Origin: Candidatus Peribacteria bacterium
GTDB lineage: Bacteria; Patescibacteriota; Gracilibacteria; Peribacterales; Peribacteraceae
Assembly: GCA_023038255.1 (NCBI GenBank)
Contig: CP082927.1
Span: 1,130,146 to 1,194,145 of the forward strand
Length of the DNA stretch: 64,000 bases
Reading direction: 5' to 3'
In this document: one piece after another, positions 1-64,000 of the stretch
Position numbering within the stretch: the first letter of the stretch is position 1
Layout of the letters: every line of letters starts with the position of its first letter
Translations under genes and position numbers: made by a program
The notes under the pieces: generated by a model
Database searches by the model: none
Told to the model about the DNA's origin: nothing
Seen by the model: only the letters and a program-made list of their open reading frames with translations

Positions 1-1
1 G

Positions 2-238
2 CTCTCAAAGCTGACCGGCATCGATGTCCCGGCAAAGATCACCGCAGAATTCCGGAAGAACGATGTGCGTCACTGTTTTGCAGATACCACGAAAGCAGAG
101 TCGATCCTTGGTTGGCAGCCGACCGTCAGCTTTGAAAAAGGCATGGAAGAACTTGTGTCGTGGGGCGAAAAGCAGGAGGCTGTAGACAAATTTGCAGAAG
201 CAGAAGCTGTCCTGAAAAACCTCAACCTCCAGTCATGA
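2..238 (+). CDS. NAD-dependent epimerase/dehydratase, C-terminal end (partial)
   Basis: The frame is open from base 2 to a TGA at 236-238, giving the last 78 residues of a protein whose start lies outside the window. The segment ESILGWQPTVSFEKGMEEL has the usual layout of the C-terminal substrate-domain end of extended short-chain dehydrogenases (sugar nucleotide epimerases and dehydratases). The NAD-binding fold and catalytic Tyr-Lys are not visible, so substrate cannot be called. The TGA overlaps the ATG of the next glycosyltransferase (ATGA), so the two are probably co-translated and belong to the same glycan locus. Confidence 0.7.
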   Translation, partial: LSKLTGIDVPAKITAEFRKNDVRHCFADTTKAESILGWQPTVSFEKGMEELVSWGEKQEAVDKFAEAEAVLKNLNLQS

Positions 239-945
239 TTTCCGTCGTCATTCCCGCCCACAACGAAGAGCGCAACATCCGCACCACCGTGCTGGGCGTT
301 GTGACGAATGTGAAAAATCCGCATGAGGTGATCGTGGTTGCGGACCATTGTTCGGATAAGACTGAGGAGATCGTGACAGAACTGATGCAGGCCTATCCGC
401 AGATAAAAATGGTGAAGAATACCGAGCGGAAAGGCAGTTTCAGTAATTCCGTGATTACCGGCCTCAAAGCTGCAACAGGTGATCTGGTTGTACCGGTGAT
501 GGCCGATAACTGTGATGACCCAACAACGATTGATCGAATGGCAGCTGCGATGACAGAACGATCTGCCGATGTCGTGTGCGGATCGAGATACATCAAAGGC
601 GGACACAAAGAAGGCGGGCCCATTCTCCAGAACATCCTCTCCCGCGTCGTCTGCTACAGCCTGAAAATCCTCACCGGCGTCCCCACCTGGGACTGCGCAA
701 ACTCCTACAAAATGTACCGTCGTCCATTCCTCCAGAGCCTCCCGTTTGATATCCCCGATGCCGGCACCGAGTACTCCATGGCCCTCCTCTTCCGCGCCTA
801 CAAAGCAGGCGGCAAAATCACCGAAATCCCGACCAGCTGGAAAGGCCGGCCTATGCCGATCGGTCAGGAATGGAAAATCCTGAAGCGGTTCCCGGGATAC
901 TGGTACTGGTATAACCGGGCAATCAAGAAGAAGGTGCAGGAATAA
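235..945 (+). CDS. GT2 family glycosyltransferase (DPM1-like)
   Basis: This 236-residue protein begins ISVVIPAHNEERNI, the classical GT-A nucleotide-sugar-binding start of family 2 glycosyltransferases, followed by VADHCSDKTEEI and an acidic ADNCDDP segment that fits the metal-binding DxD position. No C-terminal membrane helices are seen, so it resembles soluble or peripheral polyprenyl-phosphate sugar transferases. The ATG at 235 overlaps the upstream stop, and an in-frame upstream extension to 160 would lie inside the preceding gene, so 235 is preferred. Its TAA (943-945) directly abuts the stop of the convergent HD-domain gene with no spacer. Donor and acceptor are unknown. Confidence 0.88.
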   Translation: MISVVIPAHNEERNIRTTVLGVVTNVKNPHEVIVVADHCSDKTEEIVTELMQAYPQIKMVKNTERKGSFSNSVITGLKAATGDLVVPVMADNCDDPTTIDRMAAAMTERSADVVCGSRYIKGGHKEGGPILQNILSRVVCYSLKILTGVPTWDCANSYKMYRRPFLQSLPFDIPDAGTEYSMALLFRAYKAGGKITEIPTSWKGRPMPIGQEWKILKRFPGYWYWYNRAIKKKVQE

Positions 946-1872
946 TCAGCGCTGATCCACCCCATTGAATCGTGAATGCACGAGACGATCGATGATTTCA
1001 GGCAGGCGTACTGGCTGCATCATTTCCTCTAGTGATTCATCTGAATGAAGGATTGTAGCGACAATTGCGCGTAGGCGTTCAATGCCGATCATATTAAAAA
1101 GACGCCGCTCAACTGCATGACCGACTTCCTGTTGTGCATCAAAAGTTGGCATATTAAAACCATCACGGCTTACTCCTTCATTGTTCAGATTCTGATATGC
1201 AGAATTTGTACGATTCATATTCATGCGTTTATCCAGATCGTTCTCAAGGTATCCTGTTTCGGCATTGATAAATGCGGGATCAATAGGAGCAGAACCGCGC
1301 GTAATATCATCAACGTAATGCAGAACCAGCCACGCAATATCCGCTTCTGACAGATTTTCTTTGCTAAGAATATATCGGGCCTCGGGGATACTTGTGTGTC
1401 CGGCAGCCATAGAAATATGAACGATGTCGGAATCAAATCCTTCATTATTAATATTCGTCCAAGTGCGCGCTCCAGCCTGATCATAGGCATCCCATTCTGA
1501 TGTTGATTCCCTCTTAGCGTGCTGCATCAGCAGTCTTTCCTCATACTTTCCGGCATCATGTAAAATAGCCGCCGTCTGCAGTTTCTTTTTCATATCAGCA
1601 GACAGATCAACAATAACTCCCAATTCATGCACACGTGCAGCAACAACGAGTACATGTTCAAGCACGCCCTGTCGTCCCGGGTTTGCAGGTTTGTCCGCTT
1701 CATAACGCTGTTCGAGTTCAGCACGATAATGATGCATTCTTGGCGTATCGAAATGACCACTTTCCTTATGCATTCTCCATGCAGTCAAGGGAACACTCTG
1801 AGCTAAATCGCTAAAAAACTGTGTCTTTGTTGGCAATGAATCAGTCGGTTCTGAATCAGGATGAGAAAGCAT
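946..1872 (-). CDS. HD-domain phosphohydrolase-like protein
   Basis: The 308-residue product has an HD-superfamily core: a histidine in EHVLVVAARVHELG (about residues 76-90), the HD pair in AAILHDAGKYEERLL, and a later histidine in HISMAAGHTSIPEARYIL. These are the expected metal ligands of HD phosphohydrolases acting on nucleotides or phosphate esters. The start at 1872 is chosen because upstream in-frame codons run through an AT-rich promoter and a TTGACA/TAATAT promoter ends 7 bases before it. It is a single gene embedded in a glycan locus with no obvious link to it. The substrate cannot be told from the sequence. Confidence 0.7.
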   Translation of the reverse strand: MLSHPDSEPTDSLPTKTQFFSDLAQSVPLTAWRMHKESGHFDTPRMHHYRAELEQRYEADKPANPGRQGVLEHVLVVAARVHELGVIVDLSADMKKKLQTAAILHDAGKYEERLLMQHAKRESTSEWDAYDQAGARTWTNINNEGFDSDIVHISMAAGHTSIPEARYILSKENLSEADIAWLVLHYVDDITRGSAPIDPAFINAETGYLENDLDKRMNMNRTNSAYQNLNNEGVSRDGFNMPTFDAQQEVGHAVERRLFNMIGIERLRAIVATILHSDESLEEMMQPVRLPEIIDRLVHSRFNGVDQR

Positions 1873-1879
1873 ATTTGAT

Positions 1880-1907
1880 ATATTAATAAAATTTACATAT
1901 TTGTCAA
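1880..1907 (-). promoter_or_regulatory. Promoter of HD-domain gene, near-leaderless
   Basis: A consensus TTGACA (1902-1907) and TAATAT (1880-1885) are separated by 16 bases on the minus strand. Only 7 bases lie between the -10 box and the ATG at 1872, so transcription should start at or next to the start codon. Confidence 0.6.
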
Positions 1908-2972
1908 TATGCCCACAATCCTCTCCCCCGTCTGCCCATCCCACAAATCCGGTACCGTCACATCAAGCGGAACAGGGTGTTCAGCAAACGCGAGCATAAT
2001 GCTGCGGTCTGCGTGGACAGCCGTATCGACCAGGACATTGCTGCCACTGGCGATGGTAGCGGGGCGCTCGGTATTGCGACGGAGTGTGAAACAGCGCTTC
2101 TGCAAATACACAGCTTCTTCCTGAATACCGCCAGAATCCGTGAGGATGAAGGAACTCTCTTTCACCATGCGAATGAAAGGGACGTATCCGAGCGGCGGAA
2201 TCAGTTCGATGGTCGGTGCAACGCTGTCGCCAAGGTTAAACTCAGTGATGGCATGCATCAGACGGTGGTGTGCAGGAAGCACGAGCGGCATATGCCGGGA
2301 GATTTCTGAGAAAAATGACAGTACTTCGCGAAGCGTCTCCGGGTTATCGACATTACTCGGGCGGTGCAGCGTGGCAACGGCAAACGGGCCGTCAAAACGA
2401 ACAGGTAATTCTGCAGCCTGAATAAGGGGCATCATGCGGACAAGCGTGTCGATCATGGTGTTTCCCACCAGGAAAATTTTGCCACCCACACCCTCCTCTT
2501 TCAGATGCTCCACACCCGCACCCTCACTGCAGAAAAGAATGTCTGCAAGGCCGTCGACTTCAATGCGATTCAGTTCTTCGGGCATGGAAGGATCGAATGA
2601 GCGGAGTCCGGCTTCGACATGACCAAGCATATAGCCACACTTCTTTGCAGCGCGCGCGGCAGCAAGAGCCCCGTTCACATCACCATACACCAAAATAAGA
2701 TCCGGCTGAATGCTCGGAAAAACATCGCAGCAGGCAATCTCCGTGGCAGCCAAAAGCTCCTCACGCGTACCGCCATGAATCCCGAGATTGTAGTCCGGAA
2801 GCGGGATGGAAAGCTGCTCAAAGAAGATATCAGAGAAGAGTGGATCGTAGTGCTGACCCGTGTGAACAATCACATGCCTGAACTCGCCGCCGTGTTTTGC
2901 CAGCGCATGATGGACTGCCGCCACTTTCACGAAGTTGGGGCGCGCCGAACAGACAGAGACAATCGTCTTCAT
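1893..2972 (-). CDS. wecB: UDP-N-acetylglucosamine 2-epimerase, non-hydrolysing
   Basis: This 359-residue protein starts MKTIVSVCSARPNFVKVA and carries the family landmarks VIVHTGQHYD, VYGDVNGALA, HVEAGLRS, EELNRIEVDGLAD and TDSGGIQEEA. The family interconverts UDP-GlcNAc and UDP-ManNAc, or in WbpI-type enzymes their 3-amino uronic derivatives, in the cytoplasm. It overlaps the stop of the upstream GT4 gene by 4 bases (ATGA), which fixes the start at 2972. Given the oxidoreductase/aminotransferase/acyltransferase cassette at 7533-10980, a WbpI-like role on a 2,3-diamino sugar is possible, but sequence alone does not separate it from WecB. Confidence 0.88.
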   Translation of the reverse strand: MKTIVSVCSARPNFVKVAAVHHALAKHGGEFRHVIVHTGQHYDPLFSDIFFEQLSIPLPDYNLGIHGGTREELLAATEIACCDVFPSIQPDLILVYGDVNGALAAARAAKKCGYMLGHVEAGLRSFDPSMPEELNRIEVDGLADILFCSEGAGVEHLKEEGVGGKIFLVGNTMIDTLVRMMPLIQAAELPVRFDGPFAVATLHRPSNVDNPETLREVLSFFSEISRHMPLVLPAHHRLMHAITEFNLGDSVAPTIELIPPLGYVPFIRMVKESSFILTDSGGIQEEAVYLQKRCFTLRRNTERPATIASGSNVLVDTAVHADRSIMLAFAEHPVPLDVTVPDLWDGQTGERIVGILTNM

Positions 2973-4129
2973 GCCTTGATGGTAGCAGCATCCAGAATTC
3001 TCTTCATGCGTTCTTCCCACGAATGGGTTTTCACAAGCTCCTGCGCCTTTGTCGCACGTTCTGCGGCCTCCTGCGGATGGTCTTTAATCCAATGGAGGGC
3101 AAGAACCAGGCTTTGAGCATCACCGGGTTTGCAGAAAACTGCAGTATCGTGATTGAGCACATCGCGGACTGTCGGGAGATCAGACGTCACAATCGGGCGA
3201 CCAGCGGCCATATATTCAAACATTTTAAGCGGCGACATGTTGAAGCGGTAATGCGGAAAATCCGGGAATGGCATGACAAACATATCGCAGGCAGCAAGCG
3301 CGAGCGGAACATCGCTACCCGGCACTTCACCGGTAAAGAGAATGTCCATCGGGCCAAGCCCATATGATGCAGCCATCGCTTCGTATTCTTTGCGATCAGA
3401 TTCCGGTCCACCAACCACCAGTCCGAAAAATTCATGGGAATCGTGCAGATATTTGAGCGCCTCCAGCAGTGTCCCCACCCCCTTCTCCATCCCCAGAGTC
3501 TTCAGACGTCCGACGTATCCGACAACCAGTCTGTTGGTCTGGATTTTATACGCATCGCGCGCAGCATCACGCGTGGGCAACGCTGCAAAGCGGGTCAGAT
3601 CAACCGCATCTCCCGCAACCATCAAACGCTCCGGGAGCACGCCCCACGAGAGCAGCGTGTCGCGCATGGGAGAGGTGAGGCAGGAGACAATCCGGCACTG
3701 ATTACACTGTTTGATGAATGCTCTTTTGTTACGGCGCGGCAGCTGATGCAGTTCGACAATCACAGGGATAGTGCTTTCAAGCAGTGCAGGCAGTAGAGCC
3801 GGGCTGCGGGTGTAGACCATATCAAAGCGCTCCTGTGTCAGAGTCGTTTTCAGAGCACGACGCAAAAGCACGTTGAGCGTCAGAAGCCCCGTGACTCCGG
3901 GAAGCAGTGGCGAGTCGATGGGATCAAACGACCCGAGATGTTCTATGTTCACACGCCGGTCGGCGTTGTAATACGTCCAATAATCATCAGTCACAACGTT
4001 CTTCCGGAACGGGGCAAACACCGTCACCTCGTGACCCAGATGCGCGAGCGCATCACACACCTGCGCGACCTGATGGCCGTGGGCGCGTTCACTCGGAAGC
4101 CGGACGTTGGTGCAGTAAGCAATACGCAT
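2969..4129 (-). CDS. GT4 family glycosyltransferase
   Basis: The 386-residue protein has a GT-B fold. The N-terminal half begins MRIAYCTNVRLPSERAHGHQ, a start often seen in GT4 enzymes that bind the acceptor near a glycine/histidine loop. The C-terminal half has GYVGRL, EKGVGTLLEALKYL and the donor-binding segment MSPLKMFEYMAAGRPIVTSD with the E-x7-E type spacing. No membrane segments are seen. The ATG at 4129 is favoured over more upstream codons because these would add a low-complexity, cysteine-rich extension unlike the family. A TATCCT hexamer lies 9 bases upstream. It is coupled by overlap to the 2-epimerase gene. Confidence 0.87.
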   Translation of the reverse strand: MRIAYCTNVRLPSERAHGHQVAQVCDALAHLGHEVTVFAPFRKNVVTDDYWTYYNADRRVNIEHLGSFDPIDSPLLPGVTGLLTLNVLLRRALKTTLTQERFDMVYTRSPALLPALLESTIPVIVELHQLPRRNKRAFIKQCNQCRIVSCLTSPMRDTLLSWGVLPERLMVAGDAVDLTRFAALPTRDAARDAYKIQTNRLVVGYVGRLKTLGMEKGVGTLLEALKYLHDSHEFFGLVVGGPESDRKEYEAMAASYGLGPMDILFTGEVPGSDVPLALAACDMFVMPFPDFPHYRFNMSPLKMFEYMAAGRPIVTSDLPTVRDVLNHDTAVFCKPGDAQSLVLALHWIKDHPQEAAERATKAQELVKTHSWEERMKRILDAATIKA

Positions 4130-4151
4130 GGACGAAGCAGGATAGCACACT

Positions 4152-5783
4152 TCACCTACTCCGCAGAGCCCACAAACTCCAGCCATTTCCGCTTTCTGTC
4201 TTTTCAAAGAGTGTCGGATCGATCGTCCAGAGCGGGTAGAGCGTTTCATTCCAAAGAAGCAGATCGACGTTATACGCCTCCAATGCAGCACGAGGATTCA
4301 AGAACAGTGTTGTACAGAGAGAGCGCACTTCGGCCTCCCGTACATCGAGCAAATGCTCACCACGGAACTGTGTCAGCTCCCAGGCAATCGCACGGGTATC
4401 GGGGCCGGCGGGATGAAACAGCTGGGACAAACAACTACGACGAATATAGTCCGCATCGCTCACAAGCAGGCTCTGAACATATGGTGTAAAGACGACGCTG
4501 TCATCGGTCCAGGCCGCAACGAGCAGGCTGGTTTTCCCGTCGGAGAGGATAGCGTGACGCGTGCCATCTGTCAGATGCCTGAGAGCGGGTGCAAGGTACT
4601 GCATATTCAGATCTGACTGTTTTGCAAAAGGTAACTTCCATGTAATGCGGTAGTCCCAGAATCCTGCAACCAGCAATATGGATGTAATAATGAGGACGAG
4701 TGTGGAGGGCCACTTCACAAGAGCTGTGCGTAAACGGACAGGGTCGTGCGCAAGAACAGTGGCAGCCATGGCAACCGCAGCCAGGCAGACGAACGGATAA
4801 TAATGACTGGAAAGCATCAGATCTTTTCCGTGGATGACATTCTGATGCATGACCACAAACGCGCTGATGACGAGCGAGACCGGCACAAGCAACACCTCAC
4901 GCAGATCCTTCCTGCGGATAAAAATCGTCAGCGATGCAATGACCAGAAGCAAAAGGAGCACGGCGCGCTCAGGTGATTCAATCGCATGGGACGGATAGAG
5001 CCCACTGCGATACGACGCGACATCAGAAAAAACCGAGCTGGTCACCTGCATCACCCAGGTCTGGAAGAGCAATGGCAATGCCACAAGAAATGTGACCGTT
5101 CCCATTCCGATAAGCCGACGCAGTGAGACATCATTTGTGCCTGAGCGTGGAAATGCGATGAACTGCAGAAGCAAAACACATGCACAGGCTGCCCACAAAA
5201 ACGTCCACGCCCAGAAGTACACCCCGGGGAGCACGCCAATCAGAAGGGCGGCAAGCAGACAGCGGACCATGCCGCCACGCGAACGGGCATTCGCAAAGAC
5301 CAGAAGGACGAGTGCGGTATACGGCAAAGTGAAAGACAGATTTACCGGCCGCTGGAGCGACCCGAGAACCATGACGGTATAAAGCGCAGTCAGGAGCAGA
5401 GACATCCGTGCAGACACCCCGAGCCGGCGCAAGAAGAGCGAAAAGAAGACAAAGAAAAGCGGCGCAATCAGAACCATCAGGAGCACTCCCGCCTCCGGTC
5501 CGCGAAGCCCTGTCCCCTGCAGCAAAAATCCGGTAATGAATTCCACTGACGCCGATCCCACTCCCTGAATCCCTGGGCCTGTAATGCCATTACTCACTTC
5601 ATCAAACCGTCCAAGCAGCGCAGTCTGGATACGGTCATAATACGCGCCATCATCTCCGGTCCGCAGCGGCACCAATCCCTGATAATCCGGATACGACGCA
5701 TAGCGCACAAACGGAAACAGAATCCACGCCGCCAAAAACAAAGCAGCCACTCCAAGCACAAGACGATACGTGCGTTCAGACAT
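4152..5783 (-). CDS. Multi-pass membrane protein, GT-C-like; paralogue of the next gene
   Basis: This 543-residue protein has an N-terminal membrane helix, an extracytoplasmic loop with GDDGAYYDRIQ, about ten further hydrophobic segments, and a soluble C-terminal part ending in LWNETLYPLWTIDP. This layout resembles GT-C enzymes such as STT3/PMT-type polyprenyl-phosphate sugar transferases; the acidic DDGAYYDR in the first loop would be the place for a catalytic Asp. The phrase MHQNVIH followed by SSHYYP is shared with the adjacent paralogue at 5827-7440. Function is inferred from topology only; a polymerase-type role in glycan assembly is an alternative. Confidence 0.7.
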   Translation of the reverse strand: MSERTYRLVLGVAALFLAAWILFPFVRYASYPDYQGLVPLRTGDDGAYYDRIQTALLGRFDEVSNGITGPGIQGVGSASVEFITGFLLQGTGLRGPEAGVLLMVLIAPLFFVFFSLFLRRLGVSARMSLLLTALYTVMVLGSLQRPVNLSFTLPYTALVLLVFANARSRGGMVRCLLAALLIGVLPGVYFWAWTFLWAACACVLLLQFIAFPRSGTNDVSLRRLIGMGTVTFLVALPLLFQTWVMQVTSSVFSDVASYRSGLYPSHAIESPERAVLLLLLVIASLTIFIRRKDLREVLLVPVSLVISAFVVMHQNVIHGKDLMLSSHYYPFVCLAAVAMAATVLAHDPVRLRTALVKWPSTLVLIITSILLVAGFWDYRITWKLPFAKQSDLNMQYLAPALRHLTDGTRHAILSDGKTSLLVAAWTDDSVVFTPYVQSLLVSDADYIRRSCLSQLFHPAGPDTRAIAWELTQFRGEHLLDVREAEVRSLCTTLFLNPRAALEAYNVDLLLWNETLYPLWTIDPTLFEKTESGNGWSLWALRSR

Positions 5784-5789
5784 AGTTGT

Positions 5790-5795
5790 ATCCTA
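5790..5795 (-). promoter_or_regulatory. -10 box TAGGAT, leaderless position
   Basis: TAGGAT on the minus strand lies exactly 6 bases before the ATG at 5783, where transcription would begin at the start codon. The same layout occurs before the genes starting at 7440 and 17159. Confidence 0.45.
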
Positions 5796-5827
5796 CCGAA
5801 CCCCGACCTAAACCCAAACCCCCGCCC
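5796..5827. repeat. Short tandem repeat, ACCCNA theme
   Basis: Imperfect repeats of CCGAAC/CCCGAC/CTAAAC/CCAAAC fill the gap between two membrane-protein genes. The same theme sits at 7453-7479 and 17172-17203, each time 11 bases before a minus-strand start codon. Confidence 0.7.
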
Positions 5828-7440
5828 TATTGTGTCACTTTCCATAAAATCCAGTCTTCCCCCTCCTGTGCTTCAGTCAATCCAAGGCGCGCTGCATCCA
5901 CAGTCCAAGCCGGACGCTGTTCTTTGTTCCATAAAAAGAGACTCACATTATACTTCCGGAAATAGGTGAGAGGATCGGCCTTCACACGGATACAGGTCTC
6001 GGTAATAAGACGCTGCTGGTACGCCTGATACACCGCTGACTGCAGGATTCTGTTGTACTCAAAATCAAGGACGCGGTTTCCCTCCGGTTGAGGATTCGCA
6101 ATTTCTGCAACGCAGTAGCGCTCTACCAAGTCAGCATCGGAGATAAAGAGGAATCGGGCGTGTGTCGTGTAGACAATGCCATGGTCCGTCCATGCGGTGA
6201 CGATGCGCCCGGTGTCGGCGTCAGTGAGAATGGTTTGGCGGGGCTGATCTTTCAGGAGCGCGATGGCACTGGCCATATGCTGATCCCGGAAATCCTCCGG
6301 CTTCGGAATGAAGAATGCATGGGCGAAAAAATAGTCAGAGACACCGGCTACAAGAAAAACAGCCGCGATTCCTGCAACAGCAATTCTTGCCGGCATCCAG
6401 ACCCGTCGTAACAGAACCCACGCGCCACAGACGGTCGTGCTGATGAGTAGCTGCGGATAATAGTGGGACGCAAACATCAGTACACGTTCATGCAGTACGT
6501 TCTGATGCATGGCAAGAACGATGCCCAAGAGGAACGATACTGCCGCGATATATGTCCAATCGGAGCGATACGATTTAAAGAGGGAGAAAAGAGCGGCAAG
6601 CTGCAGGAGAAGAAAGGCGGACCGGACCGGGGACTCGGGAAAACGCTGGTACAGGAAACTCGCGCGGATAGAGACTTCGGGATAGATGGCATTGCCGAAT
6701 AGCGAAATGGTCTGCAGGGCAAAAGGTACTGCAAGAAGCAGAATTCCGAGTGCCAGCAGGACCGTAAAGAACGGCGACCGCCGAAGGAGATTTGTATCCG
6801 GTCCGGAAAAAAGCGAGAGCAGGACAAACGATCCCACGACCGCCCAACTCCAGGTCCAGCTCCAGAAATAAATATACGGCATCAACCCCAGCAAAAAGAT
6901 GCCAATTAGCAGATGAGTGACTGACGGTTTCCGGAAGAACAGGAAAAATGCGAGGAGAGCCGCAATAGTCGGCACAAAGCTCCAGCCCGGATGCACCACG
7001 CGGGTCAGGCCATGGAACATCACGGAAAAGAGGACAAGTGTCATGCCAAGTGACCAGCGTTTCGGGAAACAAAGCGTCGTAAAGAGCAGATAAAAAAGGA
7101 CAAACAGAAGCGGTGTCAGGACGCCGGTCACAATGACACTGAGAGTCGGTGCATCGACCGGAATCCATCCGAACAGCACCCCGATCACCTTCTCCACCCC
7201 CGCAACCTGCAATCCTTCAATCCCTGAGCCAATAGGCGTAATCGCATTCGACGCTTCCTCCGGATACCCCACCAAGACCCGCTGCAGACGGCTGTCATAG
7301 TTTGCATAGTCTTTATCCCGCATGATCGTCAGTCCCTGAAAATCGGGAGAGAACGTATGCAAAACATACGGCAGCACAGACAAAAAGCCGGCAATCACCG
7401 CACAAAGAAGTACCAGAGAGAGAAATGAATCCCGTCGCAT
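5827..7440 (-). CDS. Multi-pass membrane protein, GT-C-like; paralogue of the previous gene
   Basis: The 537-residue product has the same plan as the gene at 4152-5783: one N-terminal helix, a first loop with RDKDYANYDSRLQ, a bundle of about ten helices, a MHQNVLH...ASHYYP motif, and a soluble tail with ISDADLVERYC and LFLWNKEQRPAWTVDA. The paralogue has VSDADYIRRSC and LLLWNETLYPLWTIDP at the matching places. The two are tandem and clearly homologous but well diverged. GT-C-type transfer of a lipid-linked sugar is the likely role; no specific family is certain. The ATG at 7440 has a TATAGT box 6 bases upstream. Confidence 0.7.
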   Translation of the reverse strand: MRRDSFLSLVLLCAVIAGFLSVLPYVLHTFSPDFQGLTIMRDKDYANYDSRLQRVLVGYPEEASNAITPIGSGIEGLQVAGVEKVIGVLFGWIPVDAPTLSVIVTGVLTPLLFVLFYLLFTTLCFPKRWSLGMTLVLFSVMFHGLTRVVHPGWSFVPTIAALLAFFLFFRKPSVTHLLIGIFLLGLMPYIYFWSWTWSWAVVGSFVLLSLFSGPDTNLLRRSPFFTVLLALGILLLAVPFALQTISLFGNAIYPEVSIRASFLYQRFPESPVRSAFLLLQLAALFSLFKSYRSDWTYIAAVSFLLGIVLAMHQNVLHERVLMFASHYYPQLLISTTVCGAWVLLRRVWMPARIAVAGIAAVFLVAGVSDYFFAHAFFIPKPEDFRDQHMASAIALLKDQPRQTILTDADTGRIVTAWTDHGIVYTTHARFLFISDADLVERYCVAEIANPQPEGNRVLDFEYNRILQSAVYQAYQQRLITETCIRVKADPLTYFRKYNVSLFLWNKEQRPAWTVDAARLGLTEAQEGEDWILWKVTQ

Positions 7441-7446
7441 GCTCAG

Positions 7447-7452
7447 ACTATA
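7447..7452 (-). promoter_or_regulatory. -10 box TATAGT, leaderless position
   Basis: TATAGT on the minus strand ends 6 bases before the ATG at 7440, consistent with a leaderless transcript. The -35 region falls in the repeat tract and is weak. Confidence 0.5.
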
Positions 7453-7517
7453 CCGAACCCCGACCCGAACCCGAACCCATCATTTTCAATTTTCAATTCT
7501 CAATTCTCAATTTTTCC
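7453..7517. repeat. Two adjacent short tandem repeats (ACCCGA and TTTCAATTC themes)
   Basis: Bases 7453-7479 repeat the unit ACCCGA; bases 7483-7517 repeat TTTCAATTC/TCTCAATTC. They occupy the divergent promoter gap between the membrane protein and the oxidoreductase, so they form the upstream region of both promoters. Confidence 0.75.
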
Positions 7518-7520
7518 TTC

Positions 7521-7526
7521 TATACT
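7521..7526 (+). promoter_or_regulatory. -10 box TATACT of the amino-sugar operon, leaderless position
   Basis: TATACT ends exactly 6 bases before the ATG at 7533, so the operon 7533-11689 is probably transcribed from the start codon itself. Confidence 0.55.
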
Positions 7527-7532
7527 CCCTCC

Positions 7533-8549
7533 ATGTCCACCCTCTCAATCGGTATCGTCGGCCTTGGTTACTGGGGACCGAATCTGTTCCGGAACTTCAG
7601 TGCAGCGGACGGCTGGACAGTGAAATACGGATGCGACCTGGAACAGAAGAATCTGGATAAAATGCGCGCGCAGTATCCGTCTGTCACCCACACCCAATCA
7701 CTCGACGATCTCCTGAACGATCCCGAGCTGACCGCCATTGCTGTCGCAACACCCACACGGGGACATTTTCCGATCGCAAAAGCGGCGCTCGAACACGGCA
7801 AGCATGTTCTTATTGAAAAACCGATCACTTCAACCGTTGCGGAAGCTGATGAGCTGATTGCCCTCGCCAAAAGCAAAAACCTGCATATCCTGGTCGACCA
7901 CACATTCGTCTACACAGGCGCTGTCCGGAAGATTAAAGAGTTAGTCGACAACCGCGATCTGGGGGATCTCTATTACTTCGACTCGTCGCGCATTAACCTG
8001 GGACTGATTCAGAAAGATGTAAATGTTCTCTGGGATCTTGCCATCCACGACCTCTCGATTCTCGGCCTGATCTGCGATCTCACAACCATCAAAACGCTCT
8101 TCGCACACGGCAGCAAACACTATGGAGACCAGGAGGAAATCGGCCATCTGCACATGTCTTTTGAGGGCGGATTTGAAGCGCATATCCATGTGAGCTGGCT
8201 CTCTCCGGTCAAGCTCCGCCAGACAATTATCGGTGGAACAAACAAAATGGTTCTGTTTGATGACATCCATCCTTCCGAAAAAATCCGCATCTACGACACC
8301 GGCGTCCAGCGCGGCGCATTGGGCGAATCAAAAGATGCCAGCCCGTTCTTCCCCATCTACAGAAGCGGCGATGTACTGATCCCGAAACTCGATAACACAG
8401 AGGCCCTCCGCCTGGAAGCAAACCATTTCCGCGCAGTGATTGAAGGGGTGGAAGAACCGAAAGTACCCGGAGAACAGGGCCGGAAAATTCTCCAGATTCT
8501 GGAATACGCGAACCAGTCGATTGCAGAAAACCGCCCCCTTACCTTCTAA
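7533..8549 (+). CDS. Gfo/Idh/MocA-family sugar oxidoreductase
   Basis: This 338-residue enzyme starts STLSIGIVGLGYWGPNL, a Rossmann GxGxxG nucleotide-binding start, and has the family EKP motif in HVLIEKPITS (about residue 98). The C-terminal half is the alpha/beta substrate domain with HDLSILG. Members of this family in sugar clusters oxidise a hydroxyl to a ketone with NAD(P), for example WbpB on UDP-GlcNAcA C3. It heads an operon with an acyltransferase, a formyltransferase and a DegT aminotransferase, which supports ketone formation before amination. The start at 7533 avoids an N-terminal extension read from tandem repeat DNA and is placed 6 bases after a TATACT box. Confidence 0.88.
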   Translation: MSTLSIGIVGLGYWGPNLFRNFSAADGWTVKYGCDLEQKNLDKMRAQYPSVTHTQSLDDLLNDPELTAIAVATPTRGHFPIAKAALEHGKHVLIEKPITSTVAEADELIALAKSKNLHILVDHTFVYTGAVRKIKELVDNRDLGDLYYFDSSRINLGLIQKDVNVLWDLAIHDLSILGLICDLTTIKTLFAHGSKHYGDQEEIGHLHMSFEGGFEAHIHVSWLSPVKLRQTIIGGTNKMVLFDDIHPSEKIRIYDTGVQRGALGESKDASPFFPIYRSGDVLIPKLDNTEALRLEANHFRAVIEGVEEPKVPGEQGRKILQILEYANQSIAENRPLTF

Positions 8550-8551
8550 GC

Positions 8552-9016
8552 ATGGAACGCTCCCCGCTTCAAAAAATCGCACCCGATGTTATTCTGGGAC
8601 AAGACGTTGTCATCCGTGATTTTGTGAATATGTACGGCTGCACTATCGGTGACGGCTCGCGCATCGGGGCATTTGTCGAAATACAGAAAGGCGTGGTCAT
8701 CGGAAAAAACTGCAAGGTATCGAGTCATAGTTTTCTCTGTGAGGGTGTAATTCTGGAAGACGGGGTATTTATCGGTCACGGGGTCATGTTCACCAATGAC
8801 AAGCGTCCGCGTGCCGTAAATACGGACGGAAGTCTGCAAACCGAACAGGACTGGGAATGTCTCAAAACACATGTCGGGCGGATGGCATCCATCGGATCCA
8901 ACGCGACTATCCTGCCGGGCATCAGCATTGGTGAAGGAGCTATGATCGGTGCCGGCGCAGTGGTGACAAAAAACGTTCCGGCTCATGCCATTGTTAAAGG
9001 AAATCCCGCCCTATGA
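8552..9016 (+). CDS. Hexapeptide-repeat acyltransferase (WbpD-like)
   Basis: The 154-residue protein is a left-handed beta-helix built from hexapeptide repeats: IAPDVILGQDVVIRDF, CTIGDGSRIGAFVEI and later GSNATILPGISIGEGAMIGA. The insert TNDKRPRA and the ending VTKNVPAHAIVKGNPAL are typical of sugar N-acetyltransferases such as WbpD or QdtC. It would transfer an acetyl group from acetyl-CoA to the amino group made by the DegT enzyme of the same operon. It starts 2 bases after the oxidoreductase stop and overlaps the formyltransferase ATG (ATGA). Confidence 0.88.
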   Translation: MERSPLQKIAPDVILGQDVVIRDFVNMYGCTIGDGSRIGAFVEIQKGVVIGKNCKVSSHSFLCEGVILEDGVFIGHGVMFTNDKRPRAVNTDGSLQTEQDWECLKTHVGRMASIGSNATILPGISIGEGAMIGAGAVVTKNVPAHAIVKGNPAL

Positions 9017-9855
9017 AGACAGCAATCATTGCAGGCAATGGCGATATCGCGATCCGCTGCACGCAGATCCTGCAGCAACACGCGCACATCCTGGCCGTCT
9101 CCCCTGACCCCAAAGACACGGGCACCGCTACCTGGCAGCCGTCATTTGCCGCATATGCCGAAAGCCAGAACCTTCCCCTGCACCGCACGAAACTCCGCGA
9201 ATCGCTCGACTGGCTCAAAAATAGCAAACCGGATTTTCTCTTCTCCTTTCAGTGTGCCGAATTGCTGACCAAAGAAGTCATTGAAAGCGCAACCTACGGA
9301 GTGATCAACCTTCACTTCTCCCCGTTACCGCGCTACAGAGGCTGCTTCCCCGGTGCCTGGTCCCTGCTGAACGGTGAAACAGAAATGGGCGTCACGCTTC
9401 ATTACATAGATGAAGGCATCGATACAGGCGATATCATCGCCCAAAAAATATTCCCCATCCAGCCGGCAGATACCGCCAAAGACGTATATCTTTCCTGCAT
9501 AGAGCACGGCACACAGCTCTTTTCCGAGCACTGCCTCCCGGTTCTCGAGCAAAAGAATACGCGCACCCCGCAAAAGAATGAGGACTACACCTACTACGGC
9601 AGAAACACGATACATTTCTCGGAGAAGACCGTGCAGTGGAACCAGCCGACGGAACGCCTGTACAACTGGATACGGGCATTTACATTCCCTCCGCTGCAGT
9701 GGCCGGTGTGCGAATTCGGCTCGATCGTCCACGCGGAACGCCGCATGCTGTATCCCGTTCAAAGCCCGGGCACGGTCATCAGCCGGTCGGACAACACACT
9801 GACTGTCGCCACGCTGGACGGCGCCCTGTACATTCATGTAGAACCAGAAGCGTAA
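9013..9855 (+). CDS. Amino-sugar N-formyltransferase (methionyl-tRNA formyltransferase fold)
   Basis: This 280-residue protein has the formyltransferase catalytic set: Asn and His in VINLHFSPLPRYRG and Asp in YIDEGIDTGDII, the N-H-D triad that uses N10-formyl-tetrahydrofolate. The C-terminal half (about residues 195-280) matches the size of the OB-like domain seen in sugar formyltransferases rather than a tRNA-binding domain. Placement between an acetyltransferase and a DegT aminotransferase points to formylation of a sugar nucleotide amino group, as in VioF, QdtF or ArnA. A true Fmt acting on Met-tRNA is less likely here. Having both acetyl- and formyltransferases suggests two acylated positions or two products. 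Confidence 0.85.
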   Translation: MKTAIIAGNGDIAIRCTQILQQHAHILAVSPDPKDTGTATWQPSFAAYAESQNLPLHRTKLRESLDWLKNSKPDFLFSFQCAELLTKEVIESATYGVINLHFSPLPRYRGCFPGAWSLLNGETEMGVTLHYIDEGIDTGDIIAQKIFPIQPADTAKDVYLSCIEHGTQLFSEHCLPVLEQKNTRTPQKNEDYTYYGRNTIHFSEKTVQWNQPTERLYNWIRAFTFPPLQWPVCEFGSIVHAERRMLYPVQSPGTVISRSDNTLTVATLDGALYIHVEPEA

Positions 9856-9888
9856 TCATCAGATTCTTACCTGCTTTTCACTCCTGAC

Positions 9889-10980
9889 ATGTCTGTCCCC
9901 TTCCTTGATCTCCAGGCCCAGTACCGCACTATCAAAGACGACATCGGTCCCGCCATCCAGAAAGTGCTCGATTCTTCTGCATATATTCTGGGGCCGGCAG
10001 TGGAATCATTTGAAAAAGAATTTGCAGCCTACTGCGGCACAAGTCATTGCGTCGCGGTCAATTCAGGCACTGCAGCCCTCGCACTCCTGATGCAGGCGTA
10101 TGACATTGGCGAAGGAGATGAAGTGATTACGGTCACCAACAGCTTCTTTGCGTCCGCGGAAGCAATCTCCGAAATCGGTGCCATCCCCGTCCTGGTAGAC
10201 TGCACGCCCGATACCGCTCTGATGGACCCTGCATTAATTGAAGCAGCTATCACCCCGCACACGAAAGCGATTCTCCCTGTGCACCTCTACGGACAGCCGG
10301 TCGATATGGATGCCATCATGGCAATCGGCAAAAAACACGGCGTACTGGTATTCGAAGATGCATGCCAGGCGCACGGCGCTCTCTACAACGGAAAGCGAAC
10401 AGGCAGCTTGGGTGACGGTGCGGCGTTCAGCTTTTACCCCGGAAAAAATCTGGGATGCTACGGAGAAGGTGGAGCTGTCACCACCAATGATGCAGAGATT
10501 GCCCAGAAGCTCCGCGTGCTCCGCGAACACGGTTCGCCCAAGAAATATCATCACGATGTAGTGGGATGGAATGAACGTATGGACGGTATTCAGGGCGCGG
10601 TGCTTGGCGTCAAGCTGCCGCATTTAGACAATTGGAATAATGCCCGCCGTTCGCACGCAGAAGAGTATCTGGCCAAACTTCCGGAAAAAGCAGTGCCGAT
10701 TGCTACCCAACCAGGAAGCACATCTGTCTATCACCTCTTTATCATCCGGGTTGCTGACCGCGACCGTGTCCAGAAAGAACTTGCAGACAGAGGTATTGCT
10801 ACCGGCATCCACTATCCGGTCCCAATCCACCTCCAGCCGGCCTATGCCAGCAACTGGAAGAAGGGCGATTTCCCGCACAGTGAAAAGCTGGCCGAGGAAA
10901 TCCTCTCGCTCCCCATGTTCCCGGAACTCACAAGCGAACAGATTGACGCTGTTATCAGTGCGCTGAACGAGGTACTCTGA
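9889..10980 (+). CDS. DegT/DnrJ/EryC1/StrS sugar aminotransferase
   Basis: The 363-residue enzyme starts VPFLDLQAQYRTIKDDI, the usual beginning of PLP-dependent sugar aminotransferases. It has SGTAALALLM for phosphate binding, FEDACQAHGA with the PLP ring Asp, and SFYPGKNLG with the Schiff-base lysine (about residue 184). It would aminate the keto-sugar nucleotide produced by the oxidoreductase at 7533 (WbpE-like) or by an RfbB-dependent route. It follows the formyltransferase by 33 bases in the same operon and has no clear Shine-Dalgarno sequence. Confidence 0.92.
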   Translation: MSVPFLDLQAQYRTIKDDIGPAIQKVLDSSAYILGPAVESFEKEFAAYCGTSHCVAVNSGTAALALLMQAYDIGEGDEVITVTNSFFASAEAISEIGAIPVLVDCTPDTALMDPALIEAAITPHTKAILPVHLYGQPVDMDAIMAIGKKHGVLVFEDACQAHGALYNGKRTGSLGDGAAFSFYPGKNLGCYGEGGAVTTNDAEIAQKLRVLREHGSPKKYHHDVVGWNERMDGIQGAVLGVKLPHLDNWNNARRSHAEEYLAKLPEKAVPIATQPGSTSVYHLFIIRVADRDRVQKELADRGIATGIHYPVPIHLQPAYASNWKKGDFPHSEKLAEEILSLPMFPELTSEQIDAVISALNEVL

Positions 10981-10987
10981 GGCGTCC

Positions 10988-11689
10988 ATGCCCTCAGTCT
11001 CCCTCCTGATTCCGGCCTACAATGAAAGTGCGACTATCAGCGATCTTATTGATCGCTCGATTACCGTTCTGAAAAACTGCACACCGGATTACGAGCTCAT
11101 CGTGCTGGACGATGCGAGTAAAGACAATACATGGGAACTCCTGCAGGAAGCCAAAATAAAACACCCGGAGATCCGCATTGAACGTCATGCCATCAATCAG
11201 GGAATCGCAACGACATTCGAGGATTTATACAAAGCCGCTACCAAAGATTTCCTCTTCCTCATTTCCGGAGACGGGCAATTCCCACCGGAAACCCTCATGA
11301 AATGCATGCCGCTCCTGGAGACGCACGACGTCGTCATCTGCGACCGCATCTACAAAGACTACACGATCTACCGGCACATCATTTCTTCCGCCTACCGCTG
11401 GCTCCCGCGCATTCTTTTTGGCGTGGACCTGCACGATCCGGGCACCATCAAATGTGTCCGCCGGGAAATTATTTCCGATATAAAAGTCATATCCACCAGC
11501 GTCTTTGTGGAAGCCGAACGGTTCATTCGTGCCGCCAAACGCGGCTACAAAATCGCCCATGTGGAGATGATCCAGGAACCGAGAAAGGGCGGCAAAGCAC
11601 GCGGAGGCAAACCTTCGACGATCATCAGCTCTGTGAGCGATATGCTGAAAGTCTGGTGGATACTCCAGATCCTCAGACGCAAACCATAA
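10988..11689 (+). CDS. GT2 family glycosyltransferase
   Basis: The 233-residue protein opens VSLLIPAYNESATISDLIDR and has VLDDASKDNTWELL and ISGDGQFPPETLM, the nucleotide- and metal-binding segments of DPM1/ArnC-like GT2 enzymes. No membrane helices follow the catalytic domain. It starts 7 bases after the aminotransferase stop, with GAGG 6 bases upstream of the ATG as a weak ribosome site. As the last gene of the amino-sugar operon it may transfer the new sugar to a lipid carrier. Its TAA (11687-11689) touches the stop of the convergent gene with no spacer. Confidence 0.88.
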   Translation: MPSVSLLIPAYNESATISDLIDRSITVLKNCTPDYELIVLDDASKDNTWELLQEAKIKHPEIRIERHAINQGIATTFEDLYKAATKDFLFLISGDGQFPPETLMKCMPLLETHDVVICDRIYKDYTIYRHIISSAYRWLPRILFGVDLHDPGTIKCVRREIISDIKVISTSVFVEAERFIRAAKRGYKIAHVEMIQEPRKGGKARGGKPSTIISSVSDMLKVWWILQILRRKP

Positions 11690-12874
11690 TCAGACGTACA
11701 CTAAGAATTTATAGAGGAAAAAATTCCAGAACACGACCGATGCGTTGGCAAGAATCTTCGCCCCCTCTTCTGGAATCCCGATAATGTCCACGCAAATATA
11801 GAGCACGAGGGTCGTGGCAAACAGATTCCAAAGCCCAAGCAGACAGTACCGTAGAAAGTGATTCCCGATCCGGTCATGCTTCTTGAATGCGACATATTTA
11901 TGCAGCAGGAATGCACTGATGAATCCACAGACGCCACTGATAATCGATGCAGTGATGTAAAAGAGGCCCAGCGTAATCAGAAGTAAATACAGACCAATGT
12001 CGATGGCAGCCGCCGACCCTCCGGTAAAAATATAGGTAATGAACTGACGGGCATGGAGTGGCAGCCGGCGGAATCGGACCATCAGTGGGAAGGTGTGAAT
12101 GATGGTTTTGAGGGAATGCATCTGGAACTGCATTTCGTATGCAAGCGGCAATCTTGCTCCCTCTCGCGGAACAAGCCAGATCTTCAGCAGCCGCAGCGTG
12201 ACGCCAATCATCGTGCGGGTATTCCGCCAGAGCACCCACTTACACCATCCAAAAAAGGTGATGTTCTCCGCGCGCTTTGCTTCCATCAGAAGGTACCGAT
12301 GGTTCTTGGCAACCAGATCTTTCGCGGGCGGCAGCGGGACAGGCAGTTCTGACTCAAGCATCTGAAGCTCCACTCCCTCCTTCACTTTGATACGCTCATG
12401 AACAGGCTTCTGATACCCCTCAATGAGCGGCCGGTAGAAGAAGCGAATCTGGAGCGCCGGGTACTGGGATGAATACATGATCTTCGTGCCGTCGACGTAA
12501 TACCGGCGAAACGCCATGTAGACGCCTTTTTTGTCGTCGGCAATGAGACGACGGACCTCCTCGGTAAGATCCGGCTTGATGCCTTCATCAGCATCAACAA
12601 CTAAAACCCAATCATATTTTGCAGCATTAATGCTCTCGTTACGGATAGCGGCAAAATCGCGGATACGTCCTTCGGTATCAAGGTACACCGGGTTCTGCGG
12701 CATGATCGTCACATTCGGATAGCGCTTCGCAATCTCCACTGTCCGGTCTGTGGAATGTCCATCCTGCACAATCACCTCTCCGAAATCCTTGAGGGTCTCC
12801 AGACAATGCTCAATAGACCGCTCGCTGTTACGCGTCAGAACCTGGACCGAACAGGGAATGGGAGAGTGCGTCAT
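11690..12874 (-). CDS. GT2 glycosyltransferase fused to a GtrA-like membrane domain
   Basis: The 394-residue protein joins two domains. Residues 1-250 are a WaaE-like GT2: SVQVLTRNSERSIEHCLETL, VQDGHSTDRTVEIA and LVVDADEGIKPDL. Residues 270-394 are a GtrA-like four-helix membrane domain beginning FITYIFTGGSAAAIDIGLYL and ending FWNFFLYKFLVYV. GtrA proteins are thought to help flip polyprenyl-phosphate sugars, so the fusion could couple sugar transfer to lipid-carrier handling at the membrane. It overlaps the previous GT4 gene by 4 bases and ends a five-gene, tightly coupled minus-strand operon that starts with rfbB. Confidence 0.85.
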   Translation of the reverse strand: MTHSPIPCSVQVLTRNSERSIEHCLETLKDFGEVIVQDGHSTDRTVEIAKRYPNVTIMPQNPVYLDTEGRIRDFAAIRNESINAAKYDWVLVVDADEGIKPDLTEEVRRLIADDKKGVYMAFRRYYVDGTKIMYSSQYPALQIRFFYRPLIEGYQKPVHERIKVKEGVELQMLESELPVPLPPAKDLVAKNHRYLLMEAKRAENITFFGWCKWVLWRNTRTMIGVTLRLLKIWLVPREGARLPLAYEMQFQMHSLKTIIHTFPLMVRFRRLPLHARQFITYIFTGGSAAAIDIGLYLLLITLGLFYITASIISGVCGFISAFLLHKYVAFKKHDRIGNHFLRYCLLGLWNLFATTLVLYICVDIIGIPEEGAKILANASVVFWNFFLYKFLVYV

Positions 12875-13974
12875 GTGCCGGAGTGGATGTAGACGTCCAT
12901 CTTCGCAATCAGTGCTTTCAGGCTGTGCCGCGTTTCCACAATTTCATACATGGCATTGGCGTCGATAGGCGCTTTCGATCCGTACGTCAGAATGAAAGCG
13001 GCAATCGCCTCCGGAGTATCGGTCTCTGGAGCAACAGGAATACCGATGGCGAGCGCATTGCCTTTGGTGGTCATCGGGTAACAACCGCAGGTCATAGCTT
13101 CGACCATGGTTTTGTCGATTGTTTCTGACGCCATATTGAGAATCAGCTGATGCGCCACATACAGAGCAGGCAGATCTTTGCTCGCGATGATGCCGTGGAA
13201 CGTGACGCGATGTTCCAGCTGCAATGCTGTGACAAGTGCTTTGAGCTCCGCCACATAGTCCGCTTCCGCTTCAATCCCGTACACATCAAGCGTGAAATCC
13301 TCGGGTAAAAGAATGAGGGCACGGATGATAAGTTCCAGGCGTTTGCTACGTGACAGACGGTGCACGACGAGCAGCTTCCTCGGATCAGGATCGACATTCG
13401 GACGCTTCGCCCAGTACCCCAGATCCACACCATGACCGACAACGACTTTCTTCGGATTCCCCTCGTATTGCGGCATGCTCTGTGGCGTCGCACAAAACAT
13501 TCTCTTTCCATACCAACCGATGAGCCGGAGTCCGGCCTGCATTTTGTAGTGGGTGTACCACAGGTAGGTCGGTTTACGGCGGAGAATAAATGCCGGCGCT
13601 CCCAGCAGTCCCCACACCGGTGCCATATGAATGAAAATGCGATCGAAAGGGAGGGTGAATGTCAGGCGGATGAAGGTGAGAATCTGCATCATCTTCGATA
13701 ACCCTCTTTCTTTCCCCAGCGAGTGCACAGTGAACGGAATACTGGTGATGCCGAGCGCGGCCATCGCCTCCTCCGGTCGCCACTCCAGACAAATAACCTG
13801 CACGTCATAGCCAGCATTCCGGAACGCGTTAATCCACAGAATGCCAAAGGCATCCTGGCCGTGGAGTTTCTGGGTGATAAAAAGAAGCTTCAACTTCCCC
13901 TCCCCTGCAGGGGAGGGTGCCCCAAAGGGGCGGGAGGGGATGGGAGCCTGTGACAAAGGAGAGAGATCATCCAT
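12871..13974 (-). CDS. GT4-like glycosyltransferase with a palindromic repeat in its 5' end
   Basis: This 367-residue reading is a GT-B glycosyltransferase: LKLLFITQKLHGQDAFG at the start, SKRLELIIRALILLPEDF and SETIDKTMVEAMTCGCYP in the donor domain. Two starts compete. The ATG at 13974 overlaps the upstream stop by 8 bases but reads through a dispersed palindrome (13897-13939) that encodes RPFGAPSPAGEG. A TTG at 13893 begins directly at the conserved core and has GGGGAGGGG, supplied by the palindrome, 3 bases before it. The TTG start (12871-13893) would give a protein of 340 residues with a normal family N-terminus. The family call is firm, the start is not. Confidence 0.82.
   Translation of the reverse strand: MDDLSPLSQAPIPSRPFGAPSPAGEGKLKLLFITQKLHGQDAFGILWINAFRNAGYDVQVICLEWRPEEAMAALGITSIPFTVHSLGKERGLSKMMQILTFIRLTFTLPFDRIFIHMAPVWGLLGAPAFILRRKPTYLWYTHYKMQAGLRLIGWYGKRMFCATPQSMPQYEGNPKKVVVGHGVDLGYWAKRPNVDPDPRKLLVVHRLSRSKRLELIIRALILLPEDFTLDVYGIEAEADYVAELKALVTALQLEHRVTFHGIIASKDLPALYVAHQLILNMASETIDKTMVEAMTCGCYPMTTKGNALAIGIPVAPETDTPEAIAAFILTYGSKAPIDANAMYEIVETRHSLKALIAKMDVYIHSGT
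13897..13939. repeat. Dispersed double-palindrome repeat, copy A
   Basis: A CCCTCCCC-TGCA-GGGGAGGG palindrome is followed by TGCCCCAAAGGGGC and CGGGAGGGG. The same layout is found at 51450-51492 and 62968-63009. This copy lies in the 5' part of a glycosyltransferase gene. Confidence 0.85.
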
Positions 13975-15091
13975 TAGTCCCTACAGACTGCAAGAAACGG
14001 GCGTAATTGGCAATAAGCTTCTCGCGTTCAAAACGCTGCAGAACGCCTTTTGCCTCCTGCCCCATCTGTATGCGCAGCGCTTCGTCCTGCAGCAGCCGTT
14101 CAATCATGACAATCAGGTTGTCCGGCGTACCGGAGGTAAAGAGCCCGTTTTTCCCGTCTTCGATGACATCCGGCATCACGCCGACTTTTGTCACCACGAC
14201 AGGCAGTCCACAGGCCATGGCTTCCAGTGCAATGCGCGGTCCGCCTTCACTCAGGGAATTCATCACGAAGACTTTTGCGTTCATCAGGGTGCGAAGAACA
14301 TCATCCTGCTCCGCCAGCCAGCCGCGGAATTCCACTCTCTCGCTAATGTCGAGCTGCCGTGCAAGTTCCTCACACCGCTTGCGCTCAGGCCCATCACCAA
14401 TGACAAGCAACGTAATGCGCGGGCGTTTGGCAATAGCGCGAAGCAACGTGTCGAGCCCCTTGTTTTCGACCAGCCGTCCGCAGAACGCGACGTCATACTG
14501 TTTTTTTGCAGGCTGCTGGAGCGCTGCAAATACCTGGTGATCCAGATAGAAAGACGGCACGACAGATACTTTGGACTTCTGCACCTTCCACGACAGCAAC
14601 CGTTCCGCAGCCGGCTTGGACACGGTGCGCACTACATCGAACGAGCGGATTTCGAATGGCAGATAGAGACGGGAGAGCATCCGCCCAATACGTTCCGTAA
14701 GTGACGCAGGATCCGGATATCCAACAAGATGATGCAGCTCAAGCACGCTCCCGATCTTCATGCGTTTCAGAAGTTTTCGGGCACCGATGCCGTTATAGAA
14801 AGGCGGATACTCGTGCACGGTCATCACATTGTGATGAAAGAGCGCGTGCAGCTGCATTCCTTTTTTGAGAATCCATGCAGGCTGGCTCCACAGACTTTTT
14901 TGCGGCGACGGATGAAAATGCACATTCCCGAAAAAGGTCAGCGTGTCTGGATTACTTGTGTCGATATCCACGTACGGGCAGATGATATCAATACGCCCCC
15001 AATGCTTCGAAAACGCCTCCAGCGTATACCAGAACGCCCCGCGTTTTCCCGAGAGCACAGATCGATCGCCTGAAATCATGAGGAGATTCAT
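13967..15091 (-). CDS. GT4 family glycosyltransferase
   Basis: The 374-residue GT-B protein begins MNLLMISGDRSVLSGKRGAF. Its donor domain has ENKGLDTLLRAIAKRPRI, VIGDGPERKRCEELARQL and LSEGGPRIALEAMACGLP, with the glutamates of the E-x7-E motif that bind the nucleotide sugar. There are no membrane segments. The ATG at 15091 overlaps the upstream stop (ATGA) and its own stop overlaps the next ATG by 8 bases, so it is translationally coupled on both sides. Donor and linkage are unknown. Confidence 0.9.
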   Translation of the reverse strand: MNLLMISGDRSVLSGKRGAFWYTLEAFSKHWGRIDIICPYVDIDTSNPDTLTFFGNVHFHPSPQKSLWSQPAWILKKGMQLHALFHHNVMTVHEYPPFYNGIGARKLLKRMKIGSVLELHHLVGYPDPASLTERIGRMLSRLYLPFEIRSFDVVRTVSKPAAERLLSWKVQKSKVSVVPSFYLDHQVFAALQQPAKKQYDVAFCGRLVENKGLDTLLRAIAKRPRITLLVIGDGPERKRCEELARQLDISERVEFRGWLAEQDDVLRTLMNAKVFVMNSLSEGGPRIALEAMACGLPVVVTKVGVMPDVIEDGKNGLFTSGTPDNLIVMIERLLQDEALRIQMGQEAKGVLQRFEREKLIANYARFLQSVGTNG

Positions 15092-16167
15092 AGCAAGCTG
15101 CGGAAGAGAGCGACATGCTCATCTGCCACAGTATCCCATGACCGCTCCGGGAGTGCACTTGCGGCGCGCTCCGCAATGACCGGATACAGTTGTTCGATGT
15201 CGCGGATTTCATTACTGATGTCTTTTGGCGAACGCAGAGCACGCAATTGCATCGCATCAGAAAGCTGGCGACTGAGGCCCGTTTCCTGTGTCAGAAGAAC
15301 GGGCAAGCCGAGGCTGCGTGCTTCCAGTGCGGTATTCGGGCTGATCTCCGTGAGCGACGGCAGCACGAGCAGATCATGCTCCAGGAAAGACTGCTGCTTT
15401 TCATCTGCACCCTGTGCCGGACAAAACGTCACACGATCCGCAAGATGTTCCGCATGCACCAGGTCCTGCAGCTGTTTCAGGAGCGGCCCCTCACCCACAC
15501 ATGTGAGCGTTGTTGCAGGAAGATCGTGCAGCGCCATAATCAGTGATCCGAGATTTTTGAAACCGACAAACCGCCCGAGGTAGAGCACACGGAACGGGTC
15601 ATGCTTTTCATGCAGCACCGGCGTTCCGGCAGGCAGGGTATTTTCAATCACATGATGCAGCGGCAGGTTGCGGTACACTTTTTCGTAGAGCTGTTCCTGG
15701 AAGTGCGTCGAAAATACGATGTGATCAAACGTTTGCAGTAAGCCATTCATCGGGCCCTGCAACATCGGTTTGGTTGCGTACCAGTCTGAAAGTGAGAGGA
15801 GTCCGCCTTTGTCTGTATAACGCTCCCACAGGAAATCTCCACCGAGCCTCAGAACCTTGCGCGGGTGTTTGAGTTTTGCGAGCCAGAGCGGCACGCCACA
15901 GCTGATGGATGAAAATGCGTAGATCACATCCGCCTCCGCACCGTGCTCCCGAAGTGCTTTTGCATACCGTCTCCACCGCGCAAGCATCCCTCCTTTGCGT
16001 GACACGCGGATAACCGGAATAGGTGCAGACATATTCTCCTGCTCGCCATACGCAATGATGCTCACCGTGCATCCACGATCAACCAGCCGTCGTGCCAGCT
16101 TCTCGACATACGTCGCAGGTCCGCCGATTTCCGGGGGATAGATGCCGGTTGCAAGAATAATCTTCAT
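15088..16167 (-). CDS. GT4 family glycosyltransferase
   Basis: The 359-residue protein starts MKIILATGIYPPEIGGPATY, the glycine-rich acceptor loop of GT4 enzymes. The C-terminal half has LYLGRFVGFKNLGSLIMAL, TCVGEGPLLKQLQDLV and LTEISPNTALEARSLGLP. It overlaps the rfbB stop by 4 bases upstream and the next GT4 start by 4 bases downstream. It is the second gene of the rfbB operon, so a dTDP-linked 6-deoxy sugar is a possible donor, but this is inference from position only. Confidence 0.9.
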   Translation of the reverse strand: MKIILATGIYPPEIGGPATYVEKLARRLVDRGCTVSIIAYGEQENMSAPIPVIRVSRKGGMLARWRRYAKALREHGAEADVIYAFSSISCGVPLWLAKLKHPRKVLRLGGDFLWERYTDKGGLLSLSDWYATKPMLQGPMNGLLQTFDHIVFSTHFQEQLYEKVYRNLPLHHVIENTLPAGTPVLHEKHDPFRVLYLGRFVGFKNLGSLIMALHDLPATTLTCVGEGPLLKQLQDLVHAEHLADRVTFCPAQGADEKQQSFLEHDLLVLPSLTEISPNTALEARSLGLPVLLTQETGLSRQLSDAMQLRALRSPKDISNEIRDIEQLYPVIAERAASALPERSWDTVADEHVALFRSLL

Positions 16168-17159
16168 AACAAATCCTCGGAATCATCGGATTCTTCGGCG
16201 TCATCGGAATCCTCATCATTCTCCATTTTCAATTCATACCACGCTATCGTCTCCCGCACTCCGTCTGCAAACGACACCTGCGGCTCCCATCCAAGCGCAC
16301 GCACAGACGACGCATCCAGACTATAGCGCCAGTCATGACCCGGACGATCGGGCACAAACTGAATGAGGCTCTCCGGCTTCCCAAGAGCCTTGAGCACCGT
16401 CTTGGCTACATCAATATTCTGACGTTCGTTTGACGCCCCGATCAGATACACCTGACCGTTCTCACCTTTTTCAAGAACGAGTTCGATTGCATCGGTGTGG
16501 TCTGTCACATAGAGCCAATCGCGCTTCTGCTTTCCTTCGCCATAAATGGGAATCTTCTGATCCATGAATGCACGGCCGATAATAACCGGCAGCAGCTTGC
16601 TCCTGTCCTGATGCGGACCGTAGTTATTCGTACAACGGGTAATGCGGACACTGATGCCATAGGTGCGGGCAGCTGCAAGCAGCAGCAAATCCCCGGACGC
16701 CTTCGTCGCCGCGTAGGGTGAGCTGGGCTTGAGAGTGGATGCACGTGTAAAGATCGGCTCGTCATCCTGCAGGTCTCCGTAGACTTCATCCGTGGAAATA
16801 TGCACAAGCAGAATAGACGGATGCTTCTTGAGAAGTTCGATGAGCGACTGCACTCCGAGCACGTTACTATGCAAAAACGGCACCGCATTCTGAATGCTCC
16901 GGTCGACATGGGTCTCCGCCGCAAAGTTTACTATGGTATCTATCTCATAGTCCGAGACGAGCTTTTCGAGGAGCGGCAGATCGGCAATATCCCCCTCTAC
17001 AAAGACGATGGCATTTGCCACAGGATCAAGGAGGGAGCGGTCAGCAGCATACGTGAGCGCATCCAGCACAATCACCTGATCCTCCGGATGCTGCCGGACG
17101 TGTCGCAAGACGTAATGCGAGCCAATAAACCCTGCGCCACCGGTAACCAGAATATTCAT
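16164..17159 (-). CDS. rfbB: dTDP-glucose 4,6-dehydratase
   Basis: The 331-residue enzyme has the extended SDR landmarks: NILVTGGAGFIGSHYV for NAD, NFAAETHVDRSI, HISTDEVYGDL, and the YxxxK pair in SPYAATKASGD. RCTNNYGPHQDRSKLLPVII is the substrate loop of RfbB. It converts dTDP-glucose to dTDP-4-keto-6-deoxyglucose in the cytoplasm. The last 19 residues are an acidic Asp/Glu/Ser tail that does not belong to the family and is encoded by a short tandem repeat (16174-16219). A TATGAT box lies 6 bases before the ATG. It heads a five-gene operon of overlapping glycosyltransferases. Confidence 0.93.
   Translation of the reverse strand: MNILVTGGAGFIGSHYVLRHVRQHPEDQVIVLDALTYAADRSLLDPVANAIVFVEGDIADLPLLEKLVSDYEIDTIVNFAAETHVDRSIQNAVPFLHSNVLGVQSLIELLKKHPSILLVHISTDEVYGDLQDDEPIFTRASTLKPSSPYAATKASGDLLLLAAARTYGISVRITRCTNNYGPHQDRSKLLPVIIGRAFMDQKIPIYGEGKQKRDWLYVTDHTDAIELVLEKGENGQVYLIGASNERQNIDVAKTVLKALGKPESLIQFVPDRPGHDWRYSLDASSVRALGWEPQVSFADGVRETIAWYELKMENDEDSDDAEESDDSEDLL
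16174..16219. repeat. Short tandem repeat TCGGAATCA inside rfbB
   Basis: Imperfect copies of TCATCGGAATCC/TTCTTCGGCG make up the 3' end of rfbB and encode its acidic tail. The same word family occurs at 59178-59218 in the signal-peptide region of the VanW-like gene. Confidence 0.7.
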
Positions 17160-17165
17160 AGGAGA

Positions 17166-17171
17166 ATCATA
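17166..17171 (-). promoter_or_regulatory. -10 box TATGAT of the rfbB operon, leaderless position
   Basis: TATGAT on the minus strand ends 6 bases before the rfbB ATG at 17159. Confidence 0.5.
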
Positions 17172-17243
17172 CCGAACCCGGGCCTCAACCCCAACCCGAA
17201 CCCATCTTGGCCTAGAAGCTGAAAGCTAGAAGCTATAAGCTAA
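17172..17243. repeat. Two short tandem repeats (ACCCGA and AGCTANAAGCT themes)
   Basis: Bases 17172-17203 repeat CCGAACCC/TCAACCCC; bases 17213-17243 repeat TAGAAGCT/GAAAGCT/TATAAGCT. The second theme recurs, inverted, at 21199-21226. A TATAAG inside it (17234-17239) lies 8 bases before the ATG at 17248 and may serve as the -10 box of that gene. Confidence 0.7.
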
Positions 17244-17247
17244 ACCC

Positions 17248-17964
17248 ATGAAAGGCATCCTCATTTGCGGCGGCACCGGCTCCCGGCTTCGGCCCTTAAC
17301 CGAAATCACGAACAAAAGCCTGCTCCCCGTCTACGACCGGCCCCTCATCCAGTTCCCGCTCCAGACACTTCTTGATGCAGGAATTACGGATATTGCGGTC
17401 ATTACCGGACCGGAACACATTGATCAGATCACCAGCTTCCTCGGTTCCGGAAACCGTTTCGGTGCGACTTTTGCGTATAAAGTGCAGGACAGACCAGGCG
17501 GCATTGCAGAAGCACTGGGACTCGCGGAGGAATTTGCGGACGGCCAGAGTGTATGCGCACTTTTGGGGGATAATATTTTCTTTGATGATCTGACCCCTGT
17601 CATCCGGTCTTTCCAGCGGGGCGGACATGTGTTTCTGAAAGAAGTCGATGACCCCCGCCGTTTCGGCGTGGCGGAAATGGACGGCGACCGGGTGATATCC
17701 ATCGAAGAAAAACCGGCAGAGCCGAAAAGTAATTTTGCGGTGACAGGGTGTTACATCTACGACCCTCGCTGTTTCGAGATTATCAAGAATCTTGCAGCAT
17801 CCGCCAGAGGCGAAAAGGAAATCACGGATGTGAGCCGCGGATTCCTGGAAGCAGGAGACCTGAAGGCAACCGTCCTGCAGAAAGAATGGGTCGATGCCGG
17901 AACATTCGAGAGTTTGTTTGAGGCAGCGAGCTTAGTACGCGCCCAGCGTCAGGCTGCGTTATAA
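17248..17964 (+). CDS. rfbA: Glucose-1-phosphate thymidylyltransferase-like nucleotidyltransferase
   Basis: The 238-residue protein has KGILICGGTGSRLRPLT, the nucleotide-binding G-x-G-x-R-L motif of sugar-1-phosphate nucleotidyltransferases, TNKSLLPVYDRPLI with the activating lysine, LLGDNIFFDD for the metal site and VISIEEKPAEPKSN. RfbA makes dTDP-glucose from dTTP and glucose-1-phosphate, feeding the RfbB enzyme encoded divergently. It is shorter than typical RfbA (about 290 residues) because the C-terminal extension that forms the regulatory and tetramer interface is absent; it resembles the short RfbA2/Cap-type group. Its 3' end overlaps the convergent GT4 gene by 16 bases. Confidence 0.88.
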   Translation: MKGILICGGTGSRLRPLTEITNKSLLPVYDRPLIQFPLQTLLDAGITDIAVITGPEHIDQITSFLGSGNRFGATFAYKVQDRPGGIAEALGLAEEFADGQSVCALLGDNIFFDDLTPVIRSFQRGGHVFLKEVDDPRRFGVAEMDGDRVISIEEKPAEPKSNFAVTGCYIYDPRCFEIIKNLAASARGEKEITDVSRGFLEAGDLKATVLQKEWVDAGTFESLFEAASLVRAQRQAAL

Positions 17965-19007
17965 ACTGCTGCATACTGCTCGGCAATCTCCTTCCAGTCA
18001 TACGTTTCCGCATGCACGATTCCCTGCGCACTCAGCTGTGCGCGGAGCGCCTCATCCGCACAGAGTCTTTCCAAAGCCAGCGCTGCTGCTTCACTGTCAT
18101 TGGGCGGAACCAGTAATCCCGTTTCCTCATCTTTCACAATATCCGGAATCCCGCCGACATTCGTCGCCACAATCGCACATCCAGCGGCCTGCGCCTCCAG
18201 AAAAACATTGCCGAGTGCCTCACTGCGGGAGAGAGCGCAGAAAATGCCGGCTTCGGCAAACTCAGTAGAGACGGAAAGAGGGGGCAGATATCCACGGAAG
18301 ACAATGTGTCCACTTTTGACGAGTTGCGGATGACGTGCTTCCAGAGCTGATCGCAGTGATCCATCCCCCACCACATGCAGAATACTGTCCGGGTACCGCG
18401 GGACAAGGAGCGCAAAGGCATCGAGGAGCACTGCCACTCCTTTCATTGGTTCCAGGCGTCCGACAAACAGCAGGCGTCCCGGCACCTTCTTGGTACTCTT
18501 ACGTGCTTTGCGAAGATCCTCCAGACGAATACCGTTCGGAATATGGACAACATCGGTGCGTCCCAACTGCTTCGCACGTTCCACCAGAACGGAGCTGATG
18601 GCAGTAATTGCATCCGCTTTCCGGTGCATAAGCCCGAGCAGGAATGACGTGTTTGTGCTCTGGCACGTGAGAATCCTTTTGGCTTTCGGTACCGTGCGGG
18701 CGCAGAAAACGAGCGCAAGACCCGCAAACGATTCGAGTACCGCATGGATAATATCCGGCTTGTACTGGCGTGCGGCAAAGGGCGCCAAAAATGGGAAGAG
18801 CCACTTATCGAATCCAAATCCAAACCCGATGCGATGAACAGGAACCTTCCCGATCTGATCATGAACCGGAAGTGACTTGCTCATGCGCGCTGTGATGATC
18901 ACAAACGAAAAATCATCCGCAAGAATGGCCGGCACCTCCTCCGCACAAGCCTCCGCACCGCTCCGGAATGGAGTCAGGAATGCCGAGAGGATAACAATCT
19001 TCTTCAC
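17949..19007 (-). CDS. GT4 family glycosyltransferase (GTG start)
   Basis: The 352-residue GT-B protein reads KKIVILSAFLTPFRSGAEAC at its start and has FVGRLEPMKGVAVLLDAFAL, HVVGDGSLRSALEARHPQL and SEALGNVFLEAQAAGCAIVA in the donor domain. The start is GTG at 19007; no in-frame ATG lies near and a TATGCT box sits exactly 6 bases upstream, which supports this choice. It is a separate transcription unit and overlaps rfbA at its 3' end. Confidence 0.87.
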   Translation of the reverse strand: MKKIVILSAFLTPFRSGAEACAEEVPAILADDFSFVIITARMSKSLPVHDQIGKVPVHRIGFGFGFDKWLFPFLAPFAARQYKPDIIHAVLESFAGLALVFCARTVPKAKRILTCQSTNTSFLLGLMHRKADAITAISSVLVERAKQLGRTDVVHIPNGIRLEDLRKARKSTKKVPGRLLFVGRLEPMKGVAVLLDAFALLVPRYPDSILHVVGDGSLRSALEARHPQLVKSGHIVFRGYLPPLSVSTEFAEAGIFCALSRSEALGNVFLEAQAAGCAIVATNVGGIPDIVKDEETGLLVPPNDSEAAALALERLCADEALRAQLSAQGIVHAETYDWKEIAEQYAAVYNAA

Positions 19008-19013
19008 GTACCC

Positions 19014-19019
19014 AGCATA
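19014..19019 (-). promoter_or_regulatory. -10 box TATGCT, leaderless position before a GTG start
   Basis: TATGCT on the minus strand ends 6 bases before the GTG at 19007. Confidence 0.5.
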
Positions 19020-19057
19020 ACCAGTCTAACGCAAATGCGCCACATTCATTGACGCGT

Positions 19058-20161
19058 TTACCGATTCTCAAAAAAACTCTGATACTGCCACCCCACCGAA
19101 TCCCAGCTGAAGACTTCATCAATCCGCTTGCGTGCAGCAATCCCAAGGTCGCGCCGCTTGGCAGCATCGCTCAGTAAGCGGCGGATATGTGCTGCCAAAG
19201 CTTCACGATCACCTGCCGGAAACAGGAGTCCCGAGATACCGTTTTGGAGCAGATAGCGGTTACCACCGACATCGGATGCAATACACGCACAGCTGCTTGC
19301 CATCGCTTCCATGAGTGCATTGCTGAGGCCTTCGCTATAGCTCGGAAGCACAAAAATATCAGTCGCACCGAGGATGGCGGGAATATCCTCTCGAAGCCCC
19401 GTGAATTGCACCTCATGCTGATATGTTTCGACGAGCGGATGCTTGTCTGTATACCAACCGACAACCTGAATCTGCAGATCCGGAAATTCTTTCTTAAGCG
19501 GTACCGCAGCCGCCACAAAATCGTCCACACCTTTGACCGATTCCAAGCGCCCGATATACGTCACCCTGGTGACCGATGACTGATGACCGATACCCCGTCC
19601 GTATGGAGCAGGATCAATTCCTGTCGGAATCACGCGGGATTTTTTCCTGATGCCAAGAATCCTCAGAATGCGCTCCGGTTGCGGATGGAAAAATACAACG
19701 CGACTGGCGCCAAGCAGCACAAGCCATCCCATTGTCCACGCACCCATCCGCATGATAATGCCCGGCACAATGCCGCGCGGAAACCACGTAATGCCGACGA
19801 GCGCATCCGTCAGGAGTTGTACTCGATAGCCGCGAAGTCGCAGCGGAATCATGGAAAATGATGTCCAGAAGAGGACTTTATTGATGACAATGTGATCCGG
19901 CTTTACCTCGTTGATGACGCGGCGGGCGTAGCCTGCAAAGCCAAATGCGATCCCGAAATTCAGCGGATCTTTCAGAAAAATATCTTTGCGGAAATGGACT
20001 GTAAGCGTGTCGGATATTTTTTCGACACGCGTCTCAGATCCCATGCACACAACCACCACCTTGTACCCGATTCTCTGCCAGAGTTCAGCCAGCTTGAAAC
20101 TGCTCACCATCCACCGATGCTGCTCTTTCCAGTACGGACTGATGAGAAGAATCGTCTGCAT
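19058..20161 (-). CDS. GT4 family glycosyltransferase
   Basis: The 367-residue protein begins MQTILLISPYWKEQHRWMVS. Its donor domain has TYIGRLESVKGVDDFVAAAV, IQVVGWYTDKHPLVETY and PSYSEGLSNALMEAMASSCA. Two hydrophobic stretches near residues 95-150 suggest membrane contact. A short repeat (GGTGACCGATGACTGATGACC on the plus strand, 19569-19592) lies in frame just before the TYIGRLE motif and adds residues such as HQSSV. The gene follows the DUF2304 gene by 4 bases and is the last member of its operon. Confidence 0.87.
   Translation of the reverse strand: MQTILLISPYWKEQHRWMVSSFKLAELWQRIGYKVVVVCMGSETRVEKISDTLTVHFRKDIFLKDPLNFGIAFGFAGYARRVINEVKPDHIVINKVLFWTSFSMIPLRLRGYRVQLLTDALVGITWFPRGIVPGIIMRMGAWTMGWLVLLGASRVVFFHPQPERILRILGIRKKSRVIPTGIDPAPYGRGIGHQSSVTRVTYIGRLESVKGVDDFVAAAVPLKKEFPDLQIQVVGWYTDKHPLVETYQHEVQFTGLREDIPAILGATDIFVLPSYSEGLSNALMEAMASSCACIASDVGGNRYLLQNGISGLLFPAGDREALAAHIRRLLSDAAKRRDLGIAARKRIDEVFSWDSVGWQYQSFFENR
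19569..19592. repeat. Short tandem repeat GTGACCGATGA inside a GT4 gene
   Basis: Two and a half copies of TGACCGATGAC in frame in the glycosyltransferase. A related GTGACCG repeat lies at 56895-56920 in another coding region. Confidence 0.55.
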
Positions 20162-20165
20162 AGGG

Positions 20166-20531
20166 TTAATGAGAATCTTTCACCTGATCGTCCTTTGCAA
20201 GGCCTGCATCGCGCAAAGCCATTCCCCGGATCATCCGCGTCTGGCGCTGCTCAAGTTCTTCCAAACGGATAATGATGTAAAACACCATGAAGAAGAGAAT
20301 GCCGATGGATGTGAAGATCACCGCGTTCTCCTGACTCTTGATACCCGTTGCAGCCGTGAGGTACGACAGAAGCTTGGGGTAAATGGCAATCAGTGCAATC
20401 ACCGCCCAGAAGACGGTCCAGAGCAGTGCCTCCCACAACGTCTTTTTCTGACGCATCACCAGATTCCATGCGTAGATGACTGCAAGGATAGAGAGAAGCG
20501 GGACAACAATCTGATAGGGCGTGAGGGTCAT
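20166..20531 (-). CDS. DUF2304 small membrane protein
   Basis: The 121-residue protein has three hydrophobic segments: TPYQIVVPLLSILAVIYAW, LWEALLWTVFWAVIALIAIYP and VIFTSIGILFFMVFYIIIRL, followed by a charged helix RLEELEQRQTRMIRGMALRD. This is the pattern of DUF2304, a family found next to GT2 genes in polysaccharide clusters. Its 5' end overlaps the stop of the GT2 gene (ATGA). It may act as a membrane partner of that transferase; the family has no proven biochemical role. Confidence 0.85.
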   Translation of the reverse strand: MTLTPYQIVVPLLSILAVIYAWNLVMRQKKTLWEALLWTVFWAVIALIAIYPKLLSYLTAATGIKSQENAVIFTSIGILFFMVFYIIIRLEELEQRQTRMIRGMALRDAGLAKDDQVKDSH

Positions 20532-21193
20532 CGGAGAAAGGAGCGTAAGAGAATTTTAAAAGCGGTACGGACGCCATTGGCGAATGACTGGCCTTTCGCG
20601 AGTGTATATTCGGAGTAGATCACCTTGATGGGGATTTCTGCAATCCGCCACTTGTGCTGCACGGACTCACGCACAATCTCCGTACAGAATTCAAAACCGC
20701 TCATGCGGAGATTGATGTCTTTCAGCGCCTTCGGTCCGAATGCCTTGAATCCGCACTGACTGTCACTCACCCAGAGTCCTGTGGCAGTGAATGACACAAT
20801 GTTTCCAATACCATTGAAAACACGGCGGACGAACGGGATTTTATTGCGGGTTCCGAACCGGTTGGCGAACACGATATCTGCTTTGTTCTCTGTAAGCGGC
20901 TTCAGGAGTGAAGGAATGTCTTCCGGCGCATGCTGCTCGTCAGCATCCAACGTCACCACAATATCCGCACCCAGTCTGCGTGCTGCTTCCAGACCGGTCA
21001 TCGTTGCCGCACCGGCGCCACTATTACTCATGTGCCGCACCACCAATGCACCTGCCTTCATTGCCATATCACCCGTATTATCTTTCGATCCATCATCCAC
21101 CACCACCACGCGATCCACATATTTCATGACATCACTCGCCACCGACGCAATACGCGTGGCTTCATTATAGGCAGGAATGACGGCAATAATCAT
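20528..21193 (-). CDS. GT2 family polyprenyl-phosphate sugar transferase (DPM1-like)
   Basis: The 221-residue protein has IIAVIPAYNEATRIASVASD, VVVVDDGSKDNTGDMAMKAG and VVTLDADEQHAPEDIPSLL (DxD), then WVSDSQCGFKAFGPKAL, the segments typical of dolichyl/undecaprenyl-phosphate sugar synthases. No transmembrane helices are in the chain, but the coupled DUF2304 gene may supply them. A TATAAG box lies 8 bases before the ATG at 21193. It likely loads a sugar onto a polyprenyl carrier for use by a GT-C enzyme such as the one encoded upstream at 21258-24080. Confidence 0.9.
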   Translation of the reverse strand: MIIAVIPAYNEATRIASVASDVMKYVDRVVVVDDGSKDNTGDMAMKAGALVVRHMSNSGAGAATMTGLEAARRLGADIVVTLDADEQHAPEDIPSLLKPLTENKADIVFANRFGTRNKIPFVRRVFNGIGNIVSFTATGLWVSDSQCGFKAFGPKALKDINLRMSGFEFCTEIVRESVQHKWRIAEIPIKVIYSEYTLAKGQSFANGVRTAFKILLRSFLR

Positions 21194-21198
21194 GAGGA

Positions 21199-21226
21199 TA
21201 GCTTATAGCTTTTGGCTTTTAGCTTC
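21199..21226. repeat. Short tandem repeat AGCTTATAGCTTTTGGC theme
   Basis: Imperfect copies of TTATAGCTT/TTGGCTTT/TAGCTTCC lie upstream of the GT2 gene. The motif TATAAG used as its -10 box is part of the repeat. Confidence 0.65.
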
Positions 21227-21257
21227 CACTACGCGCAAAACAGCCCCAATCCTGACT

Positions 21258-24080
21258 TTACGGCAAGAGGATATAGACTATCCCGCCAGCCGTATCATTC
21301 ACCACAGCCTGAAGCCCGAGGCCCGGCGTGTTGGCAAAATCAAGGAATGCTTCCACTTTCTTATGCAGCGTACCGTTCGGATCGCGTTCGATGGTCGCGG
21401 TATTCGTATCGAAAATGATGCTGTTGAACCCGAGAGCCTTCATGCGCTTGAGCGTCAGCTGTGCATCTTTATCCTGATTGATACAGCTGAAGAGATCGAG
21501 CTGGTTATCGGCAATAGGCAGCACTTCCAGATTTTTCGGGATGAAGTACGGGATAAAGGTTCCGACACGGTAGACATACGGTGCATCGGGCATCGTTTCC
21601 GCACGCTGGATGACAACATCGCGGATGAGATTATAGTGAGGAATTGTGCGTTCCTGCATGGCAGGCGCAGACACGACACCAAAGGCATACGTGTAGAGAC
21701 TCCGCTGATTTTCAAACTGCCAGAAGCGGTTACCGAACGCGATGAGAAGAGACAGACCGAGGAATACCGACGCAGTGATTTTCGTCGCCTGATCCGGCGC
21801 TTTGGCCACGAGTGCTTCCAGTCCGATCACGAGTCCCAGGAACATACCGATGCCATACCAGGGCACGCCGTTTGCAAGGAAGACCCACTGCACCACCATG
21901 AACGATGTTGCGACAAAGAGCCATCGCAGCCACCGGCCTTTCTTTGTCCAGAAGTACGGGAGGAGAAGGAGCAACGGAAAGAGAAGCAGCGCAGGAATTG
22001 TCGTGACGTAATACCCGGCACTGTCCGTATTCATGACTGATCTCCAGGGCAATCCCAGGTAATGGGAAATACCTGTGCCGTAACCCCAGTACCGATCGAG
22101 CTCTTCCACTTTGGAAGTACCACCCACGCACGCGGCATTCTGCGGATCGACTGCCAGTTCAGCAGGAAGAGAACGCGCATTATCTTCCGGACCCACCACC
22201 TGTCCACCCACCAGGAAATCCGGCGTGATACGGTTTGGCGTGCGGAGAATCAGTTTCGGGATAACGTTACCGGCGACAATATTATTATGGATGACCCATG
22301 GCAAAAGCGTACCGACAAACACAGCCAAGAAGACTGCAGAGACAAGGAATGCTTTTTTGACACGCGCCGGATGCAATGCAGAGAAGACACCGATAATCGC
22401 GGCGCCGATGACTGCAAAAAGTACGCCAGCGGTCGAGCGTGAGACAACATCAGGATTGCCGAACAAACGCTGGAAGACATCTTTTACATTGAACACATTC
22501 TGGAACGTGAAGACCGCCCATGCCAAAAATCCACCACCAATAAAGGCGGCAGGCTGCAACAGCACACCAACAAGAACGGAGAAGACGGACATCACCACCA
22601 TGACAGTGGTTGGTTTCATGGCAAAGCCAAATCCACCGAGAATGCCGGCAAGAATGATCCACTGCCAGGAGAATCCTGCAGGAACCACTTCTGCATCATC
22701 ATTGTCATGCTCCTCTTCTGTATGCGCCGGAAAGACACCGAGGAAGGCGGCAAGAATACAGAGCGCACCCATCGTGAAGACGGCGTTGTCCACCTTCATG
22801 TCTGCAAAAGAGAAGTGTCCGACAAGCGGCAATGTGTAGTAGAGCAATGCGGCAATCAGCCCCTGCCTGCGGCCGAGATACGTGGCACCGAATGCGTAGA
22901 TGGCAAAGACCGCAAAGAGGCCTGCCATCCAGTTGATCATCATAGAAGTCGTAGCACCAAACCAGCTGTTGTACCCAAAAAGCAAAAAGCCGAGCGACGT
23001 AATATATTCCCACTGGAATGCACCCATGCGCGGAATGAATTTGCCATAGCTCACCAGCAGGCGCGGGTCGTTCAGATACACACCAAGATCATCCCAGCCA
23101 ATCGGGAACGGGCGGACAACGGTCAGGAAGTTAAAGACCAGATAACTCAGGAGTAACCACGTGAGGAACAAGAACGCACTGTGCCATGCTCCGGTAAACT
23201 CCCAACGTCTGTTGGCAAGAGAGTGGACCCAGTACACGGCATGGGGCCAGGCAATAAACGGCAATGCACCAAGAACCAGCCATCCGGCCAACTGTGTATA
23301 AACACCGGCAACAGCGAATAACCACAAGACGACAATCAATCCGCACACTCCGAGTGCCGCACTGAATACTGCTTCCAATAACGGCGTTTTTGCAGGAACG
23401 CGAAGCAGCTGCAAAAGCATGCGACCGAACGCAAGAAGCACAAAGAGCAGATACCCGATGGAGAGCATTTCCGTAAAGACGCGTGTCACAAACGCACGCT
23501 GCATACACAGGTGATGCACTTCAGAAATCTCCACACCGACCGATGCACTCTGCACTTCCGTCAGACATCCGCTCTCCTTTAACTGCATATAATCCTCCGC
23601 AAGGGTGTTGATGGTGCTCTGATCAGCACCCGGATACACCTGAGCGCTCGGCATAAAGACCCGGCTGTACGGCTGGCCATCAATGGAACCGAAACTCAAA
23701 ACCGTGAAGAGCAACCACGTACACCCAAGGAACGCCAGACACATTTTAAGCGGTGTCATGGTGAAGCGCAGCTTCCACTCTCCCGTTTTCATAAAGGACA
23801 TTCCAAGCAGCACACCATACGCAATCACGCTCCAGACCAGATACCACAGGAAAGGCGCAGCCCGTCCGATGGTATGCCCGATGAACGGAAAGAACGTATT
23901 CCACTGCTGACAAAACAGATTGGCACCACAGCGGCTTGTGATGGAAGCCTGACTCGCTTCGGACAGAAGAACTGCCTGGTGCACCTGGACCGACAGATAC
24001 GTCAGCACGGTATAGCCTCCCCAGAGAATAAGCAGACACAGTAGGCTAATACGCAGGGTCTTTTGGAGTTGTTCGGTCAT
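21258..24080 (-). CDS. Large multi-pass membrane protein, GT39/GT83-like (GT-C fold)
   Basis: The 940-residue protein starts MTEQLQKTLRISLLCLLILW and has roughly 15-18 membrane segments. VRPFPIGWDDLGVYLNDPRL (about residue 350) gives an acidic pair in an outer loop, as in the catalytic first loop of GT-C enzymes, and LGRRQGLIAALLYYTLPLVG followed by DMKVDNAVFTMGALCIL resembles the PMT_2/ArnT helix pair. The C-terminal 150 residues form a soluble domain with HYNLIRDVVIQRAE. It likely transfers a sugar from a polyprenyl-phosphate donor outside the membrane. The start at 24080 is preferred; an extension to 24185 would run into the sufS promoter. Confidence 0.75.
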   Translation of the reverse strand: MTEQLQKTLRISLLCLLILWGGYTVLTYLSVQVHQAVLLSEASQASITSRCGANLFCQQWNTFFPFIGHTIGRAAPFLWYLVWSVIAYGVLLGMSFMKTGEWKLRFTMTPLKMCLAFLGCTWLLFTVLSFGSIDGQPYSRVFMPSAQVYPGADQSTINTLAEDYMQLKESGCLTEVQSASVGVEISEVHHLCMQRAFVTRVFTEMLSIGYLLFVLLAFGRMLLQLLRVPAKTPLLEAVFSAALGVCGLIVVLWLFAVAGVYTQLAGWLVLGALPFIAWPHAVYWVHSLANRRWEFTGAWHSAFLFLTWLLLSYLVFNFLTVVRPFPIGWDDLGVYLNDPRLLVSYGKFIPRMGAFQWEYITSLGFLLFGYNSWFGATTSMMINWMAGLFAVFAIYAFGATYLGRRQGLIAALLYYTLPLVGHFSFADMKVDNAVFTMGALCILAAFLGVFPAHTEEEHDNDDAEVVPAGFSWQWIILAGILGGFGFAMKPTTVMVVMSVFSVLVGVLLQPAAFIGGGFLAWAVFTFQNVFNVKDVFQRLFGNPDVVSRSTAGVLFAVIGAAIIGVFSALHPARVKKAFLVSAVFLAVFVGTLLPWVIHNNIVAGNVIPKLILRTPNRITPDFLVGGQVVGPEDNARSLPAELAVDPQNAACVGGTSKVEELDRYWGYGTGISHYLGLPWRSVMNTDSAGYYVTTIPALLLFPLLLLLPYFWTKKGRWLRWLFVATSFMVVQWVFLANGVPWYGIGMFLGLVIGLEALVAKAPDQATKITASVFLGLSLLIAFGNRFWQFENQRSLYTYAFGVVSAPAMQERTIPHYNLIRDVVIQRAETMPDAPYVYRVGTFIPYFIPKNLEVLPIADNQLDLFSCINQDKDAQLTLKRMKALGFNSIIFDTNTATIERDPNGTLHKKVEAFLDFANTPGLGLQAVVNDTAGGIVYILLP

Positions 24081-24199
24081 AGAAAGCGGGAAATCAATGG
24101 CCTGAAGTATAGCGACCACCAGAGGCCTGGTCACTCTACTTTTCGGTAAAGGATAGGAAAAATCCATTGGAAAGCAGAAAAGCACTCCGGCGAATACGG

Positions 24200-24205
24200 T
24201 ATACT
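24200..24205 (+). promoter_or_regulatory. -10 box TATACT of sufS
   Basis: TATACT ends 8 bases before the sufS ATG at 24214, predicting a leader of at most one or two bases. Confidence 0.5.
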
Positions 24206-24213
24206 GTCACCTC

Positions 24214-25470
24214 ATGAGCCTGCCCCTCACAGACATCCGCCGGCACTTCCCTTTCCTGAATGCAGGAAACATCACGTATCTCGACAGTGCGGCCACATCG
24301 CAAAAGCCGCAGGTAGTGATCAATGCGATGTGCGATGTATACGAAAAAGGCATCGGGAATCCTCATCGCGGCATGCACCCGTTTGCCGAAAAAGCGACGG
24401 CGCTCTACGACGATGCCCGGCAAACCGTTCAGCAATTCGTTCATGCAAAGTACAACGACGAAATTATCTTCACGAAGAGTACGACCGAGTCTATCAACCT
24501 GCTGGCACATAGTCTGGGTGAAGACATGCACCCCGGTGATGCGGTGCTGATATCCGTTCTGGAACATCACAGCAATATCGTCCCCTGGCTCCAGCTGAAA
24601 GAGCGGAAAGGAATTGATATCCGATGGATCGAGATAACGGAGAGTGGACAGATCAATAGCGAATCCATGGAAAAACAGATGACGGATAACCGCGTGAAGA
24701 TTGTAGCAGTGACTGGACTGAGCAATGTGATGGGTACTGCACCGGATCTGAAAAAAATCAGTGCGCTCGCACGCGCGCACAATGCACTCCTGATTGTTGA
24801 TGCAGCCCAGATGGCTGCCCATCTTCCGATTGATGTGCAAGACATTGATTGTGACTTCCTCGCGTTCTCCGGCCACAAAATCTACGGACCAACCGGCATC
24901 GGTGTGCTCTACGGAAAACGCGATCTTCTGCGCACACTTCCCCCTTTCCTCGGTGGCGGCATGATGATCCGCGAAGTGACAAGGGACGGATTCACCGCCG
25001 CAGACGCCCCCGCAAAATTCGAAGCCGGAACCCCACCTGTTGCAGAAGCAATCGGGCTCAAGGCGGCTATCGACTGGCAAAACCAATTCTCCTGGGATGA
25101 CCGTATTGCTCATGAACAAGCCCTTCTCACTTTGGCCCAAGAAGAGCTATCGATGATCGAAGGACTTCATATTTTAGGCAATCTTTCTACCGGCACCCCA
25201 ATCACCAATCACCCATCACCAATCACCCATCACAGCTGCATCAGCTTCGTTATCGACAATATCCATCCTCACGACCTGACCGACATGCTCGGACAAAAAG
25301 GAATCTGCCTCCGCGCGGGCCACCATTGCGCCCAGCCACTGCACACAGCACTCGGCATGAATGCATCCGCCAGACTCTCCGTCAGCATCCACACCACTGA
25401 AGAAGAAATCCTTCGTGTCCGCCCCGCAATTCTCGACGCAATCAACATTCTCAAGCCCCATAACCCATAA
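24214..25470 (+). CDS. sufS: Cysteine desulfurase SufS
   Basis: The 418-residue enzyme begins with YLDSAATSQKPQVVINAM, and has SVLEHHSNIVPWLQL, VDAAQMAAHLPIDVQ, the PLP lysine in AFSGHKIYGPTGIGVLYG and the catalytic cysteine in CLRAGHHCAQPLH. These mark group II desulfurases (SufS/CsdA) that pass cysteine sulfur to SufU for Fe-S assembly. It lies 20 bases before sufU. Around residues 328-342 a short tandem repeat (25198-25233) has been read in frame as TPITNHPSPITHHS, an insertion in a surface loop just before the active-site domain end. Confidence 0.95.
   Translation: MSLPLTDIRRHFPFLNAGNITYLDSAATSQKPQVVINAMCDVYEKGIGNPHRGMHPFAEKATALYDDARQTVQQFVHAKYNDEIIFTKSTTESINLLAHSLGEDMHPGDAVLISVLEHHSNIVPWLQLKERKGIDIRWIEITESGQINSESMEKQMTDNRVKIVAVTGLSNVMGTAPDLKKISALARAHNALLIVDAAQMAAHLPIDVQDIDCDFLAFSGHKIYGPTGIGVLYGKRDLLRTLPPFLGGGMMIREVTRDGFTAADAPAKFEAGTPPVAEAIGLKAAIDWQNQFSWDDRIAHEQALLTLAQEELSMIEGLHILGNLSTGTPITNHPSPITHHSCISFVIDNIHPHDLTDMLGQKGICLRAGHHCAQPLHTALGMNASARLSVSIHTTEEEILRVRPAILDAINILKPHNP
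25198..25233. repeat. Short tandem repeat CCAATCACC/CCCATCACC inside sufS
   Basis: Four copies of AATCACC(A/C) lie in frame in sufS. The same theme fills the sufS-sufU gap (25456-25490) and recurs at 49922-49949, 58321-58350 and around 62211-62301. Confidence 0.75.
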
Positions 25471-25490
25471 CCAATCACCAATAACCCGTC
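25456..25490. repeat. Short tandem repeat CCCATAACC theme, sufS-sufU gap
   Basis: Copies of CCCATAAC, CAATCACC and AATAACCC run from the last codons of sufS to the base before the sufU ATG. Confidence 0.75.
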
Positions 25491-25910
25491 ATGGATCTCT
25501 ACGCCGACACCATCCTCGACCACTACCGACATCCCCGCTTCAAACAGGAGCGCGGCGATGCGACGGCTGCGCATACAGAGAAAAATCTAAGCTGCGGCGA
25601 CGTGCTCACAGCCTTCCTGACAAGCGATGATGTGGACCATGCAGAACTGAACTGGACCGGCGACGGCTGCGCCATCAGTCAGGCAGGAATGTCGATTCTG
25701 GCAGAGGCCATGCAGGAGAAAACCCTGACCGAACTCGATGCTCTCACAGCCGCCGATATCCTCACGCTTCTGGGCATCCCTGTCGGCAACCGCCGCATCA
25801 AATGCGCCCTTCTCTGCCTCCATACCCTGAAAAACACCCTCCATACACTCCGGGGCGAATCATTGCAGACTTGGGCAGAAACGGTTGGAAATGACGCCAA
25901 AACCAGTTAG
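25491..25910 (+). CDS. sufU: Fe-S assembly scaffold/sulfur-transfer protein SufU
   Basis: The 139-residue protein has the SufU/IscU pattern: DLYADTILDHYRHPRF at the start, the three conserved cysteines in NLSCGDVLT, DGCAISQAGMSI and RRIKCALL, and the SufU-type inserted region before the third cysteine. SufU is the zinc-dependent sulfur acceptor of SufS in Gram-positive type SUF systems. The rest of the suf operon (sufBCD) is not in the window. Its start follows a tandem repeat rather than a ribosome site, so translation may depend on coupling with sufS. Confidence 0.92.
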   Translation: MDLYADTILDHYRHPRFKQERGDATAAHTEKNLSCGDVLTAFLTSDDVDHAELNWTGDGCAISQAGMSILAEAMQEKTLTELDALTAADILTLLGIPVGNRRIKCALLCLHTLKNTLHTLRGESLQTWAETVGNDAKTS

Positions 25911-25924
25911 GATGGCAGTCCCGA

Positions 25925-25999
<75 letters not shown>

Positions 26000-26013
26000 T
26001 TTTTGTAAATCCA

Positions 26014-26130
26014 CGTAGCCCTAGCTCAGTGCAGCCCCAGAGGGGCGCCCCTAAAAAACACCTGTGACGCCACAGCGTCACATCCATGGTAAGGAAGTGG
26101 TCGTCGGTTCAATCCCGATGGGCGGCTCCA
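26014..26130 (+). pseudogene. Broken second copy of tRNA-Thr(GGT) with a palindromic insert
   Basis: The last 48 bases (26083-26130) are identical to the 3' part of the intact tRNA-Thr (25952-25999), including CCA. The 5' part keeps GCCCTAGCTCAGTG but the acceptor 5' strand has two changes, and the D-stem 3' strand plus the first anticodon-stem bases are replaced by about 52 bases. The insert holds the palindrome AGGGGCGCCCCT (26041-26052) and a perfect 8-bp hairpin TGTGACGC-CACA-GCGTCACA (26063-26082). Without GAGC it cannot fold a normal D-arm, so it is called a pseudogene. Confidence 0.8.
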
Positions 26131-26140
26131 TTCAACATAC

Positions 26141-26165
26141 AAAAAAGCCGGCTTGCGCCGGCTTT
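26141..26165 (-). terminator. Intrinsic terminator of the secreted-protein gene
   Basis: AAAGCCGGC-TTGC-GCCGGCTTT forms a 9-bp stem with a 4-base loop, and on the minus strand it is followed by a run of T. It lies 23 bases after the stop of the gene at 26188. Confidence 0.8.
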
Positions 26166-26187
26166 GAGAATCAAAGGAAGAATCACA

Positions 26188-26925
26188 TCACTGTGTGGCT
26201 GCCGTAAAGGTCACCGTTGTCTGGTACGTTCCTGTCGGCTGAATCTTGGTTGCACCAACCTGCGCACGGAATCCGATCTTGATCATGTCACCGCTTCCTG
26301 TCTGAGACGCAGTCGTGCTCTGACGGATAGTAAGCGTAGAACCTGTTTTCACGCGGGCCCACTTTTCTGTGGATGCATCTGTTCCCCACAGCATCGGCGC
26401 CACATCGGATCCGGAGCTAGTGGAAGACACGCGACCACCCCAACGGGCATCATTGGTCGTACCGCTCGGGTTCAGTTCCCACGTCTTGGTATAGTTGAAG
26501 GCACTTCCAGTACCGAAGGCCTGGATAATATCTTCAAACTGGCTGATAAGGTGTCCTGTTTTTGAACCGCCGCTTCCCGTCTGAACGCGCCAGCCAAGGG
26601 TATAGCCAGCCGTATTGTTTGTCTGCACACGACACTTCACCGCACGGTTATCCGAATACACACCCGTATCTCCTGTGTAGGTAATCGTTCCAAGGCTCAG
26701 TGTTTCTCCAGAACCACGGGAACCATCTCCGTTCGCATCACATGCAAGTCCAAGCGCCGCGGCCAATGTGACCTGAACAACGGCAGTTTCGCTATCTGTC
26801 AGTGCAAATCCCTTCAGCGGCTCCGCAATGGTAACAGTCATACAGTAGAGACCAACCATGGCAACAATACCAACGGTCACTGCACGCTGCTTTCTTTCGG
26901 AAGTAAGGAGAGGAGATGTACTCAT
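26188..26925 (-). CDS. Secreted surface protein, WxL/coat-like beta-sandwich
   Basis: The 245-residue protein has an N-terminal export signal (hydrophobic AVTVGIVAMVGLYCMTVTIAE after the charged SERKQR). The mature part is rich in Gly, Ser and Thr, with LACDANGDGSRGSGETLSLG, a calcium-like DxNxDG loop, and ends QPTGTYQTTVTFTAATQ, an ending typical of WxL-like and related all-beta surface domains. The window places it next to SLH and DUF916-like genes, which suits a cell-surface role. It has its own strong promoter and terminator, so it may be abundant. Exact function is unknown. Confidence 0.7.
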   Translation of the reverse strand: MSTSPLLTSERKQRAVTVGIVAMVGLYCMTVTIAEPLKGFALTDSETAVVQVTLAAALGLACDANGDGSRGSGETLSLGTITYTGDTGVYSDNRAVKCRVQTNNTAGYTLGWRVQTGSGGSKTGHLISQFEDIIQAFGTGSAFNYTKTWELNPSGTTNDARWGGRVSSTSSGSDVAPMLWGTDASTEKWARVKTGSTLTIRQSTTASQTGSGDMIKIGFRAQVGATKIQPTGTYQTTVTFTAATQ

Positions 26926-26973
26926 ACGATGTGTGGGTATATATATGTGTTAATTATTTCGTGTTTCGTAACA

Positions 26974-27002
26974 ATGATAGCATAGATTCACATAATTTGC
27001 AA
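26974..27002 (-). promoter_or_regulatory. Strong promoter of the secreted-protein gene
   Basis: TTGCAA (26997-27002) and TATCAT (26974-26979) are 17 bases apart on the minus strand, with TGC before the -10 box as an extended element. Unlike most promoters here it leaves a leader of about 40 bases. Confidence 0.65.
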
Positions 27003-27007
27003 GAAAC

Positions 27008-28198
27008 TCATAGCGCAGTTTCCCCTTCCCAAAGGATAAACATGAGAGATTTGAAGAATGTGGCAGGATGACGCAATGTATCAGACAAGGACCGCCAGGC
27101 GGTACGAGGAAGGGTTTCTTTCATCGGTGTCAGAGGAGTGTGCTGCTCAATGCGGCTTGTTTCACCGCGTGCACAATCCACACCATAGGTCAGATTCAAC
27201 ACGGCACGCGCCAGCATCGTAACCATTTCCGCACGGTTCATATGATCATTCGGACGGACAAGACCCGTATCGGCATCTCCCAGCAGCACACAATGATCGG
27301 CAGCAATCTGCACTGATCGCGTATACCACTGATCCGGAAGATTATCCGGAAAAACCGGTGCATACCCATTCCGGGAAAGATGGAGGAAGCGCACAATCAT
27401 CTGCGCAGCTTCTGCACGGGTCACAAGGAGTGCAGGTTTATCAAAACACGGACGTGTGCCGTAACAATCTCCATACCCGATCATCCAGCCACGACGCCCT
27501 GCTTCTTCAGTGTAGGGAAAATACCAGCTGCGCAGAGGGACATCGGCAAAGCTCGGCACAGAAGGAGACGGCGCAAGAATGCCACCGGACATCACCACAA
27601 GCAGCTTTGCAAAAGCAGCACGGGTTGCGCCGGCTTCAGGATAAAAAAGGCAGGCAGGATCTATATAGCCGGCACCACGGAAAGCGCGGACAGGAGCGGT
27701 AAACCAGACATCATCCGGAACATCCTCATACCAGGCTCCGTCACACGGAACAGGTGCAGCGGGACGCGTGCGATGCAAGCGGGCCCATCGATTTATTTTT
27801 TCATCAATACGATCCCCGAGCGATCCGGTAGGAAGATCCGGCGGGGTGACAACAGCGACGGTAACGGATGATGTGCTGTCACTCGACACAGCTGATGACA
27901 CATCGGAAGAGGACGACAAAGAAGAAGAGACAGAAGAGGATGAAACGGAACTGGATGAAACAGATGAAGAAGACACGACAGGCGTTCCCGATCCGCAATT
28001 GCCGGTTCCCGGATCTCCGTCATCCGGCCCAATGACAGAGACAGCAATACACACCTCCTCCGTTGTGGCACGAAGATGGTGCAACGGAGAAAGAAGCAAC
28101 GAGATGGACAAACCGGTCATCAGGAAAACAGCTGCAACCAGTCCGTGCCAGGCGGGAAAATATCTCTTCTGCCTGCGGGATAAAGGGTGTGTCTTCAA
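27008..28198 (-). CDS. S-layer homology (SLH) domain protein
   Basis: The 396-residue protein has a basic start KTHPLSRRQKRYFP and a hydrophobic signal segment to about residue 43. A Ser/Val-rich linker (VSSSSVSSSS repeats, about 73-110) leads to three SLH repeats: DDVWFTAPVRAFRGAGYIDP, PLRSWYFPYTEEAGRRGWMI and PDQWYTRSVQIAADHCVLLG, each followed by a T/NRAE-A segment. SLH domains bind secondary cell wall polymers, so the protein probably anchors the envelope lattice. The start is TTG at 28198 with GAGGGG 2 bases upstream and TATAAT 8 bases upstream. No catalytic domain is seen. Confidence 0.85.
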   Translation of the reverse strand: MKTHPLSRRQKRYFPAWHGLVAAVFLMTGLSISLLLSPLHHLRATTEEVCIAVSVIGPDDGDPGTGNCGSGTPVVSSSSVSSSSVSSSSVSSSLSSSSDVSSAVSSDSTSSVTVAVVTPPDLPTGSLGDRIDEKINRWARLHRTRPAAPVPCDGAWYEDVPDDVWFTAPVRAFRGAGYIDPACLFYPEAGATRAAFAKLLVVMSGGILAPSPSVPSFADVPLRSWYFPYTEEAGRRGWMIGYGDCYGTRPCFDKPALLVTRAEAAQMIVRFLHLSRNGYAPVFPDNLPDQWYTRSVQIAADHCVLLGDADTGLVRPNDHMNRAEMVTMLARAVLNLTYGVDCARGETSRIEQHTPLTPMKETLPRTAWRSLSDTLRHPATFFKSLMFILWEGETAL

Positions 28199-28206
28199 AT
28201 CCCCTC

Positions 28207-28212
28207 ATTATA
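28207..28212 (-). promoter_or_regulatory. -10 box TATAAT of the SLH gene
   Basis: A consensus TATAAT ends 8 bases before the TTG start at 28198; the GAGGGG that looks like a ribosome site lies between them and would be mostly upstream of the predicted transcript start. Confidence 0.5.
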
Positions 28213-28252
28213 GCAAAAAAGCACCGAAAAGGCCATCCCGTTCATCAGGATA

Positions 28253-29272
28253 TCAGCGGGACTCCTTCTTTCGAGGTGTCTTGCGTGCCGCATTTTCCGG
28301 CTCGCGGCGGCGGAACTCAAAGCGGGCCATTACGTACTGCACCAGGAAAGAAACCAGGAAAATCAGAAGGAGAATGACCAGAACCGGCAGAAGCGGGATA
28401 ACCCAGAAACTGGTGGACACTGATTCGAGATGCCGGCCATTGAATGCCGTAAAATCAGTGGAAGCGGTATAACGACCGAGGGCAAAACGCGGAGACCAGG
28501 TAAATGTACGCGCACGCTCAGACTCACGCAGAACTACCCAATCCTTAAAAGGCACTTCATCCACCGGAATACCGAAAATATTGCGGATGTCGACCGTTCC
28601 TGTAGGCAACATGTGAACCGTACCGGTATTTTTGGCAAGCAAGCGAAGATGGACAGGCAACGACCAGTTGAGCCGCTTGCTGGCAGTCAGACTGTCAATG
28701 AGTCCATTTTCAATGACATCTCCCTGCACACTGACCACAAAGAGGCTGGCAACGCGGGAAACAATATTGATACCGGACTCTTCAGTGGGCGGAATTTCGC
28801 GGGTGACAATCAGTGCTGCCTGATGATCTCCGGCATCGGCATTGGCCGGCACACGGACGGTGACACGGATAAATGCGCGGTCTGCATGCAACAGCTGAAC
28901 GCGGCGGATTTCCGGGGTGAGCCATCTGCGCGCGGAATAGGCACTGTCGAGGCCTTCAGCAAAAAACATCGGCGTCCCCTCCTGTTCAGGGTTGGCAATG
29001 AAATCTTCGCTCGTAAGGTTAAAAATCGCATCAGTGCCGCTGCGATTCGTGAGTTCCACATCAACCGTCCGCTCTTCCCCCGGAGCCATGGATAAAATAA
29101 ATCGTGTGGGACCGAGTGTGAAATCGTTGAGGACAGGTGTGTCACTCTGAACATTGATACGCAAACTCATCGGGCGCAAAGCCGAATTCACCAAAGGAGT
29201 CGTGGCCGCATCCACCGGCGTGATGGAAAGAAAAAATGCCGCTAGAAGAACCAACTGAAGTGCGCGTCTCAT
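28253..29272 (-). CDS. DUF916-like membrane-anchored surface protein
   Basis: The 339-residue protein has a signal peptide (RRALQLVLLAAFFLSITPVDA), a long beta-rich external part and a C-terminal helix FWVIPLLPVLVILLLIFLVS followed by basic RRREPENAARKTPRKK. The segments LSMAPGEERTVDVELTNRSG, VRVPANADAGDHQAALIV and FVVSVQGDVIENGLI match the plan of DUF916/WxL-binding proteins, whose two Ig-like domains hold surface proteins at the membrane. It is adjacent to the SLH and WxL-like genes. An in-frame start at 29302 is also possible and would lengthen the signal peptide. Confidence 0.75.
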   Translation of the reverse strand: MRRALQLVLLAAFFLSITPVDAATTPLVNSALRPMSLRINVQSDTPVLNDFTLGPTRFILSMAPGEERTVDVELTNRSGTDAIFNLTSEDFIANPEQEGTPMFFAEGLDSAYSARRWLTPEIRRVQLLHADRAFIRVTVRVPANADAGDHQAALIVTREIPPTEESGINIVSRVASLFVVSVQGDVIENGLIDSLTASKRLNWSLPVHLRLLAKNTGTVHMLPTGTVDIRNIFGIPVDEVPFKDWVVLRESERARTFTWSPRFALGRYTASTDFTAFNGRHLESVSTSFWVIPLLPVLVILLLIFLVSFLVQYVMARFEFRRREPENAARKTPRKKESR

Positions 29273-29377
29273 GCTGGTGTGGAAGAGTAGTGCATGGAAC
29301 AGCATATGCACAAGTGCGGCTGGTATGGACAAACACCCTGGTCTACACTGCAACTGCTTTTCCATCCGCCTCTCTTT

Positions 29378-29935
29378 ATGAAAAAAATCCTTGCCGTTCT
29401 TCTGACGCTTGTCCTGGTGGTTGTCGGCGTTGTTGCTTATAACCAGTATCAAATTCGCGCACTCGAAACACTCGTGAAAGAAAAAGCGGCTGCAGTGGCA
29501 GCAGGATATGGCACCATCATTGACCAGACACTTGTGCCACTGAACAAGACGCAAACGCTCAGTCAAACGCAAGCCACCATTTTGCGTGTCGTCACCCAAA
29601 CAAGAGAGGCCCTCGGGGAAGAAGAAAAAACACCTGCCATGGTCTCACTCATTCATACCATGCAGCTTTCTCTCGTCTCTTTTCTGAAAAGCGTACAACC
29701 GGACCAGTCATTCTCCGGCAGTGACCCGATCGCGTACCTGCAGCATGAAATGAGCGAGCGCGGCGATATCAATGAACAGCTGAGTGCCTACAATGAAGCA
29801 GCCAAGCAATGGAATGACCGGATACAAAACAAGATAGGCAGCTTAAAAGGAAATATCCTGGGAACGGAAGGTGCATTGCTCCCCTATCTGCGTTTTGACG
29901 GCCAGCAAGAGTATTTCACGACTATTTCCCTCTAA
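29378..29935 (+). CDS. LemA-like membrane-anchored helical protein
   Basis: The 185-residue protein has one N-terminal helix, KKILAVLLTLVLVVVGVVAY, and then an all-helical region with ATILRVVTQTREALGEEEK and LSAYNEAAKQWNDRIQNKIG, the latter resembling the AYN...YN segment of LemA proteins. LemA proteins have an N-terminus-out topology and a helical bundle; their role is unclear. The start at 29378 removes an unlikely 28-residue extension. It is read divergently from the DUF916-like gene and is followed by a 311-base gap. Confidence 0.6.
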   Translation: MKKILAVLLTLVLVVVGVVAYNQYQIRALETLVKEKAAAVAAGYGTIIDQTLVPLNKTQTLSQTQATILRVVTQTREALGEEEKTPAMVSLIHTMQLSLVSFLKSVQPDQSFSGSDPIAYLQHEMSERGDINEQLSAYNEAAKQWNDRIQNKIGSLKGNILGTEGALLPYLRFDGQQEYFTTISL

Positions 29936-30246
29936 AAACACCGCCATTTGGCAAAGAGAACAAAGGTTCAGGCTGCGCTACAAAAGTTCAGATGGATGCG
30001 CAACAGCCGGAGAGTGGCGTGAAACGGCAATCAGAGCACAATCTGTGAGAGGACAATCGGGTATAGCAAACAAGACATGGCTTGTGTCTGCGATACTTCC
30101 CTCTGCCCCCGCCCATGCCGATCCCGGGGGTCCGGGGCTGTATAGCAGGCTTTGCATCTGGCATAAAAGTTCAGAATGATTGCACCGAAGTGAACTTTTT
30201 GATATAATAATTAGAAAAATTCACCACAAACACACACGACACAAAA
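29936..30246 (+). promoter_or_regulatory. Regulatory gap before the HTH/giant-protein operon
   Basis: This 311-base gap holds no convincing gene. It has four copies of (A)AAAGTTCA: CAAAGGTTCAG at 29961, CAAAAGTTCAG at 29981 (exactly 20 bases apart), TAAAAGTTCAG at 30164 and an inverted TGAACTTTT at 30191-30199. The last two form a perfect 9-bp inverted repeat around the -35 box. They look like operator sites of a dimeric regulator, perhaps the HTH protein encoded just downstream. Confidence 0.55.
30180..30208 (+). promoter_or_regulatory. Promoter of the HTH/giant-protein operon
   Basis: TTGCAC (30180-30185) and a consensus TATAAT (30203-30208) are 17 bases apart. The transcript would have a leader of about 30 bases, A/C-rich and without a Shine-Dalgarno sequence. 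Confidence 0.75.
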
Positions 30247-30960
30247 ATGCACGCTCTCACTTCATCACAGCTTCGCGAGCTTGCTTCCAGTCCGGAGGCG
30301 GCACGCTTGAGCGTGAGCGCGCGTGAACGTCTCGGGTGGATTGTGACTTTCATGGAGCATGGACAGTCAGTGAGTGAGACCTGTGAGAACATCGGAATTT
30401 CGCGCAGCACATTTCACCGGTGGCTCGAACGTTTCGATCCGAAAGATCTTTCGACGCTCGAAGAAAAATCACATGAGCCACTGACGCCGCGCGTACCCAA
30501 CGTGTCCGCCGATGCAGTGACGCTCATCCGCGCGTACCGCCAGACAAGCCCGCACATGGGCAAAGAAAAAATCCGCGCCCTGCTGGCCACAGAACATGGT
30601 ATCACCATCTCGAGCTCAACAGTCGGCCGCGTGATCGAACGTGAACGTCTGTACTTTGCTGCAACGCCACTGCACTGGAAAAAGCGCACGAGCTCTGCAC
30701 AGTATGCAGTCACTCCTGCAGAGAATGAAAACGGGGAGGTAGCTCCTGTGATGGCAGTACACACAATGCCGGTACGCATCACACAGAAAAAACACCCGGC
30801 ATGGAAGCGTGCACTTATTACCAGCAGCATCCTCATCAACATCGCCATCATCACACTCTTCCTGGCCACTGCGTCCTGGGAGTTGAAAGACATGAATGCG
30901 TCCGTCACCAAAGAAAAGCCGGCGCAGACAATCACCGTCTCCAATCTTGACCGCCCATGA
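30247..30960 (+). CDS. Transposase-type HTH protein with C-terminal membrane anchor
   Basis: Residues 15-140 of this 237-residue protein are the two-part HTH of IS481/IS630-type transposases: ERLGWIVTFMEHGQSVSETC, ENIGISRSTFHRWLERFDP, then VTLIRAYRQTSPHMGKEKIR and ITISSSTVGRVIERERLYF. The rve catalytic domain that follows in transposases is missing. Instead there is a polar linker and one membrane helix, ALITSSILINIAIITLFLAT (about residues 193-212), with a short external tail. No terminal repeats flank it. It looks like a domesticated DNA-binding domain turned into a membrane-bound regulator. Its stop overlaps the giant gene ATG, so the two are coupled. Confidence 0.75.
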   Translation: MHALTSSQLRELASSPEAARLSVSARERLGWIVTFMEHGQSVSETCENIGISRSTFHRWLERFDPKDLSTLEEKSHEPLTPRVPNVSADAVTLIRAYRQTSPHMGKEKIRALLATEHGITISSSTVGRVIERERLYFAATPLHWKKRTSSAQYAVTPAENENGEVAPVMAVHTMPVRITQKKHPAWKRALITSSILINIAIITLFLATASWELKDMNASVTKEKPAQTITVSNLDRP

Positions 30961-33900
30961 TGCACTCCTTCCTCCGCCACCGGCAGAGAATGTGCATCCG
31001 TCTCAAGCGGAGCATCGCCGCTGTCACATTGATGACCATGCTGACACAGATGTCAGGTCTCACACAGCTCTCCGCCTTCTCTTCTGCTCTCGCCATCCCG
31101 AAAGCGGAAGCCGCGACAGGCATCTTCCCGGCTATCAACTATCAGGGCCGCATCACAGGCATCAACGGGACATCTGTTGCGAATGGTAAATATAACGTGC
31201 GCTTCAAAATCTACACGGCAGCGATTGGCGGATCTCCCGTCTGGAGCGAAACATGGGACACTACCACACAGCAGGTCACCATGACCGGCGGACTCTTCTC
31301 TGTCCCCCTTGGTACACATGTGACCATGACAGGAAGCGTCAACTTCAATACGGACAATATTTATCTCCAGATTGAATTCGATGACGACAACAATAACACC
31401 TACACGGAAATCTTCACCCCGCGCCGCCGCTTCGGATCGGTCCCCTACGCACACAATGCAAACATGCTCGACGGACTCGATTCCACAAAGTTCGTCCGCA
31501 AAGACCAGCCGGAAACACTCTCCGGCACGCTGACTATTAAACCGAATGTCTCATCCGTTCTTGCACTCAAGGCAATCGGCACACTGTCCGGTACGGCAAT
31601 CCATGCGGATCAGGATCTGAGTGCATCCGGAAATATTATTGCAGAAGGAACGATCTCCGGCTCTTCTCTCTATGCCGGAACAAGCATCCGGGGTGGCGGG
31701 CTCACCGATTGTGATGCTGCATCCTCCAGACTTCTCTGGGACGCAACAACCGGTCGCTTCTCCTGCGGCACCATCAGCCCAAGCTTCTCGACGGGCAACG
31801 TGCTCACAATTGGCAATGCGAAATATGTGAGCAAGCAGGGTGACACAATGACGGGGGCTCTCGTCATTAATATCCAGAGTGGTTCACTCGGAAGTATGGG
31901 CCTGAGAGTGATCAATACATTGAGCGGTGCCATCATCCATGCAGAGAAAGAACTCACCTCTTCCGGAACATTGATGGTGAAGCAGACGGGAACAGTCCGT
32001 GGATCAGGAGCTCTGACGGTGGTGAATACAACGACCACAGGAACAGGAGCATATATGGCTGCAAATGACGCCGTTCTTGCGCTCAACAGCACAGCCAATA
32101 CAGTTGCAGCATCCAAACACATTCTCTTTGGCTACAAGGGAACATTTGATACGACCCTCTGGAGAAGTGCAGCAAACGTACTCTCTACAAACGGAACATT
32201 CTCGGGAGCATCTCTCTATGCAGACAACACCATCCGCGGTGCTGGTCTGGCAGACTGTGACGACGGAGTGGCAAGCAAGCTCCTCTGGGATGCAACAAGC
32301 GGCCGCTTCAGCTGTGGAACGGATCAGAGTGGATCGAGTGGCCTTTCGCAGGCTGCGGGTGATGCACGCTACGTAAAAAAGAGTGGTGATACCATGACAG
32401 GAGTGCTTGTGATCCAGAACGGCAACACACACACTCCTACTGGAACTGCTCTCTTGAATGTAAGAGGAACGATCTCTGGTACCACTCTCTACGCAAATTC
32501 TGCCCTCCGCTCTTCTGGCTCTATCACGGCAGAAGGCGCCATCAGTGGATCAAGTCTCTACGCAGGAACCAGCATCCGTGGTGCAGGCTTGAGTGATTGT
32601 GATACCGCATCGTCCGCACTACAGTGGGACGCAACAACAGGCCGCTTCTCCTGCGGCACCATTACAGGAAGCAGCTTCTCCACAGGAAATGTGCTGACGA
32701 TTGGCAATGCGAAATATGTGAGCAAGCAGGGTGACACAATGACGGGTGCTCTCGTCATTAATGTGCAGGGCGGCACACTGGGAACAATCGGATTGAAGGT
32801 ACTCAACACCCTCTCGGGTGCCATCATCCATGCAGAAAAAGAACTCACCTCTTCCGGAACATTGATGGTGAAGCAGACGGGAACAACGCGTGGATCGGGA
32901 GCGCTGACAGCAGTAAACACGACACGCTACGGAACAGGAGCATATATCACATCCAGCGGGTCTGTCCTTGTGCTCAATACAGCATCAACCACATCCCGTC
33001 ATATCCTGTTTGGATATGCAGGAAACTTTGATACGGCTCTCTGGAGAAGCGGTGCTGCAACATTGTCTACCAATGGAACATTCTCCGGTGTCACGCTCTA
33101 TGCAAACTCTGCGATCCGCTCTTCTGGTTCGATTGTTGCAGAAGGTGCGATCTCTGGATCTTCTTTGTACGCAGGAACCAGTATCCGTGGTGCAGGCCTG
33201 ACGGATTGTGACACCTCTGCAACGAGCAAGCTTCTGTGGGATGCAACAACCGGACGCTTCAGCTGTGGCACAGACCAGGCTGGTGGCAGCTTCTCGACGG
33301 GCAATGTGCTCACGATTGGAAACGCCAAGTACGTCAGCAAGCAGGGTGATACGATGACAGGAGCGTTGGTGATCAATATGCAGGGTGGCACCATGAATAC
33401 GGTTGGCCTTAATGTTATGAATACAATCTCCGGCGCAATCATTCATGCGGAAAAGAGCCTTACTTCTTCAGGAACCCTTGCAGTCGAAGGAGCAGCAACG
33501 GTTGGTGGCATGCTGCATGTACTCCAAAGTAACGGCGAAATCCGGCTGGATACAGGGGGAGCGGGAAACACGTCCACTCTCTCGTTCTATGACGGTTCAC
33601 AGCGTGCAACTATTTCGAATAATCAGGCGACATTTACTTTCGCGATTTCTACGCAAAACACACTCTTAATCAATTCAAGCGATTATATCGCCATGTCCGC
33701 TCCGAACTATGTGAATATCAATAACATTGCCACATTTACGACAGCCGGCTTGGGTCTTGGAACTGCAACACCCGATACGCCGCTAGAAGTGATTGGCACA
33801 ATCTCCGGATCGACGGTGTATGCAGCCAATGCACTCCGCTCGTCTGGCAGCATTACCGCAGAAGGTGCGATCTCTGGATCTTCTTTGTATGCAGGAACAA

Positions 33901-36900
33901 GTATCCGTGGAGCAGGTTTAAGTGATTGTGACACCTCTGCAACGAGCAAACTTCTGTGGGATGCAACAACCGGACGCTTCAGCTGTGGAACTGATGCTGC
34001 TGGTGGTGGCTTCTCTACGGGAAACGTGCTGACGATTGGCAATGCGAAATATGTCTCAAAGCAGGGTGATACGATGACAGGAGCGTTGGTGATCAATATG
34101 CAGGGTGGATCACTTGGAAGTATTGGTCTCAGAGTATTGAATACATTGAGCGGTGCCATCATCCATGCAGAGAAAGAACTCACTTCTTCCGGAACATTGA
34201 TGGTGAAGCAGACGGGAACAACGCGTGGATCGGGAGCGCTGACAGCAGTAAACACGACACGCTACGGAACAGGAGCATATATCACAGCATCTGGATCTGT
34301 CCTTGTGCTCAATACAGCATCAACCACATCCCGTCATATCCTGTTTGGATATGCAGGAAACTTTGATACGGCTCTCTGGAGAAGCGGTGCTGCAACATTG
34401 TCTACCAATGGAACATTCTCCGGTGTCACACTCTACGCAAACTCTGCTATCCGTTCCTCTGGTTCGGTTGTTGCAGAAGGAGCCATCAGTGGATCAAGTC
34501 TCTACGCAGGAACATCCATCAGCGGAGCAGGTTTAAGTGATTGTGACACCTCTGCAACGAGCAAGCTTCTGTGGGATGCAACAACGGGAAGATTCAGCTG
34601 TGGCACAGATTCCTCCGGAAGCTTCTCCACAGGAAACGTCCTGACGCTCGGCAATGCTCGCTACGTTGAACTGAAGGGCGACAGTATGACTGGATCATTG
34701 CAGACACCGAGCATCAACCTGTCGGGCGTCCTGCTGACCAATCTCAATGGATTTAACGAAGCACTCAATCTGAACAATGCAGGACTTGCAACCTATGGCG
34801 TCACTCGTTTGCAGGCGAATGGAAACCTCACCAATATCGGCTCCGTCCAGTCAGGTGAAATCCATGCAACAATGGGGGGAACGTTTGCAGCGAAAGTGGA
34901 CTACACCGTAGGAAACAGTCCATTCTCCGTTGCCATGGGAGATCTGAACGGAGATGGCGTACAGGATTTGGTGGCGTCAAACTACAGCAACAATTCTGTT
35001 TCTGTCCTGCTCAATAATGGAAATGGAACATTTGCAACAAAGGCAGACTATGCAACGGGATCCAGTCCGTACTTTGTGACCGTGGGCGATCTGAATGGAG
35101 ATGGAAAATTGGATATCGTCACGCCAAACAATGGAACCACTACGATCTCTGTCCTGCTCAATAATGGAAATGGAACGTTTGGGGCGAAAGTGGACTACAC
35201 AACAGGATCGAGTCCAAAAGCTGTTGCCATCGGTGATCTGAATGGTGATGGCAAAGCAGACTTGGCGGTAGCAAACAGCAGTTCTGCCCTCTCTATATTC
35301 ATGAATAAAGGAAACGGCACGTTTGCAGCAAAAGTGGACTACACAACAGGATCAACCCCATTCTCTGTTGCCATCGGTGATCTGAATGGTGACGGAAGAC
35401 TGGATGTGGTCACGGCCAACAATGGCACCACCACAGTTTCAGCATTCTTAAATAAAGGAGACGGCACGTTTGCAATAAAGGCAGATTACACCGTGGGGGG
35501 CAGCCCATATTCTGTTGCGATCGGCGATCTGAACGGTGATGGAAAAGCAGATTTGGCGACAGCAAATGGCGGCACCAGTGCATCAGTCTTGATAAATAAT
35601 GGAAATGGCACCTTTGCCACGAAGGTAGATTATACAACGGGAAGCTTGCCATACTCTATTGCTATTGGTGACATCAATGGTGATGGCAAGGCAGACCTGG
35701 GAGTGGCAAACTACACCAGCAACACTATTTCCACCCTCCAAAACAGAGGGAACGGAACATTTGCAACGAAAGTAGACTATGCCGCAGGAGCCAATCCTGC
35801 CTCCATTGCCATCGGCGATCTGAATGGTGATGGTAAAGCAGATTTGGCGACAGCAAATGGTGGCACTACTACTGTCTCCGTCTTCCTGAACAACACCAAA
35901 ACCATCCTCTATGCATCCAGTGGAACAGGTGGAACAGTCGGTATCGGCACCTCCACTCCGGGTGCGAAGCTTGCAGTGTCCGGCTCGGTGCTCATTGGCA
36001 ATAACATTACAAATAGAGCAACGAAGACAAACGTCGGACTGGAAGTGATTGGTACCATCTCCGGTGCCATCGTGACCGCAAACACACTGCGCTCCAGCGG
36101 ATCGATTGTGGCTGAAGGAACCATCAGTGGTGCAAACCTCTATATAGGAACTTCAATCCGTGGAGCAGGACTGGTGAATGACTGTGATACCGCATCGACC
36201 AGCAAACTCCTCTGGGACTCTACAACCGGACGCTTCAGCTGTGGAACGGATACAGCCGGAGGAGGCTTCTCTACCGGTAACGTCATCACGATCGGCAACG
36301 CCAACTACGTGAAAAAGGCGGGAGATACCATGACAGGAACACTCGTCATCGATATCAAGAACGGCACTCTGGGATCACTCGGACTGCGTGTCCTGAACAC
36401 CCTCTCCGGCGCCATCATCCATGCAGAGAAAGAGCTGACCTCTTCCGGAACATTGATGGTGAAGCAGACGGGAACAACACGTGGATCAGGAGCGCTGACA
36501 GCAGTAAACACGACACGCTACGGAACAGGGTCATACATGGCAGCATCCGGTGCCATTCTTGTCCTGGATAGTACGGCGGGTGGCGCGGGCAACAGCAAGT
36601 CCCCGCATATTCTGTTTGGCTACAAGGGTACCTTCGATGTCTCCCTTGCCCGCACTGCAGCAAACACACTGTCTCTGACAGGATCCTTCCTGCCAGGTTC
36701 CACCAACCGTTACGACCTTGGTTCTTCTACTATGCGTTGGAGAGATCTGTATCTGTCCGGCTCCAGCCTGCACATTGGAACAAACGGCAATGAGGCAACC
36801 GTAGGCTACAACACGGCAGGAAGTTACTTCACAGTGGGAACCAGTAGTCAGACCAATGCCTTCACCATCCTGAACTCCAATGGATTTGTAGGTATTGGAA

Positions 36901-39900
36901 CAAACAATGCCGATACGAAACTCGAGGTCATTGGCACCATCAGCGGTTCCACCGTCTATGCAGCAAATGCTCTCCGCTCATCCGGAAGTATGACCGCAGA
37001 AGGCGCGATCAGTGGATCAAGTCTCTACGCAGGAACATCGATCAGCGGAGCAGGACTCAGTGATTGTGATACAGGTGCAACCAGTAAGCTGCTGTGGGAT
37101 GCAACCACCGGACGCTTCTCCTGTGGCACAGATCAGACAGGAACAAGCAGTTCCTTCTCCACTGGAAATGTGCTGACGATTGGCAATGCGAAATATGTGA
37201 GCAAGCAGGGTGACACAATGACGGGGGCTCTCGTCATTAATATCCAGGGTGGTTCACTCGGAAGTATGGGCCTGAGAGTGATAAATACCCTCTCCGGTGC
37301 CATCATCCACGCAGAGAAAGAACTCACCTCTTCCGGAACATTAATGGTGAAGCAGACGGGAACAACGCGTGGATCGGGAGCGCTGACAGCAGTAAACACG
37401 ACACGCTACGGAACAGGGTCATACATGGCAGCATCCGGTGCCATTCTTGTCCTGGATAGTACGGCAGGTGGCATCGGCAGCAGCAAGTCTCCGCATATTC
37501 TGTTTGGGTATAAGGGAAACTTTGATATCGCTCTCTGGAGAAGTGCTGCGAATGTGCTCTCAACCAATGGAACATTCTCCGGATCCGTTCTCCGCGCAGA
37601 CAGATTGCTGACATCCTCGGGATCGCTCGCGGTAGAATCTGGTGCATACATTGGGGGCGATGTGCGCTTCGATGCTGCAAGAAATCACGTCATCAGCGTA
37701 CAGGGCACAACAGGGACCACAGGAAAAGGACTGAGCATTGTTGCAGGAGACGCTGCGATATTGGGAGGCGCGCTGGTCCTGCAGGGTGGAACAAACGGAA
37801 CAAACCGCGCTGCTATTACCCTGAACGGCACAGGAGATCTTGGCGGTGATATTAGTGTCATTGCAGGTCATGCAAGCAACACCGCCGAGCAGGGGGGAAA
37901 CCTGACACTGTCCGCCGGAAACGGAGGAAACAATCCGGGATATGTTGTGATTGCAGGTGGAGCAAATTCATTCACGGGAGCAGGAGGATCTGTCTACATC
38001 TACGGAGGAGACGGGGTATCTGCCGGCTCGGGAAACGTAATGCTTGGCATGACCAGTGCAGGTGTTGCTGCAGGAAACGTTGGTATCAGAACACTCAATC
38101 CGGGGACCGCGCTGGAAGTGAATGGTACAATCTCTGGTTCTATTCTCTTTGCAAACTCTGCTCTCCGCTCCTCCGGAAGCATTACGGCAGAAGGAACAAT
38201 CAGCGGAGCAAATCTGTACGTAGGCACATCCATTCAGGGTGCAGGTCTGACGGATTGTGACACTGGTGCAACAAGCAAACTCCTCTGGGATACAACAACA
38301 GGTCGCTTCTCCTGTGGAACAGACCAGACAGGAGGTGGCAGCTCCAGTTTCTCTACAGGAAATGTCCTGACGATCGGCTCTGCAAAATACGTGAGCAAGC
38401 AGGGTGATACGATGACCGGTGCCCTGCAGGTACCGGAAATCAGAGGAAATGATGCAACGGCAATCAATACACGAGGAACCAACCTGGTTGTAGCCGGTGG
38501 TCGCGCGCAGGGTTCTGCAAGCGGCGGAGATATCCTCTTCAAAACCGCACCTACCAATACTGCAAGTGCTGCTGTTGCTGCCAACTTTGTTGCTGCCAAC
38601 ACCGAATACCTTTCCATTGGAGACAACGCCGATCTCTCGTTCGGTGACGAAGATTTCTCCATTGCGGGCTGGGTGTATTTCAATAGTCTGACAGGTGGCG
38701 GATCATTCGGAACGATTGTCGGCAAATACAATACAGGAGCAAACGAACGTGAATATTCCGTGTACCTGCCATCCGGTACCAACAAACTGCGCTTTGTTGT
38801 CACAAACAATGGATCCGTCGCGAACGGCATCCTCGATTCCACCGTCAGCGTCACCACGGGCACATGGTACTTCGTCTATGCTGAACATGATTCCGTAAAC
38901 AATGAGCTTGTGCTTAAAGTAAACGACAACACGGCTGACACCCTTTCCTACAGCCTGGGAGGACGTGATGGTGCATCGACCTTCGCACTGGGAAACATGG
39001 TAGGTCTGTCCAGCGCGCAACTCGATGGACGCTTGGATGAAATAGCTATCTATAACAGAGTGCTTACCCCCACTGAACTTACATACCTTTACAACGGTGG
39101 AGCAGGACGCGTGTACGGAGGAATCGGTATCCCTGCAACAGATGGCTCTGATCTCACCACTTCCCTTATTTCCTGGTGGGATCTGGACGAGACATCTGGC
39201 AGCAGAGCAGACAGCCACGGATCCAACACCCTGACAGACAACAACACCGTTACAAGCGCAGCCGGTAATGTCTCAGCCAGCTCATCCGATCTGAATACAC
39301 TGGTCAGCCGCATGGTTATCACGAGCTCCGGAGCTGTAGGAATCGGCACCATCACCCCGGGTTCCACCCTTGCGGTATCGGGCGCCACTATCATCAACGG
39401 AAAGGGCACCGCAAACACCAGGGCAAAAGCAGGTCTTGCTCTTGAAGTCATTGGTACCATCAGCGGTTCTACGGTCTATGCAGCGAGCGCTCTGCGTTCA
39501 TCTGGATCCATTACCGCAGAAGGAACAATCTCCGGAGCCAGCCTCTACATCGGAGGATCCATGAGAGGGGCAGGCCTTGTCTCCGACTGTGACACCGCAT
39601 CCACAAGCAAACTCCTCTGGGACTCTACAACCGGACGCTTCAGTTGTGGCACAGATTCCTCCAGTAGTTTCTCCACAGGAAACGTCCTCACCCTGGGTGG
39701 CGCCCGCTACGTGGAACTGAAGGGTGACAGCATGACGGGCTCACTCCAGACTCCGAGCGTTAACTTGTCCGGCGTGCTGCTGACCAGTCTCAATGGACAT
39801 AACCAGGTTCTCAACTTGAACAATGCAGGACTGGCGACCTACGGCGTCACGCGCATGAGTGCAGATGGCAACCTCAACAATATCGGATCCATCCAATCCG

Positions 39901-42900
39901 GAGAAATCCATGCGACTACAAATGCCTCCTTTGGCACCGCGGTAACCTATACTGTGGGAAGCGGCCCGCGCGGTTCAGCCATCGGAGATTTTAACGGAGA
40001 CGGAAGAGGAGATGTGGTTGTGACCAATGCCTCCACCACAACCATCTCCGTGCTCCTGAATACAGGCTCGGGCAAGCTTGCGGCAAAAACAGATTATACA
40101 GTCGGAAACTTCCCCTATGTGGTCGTTATTGGAGATTTGAACGGAGACGGCAAGCAGGACCTTGCAACCGCAAACAGCGGAGGAAACACCATGTCTGTGC
40201 TCCTGAATACAGGAAGTGGTAAATTTGCAACACACACAACCTACGCAACCGGCACTGCCCCGCGCGGCCTTGTCATTGCAGATTTCAACAGAGACGGAAA
40301 GCCGGATCTGGTAACAGCAAACTACTCATCTAATACCATTTCCGTCTTTATAAACAAAGGAAACGGAACATTTGCAACAAAGGCGGATTACGCCGCAGGG
40401 TCCGGCCCATTCGGTATGACAACCGGTGACTATAATGGAGACGGACATGCGGACGTCGCAGTTGCAAACAGTAGCACTACCACCATGTCTGTCCTTATGA
40501 ACGACGGAGACGGAACATTTGGAACAAAAGTCGATTACATAACTGGCACCACTCCGCTCAACCCTACAACAGCTGACTTTGATGGCGACGGAAAGGCGGA
40601 CCTTGCAGTTGTGAACAACGGAAGTACAACGGTCTCTGTCTTCATTAACTCCGGCACGGGAAGTTTCAGGCCAAAGGTCGACTACGCCACGGGAGCGGGT
40701 CCAAACACAGTAACATCCGGAGATCTTAATGGAGACGGAAAACCAGATATGGCGGTCAGCAACTTCAGCACAACAACCGTGTCCATTTATATCAATAATG
40801 GAAACGGAACATTCGCCACACAAGTTCCCTATACAGCCGGATCAAACCCTCTCGTAGTTTCGATGGCCGATATGAACGGCGACGGAAAGGCGGATCTTGT
40901 CATGCCACTCTGGAGCAATAGTGCAGTCGCTGTCTTGTTCAATAGAACAAGCACCCTCCTCTACGCGTCTGCAGGAACGGGTGGATACGTGAGCATTGGC
41001 ACCCCGCACATGAAGGCCAAACTCACTGTCAGCAATACGAATAATGGTGTCATGACCGGTGCCTACATCTACTCGTCCGGTGCCGTCCTCGCTCTGGATG
41101 CCCGCACCCTCTCCGGCGCCAAGACCCCGCATCTCCTCTTCGGTTACCGCGGCGCCTTCGACACACGCATCACCCGTACATCCACAGGATCCCTCACCTT
41201 TGCATCCAACACGGGAGTTCTTCTCACTCTGAACACCGAAAGAGCAGATGCCACCGGTAACGTCTTCCAGATCATCTCCGATGCAACCACCTCCTTCGGT
41301 GGACCAGACGAAAACAAAGTCTTCCGCATCCAGGCCAACGGTGCCACCTTCGCAGACGGTGCCTACACCTCAAACGGCGCCGACTACGCCGAGTGGTTCT
41401 ACTCCGGCAACGAGAAACTCAAATCCGGTGAAGTCGTCTGTATCGATATCACCAAGAACAACACTGTGAAGCGTTGTCTCAACGAAGCAGACAGCAATGT
41501 CATGGGTATCGTCTCCACGAACCCCGCCTTCATTGGTAACGGCATCACCGGTGCAGACGGCATCATCCCTCCGGGATATGCCTTAATCGGTCTCATCGGA
41601 CAGGTGCCGACCAAAGTGATTGTCTCCGGTACTGGTTCCATCCGTCCGGGTGACGCTCTCACACCTGCCTCCACTCCAGGCTACGCTCGCAAGGCGATGC
41701 CGGGTGAATCGACAGTCGGTGTCGCGCTCGAAGGTATTGCATCCGGCGAAGGCGTCATCAACGTCCTCATCTCCCGCAGAAACTCTTCCATGACCGTGGA
41801 TGCCGTCGGACAGAAGGTGCTTGATACCATCGCTTCCATGAAGATCGGTGATGAAGTGCAGCTGATGGTTGCATCCAGTCTCGAAAACCTGAATGTCGAT
41901 TCCCAGATCCAGGAAGAAGTGCAGAAGCAGGTCTCCGGCATCAAGTCCTATGATGCAGATATTCTTTCTCTTCAGACAGAGCTGGATGACCTGAAGAACC
42001 AGCTTGCTCTCATCAAGAGTCAGACAGGCTCCACCACCACAGTTATCACCACCACAGGTTCTGCGCTCGCTGCAGATCTCACGGCTGCCACACTCGTCCT
42101 CGAGCAGACACTGGCAACCGGAGGGGATGCCAGAATCGGTGGCGATCTCCACCTGGATGGCACATTGATGGCAAGTAGTCTCTTCGTTCCAAATGGCCTC
42201 TCCATTGATGGAGGTGCAACCATTACAGGCACCCTTGCAGCAACCACCATCCACAGCACATCCGGTGCAACCATCGACGGAACACTGACCGTGAATGGAG
42301 ACATCCGAATCAGCAGCGGATCATTGCTCTTCGATTCCGGTGCAACCCTGAGTCTTTCTGATCTTGTCGTCGAACGCAGTCTCATCATCCTTGGGGATAT
42401 TACGATCGATGGACTCGCACGGTTCTTTGGAAATGTGATCATCCACGGCGAACTCATCCTCAGCAATAAACAGGCAGGCTTCGCCCTCATCCCCAAGAGC
42501 GGTACCTCTGTCACCGTCCTCTTTGGTTCCGGCGGACTCAGTGGCATTCCTGTTGTCACAGCCAGCCCGGACACCCCTGTTCTCTACGGTGTGAAGAACG
42601 CAACTCACAGCGGATTCACCATCAATCTCGCCGGACCTGCTACCGCAGACATCCGCTTCTCCTGGATTGCGATGGTGACGGAAAACGCAATGACACAGAC
42701 AGGCGCAGTCGCCCTCCGCGACACCTCTATGATCTTCCCGATGGGTTCCGACAATATCCCGGTCAGTAGCAGCATGTACTGGAATGCCTGTATCAGAAAC
42801 ATTGCGATCATTGATACGGACGGCAAACCGCACTCCTGCGCCCGCTATCACGAGGACTACACCTGGACCCACCCGGATCTCCTGATTGAATTCCTCTGGA

Positions 42901-43352
42901 ATACAAATATCACTCCTCCGCTCCTTCATCTCCCGGATGGATATACACTGGAAGTGACAGAGGATGCGGAGAGTATCCGCAGTGCATTCACGTTCGGCAC
43001 CAATGAAGCAGAGCCTGTGACACCAGAACCAACCGAGGGAATTATTGAAGAGACTCCCGCAGAACCAATCGAAGAAGAAACTACTCCGGAAGAAGCCGCA
43101 TCTGACACACCTGCTTCAGAAGACATTACTCCTGAGGAACCTGCAACAGAAACCGAGCCGATTGAGACAACTCCTGCTGATACATCTGCATCCGAGACAC
43201 CATCCGAATCGTCACTTGATGAACTGACCATTAATCCTGTGGTGACAGAGCCTGAGCCAGAACCTGCAGCTGAACCTACGACAGAAGTGAGTGCCCCATC
43301 CGACTCATCCACCGGAGCCGCAGCGCAAGCAGAACCCGCAGTTACCGAGTAA
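30957..43352 (+). CDS. Giant modular surface protein with fibre-like modules, two FG-GAP arrays and LamG domain
   Basis: This 4131-residue protein has an N-terminal export signal ending near residue 53 (PKAEAA). A head domain (about 55-180) reads INYQGRITGINGTSVANGKY and ends SVPYAHNANMLDGLDSTKFV, as in phage-fibre-like surface proteins. Ten modules follow, each with a Cys pair (DCD...GRFSCGT) and a YVSKQGDTMTGAL-type motif. Two arrays of seven FG-GAP/VCBS units (about 1305-1650 and 2990-3330), each with a DLNGDGKAD-type calcium loop, fit two seven-bladed propellers. A LamG-like domain lies near 2545-2725. Near 3465-3600 is a GADYAEWFYSGNEKLKSGEV domain like the self-cleaving chaperone end of phage appendages, then a coiled coil, a bactofilin-like beta-stack, a lectin-like segment and an acidic Pro/Glu/Thr tail. 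There is no clear wall anchor. Adhesion or host attachment is inferred. Confidence 0.85.
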   Translation: MMHSFLRHRQRMCIRLKRSIAAVTLMTMLTQMSGLTQLSAFSSALAIPKAEAATGIFPAINYQGRITGINGTSVANGKYNVRFKIYTAAIGGSPVWSETWDTTTQQVTMTGGLFSVPLGTHVTMTGSVNFNTDNIYLQIEFDDDNNNTYTEIFTPRRRFGSVPYAHNANMLDGLDSTKFVRKDQPETLSGTLTIKPNVSSVLALKAIGTLSGTAIHADQDLSASGNIIAEGTISGSSLYAGTSIRGGGLTDCDAASSRLLWDATTGRFSCGTISPSFSTGNVLTIGNAKYVSKQGDTMTGALVINIQSGSLGSMGLRVINTLSGAIIHAEKELTSSGTLMVKQTGTVRGSGALTVVNTTTTGTGAYMAANDAVLALNSTANTVAASKHILFGYKGTFDTTLWRSAANVLSTNGTFSGASLYADNTIRGAGLADCDDGVASKLLWDATSGRFSCGTDQSGSSGLSQAAGDARYVKKSGDTMTGVLVIQNGNTHTPTGTALLNVRGTISGTTLYANSALRSSGSITAEGAISGSSLYAGTSIRGAGLSDCDTASSALQWDATTGRFSCGTITGSSFSTGNVLTIGNAKYVSKQGDTMTGALVINVQGGTLGTIGLKVLNTLSGAIIHAEKELTSSGTLMVKQTGTTRGSGALTAVNTTRYGTGAYITSSGSVLVLNTASTTSRHILFGYAGNFDTALWRSGAATLSTNGTFSGVTLYANSAIRSSGSIVAEGAISGSSLYAGTSIRGAGLTDCDTSATSKLLWDATTGRFSCGTDQAGGSFSTGNVLTIGNAKYVSKQGDTMTGALVINMQGGTMNTVGLNVMNTISGAIIHAEKSLTSSGTLAVEGAATVGGMLHVLQSNGEIRLDTGGAGNTSTLSFYDGSQRATISNNQATFTFAISTQNTLLINSSDYIAMSAPNYVNINNIATFTTAGLGLGTATPDTPLEVIGTISGSTVYAANALRSSGSITAEGAISGSSLYAGTSIRGAGLSDCDTSATSKLLWDATTGRFSCGTDAAGGGFSTGNVLTIGNAKYVSKQGDTMTGALVINMQGGSLGSIGLRVLNTLSGAIIHAEKELTSSGTLMVKQTGTTRGSGALTAVNTTRYGTGAYITASGSVLVLNTASTTSRHILFGYAGNFDTALWRSGAATLSTNGTFSGVTLYANSAIRSSGSVVAEGAISGSSLYAGTSISGAGLSDCDTSATSKLLWDATTGRFSCGTDSSGSFSTGNVLTLGNARYVELKGDSMTGSLQTPSINLSGVLLTNLNGFNEALNLNNAGLATYGVTRLQANGNLTNIGSVQSGEIHATMGGTFAAKVDYTVGNSPFSVAMGDLNGDGVQDLVASNYSNNSVSVLLNNGNGTFATKADYATGSSPYFVTVGDLNGDGKLDIVTPNNGTTTISVLLNNGNGTFGAKVDYTTGSSPKAVAIGDLNGDGKADLAVANSSSALSIFMNKGNGTFAAKVDYTTGSTPFSVAIGDLNGDGRLDVVTANNGTTTVSAFLNKGDGTFAIKADYTVGGSPYSVAIGDLNGDGKADLATANGGTSASVLINNGNGTFATKVDYTTGSLPYSIAIGDINGDGKADLGVANYTSNTISTLQNRGNGTFATKVDYAAGANPASIAIGDLNGDGKADLATANGGTTTVSVFLNNTKTILYASSGTGGTVGIGTSTPGAKLAVSGSVLIGNNITNRATKTNVGLEVIGTISGAIVTANTLRSSGSIVAEGTISGANLYIGTSIRGAGLVNDCDTASTSKLLWDSTTGRFSCGTDTAGGGFSTGNVITIGNANYVKKAGDTMTGTLVIDIKNGTLGSLGLRVLNTLSGAIIHAEKELTSSGTLMVKQTGTTRGSGALTAVNTTRYGTGSYMAASGAILVLDSTAGGAGNSKSPHILFGYKGTFDVSLARTAANTLSLTGSFLPGSTNRYDLGSSTMRWRDLYLSGSSLHIGTNGNEATVGYNTAGSYFTVGTSSQTNAFTILNSNGFVGIGTNNADTKLEVIGTISGSTVYAANALRSSGSMTAEGAISGSSLYAGTSISGAGLSDCDTGATSKLLWDATTGRFSCGTDQTGTSSSFSTGNVLTIGNAKYVSKQGDTMTGALVINIQGGSLGSMGLRVINTLSGAIIHAEKELTSSGTLMVKQTGTTRGSGALTAVNTTRYGTGSYMAASGAILVLDSTAGGIGSSKSPHILFGYKGNFDIALWRSAANVLSTNGTFSGSVLRADRLLTSSGSLAVESGAYIGGDVRFDAARNHVISVQGTTGTTGKGLSIVAGDAAILGGALVLQGGTNGTNRAAITLNGTGDLGGDISVIAGHASNTAEQGGNLTLSAGNGGNNPGYVVIAGGANSFTGAGGSVYIYGGDGVSAGSGNVMLGMTSAGVAAGNVGIRTLNPGTALEVNGTISGSILFANSALRSSGSITAEGTISGANLYVGTSIQGAGLTDCDTGATSKLLWDTTTGRFSCGTDQTGGGSSSFSTGNVLTIGSAKYVSKQGDTMTGALQVPEIRGNDATAINTRGTNLVVAGGRAQGSASGGDILFKTAPTNTASAAVAANFVAANTEYLSIGDNADLSFGDEDFSIAGWVYFNSLTGGGSFGTIVGKYNTGANEREYSVYLPSGTNKLRFVVTNNGSVANGILDSTVSVTTGTWYFVYAEHDSVNNELVLKVNDNTADTLSYSLGGRDGASTFALGNMVGLSSAQLDGRLDEIAIYNRVLTPTELTYLYNGGAGRVYGGIGIPATDGSDLTTSLISWWDLDETSGSRADSHGSNTLTDNNTVTSAAGNVSASSSDLNTLVSRMVITSSGAVGIGTITPGSTLAVSGATIINGKGTANTRAKAGLALEVIGTISGSTVYAASALRSSGSITAEGTISGASLYIGGSMRGAGLVSDCDTASTSKLLWDSTTGRFSCGTDSSSSFSTGNVLTLGGARYVELKGDSMTGSLQTPSVNLSGVLLTSLNGHNQVLNLNNAGLATYGVTRMSADGNLNNIGSIQSGEIHATTNASFGTAVTYTVGSGPRGSAIGDFNGDGRGDVVVTNASTTTISVLLNTGSGKLAAKTDYTVGNFPYVVVIGDLNGDGKQDLATANSGGNTMSVLLNTGSGKFATHTTYATGTAPRGLVIADFNRDGKPDLVTANYSSNTISVFINKGNGTFATKADYAAGSGPFGMTTGDYNGDGHADVAVANSSTTTMSVLMNDGDGTFGTKVDYITGTTPLNPTTADFDGDGKADLAVVNNGSTTVSVFINSGTGSFRPKVDYATGAGPNTVTSGDLNGDGKPDMAVSNFSTTTVSIYINNGNGTFATQVPYTAGSNPLVVSMADMNGDGKADLVMPLWSNSAVAVLFNRTSTLLYASAGTGGYVSIGTPHMKAKLTVSNTNNGVMTGAYIYSSGAVLALDARTLSGAKTPHLLFGYRGAFDTRITRTSTGSLTFASNTGVLLTLNTERADATGNVFQIISDATTSFGGPDENKVFRIQANGATFADGAYTSNGADYAEWFYSGNEKLKSGEVVCIDITKNNTVKRCLNEADSNVMGIVSTNPAFIGNGITGADGIIPPGYALIGLIGQVPTKVIVSGTGSIRPGDALTPASTPGYARKAMPGESTVGVALEGIASGEGVINVLISRRNSSMTVDAVGQKVLDTIASMKIGDEVQLMVASSLENLNVDSQIQEEVQKQVSGIKSYDADILSLQTELDDLKNQLALIKSQTGSTTTVITTTGSALAADLTAATLVLEQTLATGGDARIGGDLHLDGTLMASSLFVPNGLSIDGGATITGTLAATTIHSTSGATIDGTLTVNGDIRISSGSLLFDSGATLSLSDLVVERSLIILGDITIDGLARFFGNVIIHGELILSNKQAGFALIPKSGTSVTVLFGSGGLSGIPVVTASPDTPVLYGVKNATHSGFTINLAGPATADIRFSWIAMVTENAMTQTGAVALRDTSMIFPMGSDNIPVSSSMYWNACIRNIAIIDTDGKPHSCARYHEDYTWTHPDLLIEFLWNTNITPPLLHLPDGYTLEVTEDAESIRSAFTFGTNEAEPVTPEPTEGIIEETPAEPIEEETTPEEAASDTPASEDITPEEPATETEPIETTPADTSASETPSESSLDELTINPVVTEPEPEPAAEPTTEVSAPSDSSTGAAAQAEPAVTE

Positions 43353-44024
43353 TCAAAAAAATCCGGCAACCAGTTCAAACACAGAAAGGACAAACCCAAT
43401 AATGCCATAGACCCATCCGGAGAGAATCTGGATCGGCAGGAAGCTTTCAAAAAGAATAAGTCCAATCAAGATAAAGGGTCCGATGCGGACGAAATCTTCA
43501 TACCGTCTTTCATACTGATACGGCACAAACATCTGGATGATGTTCGATCCGTCGAGCGGCGCAATCGGGAACAGGTTGAATGCCATCAGCGCGAGATTCA
43601 CAAAAAGTGAACTCTGCAAAATCTGAATCAAGACCGTGTACCCCGCAGAGCCCTCCGGCGCTTGCAGCAAATCAGACGCAGACAATGCATCGCCACCGGT
43701 CACAATAGTCAGAATCGTAAATGCAACGATAGCGAGAATAAGATTGCTGAACGGTCCGGCTACAGCCACCAAAGACAAATCACGCTTCGGATGACGGAAA
43801 TACCGACCATCAACCGGCACCGGCTTCGCCCATCCGAATCCAATCAGAAGAAACATAATCGCCCCCATCGGATCGAGATGCGCGATAGGATTCAGAGTAA
43901 GCCGCCCATTTTGCTCCGGCGTCGGGTCCCCGAGCTTATGCGCAGTGTACGCATGTGCCCATTCATGAATGGAGAGCGCAATAAGAATGCTGATGATGTA
44001 CGCGGGATTCAGAAAGGGGCTCAT
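43353..44024 (-). CDS. Site-2-protease-like M50 membrane metalloprotease
   Basis: The 223-residue protein is a compact S2P: SIHEWAHAYTAHKLGDPTP carries HExxH in the first helix, NPIAHLDPMGAIMFL and WAKPVPVDGRYF follow, and NLFPIAPLDGSNIIQ holds the third zinc ligand Asp. Six helices are likely and there is no PDZ domain, as in the short rhomboid-adjacent M50 group. It may cleave membrane-bound regulators; the membrane-anchored HTH protein at 30247 is one conceivable substrate, but nothing in the sequence proves it. TATACT lies 6 bases before the ATG. Its stop touches the giant gene stop. Confidence 0.9.
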   Translation of the reverse strand: MSPFLNPAYIISILIALSIHEWAHAYTAHKLGDPTPEQNGRLTLNPIAHLDPMGAIMFLLIGFGWAKPVPVDGRYFRHPKRDLSLVAVAGPFSNLILAIVAFTILTIVTGGDALSASDLLQAPEGSAGYTVLIQILQSSLFVNLALMAFNLFPIAPLDGSNIIQMFVPYQYERRYEDFVRIGPFILIGLILFESFLPIQILSGWVYGIIGFVLSVFELVAGFF

Positions 44025-44030
44025 GAGAGG

Positions 44031-44036
44031 AGTATA
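44031..44036 (-). promoter_or_regulatory. -10 box TATACT, leaderless position (M50 protease)
   Basis: TATACT on the minus strand ends exactly 6 bases before the ATG at 44024. Confidence 0.55.
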
Positions 44037-44371
44037 GCGAAAGGATTCCGAGGATTAATTAAAAAACACATTCCTTATTGAAATCGCCTCACCCCATTTT
44101 GTAGAACATTGAAATATGCGATACCAATGAAGAGTGCGACGTCTTGAGTTGTTTATCATAAGGCGATTTCCGCCTCGTCTCGGCGGAAAGGATGTGGAGA
44201 TCGTGAAGAGGAGAAGGGAAAACGCCACACGGTTTCTCTTCTCCTCTTCACAGAAAGAAAGACCTGCTCGCAAAGCAGCTACACAAAAACCAATAGCTGC
44301 ATCCACGGAGGAGTACGCTGGGGGCGACACTAAAAAGAGCCCAAAACTAACTGAATCATCAAAATAATGAG
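44037..44371. other. Gap without a convincing gene, hairpin present
   Basis: This stretch holds a perfect 8-bp hairpin, TTTCCGCC-TCGTCTC-GGCGGAAA (44167-44189). A 77-codon GTG-started frame (44134-44367) with a lysine/serine-rich tail runs through it but has no family resemblance or start signal. A long minus-strand frame (44055-44486) overlaps rpmB and is not credible. Confidence 0.5.
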
Positions 44372-44400
44372 TTGACGGCACTCTTGAACCTAGGTACCTT
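44372..44400 (+). promoter_or_regulatory. Promoter of rpmB
   Basis: TTGACG (44372-44377) and TACCTT (44395-44400) are 17 bases apart; the ATG at 44411 is 10 bases after the -10 box, so the leader is only a few bases. Confidence 0.55.
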
Positions 44401-44410
44401 ATCGCAACCC

Positions 44411-44620
44411 ATGGCTCGCGCATGTACCAAAACCGGCAAAAAGACCTCCTTCGGTAACACCCGAAGCCACTCGCTGCGTTCCACACGCCGCAACTGGAAG
44501 GTCAACATGATCAAAAAGCGTATTTTTGACCCGGCAACAGGCGAATACAAAACCATGAAAGTTGCAGCTTCTTACCTGCGCACCCTTGCAAAGCGTATGC
44601 AGCAGGGCAAACCGGTCTAA
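44411..44620 (+). CDS. rpmB: Large ribosomal subunit protein bL28
   Basis: The 69-residue basic protein starts MARACTKTGKKTSFGNTRSH and continues LRSTRRNWKVNMIKKRIFD, the bL28 pattern with N-terminal CxxTGK and a SHS..STRRNWKVN core. It binds 23S rRNA. The ATG at 44411 matches the family start; a longer in-frame reading from 44372 would include the promoter. It is a single-gene unit here, without rpmG next to it. Confidence 0.95.
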   Translation: MARACTKTGKKTSFGNTRSHSLRSTRRNWKVNMIKKRIFDPATGEYKTMKVAASYLRTLAKRMQQGKPV

Positions 44621-44642
44621 TCTGAACGTAAAGGTGTACGAA

Positions 44643-45044
44643 TTACTCAGAGACTGATTTTCTCGTATCTTTAATATCCCCTCGAAGATGTTTTTCTGTC
44701 AGCATCTTCTCTTTTGCTTTACGTGAACGGCGTTGTTTCTGCTTTTTAATCTTAAAAATCGCTTTCGCATGCTTAGACTCCTTCCCTTTCACCTGCTCTT
44801 CTATCTTCAGAATCAGCAGTTTCCAGGCAGAAAGCCGATTCTTACTCTGTTCCCGATGCCGCTGCACCTTTACTTCCGTACCGGTCGGCAGATGTTTTAA
44901 CCAGACTGTACTCGATGTTTTATTCATTTTTTGGCCTCCTTTACCGGTTCCGCGGGTAAACTGCTCCTCAACGTCTTCGGGTTTCAGCCCTACTTCATCA
45001 GCAAGTGTTAAAAGCGGCGGCGATAGCTCAATGGGAAACGGCAT
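44643..45044 (-). CDS. Stand-alone RF-1 domain protein (ArfB/RF-H-like)
   Basis: The 133-residue protein has the peptide-release GGQ motif in EEQFTRGTGKGGQKMNKTSS (about residues 28-47), followed by VWLKHLPTGTEVKVQRHREQ and a strongly basic C-terminal helix rich in Lys/Arg (KKQKQRRSRKAKEK). This is the layout of codon-independent release factors such as ArfB/YaeJ and related C12orf65-type proteins, which free stalled ribosomes by using a basic tail in the empty mRNA channel. No stop-codon recognition domains are present. TAGTCT lies 6 bases before the ATG. Confidence 0.85.
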   Translation of the reverse strand: MPFPIELSPPLLTLADEVGLKPEDVEEQFTRGTGKGGQKMNKTSSTVWLKHLPTGTEVKVQRHREQSKNRLSAWKLLILKIEEQVKGKESKHAKAIFKIKKQKQRRSRKAKEKMLTEKHLRGDIKDTRKSVSE

Positions 45045-45050
45045 AGACCA

Positions 45051-45056
45051 AGACTA
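45051..45056 (-). promoter_or_regulatory. Possible -10 box TAGTCT (RF-1 domain gene)
   Basis: TAGTCT ends 6 bases before the ATG at 45044. It matches the consensus only at TA...T, so support comes mainly from the position. Confidence 0.3.
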
Positions 45057-45428
45057 CTGCCCTCTCGCCACAAGTCTAGTTTTTGGAAGACACGCAATCA
45101 GTCCTGCGATCACAAATGTCAGATGTAACGCATTATCGAGCGGATGCTCGAGGTTCGTGATAACAAAATTCGGTGCAGGACTCTCTGCGACCAACAGTCC
45201 CCCCACCGCTACAACCACTGTCAGTAACGATATCGTCAGGACAAAACGCCACTGAAATTGTGCCGAACAGGCCAATACAAACAGCGCCACAATGCCGAAA
45301 CCCGTATGGACAACGTTTTCCGCCAGATCAAACCATAAATCCGGCGTAAAATCCGGTTCCAAAAACCCAAGCACACCCAGAAAAAGGGAGGCTGGGCCGG
45401 CAACTGTGAGGAACTGGGAAGGTGTCAT
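45054..45428 (-). CDS. Small four-helix membrane protein (DUF4383-like)
   Basis: The 124-residue protein has about four membrane segments: FLTVAGPASLFLGVLGFL, VVHTGFGIVALFVLACSAQF, FVLTISLLTVVVAVGGLLVA and LHLTFVIAGLIACL. The pattern of paired small helices with HTGFG and LDNALHLTF resembles DUF4383-type proteins of unknown function. It lies just upstream of the RF-1 domain gene with 9 bases between, so the two may share a transcript. Nothing suggests an enzyme. Confidence 0.65.
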   Translation of the reverse strand: MTPSQFLTVAGPASLFLGVLGFLEPDFTPDLWFDLAENVVHTGFGIVALFVLACSAQFQWRFVLTISLLTVVVAVGGLLVAESPAPNFVITNLEHPLDNALHLTFVIAGLIACLPKTRLVARGQ

Positions 45429-45523
45429 AGATACAATTAAGACGTATGAAATCGTTAAAAGTGACGAAGATAGCGAGATTGCATAGAAAAGTACGTGCGC
45501 GCACGGCGCGACACTTCATCGAA

Positions 45524-45613
45524 TGGCGGAGAGGGAGAGATTCGAACTCTCGAGACCCTTTCAGGTCTACACGCTTTCCAAGCGTGCGCACTAGGCCACT
45601 ATGCGACCTCTCC
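45524..45613 (-). tRNA. tRNA-Ser (anticodon GGA)
   Basis: On the minus strand the 90-base gene has acceptor GGAGAGG/CCTCTCC, anticodon arm CACGC-TTGGAAA-GCGTG with GGA, a long variable arm (AGACC-TGAAA-GGTCT) typical of class II tRNAs, T-arm GTTCGAATC, discriminator G and encoded CCA. Confidence 0.96.
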
Positions 45614-45669
45614 AAAGTGGAGCCTAGTATAGAGACGGTTTTTGCTATCACAAGAGAGAAAAATATCTA

Positions 45670-45700
45670 AAAAGAGCGTCCCTGAGGACGCCCTTAACCT
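45670..45700 (-). terminator. Intrinsic terminator of the small Cys membrane protein
   Basis: GCGTCC-CTGA-GGACGC (45676-45691) forms a 6-bp stem, followed on the minus strand by TCTTTTTAG. It is 27 bases past the stop at 45718. Confidence 0.7.
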
Positions 45701-45720
45701 TAACCTTACTCTTAACCTTA
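45692..45720. repeat. Short tandem repeat CCTTAA theme
   Basis: Copies of CCTTAA/CCTTACT run up to and include the stop codon of the membrane protein gene at 45718. Confidence 0.7.
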
Positions 45721-46002
45721 TTTCTTGGACGGCAACGCACACTGGCACGGACATGCCTTCGTCAGCTTTTTCAGAAGACTTGCAGTCAGAGCAAGTGCAA
45801 TGAGAGACGCAGAACCGTTGAGGGTTCCGAATGTCAGCCCTGCGGACAGGAAATGTGCCTTATACACACCGACGAGTGCTGCGATAACCGCAACAACCGT
45901 GATGATGCCGAGCACAATAGTCGTGACGGAACAGTACTGACACATGCCTCCAATGGAGAAGGTTGCGGCAGCTGCTTTTTTCTTGGAAGATTTTTTGAAC
46001 AT
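45718..46002 (-). CDS. Small membrane protein with two cysteine motifs
   Basis: The 94-residue protein has a basic start FKKSSKKKAAAATFSIGG, a CQYC pair, a hydrophobic helix VLGIITVVAVIAALVGVY, a second helix SASLIALALTASLLKKL and a C-terminal CPCQC cluster. The two cysteine sites fall on the same side of a helical hairpin, so they could bind metal or form a redox pair. I do not recognise a family. The start at 46002 is chosen because the longer frame runs into the divergent pheT gene. A TATGAT lies about 24 bases upstream. Confidence 0.6.
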   Translation of the reverse strand: MFKKSSKKKAAAATFSIGGMCQYCSVTTIVLGIITVVAVIAALVGVYKAHFLSAGLTFGTLNGSASLIALALTASLLKKLTKACPCQCALPSKK

Positions 46003-46141
46003 GAAATGGGGGAAGAGATGGAGCCAATCATACAACCCATAAACCGCACCACAAAAAAGGATGCATGGACAATAAACCCGACATGGGATGCCATCTGCAT
46101 CCGTTGTATCGGACCCTCCCCTTCCTGTAGGCTGAAGGGGT

Positions 46142-48523
46142 ATGAAGATCTCCCTGGCATGGCTATCGGATTTTGTGACGTGGACTGAAAAAGATCCGCA
46201 CGCAATTGCTGAGCGCATCACGCTTGGAGCAGCAGAAGTAGAGGAGGTGGAAGAACAGGGAAGGTATCTCAACCGCTGCTGCGTCGGAAAAGTGCTGACT
46301 GCAGACAAGCATCCGAATGCGGATCGTTTAATGATCTGTACAGTGGAGACTGATAACGGTGTGAAGACCGTTGTATGCGGCGGAACAAATGTTGTCCCGG
46401 GCATGCACGTCGCCTTCGCACACATCGGTGCAACAGTAAAGTGGCACGGCGAAGATACAGTGACACTCGAACCGGTAAAGATTCGTGGAACCCAGAGTGA
46501 AGGGATGATCTGCGCGGCGGAAGAAATCGGACTTGACGGGATCTATCAGGTACATACTGAAGATGGCGAACGCCCCATTATGAATCTTGATCGGTTGAGC
46601 AATGAGTATGCAGTCACCGTCGGTAGCCCGCTCAGGGAAACATTCGGCATGACAGACACCGTGCTGCACATCAACAACACGGCCATCACCACCCGTCCGG
46701 ATTTGTTCTCACACATCGGCTTTGCGCGCGAAGTGGTCGCACTCGGACTCGCGACCTGGAAAAAGAAAAAATCTGCCAAAGAGATACAATTCCCGGCAAC
46801 ACCGTCGCCGCTCAAGGTCAGCATTGATGTGCCGGATCTCGTCCCGCGCTTTTTGGGATGCATGATCCACGTGGAAAATATCGGCGAAACACCGGAGTGG
46901 ATGAAGAAGCGCCTCGCTGCAGTCGGCATTCGGTCTATCAGTTTGCCGGTCGATATTACAAACTACGTCGCAAACGAAATAGGCGTCCCCATGCACAGCT
47001 TCGACGCCGGTGATATTCAGGGTGCGGTCCATGTGCGGCTCTCCAAAAAAGGCGAGAGTCTGGTCACACTCGATAACACAACAATCAATCTGCCGGACGG
47101 CGCACTGATCATGAATGACGACGACGGCATCTTCGATCTCCTCGGCATTATGGGAGGCCTCCGTAGCAGCACGAAGCCAGAAACAAAGAAGATATTCATG
47201 CAGGCTCTCTCGATTGACCCTGCCACCATCCGCCGCACCGTCATTGCAACCGATCACCGGACAGATGCCTCCACCGTGTATGAAAAAGGAGTGCCGCCCG
47301 TCACAACGGAAGCAGGATTCATGCGCGCGCTGGAACTGATGCTGGAGCTGACACCGGGTGCCACAATCGCCTCTGGCCCTGTCACAAAAGGTGACAACGG
47401 CACAACGCCAACGATTCCCCTTTCCGTGGAACGCGCACAGGCACACATCGGTGCCGCTATTCCCGAAGACGAGATGGTCCGCATTCTGGAGTCACTGGAG
47501 TGTGATGTAAAAAAAGGACCGAAGAAAGGAGTCCTGACCGTCACTCCACCACTCCACCGCGTCCGCGACCTGCATGGTGATCACGACCTCTTCGAAGAAA
47601 TCGGACGCATCTACGGCTACGACAGACTTGAAGATGTCCTGCCGATGGGAGAACTCCGCATTCCGAAGCGTGACGAACGCATTCACGCAATGCGCGATGT
47701 TCTGAAGAGCGCGATGTATCTGGAAACCGTACCGCTCACGTTCATCAGCAGACAGCAGATGCAGAAGGCAGGATTCGATTCTGCACACGCAGTCGAGATT
47801 GAAAATCCGCTCGGCGACGACACTGCGTATCTGCAGACAAGCACCTTCCCGGCACTCCTCATCCACGCAGAAAACAACCTCATGCGCAGCACCACGCTCC
47901 GCACCTTCCACTGGAGTCATGTCTTTGCAAAGGGACAACCGGAACATCTGGAACTCTCGATGATGACCTCCACCCGCGAGACAACAGGCCTCCTGAATGA
48001 TCCATTTTTGGAAACCAAAGAAACGCTTCTCGCGGCAGTTGCTGCCATGGGATATGACGTGACGATTACGGCGACAAAATCTGCTCCCGCTTATGCTCAC
48101 CCGGGACGCGCTGCATCGGTGATGTTTGGGAAAGAAGTTATGGGCGAAATCTTCGAAGTCCACCCGGGAGTCCGCCAAATATTCGGTATCCCCGGCCGTG
48201 CCGCGGGCGCCATCATCAACTTGAGCGCACTCCTGAAACACGCTCCAGCCATCATCCACGCAAAACCGCTCCCCCTCTTCCCATCCGTCACCTACGACGT
48301 CACGCTCAGCCGCACACACGATCAGCATGTAGAAGCACTGCTTGAGAAGGCCCGAAAAGAAAGCGATCTGCTTGAGAGCGTTGTTGTGCATGATCTGTAC
48401 CAGAAAGCAGGAAGCGATACCTACAATGCCACACTGCGCTTCACGTATCGGTCACTGGAAAGGACGCTGACGGAAGACGAAGTGAAAGCGGCTCATGAGA
48501 AAGTGCTAAAGGCGATCAGCTAA
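46142..48523 (+). CDS. pheT: Phenylalanyl-tRNA synthetase beta subunit
   Basis: The 793-residue protein has the complete PheT layout: KISLAWLSDFV at the start, the tRNA-binding OB domain (GKVLTADKHPNADRLMICTV, residues 45-155), B3/B4 editing domain (about 210-380, with VDITNYVANEIGVPMHSFDA), B5 (about 395-470), the catalytic-like domain with YGYDRLEDVLP, and the C-terminal anticodon-binding domain ending LTEDEVKAAHEKVL. It forms the alpha2beta2 enzyme with PheS, which is not in the window. A CCCCTTC-GAAGGGG hairpin (46118-46140) ends one base before the ATG, and it has no box in the leaderless position, so its mRNA start is probably further upstream. Confidence 0.96.
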   Translation: MKISLAWLSDFVTWTEKDPHAIAERITLGAAEVEEVEEQGRYLNRCCVGKVLTADKHPNADRLMICTVETDNGVKTVVCGGTNVVPGMHVAFAHIGATVKWHGEDTVTLEPVKIRGTQSEGMICAAEEIGLDGIYQVHTEDGERPIMNLDRLSNEYAVTVGSPLRETFGMTDTVLHINNTAITTRPDLFSHIGFAREVVALGLATWKKKKSAKEIQFPATPSPLKVSIDVPDLVPRFLGCMIHVENIGETPEWMKKRLAAVGIRSISLPVDITNYVANEIGVPMHSFDAGDIQGAVHVRLSKKGESLVTLDNTTINLPDGALIMNDDDGIFDLLGIMGGLRSSTKPETKKIFMQALSIDPATIRRTVIATDHRTDASTVYEKGVPPVTTEAGFMRALELMLELTPGATIASGPVTKGDNGTTPTIPLSVERAQAHIGAAIPEDEMVRILESLECDVKKGPKKGVLTVTPPLHRVRDLHGDHDLFEEIGRIYGYDRLEDVLPMGELRIPKRDERIHAMRDVLKSAMYLETVPLTFISRQQMQKAGFDSAHAVEIENPLGDDTAYLQTSTFPALLIHAENNLMRSTTLRTFHWSHVFAKGQPEHLELSMMTSTRETTGLLNDPFLETKETLLAAVAAMGYDVTITATKSAPAYAHPGRAASVMFGKEVMGEIFEVHPGVRQIFGIPGRAAGAIINLSALLKHAPAIIHAKPLPLFPSVTYDVTLSRTHDQHVEALLEKARKESDLLESVVVHDLYQKAGSDTYNATLRFTYRSLERTLTEDEVKAAHEKVLKAIS

Positions 48524-48542
48524 AAAGTCATCGACTTCACCA

Positions 48543-48710
48543 CACAAGGGCGGAACCCATCGTCAGGGGGGTGGTGCGGCAAGCGGGAGGCTCTTGGCGA
48601 TGGGTGCGTTTCTTTGGTTCTTTCTTGTCGGGGCAGACAAGAAAGAACAATCCCCAAAGGGCAAACAAAACAACCACAAACATCACACTTCGACTTCGCT
48701 CAGTGTGACA
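48543..48710. repeat. Composite hairpin element between pheT and the adenosyltransferase
   Basis: Three inverted repeats are nested or adjacent: CCCATCG...CGATGGG (48557-48604), a perfect 13-bp hairpin GTTCTTTCTTGTC/GACAAGAAAGAAC (48617-48648), and TCACACT...AGTGTGA around TTCGACTTCGCTC (48683-48708). It has no coding potential. The last two words resemble repeats that I have seen in unrelated bacterial genomes. Confidence 0.65.
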
Positions 48711-48727
48711 CCTGCCACTAAAATCCA

Positions 48728-48733
48728 TACAAT
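48728..48733 (+). promoter_or_regulatory. -10 box TACAAT of the adenosyltransferase
   Basis: TACAAT ends 9 bases before the ATG at 48743; the leader would be two or three bases. Confidence 0.45.
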
Positions 48734-48742
48734 AAAAGACCT

Positions 48743-49288
48743 ATGACCATCGTCACCAAAACCGGCGACAAAGGGGAAACCGGACTCTTCGGAGGCCAGC
48801 GCGTCCCGAAAGATGACATTCGCATTGAAGCAATCGGTACAGTTGATGAACTGAACGCCCATTTGGGGCTCCCGACGGATGCTGATGACCTCTCGCTGGG
48901 CATCATCGAACAACTTTCGCTCATCCAAAACATGCTCTTCAACCTCGGAGCAGATCTCGCAACTCCCCAGGAAAACAATGCAGCAGTCGTGCCCCGCATG
49001 TCGCAGGAACACACTGCGATGCTAGAAAGGTGGATCAATACACTGGAAGAAACCCCACTTCCGCCCTATTTTGTCCTTCCCGGAGGCTCTCTGGCGGCAT
49101 CAGAACTCCACATTGCCAGAGCGATTTGCAGACGCGCGGAACGGCTGGCAATCAGCCTCAGCAAGCGATCGAGTATCAACCAGGATTTGCTGATTTACCT
49201 CAATAGACTGAGCGATTACCTGTTTTTGGCAGCTCTCGAAGCCAATAGAAATGCCGGATTTGAGAATATCCGCGTCCGATACAGCTAA
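48743..49288 (+). CDS. PduO-type ATP:cob(I)alamin adenosyltransferase
   Basis: The 181-residue protein has the family signature TKTGDKGETGLFGGQRVPKD, the VDELNAHLG motif, RAICRRAERLAISL with the ATP-contacting Arg and Glu, and YLNRLSDYLFLAALEAN at the end. PduO enzymes are trimers that attach the adenosyl group of ATP to corrinoid cobalt to give coenzyme B12. No B12 biosynthesis or B12-dependent mutase is in the window; a B12-dependent ribonucleotide reductase elsewhere would be a plausible user. No cobalamin riboswitch is visible upstream. Confidence 0.92.
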   Translation: MTIVTKTGDKGETGLFGGQRVPKDDIRIEAIGTVDELNAHLGLPTDADDLSLGIIEQLSLIQNMLFNLGADLATPQENNAAVVPRMSQEHTAMLERWINTLEETPLPPYFVLPGGSLAASELHIARAICRRAERLAISLSKRSSINQDLLIYLNRLSDYLFLAALEANRNAGFENIRVRYS

Positions 49289-49306
49289 AACCCACAAAAA
49301 CGACAC

Positions 49307-49336
49307 TTGACGTACCTGCCACCTCATCTGTAACGT
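49307..49336 (+). promoter_or_regulatory. Promoter of rpmH
   Basis: TTGACG (49307-49312) and TAACGT (49331-49336) are 18 bases apart and the ATG at 49346 follows 9 bases later. Confidence 0.5.
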
Positions 49337-49345
49337 ACCCCGGCT

Positions 49346-49489
49346 ATGTTAGGTAAACTCAAGTGGCGCCGGCGTCTTCGCAGACATGGATTTTTGTCCC
49401 GTATGGCAACGAAGGACGGTCGTGCCGTGCTGTCACGTCGTCGTGCAGCAGGCCGCAAGCGTCTGACGGTGCAGAAGAAGGCTAAATAA
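49346..49489 (+). CDS. rpmH: Large ribosomal subunit protein bL34
   Basis: A short 47-residue frame reads [20 protein letters not shown] and continues with [18 protein letters not shown], the bL34 pattern with HGFxxRM and a very high Arg/Lys content. It is a structural protein of the large subunit. In most bacteria rpmH is followed by rnpA and yidC next to the replication origin; here a small membrane protein and an M16 protease follow, so this is not a typical origin neighbourhood. Confidence 0.95.
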
Positions 49490-49593
49490 GAAGGGATTTG
49501 AGCCAGAATGGATCTATTTCCTCTTAAAAGGTGTTTTTCCCTGTACTGAAGCTTTCGTGTTCCTATCGCGTTTCTGTTACTCTAATCCAGTCC

Positions 49594-49902
49594 ATGGCGC
49601 GCTATCTCCACACACTCTCGGCCACACTGTTCTACATTCTGGGACTCAGTTTTTTTGTGGCATATGTTCTGTCTTATAACGACATTGCCGTACTCCCGTC
49701 CCAGACATGGATGCAGATTGCCGACTTGCCTCTCGTGGCCAGTGCCCTCCTCTACGGCGGCGTCAGCGTCTACCGGAGCCTCACACACGAACGCGAGCCC
49801 TCCCGCAGCATCGCACTGATTATTGGTGTGCCCCTGGCTCTCATCTTTGTCATCACTACCATCCTCAGCTTCTGGCCCACCACCTTCATCCTGAATTACT
49901 AA
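49594..49902 (+). CDS. Small membrane protein of unknown function
   Basis: The 102-residue protein has three hydrophobic segments: LSATLFYILGLSFFVAYVL, LPLVASALLYGGVSVY and IALIIGVPLALIFVITTIL. It is Leu/Ile/Ala-rich with few charged residues. I do not recognise a family. The ATG at 49594 is chosen because TCTAAT ends 7 bases upstream. It lies between rpmH and an M16 protease, on the same strand as both. Confidence 0.55.
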   Translation: MARYLHTLSATLFYILGLSFFVAYVLSYNDIAVLPSQTWMQIADLPLVASALLYGGVSVYRSLTHEREPSRSIALIIGVPLALIFVITTILSFWPTTFILNY

Positions 49903-49921
49903 TCTTCATTCGTCCCTATTT

Positions 49922-49949
49922 CCAATAACGAATTACCAATAACCCATCA
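49922..49949. repeat. Short tandem repeat CCAATAACC theme
   Basis: Copies of CCAATAACG/TTACCAATAACCC end at the start codon of the M16 protease gene, as in the sufU upstream gap. Confidence 0.7.
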
Positions 49950-51211
49950 TGTATACCATCAACACTCTCCCTTCCGGCCTCCGCGTGCTCACTGCACCTG
50001 TCGACGGAACGGCATCGGTCACCGTGATGGTGTTTGCGACTGCCGGTTCCCGCTACGAAACACAGAGCGAACGCGGCATCAGCCACTTTTTGGAACACAT
50101 GTTCTTCAAGGGCGGCAAGAAGTATAAAACCACGCAGGAAGTGAGCGCGGCGATTGACGGAGTCGGCGGTGACTTCAACGCCTTCACCGGCAAAGAATAT
50201 GCGGGGTACTACGTAAAAGTCGCATCCGAAGAAACACGCCTCGCGTGTGACGTGCTGAGCGACATGCTCCTGCATGCATCGTTCCCGCCTGAGGAAATCG
50301 ATAAAGAGCGCGGCGTGATCATGGAAGAAGAACGCATGTACCAGGACACCCCCATGTACCGCGCAGGCTGGGATTTCGAACAGCTGATTTACGGCGAGAC
50401 ACCGCTCGGGTGGGACACAATCGGAACCGAAGAGGTGATCATGTCCGTCCAGCAGGCAGACTTCCAGAAGCACAAAGATGAACTCTACGGTCCACACAAC
50501 TGCATAATCGCCTTCTCGGGAAAGATCACGGAGAAAGAGGCAATGGCGCTCGCGAATGAATTCTTTGGTCCTCTGAGCGGCGGCTCCAAGCGCACGTTCG
50601 AACCGCTTACGAGCTACGGCCCGGAGCGCATGTACCTCCGGAACAAAAACACGGAGCAGGCACACCTCGTCTTCGGCGTTCCGGGACTCTCCTCTCAGGA
50701 CAAGGATCACTTCGTTCATAAAATCCTCGCCATCATCCTCGGCGGCAATATGAGCTCCCGCATGTTCCTCCGTATCCGTGAGGCACGCGGTCTCTGTTAC
50801 TACATCTCCAGCGACACTGATAACTACATGGACGCAGGTGCCCTCACGACGAGCGCGGGAGTGGACCAGTCCAGACTTCTGGAAGCACTGGAAGCTATCA
50901 AGCACGAGTATCTCCTCTGTGCCGACAAAGGAATCGAGGAAGATGAGCTGACACGCGCCAAGGCCTTCCTGAAGGGCAAAATCACCCTCGGGCTGGAAGA
51001 CAGCGAGGAGCGTGCGCACTACTACGGCAAGCAGCTCCTGCTCAACCCGAAGGTCCTCGACATCAATGAATATTTTGCAGAGGTCGATAAAGTCACCAAG
51101 GAACAGATTGATGCACTCGCCAAGAGACTCCTGAAGCCTGAAGAACTGCGCCTCGTGGTGATCGGCAAAGATGCAACGCCGGACAAGTTTGAAAATCTGA
51201 TGAAAAACTAA
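49949..51211 (+). CDS. M16-family zinc peptidase
   Basis: The 420-residue enzyme has the inverted zinc motif HxxEH in GISHFLEHMFFKGGKKY (about residue 50) and the downstream glutamate in IDKERGVIMEEERMYQD, as in processing peptidases and PqqL/YmxG-type M16B proteins. The second half (about 190-420) is the inactive-like partner domain with RMYLRNKNTEQAHLVFGVPG. It has no signal peptide, so it is probably cytoplasmic. A single-chain M16B protein usually acts as a dimer. It ends with an intrinsic terminator. Confidence 0.93.
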   Translation: MYTINTLPSGLRVLTAPVDGTASVTVMVFATAGSRYETQSERGISHFLEHMFFKGGKKYKTTQEVSAAIDGVGGDFNAFTGKEYAGYYVKVASEETRLACDVLSDMLLHASFPPEEIDKERGVIMEEERMYQDTPMYRAGWDFEQLIYGETPLGWDTIGTEEVIMSVQQADFQKHKDELYGPHNCIIAFSGKITEKEAMALANEFFGPLSGGSKRTFEPLTSYGPERMYLRNKNTEQAHLVFGVPGLSSQDKDHFVHKILAIILGGNMSSRMFLRIREARGLCYYISSDTDNYMDAGALTTSAGVDQSRLLEALEAIKHEYLLCADKGIEEDELTRAKAFLKGKITLGLEDSEERAHYYGKQLLLNPKVLDINEYFAEVDKVTKEQIDALAKRLLKPEELRLVVIGKDATPDKFENLMKN

Positions 51212-51216
51212 GAAAG

Positions 51217-51264
51217 AGAGGGAGTGGCGGTACGTCTTATAGATGTATCCCCTCCCTCTTTTTT
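51217..51264 (+). terminator. Intrinsic terminator of the M16 peptidase gene
   Basis: AGAGGGAG (51217-51224) pairs with CTCCCTCT (51252-51259) and is followed by six T. The loop is long (27 bases) and may hold extra structure. Confidence 0.65.
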
Positions 51265-51266
51265 GT

Positions 51267-51434
51267 ATGTCTCCAGAACTAAACGACGCCGATACCGGCG
51301 CACACAGCAACGAGGTCCCGATGCCTCAGGAGAAAACAGGCGACATTCAGCCGAACCCGGCCGAACCGCCACACATGCCAGGCCCTGATGCTCCGGACAA
51401 TAACCCGGCACATCCTGCTTCAGACAGAGCATAA
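51267..51434 (+). CDS. Possible small proline-rich protein
   Basis: A 55-codon frame starts at ATG 51267, directly after a T-run terminator, and reads MSPELNDADTGAHSNEVPM and then PGPDAPDNNPAHPASDRA: Pro, Asp, Asn and Ala-rich, probably unstructured. No family is recognised. Its position right after a terminator argues against strong expression. It could equally be chance. Confidence 0.3.
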   Translation: MSPELNDADTGAHSNEVPMPQEKTGDIQPNPAEPPHMPGPDAPDNNPAHPASDRA

Positions 51435-51449
51435 AATACTTTCCGCCTT

Positions 51450-51492
51450 CCCTCCCCCATGGGGGAGGGTGGCCCGAAGGGCCGGGTGAGGC
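51450..51492. repeat. Dispersed double-palindrome repeat, copy B
   Basis: CCCTCCCCC-AT-GGGGGAGGG followed by TGGCCCGAAGGGCC and GGGTGAGGC. It ends 2 bases after the stop of the minus-strand TPR gene and may act as that gene's 3' structure. Confidence 0.85.
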
Positions 51493-51494
51493 AA

Positions 51495-53378
51495 TTACAA
51501 TTCACCCAATTGCTGTAGCGCTGAGCGGGCAGCCGCATTCTCCGGGTCAATACGCAGTACGGCCCGGAACTGCGCGACGGCACCGTCCGTATCTCCTATT
51601 TCGTGCAGCAGTAATCCGAGATTGATGCGCGGCGCGGTACGGGTGGGATCTGCGGTGATAGCGCGTTTGTAATCACGTTCAGCGTCGTCGAGTTTTCCGC
51701 TTTCATCTTCTGCCACAGCCAGGTTGAAAAGAGCTGCTGCATGAAACTCATGCAATGCAATCGCCTTCTGATACTGCGCAATCGCCTGTTCATATTTCGC
51801 CTGTGCAGCATAGAGAGCGCCGAGATTCACATACACATCGACATAGCGCGGATTCAGCCCGATGGCTTTCAGATATTCAATCTCCGCTTCGTCGTACCGG
51901 CCTTGTTCTGCGTACACTATGCCCAGCCCGAAATGCGGATACGCACTTTGCGGATCGAGCGCGATACCCTTTTCATAGGCCTCCAGTGCGCGGGTATAAT
52001 TCTTCTGTTTCCGGTACGCCGCACCGAGGTTCGCATACGTTTTCGGATGCGGTTTGATGGCAACGGACTTCTCACACTCATCAATCGCAAGCTCCAGATT
52101 GCCGACAATTCTGTCTGCATTACAGAGGTTGTTATACGCAACATGCGATGCATCAGGGTAGATGCGGATAACATGCTGAAAGAGCGTGCGGGTGTTCTGC
52201 CAGACCAGCGACTGTCTGTAGGACAGAATCGACAAGATGCAGACGAGCACCACCCCGGCTCCTCCAATGATCTTTTGGAACTGCGGCCTCTTCTCAAGGA
52301 CCCACGCAATCAGCGTACCCAAAACCAGAATCAGTCCGATCTGCGGCACGTAGGCATAGCGGTCAGACGCAAAGTAAATATCCATCTCCCCGCCCTTCGC
52401 AAAGTTTAGAAGGGTCGGTGCAACCGTGATGAAGAAAAATCCGATGCCCGCTGCAATGAGGCGTTGGCGTTTGAAGGTCCAAACAACAATACCAAGAAGC
52501 AACAGAACGATGATGATCGGCACGAAGAAATCCGGAGACGTGATGCTGATATCTTCTTTGTATGGATAGAGCAACGAGAACTTGGCGGGCCACAGAAACT
52601 GATAGATGTAGAACGTCGTACTCTTGAAAGCCATGAGAATTTTATCCGAGAGTGACGATGACGCGAGCACGCTTTCTTTCCCAAGAATACCGATCAGTCC
52701 GAAGACAATGGACAATCCCAGATACGGAATTTTATCCAGTACCATGCGTTTGGTGAATGCTCTCCTCTCCGCAATATCGAGTACCACCAGCACGACCGGC
52801 AGCGTGATGATCATGACCTTGGACAGCAGCCCACAGAGAAAGAGCACAAGGCTCGCGATGTACCAGCGCCGATTGTCACGGTCACGATAGACAAAATACG
52901 AGGCAATCGAAGCCAGCAGGAAAAAGGTTGAAAGCACATCTTTGCGTCCGCTCGCCCATTCGACCGCTTCAGTATTGAGCGGGTGCACTAAAAAGAGCAG
53001 ACCGCAGAAGAGTGCGAGGTATTTTTTACGGAGGAGGAAAAATGCGAGGAGTGAAACAAGAGCTGCATTGAGAGTGTGCAGTATCAGGCTATCCAGGTGA
53101 TACAAAAACGGATGCACACCCGCAATAAAATATTCAATCTGGTATGACAGGAACGTGAGCGGAATATAGAGCTCCGGATCGAAGTGCGTGAAGATCCACC
53201 AGAGCGATGCCGGTGTGATCTGCCGGATGGCAGGGTTCTCAAAAATCAGCATCCCGTCATCCCAGCGGACAAACTCATTCCCGAGCGACCAACCGTACGT
53301 CAGCAGGCCAAGTACAAAAAATCCTGCAAGAATCCACAGGAGGGTACGAACGCGCGGAAGGGACGGAAGAGGCTGCAT
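51495..53378 (-). CDS. TMTC-like membrane glycosyltransferase with TPR repeats
   Basis: The 627-residue protein has about ten membrane helices (residues 10-395) followed by five to six TPR units (about 410-620; PKTYANLGAAYRKQKNYTRA, VDVYVNLGALYAAQAKYEQA). NEFVRWDDGMLIFENPAI gives the acidic first loop of GT-C enzymes, YIPLTFLSYQIEYF and EWASGRKDVLSTFFLLASIA match the loop phrases of eukaryotic TMTC O-mannosyltransferases and their bacterial relatives. It probably transfers a sugar from a polyprenyl carrier to proteins outside the membrane; this is inference from fold. TATACT lies 6 bases before the ATG at 53378. Confidence 0.82.
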   Translation of the reverse strand: MQPLPSLPRVRTLLWILAGFFVLGLLTYGWSLGNEFVRWDDGMLIFENPAIRQITPASLWWIFTHFDPELYIPLTFLSYQIEYFIAGVHPFLYHLDSLILHTLNAALVSLLAFFLLRKKYLALFCGLLFLVHPLNTEAVEWASGRKDVLSTFFLLASIASYFVYRDRDNRRWYIASLVLFLCGLLSKVMIITLPVVLVVLDIAERRAFTKRMVLDKIPYLGLSIVFGLIGILGKESVLASSSLSDKILMAFKSTTFYIYQFLWPAKFSLLYPYKEDISITSPDFFVPIIIVLLLLGIVVWTFKRQRLIAAGIGFFFITVAPTLLNFAKGGEMDIYFASDRYAYVPQIGLILVLGTLIAWVLEKRPQFQKIIGGAGVVLVCILSILSYRQSLVWQNTRTLFQHVIRIYPDASHVAYNNLCNADRIVGNLELAIDECEKSVAIKPHPKTYANLGAAYRKQKNYTRALEAYEKGIALDPQSAYPHFGLGIVYAEQGRYDEAEIEYLKAIGLNPRYVDVYVNLGALYAAQAKYEQAIAQYQKAIALHEFHAAALFNLAVAEDESGKLDDAERDYKRAITADPTRTAPRINLGLLLHEIGDTDGAVAQFRAVLRIDPENAAARSALQQLGEL

Positions 53379-53384
53379 AGGGTC

Positions 53385-53390
53385 AGTATA
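53385..53390 (-). promoter_or_regulatory. -10 box TATACT, leaderless position (TMTC-like gene)
   Basis: TATACT on the minus strand ends exactly 6 bases before the ATG at 53378. Confidence 0.55.
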
Positions 53391-53513
53391 GAGGGAAAGG
53401 GCATGAAAAGGACAAAGAATGCGGCCAAAGGGTTCAGTTGGCGCAATAGAGGAAATTATGCTAAAAATGGGCAACCGTTTTCCTTATTCCTTCACTTTAT
53501 TCTCACCTCACAT

Positions 53514-53933
53514 ATGGAGCGCACACTCATCCTTTTGAAGCCGGACGCCGTCGAAAAGAAAATCTGCGGCAAAGTTATCTCCCGTTTTGAAGACGCTGGT
53601 CTCACGATCCGCGGCTGCAAGATGATCCACCTCAGCCCGGAAATCCTCCGCAATCACTACGCACACATTGCAGATAAGCCGTTCTACCCGGAAGTTGAAA
53701 CCTTCATGAGCTCTAAGCCCGTGATCGCTCTCGTCCTGGAAGGAAACGACGTCATCGGCCAGATCCGCGAAATGCTCGGCGTGACCGATTCCACCAAGGC
53801 CGCTCCCGGCACCATCCGCAACGAATTCGGCGTGGATATGATGATTAACGTCGCACATGCGTCCGATGGACTGGAGGCAGCTACATCGGAGATCAAGAGA
53901 TTCTTCTCAGACAGCGAGATCTTCGAGTACTAA
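53514..53933 (+). CDS. ndk: Nucleoside diphosphate kinase
   Basis: The 139-residue enzyme starts MERTLILLKPDAVEKKICGK and has KPFYPEVETFMSSKPVIALV, GVTDSTKAAPGTIRNEFG and the phospho-histidine in NVAHASDGLEAA, the NxxHxSD active site. It balances NTP pools by phosphate transfer. An in-frame extension to 53184 lies inside the divergent gene and is rejected. There is a T/C-rich leader before the ATG, so this mRNA is probably not leaderless; TTGGCG (53438) and TAAAAA (53462) are a weak promoter candidate. Confidence 0.97.
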   Translation: MERTLILLKPDAVEKKICGKVISRFEDAGLTIRGCKMIHLSPEILRNHYAHIADKPFYPEVETFMSSKPVIALVLEGNDVIGQIREMLGVTDSTKAAPGTIRNEFGVDMMINVAHASDGLEAATSEIKRFFSDSEIFEY

Positions 53934-53950
53934 ACAATCCTTGCAACGAC

Positions 53951-53980
53951 AAAAAGGCCCTGGGAGACTGGGGCTTTTTT
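53951..53980. terminator. Bidirectional intrinsic terminator
   Basis: AAAAAGGCCC (53951-53960) pairs with GGGGCTTTTT (53970-53979) with one mismatch, giving T-runs on both strands. It lies between the convergent ndk and TrmB-like genes. Confidence 0.8.
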
Positions 53981-53981
53981 A

Positions 53982-54770
53982 TTATTGTTTTTTCACAGGC
54001 TTCGTCGTCTTCCCATACCGCTCCGCCGCTTCATAACTCAAATCAAAAATCTGTTTCATGGCATCCGCGATTTCCTGGCTTTCGATGATGATCCCAAGTT
54101 TTTCTTTCCACGACGTGATATTGATCTTGTTATCGTAGAACTGGATCTCAGGTTCCCAATAGTATTTCTCAGCGGGGATAAGAGCGCTTTGGCGTAATTC
54201 CTGGGCATCTCTTTTTTGCGCTTCCTGTGCTGCAGTTGTATCCGGGTGAATGGCCTTCATGGGGATATTCTTCTTCGCACGACGCTTAAAGTACGTATTG
54301 AAATATTCCGGTTTTACCTCGAGCAAAGGATCGTACGCAGACCATGAACGTAGGCCTTCTTTGGATGTCAGTGTGTCTTCGTAGACTTTTTCCAGACCCG
54401 CGATCCCTTCATAAAAAGTAATGCGGGGCCGATTTGTTGCCCAATGACGGGAAGATAATTCTTCGCCGTATTCACTCAGGAGTTTCAGCTGATTTTCCAC
54501 TTCTTCATCGGTACGTAGCTTTTTGAATTTGAGCATGCGCTCCAGATTTTCTTTTTTCTCCGTCGCATAATACTGCGTATTCACACGCGTGGTTTTCACC
54601 ATCAATCCCTTCTTCACCAGATTATCCAGCATGCTCCGCACCGTATTACGGGGCAATTCGCACATACGGGCAATGTGAGACGCGGGCTGCGCACCCAGCT
54701 CCAGGCACTTCTGGAAAATTTTGATTTCCTTTTCCGTGAGCTGAAAGGTTTTGAGAAAGGTGCGAAGCAT
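53982..54770 (-). CDS. TrmB-type transcriptional regulator
   Basis: The 262-residue protein starts with LKTFQLTEKEIKIFQKCLEL and has a winged helix with AQPASHIARMCELPRNTVRS and LDNLVKKGLMVKTTRVNTQY (residues 5-70), a coiled region with EENLERMLKFKK-like charge, and a C-terminal TrmB-like effector region with ITFYEGIAGLEKVYEDTL. TrmB-family proteins sense sugars or other small ligands; the ligand here is unknown. It is divergent from the radical SAM gene, and the shared region holds a 9-bp inverted repeat, so self-regulation and control of that neighbour are likely. Confidence 0.8.
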   Translation of the reverse strand: MLRTFLKTFQLTEKEIKIFQKCLELGAQPASHIARMCELPRNTVRSMLDNLVKKGLMVKTTRVNTQYYATEKKENLERMLKFKKLRTDEEVENQLKLLSEYGEELSSRHWATNRPRITFYEGIAGLEKVYEDTLTSKEGLRSWSAYDPLLEVKPEYFNTYFKRRAKKNIPMKAIHPDTTAAQEAQKRDAQELRQSALIPAEKYYWEPEIQFYDNKINITSWKEKLGIIIESQEIADAMKQIFDLSYEAAERYGKTTKPVKKQ

Positions 54771-54790
54771 AAGACTTGAAAGGAAAAAGA

Positions 54791-54845
54791 AGTATAGGTG
54801 ACGAAAACTGATCGTCAATTTAATTATGGCGAACCATTTTCGTCA
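54791..54845. promoter_or_regulatory. TrmB-like gene promoter with overlapping inverted-repeat operator
   Basis: On the minus strand TTGACG (54813-54818) and TATACT (54791-54796) are 16 bases apart. A perfect inverted repeat TGACGAAAA (54799-54807) / TTTTCGTCA (54837-54845) has one arm inside this promoter spacer and the other on the side of the divergent radical SAM gene. Confidence 0.65.
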
Positions 54846-54929
54846 GGAGGTGTTTTTGGCTTTTGGCTCAAAAGTAATCTATTTATTACCTATTCCTTTA
54901 ATAGACAGATACCAATAATTATTTCAATT

Positions 54930-54935
54930 TAGAGT
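54930..54935 (+). promoter_or_regulatory. Possible -10 box TAGAGT of the radical SAM gene
   Basis: TAGAGT ends 7 bases before the ATG at 54943, in the same position as the leaderless boxes elsewhere. Confidence 0.35.
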
Positions 54936-54942
54936 TTATGTC

Positions 54943-56313
54943 ATGTCTATACATGCACCCAGTGTCGTTCTTGCCCAGCCGCAGGCTCCGTATGGACCAC
55001 ATATTATGACGCCCGGACCTCTCTGGGTGGCAGGCGCGCAGTTACTGCAAGCAAAACCGGATATGGACCTAACATTCCAGGACGAAAACCTGCGTCCGCT
55101 CCAGGCAGACAATGCAGACATTGTGGGGTTCAATGCACTAGGTGCTCCTAATTTTCCGGAAATCATCAGACTGCTTGGCACACTGCGATCCGATCAGATG
55201 CGGGTATTGGGTGGACAGGTCATCAATGCACTAAGTAACGAAACCCGCGACCAAATCTTCGGTACGAATATTCTCTACGGCAATAATCTGCTGGAACTAT
55301 GCACGGCATTGCAGATTGATATCCGCACACTCCCCGCTCCGGAAAAGACATCACTGATCCCTGTGTATGAACACATTGCAGATGAAGATTTGCGATCATA
55401 TGTAACGCTAACAGTAGACGGGAAGCTTTTGCCTAAAGAGATCGCATTTTACCTATCACAAGGCTGCGGCTTTAACTGCAATTTTTGTGCTGCAGTGAAA
55501 AATACAAAAGAGCGATATCGGGAAACGGACGTAATAGAAAAAGATCTGCGGTATCTGATGACAAAAGCAAAAGGCTTTGGAGTGGAGCGACTGGAAATGT
55601 ATATCAGCAATCTGGACCTCTTTCAGACGCCAGCCAAATTAAAAGAATTTGCAGAGACAGTGGAGAAACTTAAAGCGGAATCGCCGGGCTTTACTTTCGG
55701 CATGCGCGGACTCGCGACCACAACGGCATTCACTCATTGCCGTACTTCTCATCCGGATATTCTGGAAGCCATTCAAAAGGCAGGTTTGCATACGCTTGGG
55801 TTTGGTATTGATGGAACGGAAGCTACATGGGCACTGATGAATAAAAAACACAATCAGGAGACCAATACGATGCCGGCAATTTTGGCCTGTATGGAACATG
55901 GGATTACACCCGAAGTCCTGATGGTTATTGGTCATCAGGAAGAAACGGAAAAAGACATGATGGCCGCATATCAAATCACCAAAAAGCTGTCAGAAGAAAA
56001 TGGTGCAATCTCTCGCCCGCATGTGTGGAAACCGCTCCCGGGAAGTGATTTTTGGAAAGAGTATTCCCGGGGGAAAATTATGGATCTTCTCGTGAAACAT
56101 CCGGATGCATTTACGGCATTCGATGTTCTCGCTGCACCATCACCAGTGAGTCATGCAGATGAAGATATCCGACGCACCGTATCGGCATATAATGAACGTT
56201 ATCTAGCACTTCCCAGTAACAGAACGGCATCTATCCGACCACTTGGATGGTGGCTTTCAGAAGAACAGGTACTGGAAAATAAGGCATGGAATCATGGCAA
56301 ATGCGATCGCTGA
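54943..56313 (+). CDS. Radical SAM protein with N-terminal B12-binding-like domain
   Basis: The 456-residue protein has a radical SAM core from about residue 165, with the cluster motif CxxxCxxC in LSQGCGFNCNFCAAVKNTKE. The N-terminal part (1-150; NADIVGFNALGAPNFPEIIR, MRVLGGQVINALSNETRD) has the alternating pattern of a cobalamin-binding Rossmann domain but lacks the DxHxxG cobalt ligand motif. VLMVIGHQEETEKDMMAAYQ is a radical SAM C-terminal strand. It is a B12-radical SAM type protein of unknown substrate; lipid or cofactor modification are options. Expression is probably tied to the TrmB-like regulator. Confidence 0.85.
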   Translation: MSIHAPSVVLAQPQAPYGPHIMTPGPLWVAGAQLLQAKPDMDLTFQDENLRPLQADNADIVGFNALGAPNFPEIIRLLGTLRSDQMRVLGGQVINALSNETRDQIFGTNILYGNNLLELCTALQIDIRTLPAPEKTSLIPVYEHIADEDLRSYVTLTVDGKLLPKEIAFYLSQGCGFNCNFCAAVKNTKERYRETDVIEKDLRYLMTKAKGFGVERLEMYISNLDLFQTPAKLKEFAETVEKLKAESPGFTFGMRGLATTTAFTHCRTSHPDILEAIQKAGLHTLGFGIDGTEATWALMNKKHNQETNTMPAILACMEHGITPEVLMVIGHQEETEKDMMAAYQITKKLSEENGAISRPHVWKPLPGSDFWKEYSRGKIMDLLVKHPDAFTAFDVLAAPSPVSHADEDIRRTVSAYNERYLALPSNRTASIRPLGWWLSEEQVLENKAWNHGKCDR

Positions 56314-56314
56314 T

Positions 56315-56989
56315 TCAGGCATGATCCTGACACCCGCACTCCCCGCCCCCGCAATCACAAGCATCTTTCCCCTGGCAGCAGCTTTTCTTTTTCTGCAGAT
56401 CCTCCGGCAGATCCAATTTGAATCGACCCTCACGGAAATCCACTGTCGCGCCACCGATGCTGAATAAGGTGATGGGTGATGCGAAGAGAGAAATACCCGG
56501 AACATCCGCGCAATCAAATGTCTTATCTGTTGATGCGGCTTTTTCGAGAAGCTCCATCGAGAAGCCACCATTTTCGTCGAGCCCGACATTCAGTCCCCAC
56601 CCCGCTTTCCCCTCCGCCTCCAGAATCGTTTTCAGCTGAAGGGCCGCCTCTTTGGTAAGCGTCAGTGTCTGCGGGCGCTCCGGCTTATCGTCAATCATCA
56701 CATTCAGATCGGTCACAAGATCATTTAAATCTTCGGAAGAAAACCCATGCGACATGCATCCTTCCTCCAGCGTTTCATACGCATTTGCGCTGCAGCTGAA
56801 GCAGCTCAGTCCATATTGAGCCAAAAGTCCTGCACTGTCTGGCAGCAATGCTAAAATTTCCGCAACCCGCATCGTCCGGTAAATAACCGGCCTCCCGGTG
56901 ACCGGTGACCGGTGACCGATATTCTCATCAGACTTTTTATTCTCCAGAATTTTCTTCCCGGCCACTGGTTTTCCTCTAGTTGCTGACAT
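56315..56989 (-). CDS. DUF1858 - A-type carrier-like fusion with Cys-rich tail
   Basis: The 224-residue protein joins three parts. Residues 37-92 are DUF1858 (RVAEILALLPDSAGLLAQYG, LSCFSCSANAYETLEEGC), the redox-disulfide domain linked to ScdA and hybrid-cluster proteins. Residues 108-200 resemble an IscA/HesB fold (LTLTKEAALQLKTILEAEGK, GGATVDFREGRFKLDLP) but lack the usual CxC-type cluster ligands. The tail has eight cysteines (KKKSCCQGKDACDCGGGECG) fit to bind metal. TAGAAT lies 6 bases before the ATG at 56989; this supports the long start, which includes residues (GHRSPVTGRPV) read from a short tandem repeat. A role in Fe-S or nitrosative stress repair is inferred. Confidence 0.75.
   Translation of the reverse strand: MSATRGKPVAGKKILENKKSDENIGHRSPVTGRPVIYRTMRVAEILALLPDSAGLLAQYGLSCFSCSANAYETLEEGCMSHGFSSEDLNDLVTDLNVMIDDKPERPQTLTLTKEAALQLKTILEAEGKAGWGLNVGLDENGGFSMELLEKAASTDKTFDCADVPGISLFASPITLFSIGGATVDFREGRFKLDLPEDLQKKKSCCQGKDACDCGGGECGCQDHA
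56895..56920. repeat. Short tandem repeat GGTGACC inside the DUF1858 gene
   Basis: Three and a half copies of CCGGTGA in frame near the 5' end of the gene. Confidence 0.75.
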
Positions 56990-57001
56990 ATGCTCATTCT
57001 A
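56989..57001. promoter_or_regulatory. Interlocked divergent -10 boxes
   Basis: TATGCT (56989-56994, plus) is 8 bases before the ATG at 57003, and TAGAAT (56996-57001, minus) is 6 bases before the ATG at 56989. Both -10 boxes sit within a 13-base gap between divergent start codons. Confidence 0.5.
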
Positions 57002-57002
57002 C

Positions 57003-58268
57003 ATGAAGTCCACACGTTTCTCCGTCATTATTCTCCCGATTCTTACCCTTTTTGTGGGGTGGCAGCTGGGGCTGAATACGACCATTATCAAAGGTGAATC
57101 GCCGGACCTGGGCACATCTTCCCAGACAGGCAGCGGCACCGTCCGGTCAAATCCCGAAAAAGAAGCGGATATCTCGCTGCTTTGGACGACGTGGAAACTA
57201 CTGATGACACACTACGTGCATCCGGAGGAACTCATCACACAGAAAATGGTGCAGGGCGCCGTCCGCGGCATGGTCGCTGCTGTTGGCGATCCCTACACGC
57301 TCTACATGACCCCGAAGGAAAACACGGAATTCCACGACATGCTCGACGGACATCTGCAGGGTATCGGTGCGGAGCTGTCTTTGACGGATGGCATTGTCGT
57401 CATTCAGAACGTCATCAAAGAATCACCTGCCGAAAAAGCGGGCCTGCTTCCGGAAGACAAAATTGCGACCATTGATGGAAAGACCTACGAAAACATGACG
57501 CTGGATCAGATTGTCGGCAAGATCCGCGGCCAGAAAGGAACATCGGTCACGCTCACCATTATCCGCGCTGGCGAAGATGCACCGCTGACCTTCACGCTTA
57601 TCCGTGACGACATCCGCGTGCCGAGTACCGAATATGAAACGAAGCAGACAGCAGCAGGAACAGTCGGGCTCCTGACCATCAATGAATTCGGAACCGATAC
57701 CGTGCGCGAGATCCGCACCATTCTGAATGGCCTGGATCAGAACACCATCAAGAGCCTGATTATTGATCTGCGCTATAACGGCGGCGGCTATCTGGATGGA
57801 GCGGTGAGCTTGTCGTCCATGTTCCTGAAAGAAGGAAACGTGGTGACCGTTGCAGGACGTGATGACGACAATGAAGTGCACGCTGTGAATGGCAAGCCCA
57901 TCTTGCCGACCATCCCGCTGGTCGTACTGATCAATCAGGGCAGCGCGAGCGCATCGGAAATTTTTGCAGGCGCCATGAAAGATCACGGCCGCGCAACCAT
58001 TATCGGCATGCAGAGCTTTGGAAAGGGAACGGTGCAGGAAATTCTTGATCTCCCGGGAGGAGGCAGTCTCCGCGTCACGATTGCCCGCTGGCTGACTCCA
58101 AACGGCACAGACCTGGGCAAAGTCGGCATCACCCCGGACATTGTCGTCGACCGTTCCATCGAACAGATCCGCGCTAAGCAAGATCCGCAGCTCGACGCAG
58201 CGCTGGAATTCCTGGCGACCGGAAAAGTAGTAAAGGTAAAGACGGGAACGGGCTCCACTTCGAACTAA
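57003..58268 (+). CDS. S41-family C-terminal processing protease (CtpA-like)
   Basis: The 421-residue protein has an N-terminal membrane helix (FSVIILPILTLFVGWQLGL), a short helical segment, a PDZ domain (about 115-205; VIKESPAEKAGLLPEDKIAT) and the S41 catalytic part: IIDLRYNGGGYLDGAVSL, INQGSASASEIFAGAMKDHG with the catalytic Ser, and IIGMQSFGKGTVQEI with the catalytic Lys. CtpA-type enzymes trim the C-termini of exported proteins at the membrane. It is divergent from the DUF1858 gene with 13 bases between start codons. Confidence 0.94.
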   Translation: MKSTRFSVIILPILTLFVGWQLGLNTTIIKGESPDLGTSSQTGSGTVRSNPEKEADISLLWTTWKLLMTHYVHPEELITQKMVQGAVRGMVAAVGDPYTLYMTPKENTEFHDMLDGHLQGIGAELSLTDGIVVIQNVIKESPAEKAGLLPEDKIATIDGKTYENMTLDQIVGKIRGQKGTSVTLTIIRAGEDAPLTFTLIRDDIRVPSTEYETKQTAAGTVGLLTINEFGTDTVREIRTILNGLDQNTIKSLIIDLRYNGGGYLDGAVSLSSMFLKEGNVVTVAGRDDDNEVHAVNGKPILPTIPLVVLINQGSASASEIFAGAMKDHGRATIIGMQSFGKGTVQEILDLPGGGSLRVTIARWLTPNGTDLGKVGITPDIVVDRSIEQIRAKQDPQLDAALEFLATGKVVKVKTGTGSTSN

Positions 58269-58320
58269 TCATCTTTTACAGATGATCGAATCTCTTAAGC
58301 GCACCCTTTCTTTCATGACC

Positions 58321-58350
58321 CCATTACCCATAACCAATAACCCATAACCT
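58321..58350. repeat. Short tandem repeat CCCATAACC theme
   Basis: Copies of TTACCCATAACC/AATAACCCATAACC in the gap between the CtpA-like and RNase HI-like genes. Confidence 0.7.
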
Positions 58351-58407
58351 CTCCATCAAACAGACACAACAATCTCCCATCCTGTAGCTTTGAAGGAAGA
58401 CGAACTC

Positions 58408-58413
58408 TATACT
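58408..58413 (+). promoter_or_regulatory. -10 box TATACT before a GTG start
   Basis: TATACT ends 7 bases before the GTG at 58421. Confidence 0.5.
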
Positions 58414-58420
58414 AGCACCC

Positions 58421-59089
58421 GTGCTCCGCCTCCCTGCCAACCTCGAGCGTCGTCTCGCTGAGCTCTTCCCGAAAATCCGGGAACGCGAGAAGTTTGTCTC
58501 TGATCTTTTGGAAGAGGCACTAACAGGCCGTGAACCCATGGATGAAAACCCAGAAATGATCGGCGGAACGCTCCACCTTTTTTCTGATGGAGGCTCGCGC
58601 GGCAATCCCGGACAAGCCGCCATCGCTGCCATCCTCGAAGATCCGACGCACGGGAAAGTACTGGAAGACTACAAGGAGAGAATCGGCATTGAGACCAATA
58701 ACGTGGCTGAGTACAGAGGACTGATTGAAGGACTCAAGATGGCAAAGAAGTATCAGCCCAATCGCCTCATCTGCCACCTGGATTCTGAATTGGTCGTGCG
58801 GCAGTTAAACGGCCAATACCAGGTAAAAATGCCGACGCTCAAAGTATACTTTGATGAAGTACAGGCGCTGGCCGCCGAATTGCCGGACGTGGTCTTCACC
58901 CATATTCCGCGTGAGGATAACCACCGCGCGGATGCCCTCGTGAACAAAGCGCTCGACGAAATGCCGGCTCCTGTGCACCCTCTGCAGACTCCCCCGATGC
59001 AACGAACCCTGTTCCCGTCACCGTCAAACCAGAGTCAGAGACCGGGTGACGCGTATAGAAGCGGACTCAGGCCGCCATCGCGATACTGA
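58421..59089 (+). CDS. RNase HI-like protein with N-terminal helical extension
   Basis: The 222-residue protein has an RNase H fold at about 48-180: LHLFSDGGSRGNPGQAAIAA (first Asp), NNVAEYRGLIEGLKMAKKYQ (Glu), ICHLDSELVVRQLNGQYQVK (second Asp) and HIPREDNHRADALVNKALDE (last Asp). This is the archaeal/bacterial type-1 form that removes RNA in RNA-DNA hybrids. The first 40 residues (LRLPANLERRLAELFPKIRE, EKFVSDLLEEAL) look like a ribbon-helix-helix DNA-binding element. The C-terminal 40 residues are polar and unstructured. GTG at 58421 is the only sensible start. Confidence 0.88.
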   Translation: MLRLPANLERRLAELFPKIREREKFVSDLLEEALTGREPMDENPEMIGGTLHLFSDGGSRGNPGQAAIAAILEDPTHGKVLEDYKERIGIETNNVAEYRGLIEGLKMAKKYQPNRLICHLDSELVVRQLNGQYQVKMPTLKVYFDEVQALAAELPDVVFTHIPREDNHRADALVNKALDEMPAPVHPLQTPPMQRTLFPSPSNQSQRPGDAYRSGLRPPSRY

Positions 59090-59107
59090 AAACATCAAAA
59101 AATCCCC

Positions 59108-59139
59108 TTCGAATTTCGCATTTTGAGTTTCGCATTTTT
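59108..59139. repeat. Short tandem repeat TTTCGCATTTTGAG theme
   Basis: Copies of TTCGAATTTCGCATTTTGAG and GTTTCGCATTTT in the gap before the VanW-like gene. Confidence 0.65.
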
Positions 59140-59150
59140 CCTCAGACTGT

Positions 59151-59156
59151 CACAAT
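59151..59156 (+). promoter_or_regulatory. Possible -10 box CACAAT before a GTG start
   Basis: CACAAT ends 6 bases before the GTG at 59163. It matches the consensus at four positions. Confidence 0.3.
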
Positions 59157-59162
59157 ATCCGC

Positions 59163-60446
59163 GTGTTTCCCCGTCCTCTCCTCGGAATCATCGGCATCGT
59201 CGGAATCCTCGGAATCTTCCCGTCATCCGCAGAAGCCGCAGTGCTGAATCTGACGTATCATCACAAACACTTCCTCTTTACCGTGACTGCCGGCCGTCAG
59301 GCTGCATGGACCGCACCGCAGGAAGTGTGGACATATAACGGAAAGCCCGTGACCCCGCCTCAGGAATTACGTGCTGATGGAGATAGTGCGCCGTCCATCC
59401 CCCCAGGATTCCAGAAAAAAACAGAGGCAACGTATAACCGGGCGGCCATTCTGCAGACACTGCAGCAGGTTGTTGCAGCGAACCTCAACCGCGAGCCGGG
59501 AAAAGTGACCATCAGCAAATCCGCCAGTGGCACTATTGTCTTTGATGGCGTCGGATTTCCGGGAGTGAAAGTGGATCTGGATGCAGCAGTCGATATGACG
59601 ATCGAAGCGCTCAAAACCGGAACCGTACATATTATTCTGCCGGTCACGGAAACACAGCCAGCCGTGACGGTGACTGATCCGGAACTGGAGGCGCAGGGCG
59701 TGAAGGAGCTCGTGACTGTCGGGGAATCGGACTTCAGTAATTCCCCGAATAACCGCCGGCACAATATTGCGGTGGGACTCAGTAAATTCCAGGGGCATCT
59801 CATCCCGAAAGACTCCGTTTTTTCTTTCAACGAAACACTCGGTCCGGTGGATGGATCGACGGGGTACCTGCGTGAGCTTGTGATCAAAGGCGACCAGACT
59901 GTGCCTGATTATGGCGGAGGCCTCTGCCAGGTAAGTTCGACTGCGTACCGCGGCATCTGGGAATACGGCTTCCCCATCGTGCAGCGCAGAAACCACAGCT
60001 ACATGGTGAACCACTATCTGCCGCAGGGAACAGACGCAACAGTGTATCCAGGTGTCATCGACATGCGGTTTAAAAATGATTCTCCGGGCGCTCTCGTGAT
60101 GCAGACCTATGCCGAAAACGACCGTGCATATTTCCTCTACTACGGCACAAAAGATGATCGCAAAGCAGACGTTCTTGGTCCCTTCATCTGGGATCAGCGT
60201 TCTCCTCCTCCCGATAAAACCCAGCTCACGCTCGACCTCAAGCCCGGTGAGCGCAAAAAAGTCGGCGAACGTGTCTCCGGTGCCCGCGTCGCGTGGTTCC
60301 GCACAGTGGAACAGAATGATAAAGAGACCACCGAGGGTACCTACTCAGTCTACTCCGCCCGTCCGCTCTTCTACCTGGTCGGCACAGACAAGCTCCCTGT
60401 AACCGGGACGGGTGGCGCCCTCCCGGATGTCTTCTTGGATGAATAA
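59163..60446 (+). CDS. VanW-family protein with PG-binding-like domain
   Basis: The 427-residue protein has a signal peptide (PLLGIIGIVGILGIFPSSAEA) encoded by a short tandem repeat, then a region like the YoaR/PG_binding_4 domain (ITKSASG-type strands near 100-160) and a VanW domain at about 185-330: SNRRHNIAVG-like DFSNSPNNRRHNIAVGLSKF, FSFNETLGPVDGSTGYL and DYGGGLCQVSSTAYRGIWE. VanW proteins occur in glycopeptide-resistance clusters and in many monoderms; their biochemical role is not settled, but a cell-wall role is likely. The start is GTG at 59163. Confidence 0.88.
   Translation: MFPRPLLGIIGIVGILGIFPSSAEAAVLNLTYHHKHFLFTVTAGRQAAWTAPQEVWTYNGKPVTPPQELRADGDSAPSIPPGFQKKTEATYNRAAILQTLQQVVAANLNREPGKVTISKSASGTIVFDGVGFPGVKVDLDAAVDMTIEALKTGTVHIILPVTETQPAVTVTDPELEAQGVKELVTVGESDFSNSPNNRRHNIAVGLSKFQGHLIPKDSVFSFNETLGPVDGSTGYLRELVIKGDQTVPDYGGGLCQVSSTAYRGIWEYGFPIVQRRNHSYMVNHYLPQGTDATVYPGVIDMRFKNDSPGALVMQTYAENDRAYFLYYGTKDDRKADVLGPFIWDQRSPPPDKTQLTLDLKPGERKKVGERVSGARVAWFRTVEQNDKETTEGTYSVYSARPLFYLVGTDKLPVTGTGGALPDVFLDE
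59178..59218. repeat. Short tandem repeat CTCGGAATCATCGG inside the VanW-like gene
   Basis: Four imperfect copies of TCGGAATC(A/C)TC encode the hydrophobic core of the signal peptide. The same word in rfbB, read on the other strand, encodes an acidic tail. Confidence 0.75.
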
Positions 60447-60449
60447 AAC

Positions 60450-60490
60450 TCCTCGTACTCTTCGTCATCTTCGTACTCCTCGTCTTCCTC
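60450..60490. repeat. Short tandem repeat CTCCTCGTACTCTTCGTC theme
   Basis: Copies of CTCCTCGTA/CTCTTCGTCATCTTCGTA fill the gap between the convergent VanW-like gene and recO. Confidence 0.7.
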
Positions 60491-60494
60491 TCAA

Positions 60495-61136
60495 CTACAT
60501 TTCCGCCGCCACCTCACTAGCTTTCAACGGCCTATTCGTCTGATCCGTCACAATCAACGACACGAAGTGGTCCATTATCCCCATCGGGTGAGAGAGTCGG
60601 CAGAGCGTATTGAGCGACGATGTTTTTGTCGCTGTTTCCACAAAAATCTGGGCATCTTCCGGGAGCGACCCAAACCGCGGATCCTGATGACTGGAGGGGA
60701 GGAGCCCCAGCAAAAAAAGGAGGCGGATGCTGAATGCTGAAAGAGGATCGCAGTCATCGGACGGCGCGAGCGCCATGAACTGCAGCAGAAGATCGAACAC
60801 GCGTGGCAGCGGTTCATCATCATCTGTAAGCGCGAGTAGTAATTCTATCCCCCGCTCGAGGCGCATGAAGGTGGAGAACGTCGAAAGATCAATACTGATG
60901 TTTGTCATCGGAACCGCACCGGTGATCACGCTGCCATGATCGCTGACTGCCAGCTGGAGTGACACATGCCGGAATGGTAAGACTGTTCCCCCGAGCCTGC
61001 TCGTCGTTTTCCGAACACCCTTCGCCCGCGCCGCCATGCGTCCGCGCTCTTTTGTAAACAGAATACAGAAACGGTCGGCATCACCGATATCGACGGTGCG
61101 GAGAATGACTGCATCGACAGTGAGCGTTCGGGACAT
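60495..61136 (-). CDS. recO: DNA repair protein RecO
   Basis: The 213-residue protein has the RecO layout: an N-terminal OB fold (LTVDAVILRTVDIGDADRFC, FTKERGRMAARAKGVRKTTS, LGGTVLPFRHVSLQLAVSDH) and an all-helical C-terminal part. RecO helps RecA replace SSB at single-stranded gaps. It lacks the four-cysteine zinc site found in many RecO proteins and is short. TACAAT lies exactly 6 bases before the ATG. It is convergent with the VanW-like gene across a 48-base repeat-filled gap. Confidence 0.88.
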   Translation of the reverse strand: MSRTLTVDAVILRTVDIGDADRFCILFTKERGRMAARAKGVRKTTSRLGGTVLPFRHVSLQLAVSDHGSVITGAVPMTNISIDLSTFSTFMRLERGIELLLALTDDDEPLPRVFDLLLQFMALAPSDDCDPLSAFSIRLLFLLGLLPSSHQDPRFGSLPEDAQIFVETATKTSSLNTLCRLSHPMGIMDHFVSLIVTDQTNRPLKASEVAAEM

Positions 61137-61142
61137 GCGATG

Positions 61143-61148
61143 ATTGTA
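61143..61148 (-). promoter_or_regulatory. -10 box TACAAT of recO, leaderless position
   Basis: TACAAT on the minus strand ends exactly 6 bases before the ATG at 61136. Confidence 0.55.
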
Positions 61149-61159
61149 CGGCCAGGGGC

Positions 61160-62125
61160 TTAAGAAAAGAATGCAACCGGTGACAATAATTTACGACCCG
61201 CGCCGAGGAAGGTTCCGATGTACGCAATAGCCGGCATCAGACAAAGTTCCAGCAACACAATCCACGGGAACACAAAGAGAAGCAACGGACGCACTTCGGT
61301 GGCAAATGCACGGAAAGGCGCTTCCATTGCAAGAGCAGGCATAAGGAATGGCAGGAGCGTCATGAGCGACCCGACGATGGCAGTCGCTATGATGGTGCCG
61401 GCCAGAAGCAGAATGGTCATTTCAGCAATGAAGGGTAGGAGCACACCAATGGGAGATGCTCCGAGCATATTTTCGACAAAGAGCTCATCACCATGCGTCC
61501 GCACTGTGCGGCTCACCAGTTCCAGCACAACAAACAGGAGAACGGCAAACGCCACGAACATGAAGATGTAGGTCACGGAGCGGATGGCGGCGGTCACAGA
61601 CAGGAGATCGCGGATCTGGCGTTCCTGGGTATTCACGGTCGAGAGGAAGGTGGGATTGATGACCGATTGCCACTGATCCTGTTCAATAAACTGGCGGAAG
61701 GAATCGTAGGCATCAAGCGACTTGAGCGTGACAACGAAGGTGTCCGGGAACGGGTTCTCAAGCTGGTACTGGTCAAGGAATGCAGCAAGATCCGGATCAC
61801 GCTTGCGCTGTTCGTTGTAGGCCTGTTCTTTGGTCACAAACGACACACTGCCCACATCGGGGTGTGCATGGACGGCTGCAAAGAATGTCTGGATATCCTG
61901 GTCCGGCGCATCGGCAATCGCTTCCAGACGGAGTGCCGCCTGAGACGAGAGTAATCTGTTTACGCCGTACACACTCAAAAGCATCACCACAAAAAGCTGG
62001 ACGAGTACGAGGACTGCAGACAGCAGTGTGAGCGTTGCACCCCATGTCCGTTCGCGCTTCAAAAGAAGCAGCCCCCGCTTTAGGCCGCGCCGAATTCCGA
62101 CCGATGAGTCCATGCTCTTTCGCAT
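61160..62125 (-). CDS. ftsX: Cell-division protein FtsX
   Basis: The 321-residue protein has the FtsX plan: a short cytoplasmic start, first helix LTLLSAVLVLVQLFVVMLLS, an extracellular domain (about 60-170; DQDIQTFFAAVHAHPDVGSV, PFPDTFVVTLKSLDAYDSF) and three C-terminal helices with RTHGDELFVENMLGASPIGV, a phrase typical of FtsX. It partners the ATPase FtsE to activate peptidoglycan hydrolases in division; ftsE is not in view. TATACT lies 7 bases upstream and TTGAAG 18 bases before that. Confidence 0.93.
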   Translation of the reverse strand: MRKSMDSSVGIRRGLKRGLLLLKRERTWGATLTLLSAVLVLVQLFVVMLLSVYGVNRLLSSQAALRLEAIADAPDQDIQTFFAAVHAHPDVGSVSFVTKEQAYNEQRKRDPDLAAFLDQYQLENPFPDTFVVTLKSLDAYDSFRQFIEQDQWQSVINPTFLSTVNTQERQIRDLLSVTAAIRSVTYIFMFVAFAVLLFVVLELVSRTVRTHGDELFVENMLGASPIGVLLPFIAEMTILLLAGTIIATAIVGSLMTLLPFLMPALAMEAPFRAFATEVRPLLLFVFPWIVLLELCLMPAIAYIGTFLGAGRKLLSPVAFFS

Positions 62126-62132
62126 GGGTCTT

Positions 62133-62162
62133 AGTATAGTGTTCTTTCTATGAAAGCTTCAA
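62133..62162 (-). promoter_or_regulatory. Promoter of ftsX, near-leaderless
   Basis: TTGAAG (62157-62162) and TATACT (62133-62138) are 18 bases apart on the minus strand; the ATG at 62125 follows 7 bases after the -10 box. Confidence 0.6.
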
Positions 62163-62210
62163 TGCAGAAAGAATTTTATGTTTTAAAAAAAACTTCAGAT
62201 TATAGGAAGC

Positions 62211-62301
62211 AGGTTATAGGTTATGGGTTATGGGAGGACGATATATGTAGATAATCTCTTTTCAATGACCCCATAACTCATAACTCATACACCCATAACT
62301 C
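62211..62301. repeat. Inverted pair of CCCATAAC short tandem repeats
   Basis: GGTTATAGGTTATGGGTTATGGG (shown here as three GGTTATNG units, 62211-62234) faces copies of CCATAACTCATAACTCATAC (62269-62301). The two arms could pair across a 34-base loop just after the TPR gene stop. Confidence 0.7.
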
Positions 62302-62899
62302 AAATCTGCTTAATCTGCTCCTCAATCCTATCAATCGCCGCCACACATTCACTCGCACGCAGATTGTGCGGCTCAAGATCGAGTGCGCGAAGGAAGAGTG
62401 CGCGGGCCTTCGAGAAATTTTTCAGTTCCAGGTACGCAACACCAAGGTCACAGAGTGTGAGCGTGTTTTCGCTGTCGAGGTTGAGCGCACGTTCAAGGGT
62501 GACCACTCCCTGCGGACGCTGACCGCTCTGGAAAAGCACCCATCCGAGGCAGCGCAGAATTTCAGGGTTGTTGGCCTTCAGTCTGTTCGCCTCTTTTAAG
62601 CGCACAAATGATTCCGCCCATTTGCTTTCTGCAGAGAGCAGGAAGCCGAGAATGTAATGACCGGTGTAGCTGGACGGATCGAGCGCGATCGCCTGAGTTG
62701 CCGCCACTTTGGCACGGCTGTAGCGCTCCAGACTCAGTTCATTATCTGCAATCTCCTCAAGAGCGGACACATTGGACGGATCCTCAAGAATCAGATCCTC
62801 AAGAATAAGAAGTGCCTCCTGATTTTTGCCGGCCATTTTCAGCTGCTCGGCTTTTTCCAGGCGCTCCAGAACGTTGGGGGGAAGCTGATTGTTGTCCAT
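62300..62899 (-). CDS. TPR-repeat protein
   Basis: The 199-residue protein consists of five to six tetratricopeptide repeats: AEQLKMAGKNQEALLILEDL, AKVAATQAIALDPSSYTGHY, LGWVLFQSGQRPQGVVTLER and CDLGVAYLELKNFSKARALF. There is no signal peptide or catalytic domain, so it is a cytoplasmic scaffold of unknown partners. The ATG at 62899 is chosen; a longer frame from 63019 would read through a dispersed palindrome. TAAAAT ends 8 bases before it. Confidence 0.85.
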   Translation of the reverse strand: MDNNQLPPNVLERLEKAEQLKMAGKNQEALLILEDLILEDPSNVSALEEIADNELSLERYSRAKVAATQAIALDPSSYTGHYILGFLLSAESKWAESFVRLKEANRLKANNPEILRCLGWVLFQSGQRPQGVVTLERALNLDSENTLTLCDLGVAYLELKNFSKARALFLRALDLEPHNLRASECVAAIDRIEEQIKQI

Positions 62900-62907
62900 A
62901 GAGCGAG

Positions 62908-62913
62908 ATTTTA
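62908..62913 (-). promoter_or_regulatory. -10 box TAAAAT of the TPR gene
   Basis: TAAAAT on the minus strand ends 8 bases before the ATG at 62899. Confidence 0.45.
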
Positions 62914-62967
62914 GGCACAAAGAGAGGAAACACCAAGGAATTTTAAGAGGAAAATACGTTCCTCGTT

Positions 62968-63009
62968 CCCTCTCCTCTGGAGAGGGTGGCCCGGAGGGCC
63001 GGGCGAGGC
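62968..63009. repeat. Dispersed double-palindrome repeat, copy C
   Basis: CCCTCTCC-TCT-GGAGAGGG followed by TGGCCCGGAGGGCC and GGGCGAGGC, between the TPR gene and the pilin-like gene. Confidence 0.85.
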
Positions 63010-63030
63010 AGTTCTTCATTCAATCCTTCT

Positions 63031-63360
63031 CTACGCCAAAAACGACGCTACCGTCCTATAGATGGCATACGCCCCCAGAACCACGGCAACGCTCATGACA
63101 GAACCGATCATGAGGTCTTTCCCACGCTGTTTAAAGTCCTCTTTCGCCCCCGCCAGCACAATCATAAACGCCCCCACCAGGAACATGGCCGTAGCCACCG
63201 TTGTAATACTGGCAGCAAGAAAGTCGATGATACGCTGCACAATGGTCGCAAAGTCGAAACTGGTGCCGATATCGACATCCAGCGTACGCTGTGCAGTTGC
63301 AACAGACGGCAGCAAAATGAGTGAAATGACAGAAAACCGACGGAATGCTGCGCGCATCAT
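63031..63360 (-). CDS. VirB2/TrbC-like pilin or small two-helix membrane protein
   Basis: The 109-residue protein has a signal-like start (AAFRRFSVISLILLPSVATA), then ITTVATAMFLVGAFMIVLAG and MIGSVMSVAVVLGAYAIYRT, two helices joined by a charged loop AKEDFKQRGKDL. This is the plan of VirB2/TrbC-type pilins and of related small proteins that are common in candidate-phylum bacteria. The start is one of two adjacent ATGs (63360 or 63357); TATAGT ends 6 bases before the first. No other type IV secretion genes are in view. Confidence 0.7.
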   Translation of the reverse strand: MMRAAFRRFSVISLILLPSVATAQRTLDVDIGTSFDFATIVQRIIDFLAASITTVATAMFLVGAFMIVLAGAKEDFKQRGKDLMIGSVMSVAVVLGAYAIYRTVASFLA

Positions 63361-63366
63361 TGCCCC

Positions 63367-63372
63367 ACTATA
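63367..63372 (-). promoter_or_regulatory. -10 box TATAGT, leaderless position (pilin-like gene)
   Basis: TATAGT, preceded by TGG as an extended element, ends exactly 6 bases before the ATG at 63360. Confidence 0.55.
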
Positions 63373-63420
63373 CCACGGATTTTCTCTTGCCATACATTGC
63401 ATAAACCGGAACATCCAGCC

Positions 63421-63426
63421 TAAAAT
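63421..63426 (+). promoter_or_regulatory. -10 box TAAAAT of the penicillin-binding protein gene
   Basis: TAAAAT ends 9 bases before the ATG at 63436. Confidence 0.4.
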
Positions 63427-63435
63427 GCATGCTCC

Positions 63436-64000
63436 ATGAACAGAGACCCCTTTGAAAACGGACAAGACCGGAACGGCTTTGCCTCTCACACGCTGTCTGG
63501 TGCAAGACAGCCAGAACCCAAGCCCGAGAATTTGCGGATGATTGATAGAATGAGCAGGCGCCGTCGTATGCAAAACGGACAGACACTGAAGGAGCGTCTC
63601 TATGCAATCCGCGAGTGGATGCACCGCCGCGGCAGCCGCCGCCTGATGCGCGATGGCGTGCTTGTCTTTGGAGGTATCATGATGCTGTATCTCGGCTATT
63701 TGTGGATCACACTCCCGGATATCAGTGACCCGCAGAGTCTGACCGCCGCACAGAGCTCGGTGATTGTGGACAGAAAAGGAGTGGAACTCTATCGCCTCTA
63801 TAGTGACGAAGACCGCACCTACATTCCCGGTGACCAGATTCCGGAACACCTGAAGAATGCCGTTGTCGCCATTGAAGACTCCCGCTTCTATGACCGCGGC
63901 TGTATTGATATGCGAGCGATGGCCAGAGTCGTCTTCCGTTTCGGACAGGCAGGAGGTGCATCTACGCTCACGCGTCAGCTTGCGAGAAACGCGCTCGACC
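63436..64000 (+). CDS. Class A penicillin-binding protein, N-terminal part (runs off the window)
   Basis: The frame is open from ATG 63436 to the window end (188 residues). A polar, basic start (RMSRRRRMQNGQ, HRRGSRRLMRDG) precedes one membrane helix (VLVFGGIMMLYLGYLWITL, about 75-95). The GT51 glycosyltransferase domain follows: VVAIEDSRFYDRGCIDMRAM with the catalytic Glu of the EDxxFxxH-type motif (here the His position is Gly/Cys region) and GGASTLTRQLARNALD. It polymerises lipid II outside the membrane; the transpeptidase part is beyond the window. Confidence 0.92.
   Translation, partial: MNRDPFENGQDRNGFASHTLSGARQPEPKPENLRMIDRMSRRRRMQNGQTLKERLYAIREWMHRRGSRRLMRDGVLVFGGIMMLYLGYLWITLPDISDPQSLTAAQSSVIVDRKGVELYRLYSDEDRTYIPGDQIPEHLKNAVVAIEDSRFYDRGCIDMRAMARVVFRFGQAGGASTLTRQLARNALD

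Follow-up and report, generated by a model that had tools for sequence, protein, structure and literature searches.

What does the DNA-binding region of a transposase do when its gene runs directly into that of a giant surface protein? The window, a 64-kb stretch of a Ca. Peribacteria genome that consists of one 1.24-Mb contig, poses this question in gene P0001. We propose that P0001 is probably a dedicated, cis-encoded autoregulator of its co-translated surface-fibre gene, most likely a repressor, and that each fibre gene of this kind in the Peribacteria, which are tiny uncultured bacteria, probably makes its own dedicated regulator.

P0001 and its giant partner

30247..30960, + strand: regulator gene P0001, 237 aa; IS481-type two-HTH region, C-terminal membrane helix, no catalytic domain
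30313..30435, + strand: first helix-turn-helix of P0001, HTH_23, aa 23-63 (Pfam; AF2 helices 23-37, 42-49 and 53-62)
30409..30633, + strand: second DNA-binding domain of P0001, HTH_32, aa 55-129 (Pfam; AF2)
30811..30873, + strand: membrane helix core of P0001, aa 189-209, ALITSSILINIAIITLFLATA, with conserved intramembrane Asn198
30957..43352, + strand: giant chimeric surface protein, 4131 aa; signal peptide, MAT_N-like N-terminus, tail-fibre-like repeats, FG-GAP repeats, Laminin_G_3
43353..44024, - strand: short M50 metalloprotease, convergent neighbour of the giant gene; synteny common to genome G035 only

The first-pass annotation described P0001 as the two-part DNA-binding region of an IS481/IS630-type transposase that had lost its rve domain and gained a membrane helix, and Pfam, NCBIfam and AF2 confirm this architecture. 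Pfam places HTH_23 (3e-9), HTH_29 and HTH_32 (1.4e-11) in a row and detects no rve catalytic domain in P0001. Of the 284 positions in the IS481 transposase model NF033577, the protein matches the first 114 (NCBIfam, E 8.9e-20), which makes IS481 the nearer source, with the IS630 model its second-best NCBIfam match (1e-12); the double attribution therefore holds for IS481, with IS630 only in second place. P0001 is not itself an IS481 transposase, since the catalytic domain is missing, and it scores 71 bits against that model, for which the cut-off is 224.

Structure prediction, which had been suggested as a check, predicts with confidence two helical domains plus a helix at 185-219 (mean pLDDT 82.7; AF2 model built with 21 relatives). 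From AF2, hydropathy and the flanking K/R residues, P0001 is predicted to have its N-terminus inside and one membrane helix, so that the ~28 residues after the helix core are its sole outside part; a sensor domain is absent. A PDB sequence search with P0001 returned only a designed protein and SpoIIID, weakly, and Foldseek gave no match to the two-HTH region at E <= 0.001. An RNA element in the leader was rejected, as Rfam returned no match.

The P0001 stop (TGA, 30958-30960) overlaps the start of the giant gene (ATG, 30957-30959) as ATGA, just as the annotation claimed. Bdello_MAT_N matches the N-terminus of the giant protein at E 2.9e-8 (33.7 bits, below the curated cut-off of 60) and recurs at two other loci of the family (4e-9 and 6e-7). 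Two further neighbours lie in the window: a LemA-like membrane protein (29294-29935) on the same strand directly upstream, kept with the locus only in G035, and an SLH-domain surface protein with a serine-rich stretch (27008-28198) near the giant gene.

A regulator family tied to surface genes

P0001 alone as a query found no match in the genome contigs; an alignment of close relatives placed the relatives in Ca. Peribacteria/Peribacteraceae. The HTH-region profile matches 36 of 74 Ca. Peribacteraceae genomes, one of which, G036, has only a transposase-like match. Strong homologues (E <= 1e-19 with this profile) number 45 loci in 35 of the 74 genomes, all of them, without exception, linked to a surface gene. 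Twenty-five are in-frame fusions, with ORFs of up to 4126 aa; among the 20 unfused loci, the regulator runs into the surface gene at 17 (with an exact 4-nt NTGA overlap at 13) and lies 1-2 nt from it at 3. The annotation had proposed a search for rve-less HTH homologues preceding surface giants, and had named as counter-evidence homologues that are mainly full transposases or that lie away from surface genes. The search bears out the proposed association, with one exception in the same class: G255, from another family of that class, reaches E 4e-21. We rejected it as an outside member; after its HTH frame comes an rve-like one, by eye a broken IS481 transposase.

Full transposases within Ca. 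Peribacteraceae score far lower, at E 1e-9 to 5e-15, than the strong family with 1e-19 to 1e-70, and sit on very long branches of the tree. Genuine IS481 transposases in Ca. Peribacteraceae carry rve. The five weaker matches there are transposases or transposase-like, two of them by a Pfam check for rve and the others on visual inspection. Elsewhere in the class, the inspected matches are transposases and the remaining ones have transposase-sized or broken frames.

The 45 loci fall into four groups: G1 with two HTHs and a membrane helix (7, including P0001), G2 with two HTHs (20), G3 with a single HTH (16) and G4 (2). Parsimony requires 7 changes between fused and split forms, at least 4 of them on well-supported branches, which indicates that the tie between regulator and surface gene is kept while its form changes. 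A telling case is L035 (3540-4993), a split intermediate between the fused and unfused forms. At its end the regulator still bears a remnant of the ectodomain start, SSWNSNPFANISGAFQIIDK; the gene that it overlaps has this ectodomain start too, along with a new signal peptide. In genome G028, two fused HTH-surface genes stand in tandem (L053, 2148-5510 and 5823-10679), with HTHs of different clades and different upstream sites.

The strong family is dispensable, since about half of the surveyed genomes (39/74) are without it, although many of the surveyed genomes are incomplete MAGs. Its IS481 ancestry might suggest a decaying, functionless transposase fragment. This explanation is already contradicted by HTH residues that are invariant across ~20 genera, by the coupling of all 45 loci and by the conserved promoter motifs, and is practically untenable.

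Operator-like sites at the P0001 promoter

29963..29970, + strand: one-mismatch copy AAGGTTCA, exactly 20 bp before the distal copy at 29983
29982..29990, + strand: operator-like site AAAAGTTCA, distal
30165..30173, + strand: operator-like site AAAAGTTCA, upstream arm of the inverted pair
30180..30208, + strand: possible promoter TTGCAC-N17-TATAAT, weak -35, exact -10; no call in the consensus scan
30191..30199, - strand: operator-like site TGAACTTTT, downstream arm, in the -35/-10 spacer; position equal in L047 and L048

P0001 was said to have four copies of one site in its promoter region, two of them direct copies 20 bases apart. Three exact copies of AAAGTTCA occur in the 64-kb window, all inside the 311-bp intergenic region before P0001; the fourth, AAGGTTCA, has one mismatch, so the direct pair keeps its exact spacing (29963 to 29983) with one imperfect member. 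The 9-bp inverted pair (30165-30173/30191-30199) is present around the -35 as described and is unique in the genome. The possible -35 that it flanks, TTGCAC (30180-30185), is itself weak and lies 17 bp from TATAAT (30203-30208); a promoter with this -35 was not called by the consensus promoter scan. In the 1.24-Mb genome, pattern searches, which provided all genome-wide motif counts, find AAAAGTTCA 13 times, 3 of them within 218 bp at the P0001 promoter region, a clustering reached by 0 of 200,000 random placements. The other 10 copies appear to lie inside ORFs, and a wider regulon of AAAAGTTCA was rejected.

Promoter motifs across the family

An unbiased k-mer enrichment on the 300 bp upstream of the loci recovered AAAGATCA/AAAGTTCA for G1 and G2 together and CGCTACA for G3, plus the -10 box. 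AAAG[AT]TCA lies upstream of 15/27 two-HTH loci and 0/16 G3 loci, against 8/216 control upstreams (p=1.9e-11), while TGTMKCGMKACA palindromes lie upstream of 13/16 G3 loci, against 0/216 controls and 0/27 two-HTH loci (p=8.7e-19); both p-values are descriptive, as the patterns were defined after the sequences had been viewed and relatives are not independent samples. The controls are 216 upstream regions of other genes, with a G+C of 0.53 against 0.46-0.48 at the loci. The k-mer scan and the genome-wide counts provide independent support.

All 7 exact copies of TGTAGCGCTACA in six G3 genomes stand at a regulator promoter, and across 22 genomes one copy lies off the regulator promoters, within a coding gene. 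A palindrome in G022 was considered as the mark of a hidden family member and rejected; it lies inside a large coding gene. With a degenerate palindrome, 17 of 26 matches in 16 genomes are at regulator promoters. The 9 found elsewhere match the chance background, given that a reversed control pattern has 11, and for the same reason a palindrome-based wider regulon was rejected. Conserved sites at its own promoter, as an autoregulator should have, are thus seen in k-mer, control and genome-wide counts alike. The proposal that P0001 has its own operators finds support across the family in dedicated, operator-like promoter motifs, which we regard as subfamily-specific candidate binding sites.

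Asymmetric sites, mostly on one strand, occur in the groups that keep both HTHs, and palindromes in the one-HTH group. Sites fall in the -35/-10 spacer at the window locus, L045, L047 and L048, and the G3 palindrome typically starts 21-22 nt after the start of the -10, commonly accompanied by another copy 75-210 bp before the -10. These positions, in the spacer or just after the -10, lead us to favour repression over activation, and both the spacer site in the window and the G3 palindrome would suit promoter occlusion. We note that in many two-HTH loci the sites stand > 50 bp ahead of the -10, a position also compatible with activation, and that 12 of the 27, including the relatives L043 and L044, are without an exact AAAG[AT]TCA.

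Membrane helix, signal-peptidase-like sites and possible processing

The intramembrane Asn of P0001 recurs in 22 of 23 G1 and G3 homologues that bear a membrane helix, compared with 1 of 12 G2 fusions, which suggests that the G1/G3 helix probably does something, perhaps dimerisation. A membrane helix is missing from eight of the 20 unfused regulators, all of them G2 members. Each of the 25 fusions has, between the hydrophobic segment after the HTH and the ectodomain, a signal-peptidase-like AxA, as detected by a simple regular expression, and the G3 ectodomain start, SSWxPTLLVNTEAF, also follows ordinary signal peptides in HTH-less paralogues. Signal-peptide and membrane-helix calls are from hydropathy and regular expression, except for P0001, where AF2 was used. 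Taken together, the AxA and the shared ectodomain start suggest that the fused chain may be cut on export, leaving an HTH with a signal peptide.

The annotation suggested that P0001 could be a membrane-bound sensor-regulator, a type of one-component system. In this reading, much as in ToxR/CadC-type transmembrane regulators, an HTH kept at the membrane would respond to a signal from outside or to the condition of the fibre. The helix that this idea invokes is predicted for P0001, its Asn is shared by two subfamilies, and many homologues fuse HTH, membrane helix and ectodomain. Sensing fits poorly, however, with the eight helix-less regulators, with an outside part in P0001 that is short and has no sensor domain, and with an AxA just before the ectodomain in every fusion, and we consider it unlikely.

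With a possible cut at the AxA, a permanent membrane sensor becomes less likely among the fusions, and export-coupled feedback becomes a possibility. In such feedback, signal peptidase would free the fibre from a stub of HTH and signal peptide, an M50 site-2 protease would clear or release the stub, and the free HTH would report exported fibre. Besides the AxA and the mature N-terminus that one subfamily shares with HTH-less paralogues, the conserved intramembrane Asn would suit this scheme, and so would the two M50 genes of the source genome, one of which adjoins the giant gene; E. coli RseP, moreover, eliminates signal peptides (PMC8144685). But the AxA is a regular-expression call, soluble unfused members require no release, and an M50 gene beside a giant-type gene recurs only in G035, the closest syntenic genome. 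M50 was accordingly rejected as a conserved part of the module, and its place in the window is a lead, not evidence, for membership. We view this feedback as a tentative, somewhat unlikely alternative. In a more specific form, which we likewise rate as doubtful, the regulator would be the cytosolic head of the fibre's signal peptide, and each exported and cleaved fibre, perhaps after a further M50 cut, would free one regulator copy for the fibre's own operators; if true, cells would count exported surface proteins.

A membrane helix together with dedicated sites at its own gene could also serve transertion, with the HTH holding the gene at the membrane to aid export of the giant protein and regulation being secondary, for which a Vibrio T3SS2 system offers a precedent (PMC9977878). 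Since soluble members exist, and since the sites overlap promoter elements rather than lying just anywhere near the gene, we judge this tether very unlikely.

The soluble two-HTH regulators L051, L055, L057, L058, L060, L101, L103 and L056(+) share similar short hydrophobic C-terminal tails, such as DQLPLFGS, FIPLTGLTS, LSGLPS and NQLGIFAS, which might act as degrons or as docking peptides.

A proposed model of dedicated autoregulation

Dedicated autoregulation is the best reading of these observations because it accounts for both the co-translation with the fibre and the private promoter sites. We propose that the ancestors of Ca. Peribacteraceae had an IS481-type transposase whose catalytic domain was lost, and that the bipartite DNA-binding region of P0001 now binds operators at its own promoter, which would limit, and most likely repress, transcription of the regulator/fibre unit. 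Both products would be made jointly, via fusion or stop/start overlap, and the regulator could therefore meter the amount of fibre. In the P0001 subfamily, the helix with its conserved Asn would hold the regulator on the inner face of the membrane.

A transposase DNA-binding domain domesticated as a private regulator would provide a sequence-based handle on the control of attachment fibres in host-dependent Patescibacteria. The predicted operators are specific and testable in E. coli without growing the Peribacteria, and the fused form, in which one gene product comprises both a DNA-binding domain and a secreted adhesin, raises the question of export-coupled gene control. A word search of open-licence papers found no description of such a system. 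The Ca. Peribacter genome paper mentions large, variable extracellular proteins (PMC4736985), and a word search of it gave no mention of transposases or helix-turn-helix proteins.

Relation to known systems

With IS481 transposases, P0001 has the N-terminal bipartite DNA-binding region in common; the regulator family differs in being without rve/DDE, in its coupling or fusion to surface genes and in the motif at its own promoter. The Pax paired domain and the DNA-binding domains of TnsB show a weak fold likeness to the two-HTH region that is not significant (Foldseek E 0.012-0.026). Pax, which is also regarded as transposase-derived, is a eukaryotic developmental factor and TnsB an active transposase, both unlike P0001.

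Transmembrane transcription regulators form a natural comparison class (PMC10269533). ToxR, CadC and TcpP partly resemble the family in combining a cytoplasmic HTH, a single membrane helix and an outside part. The family, in contrast, uses an IS481-type HTH_23/HTH_32, includes soluble members, and has as its outside part a fibre/adhesin with a predicted signal-peptidase site, or none; Pfam matches in P0001 are to transposase-type and homeodomain-like HTHs, with none to the ToxR/OmpR-type winged helix (Trans_reg_C).

On the fibre side, the N-terminus of the giant partner is similar, below the curated cut-off, to Bdellovibrio mosaic adhesive trimer (MAT) fibres (PMC10769870), but the giant is much longer and has FG-GAP and laminin-G parts. 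The C-termini of the L041 fusion and the L053 fusion at 5823-10679 have weak matches, just below the curated cut-off, to Peptidase_G2, a self-cleaving phage chaperone. MYRF, a membrane-bound factor with a phage tailspike self-cleaving domain (PMC3742443), likewise joins a DNA-binding domain, a membrane helix and a tailspike-like part in one chain. Order and topology differ, with the fibre outside here, and the likeness drawn is one of arrangement.
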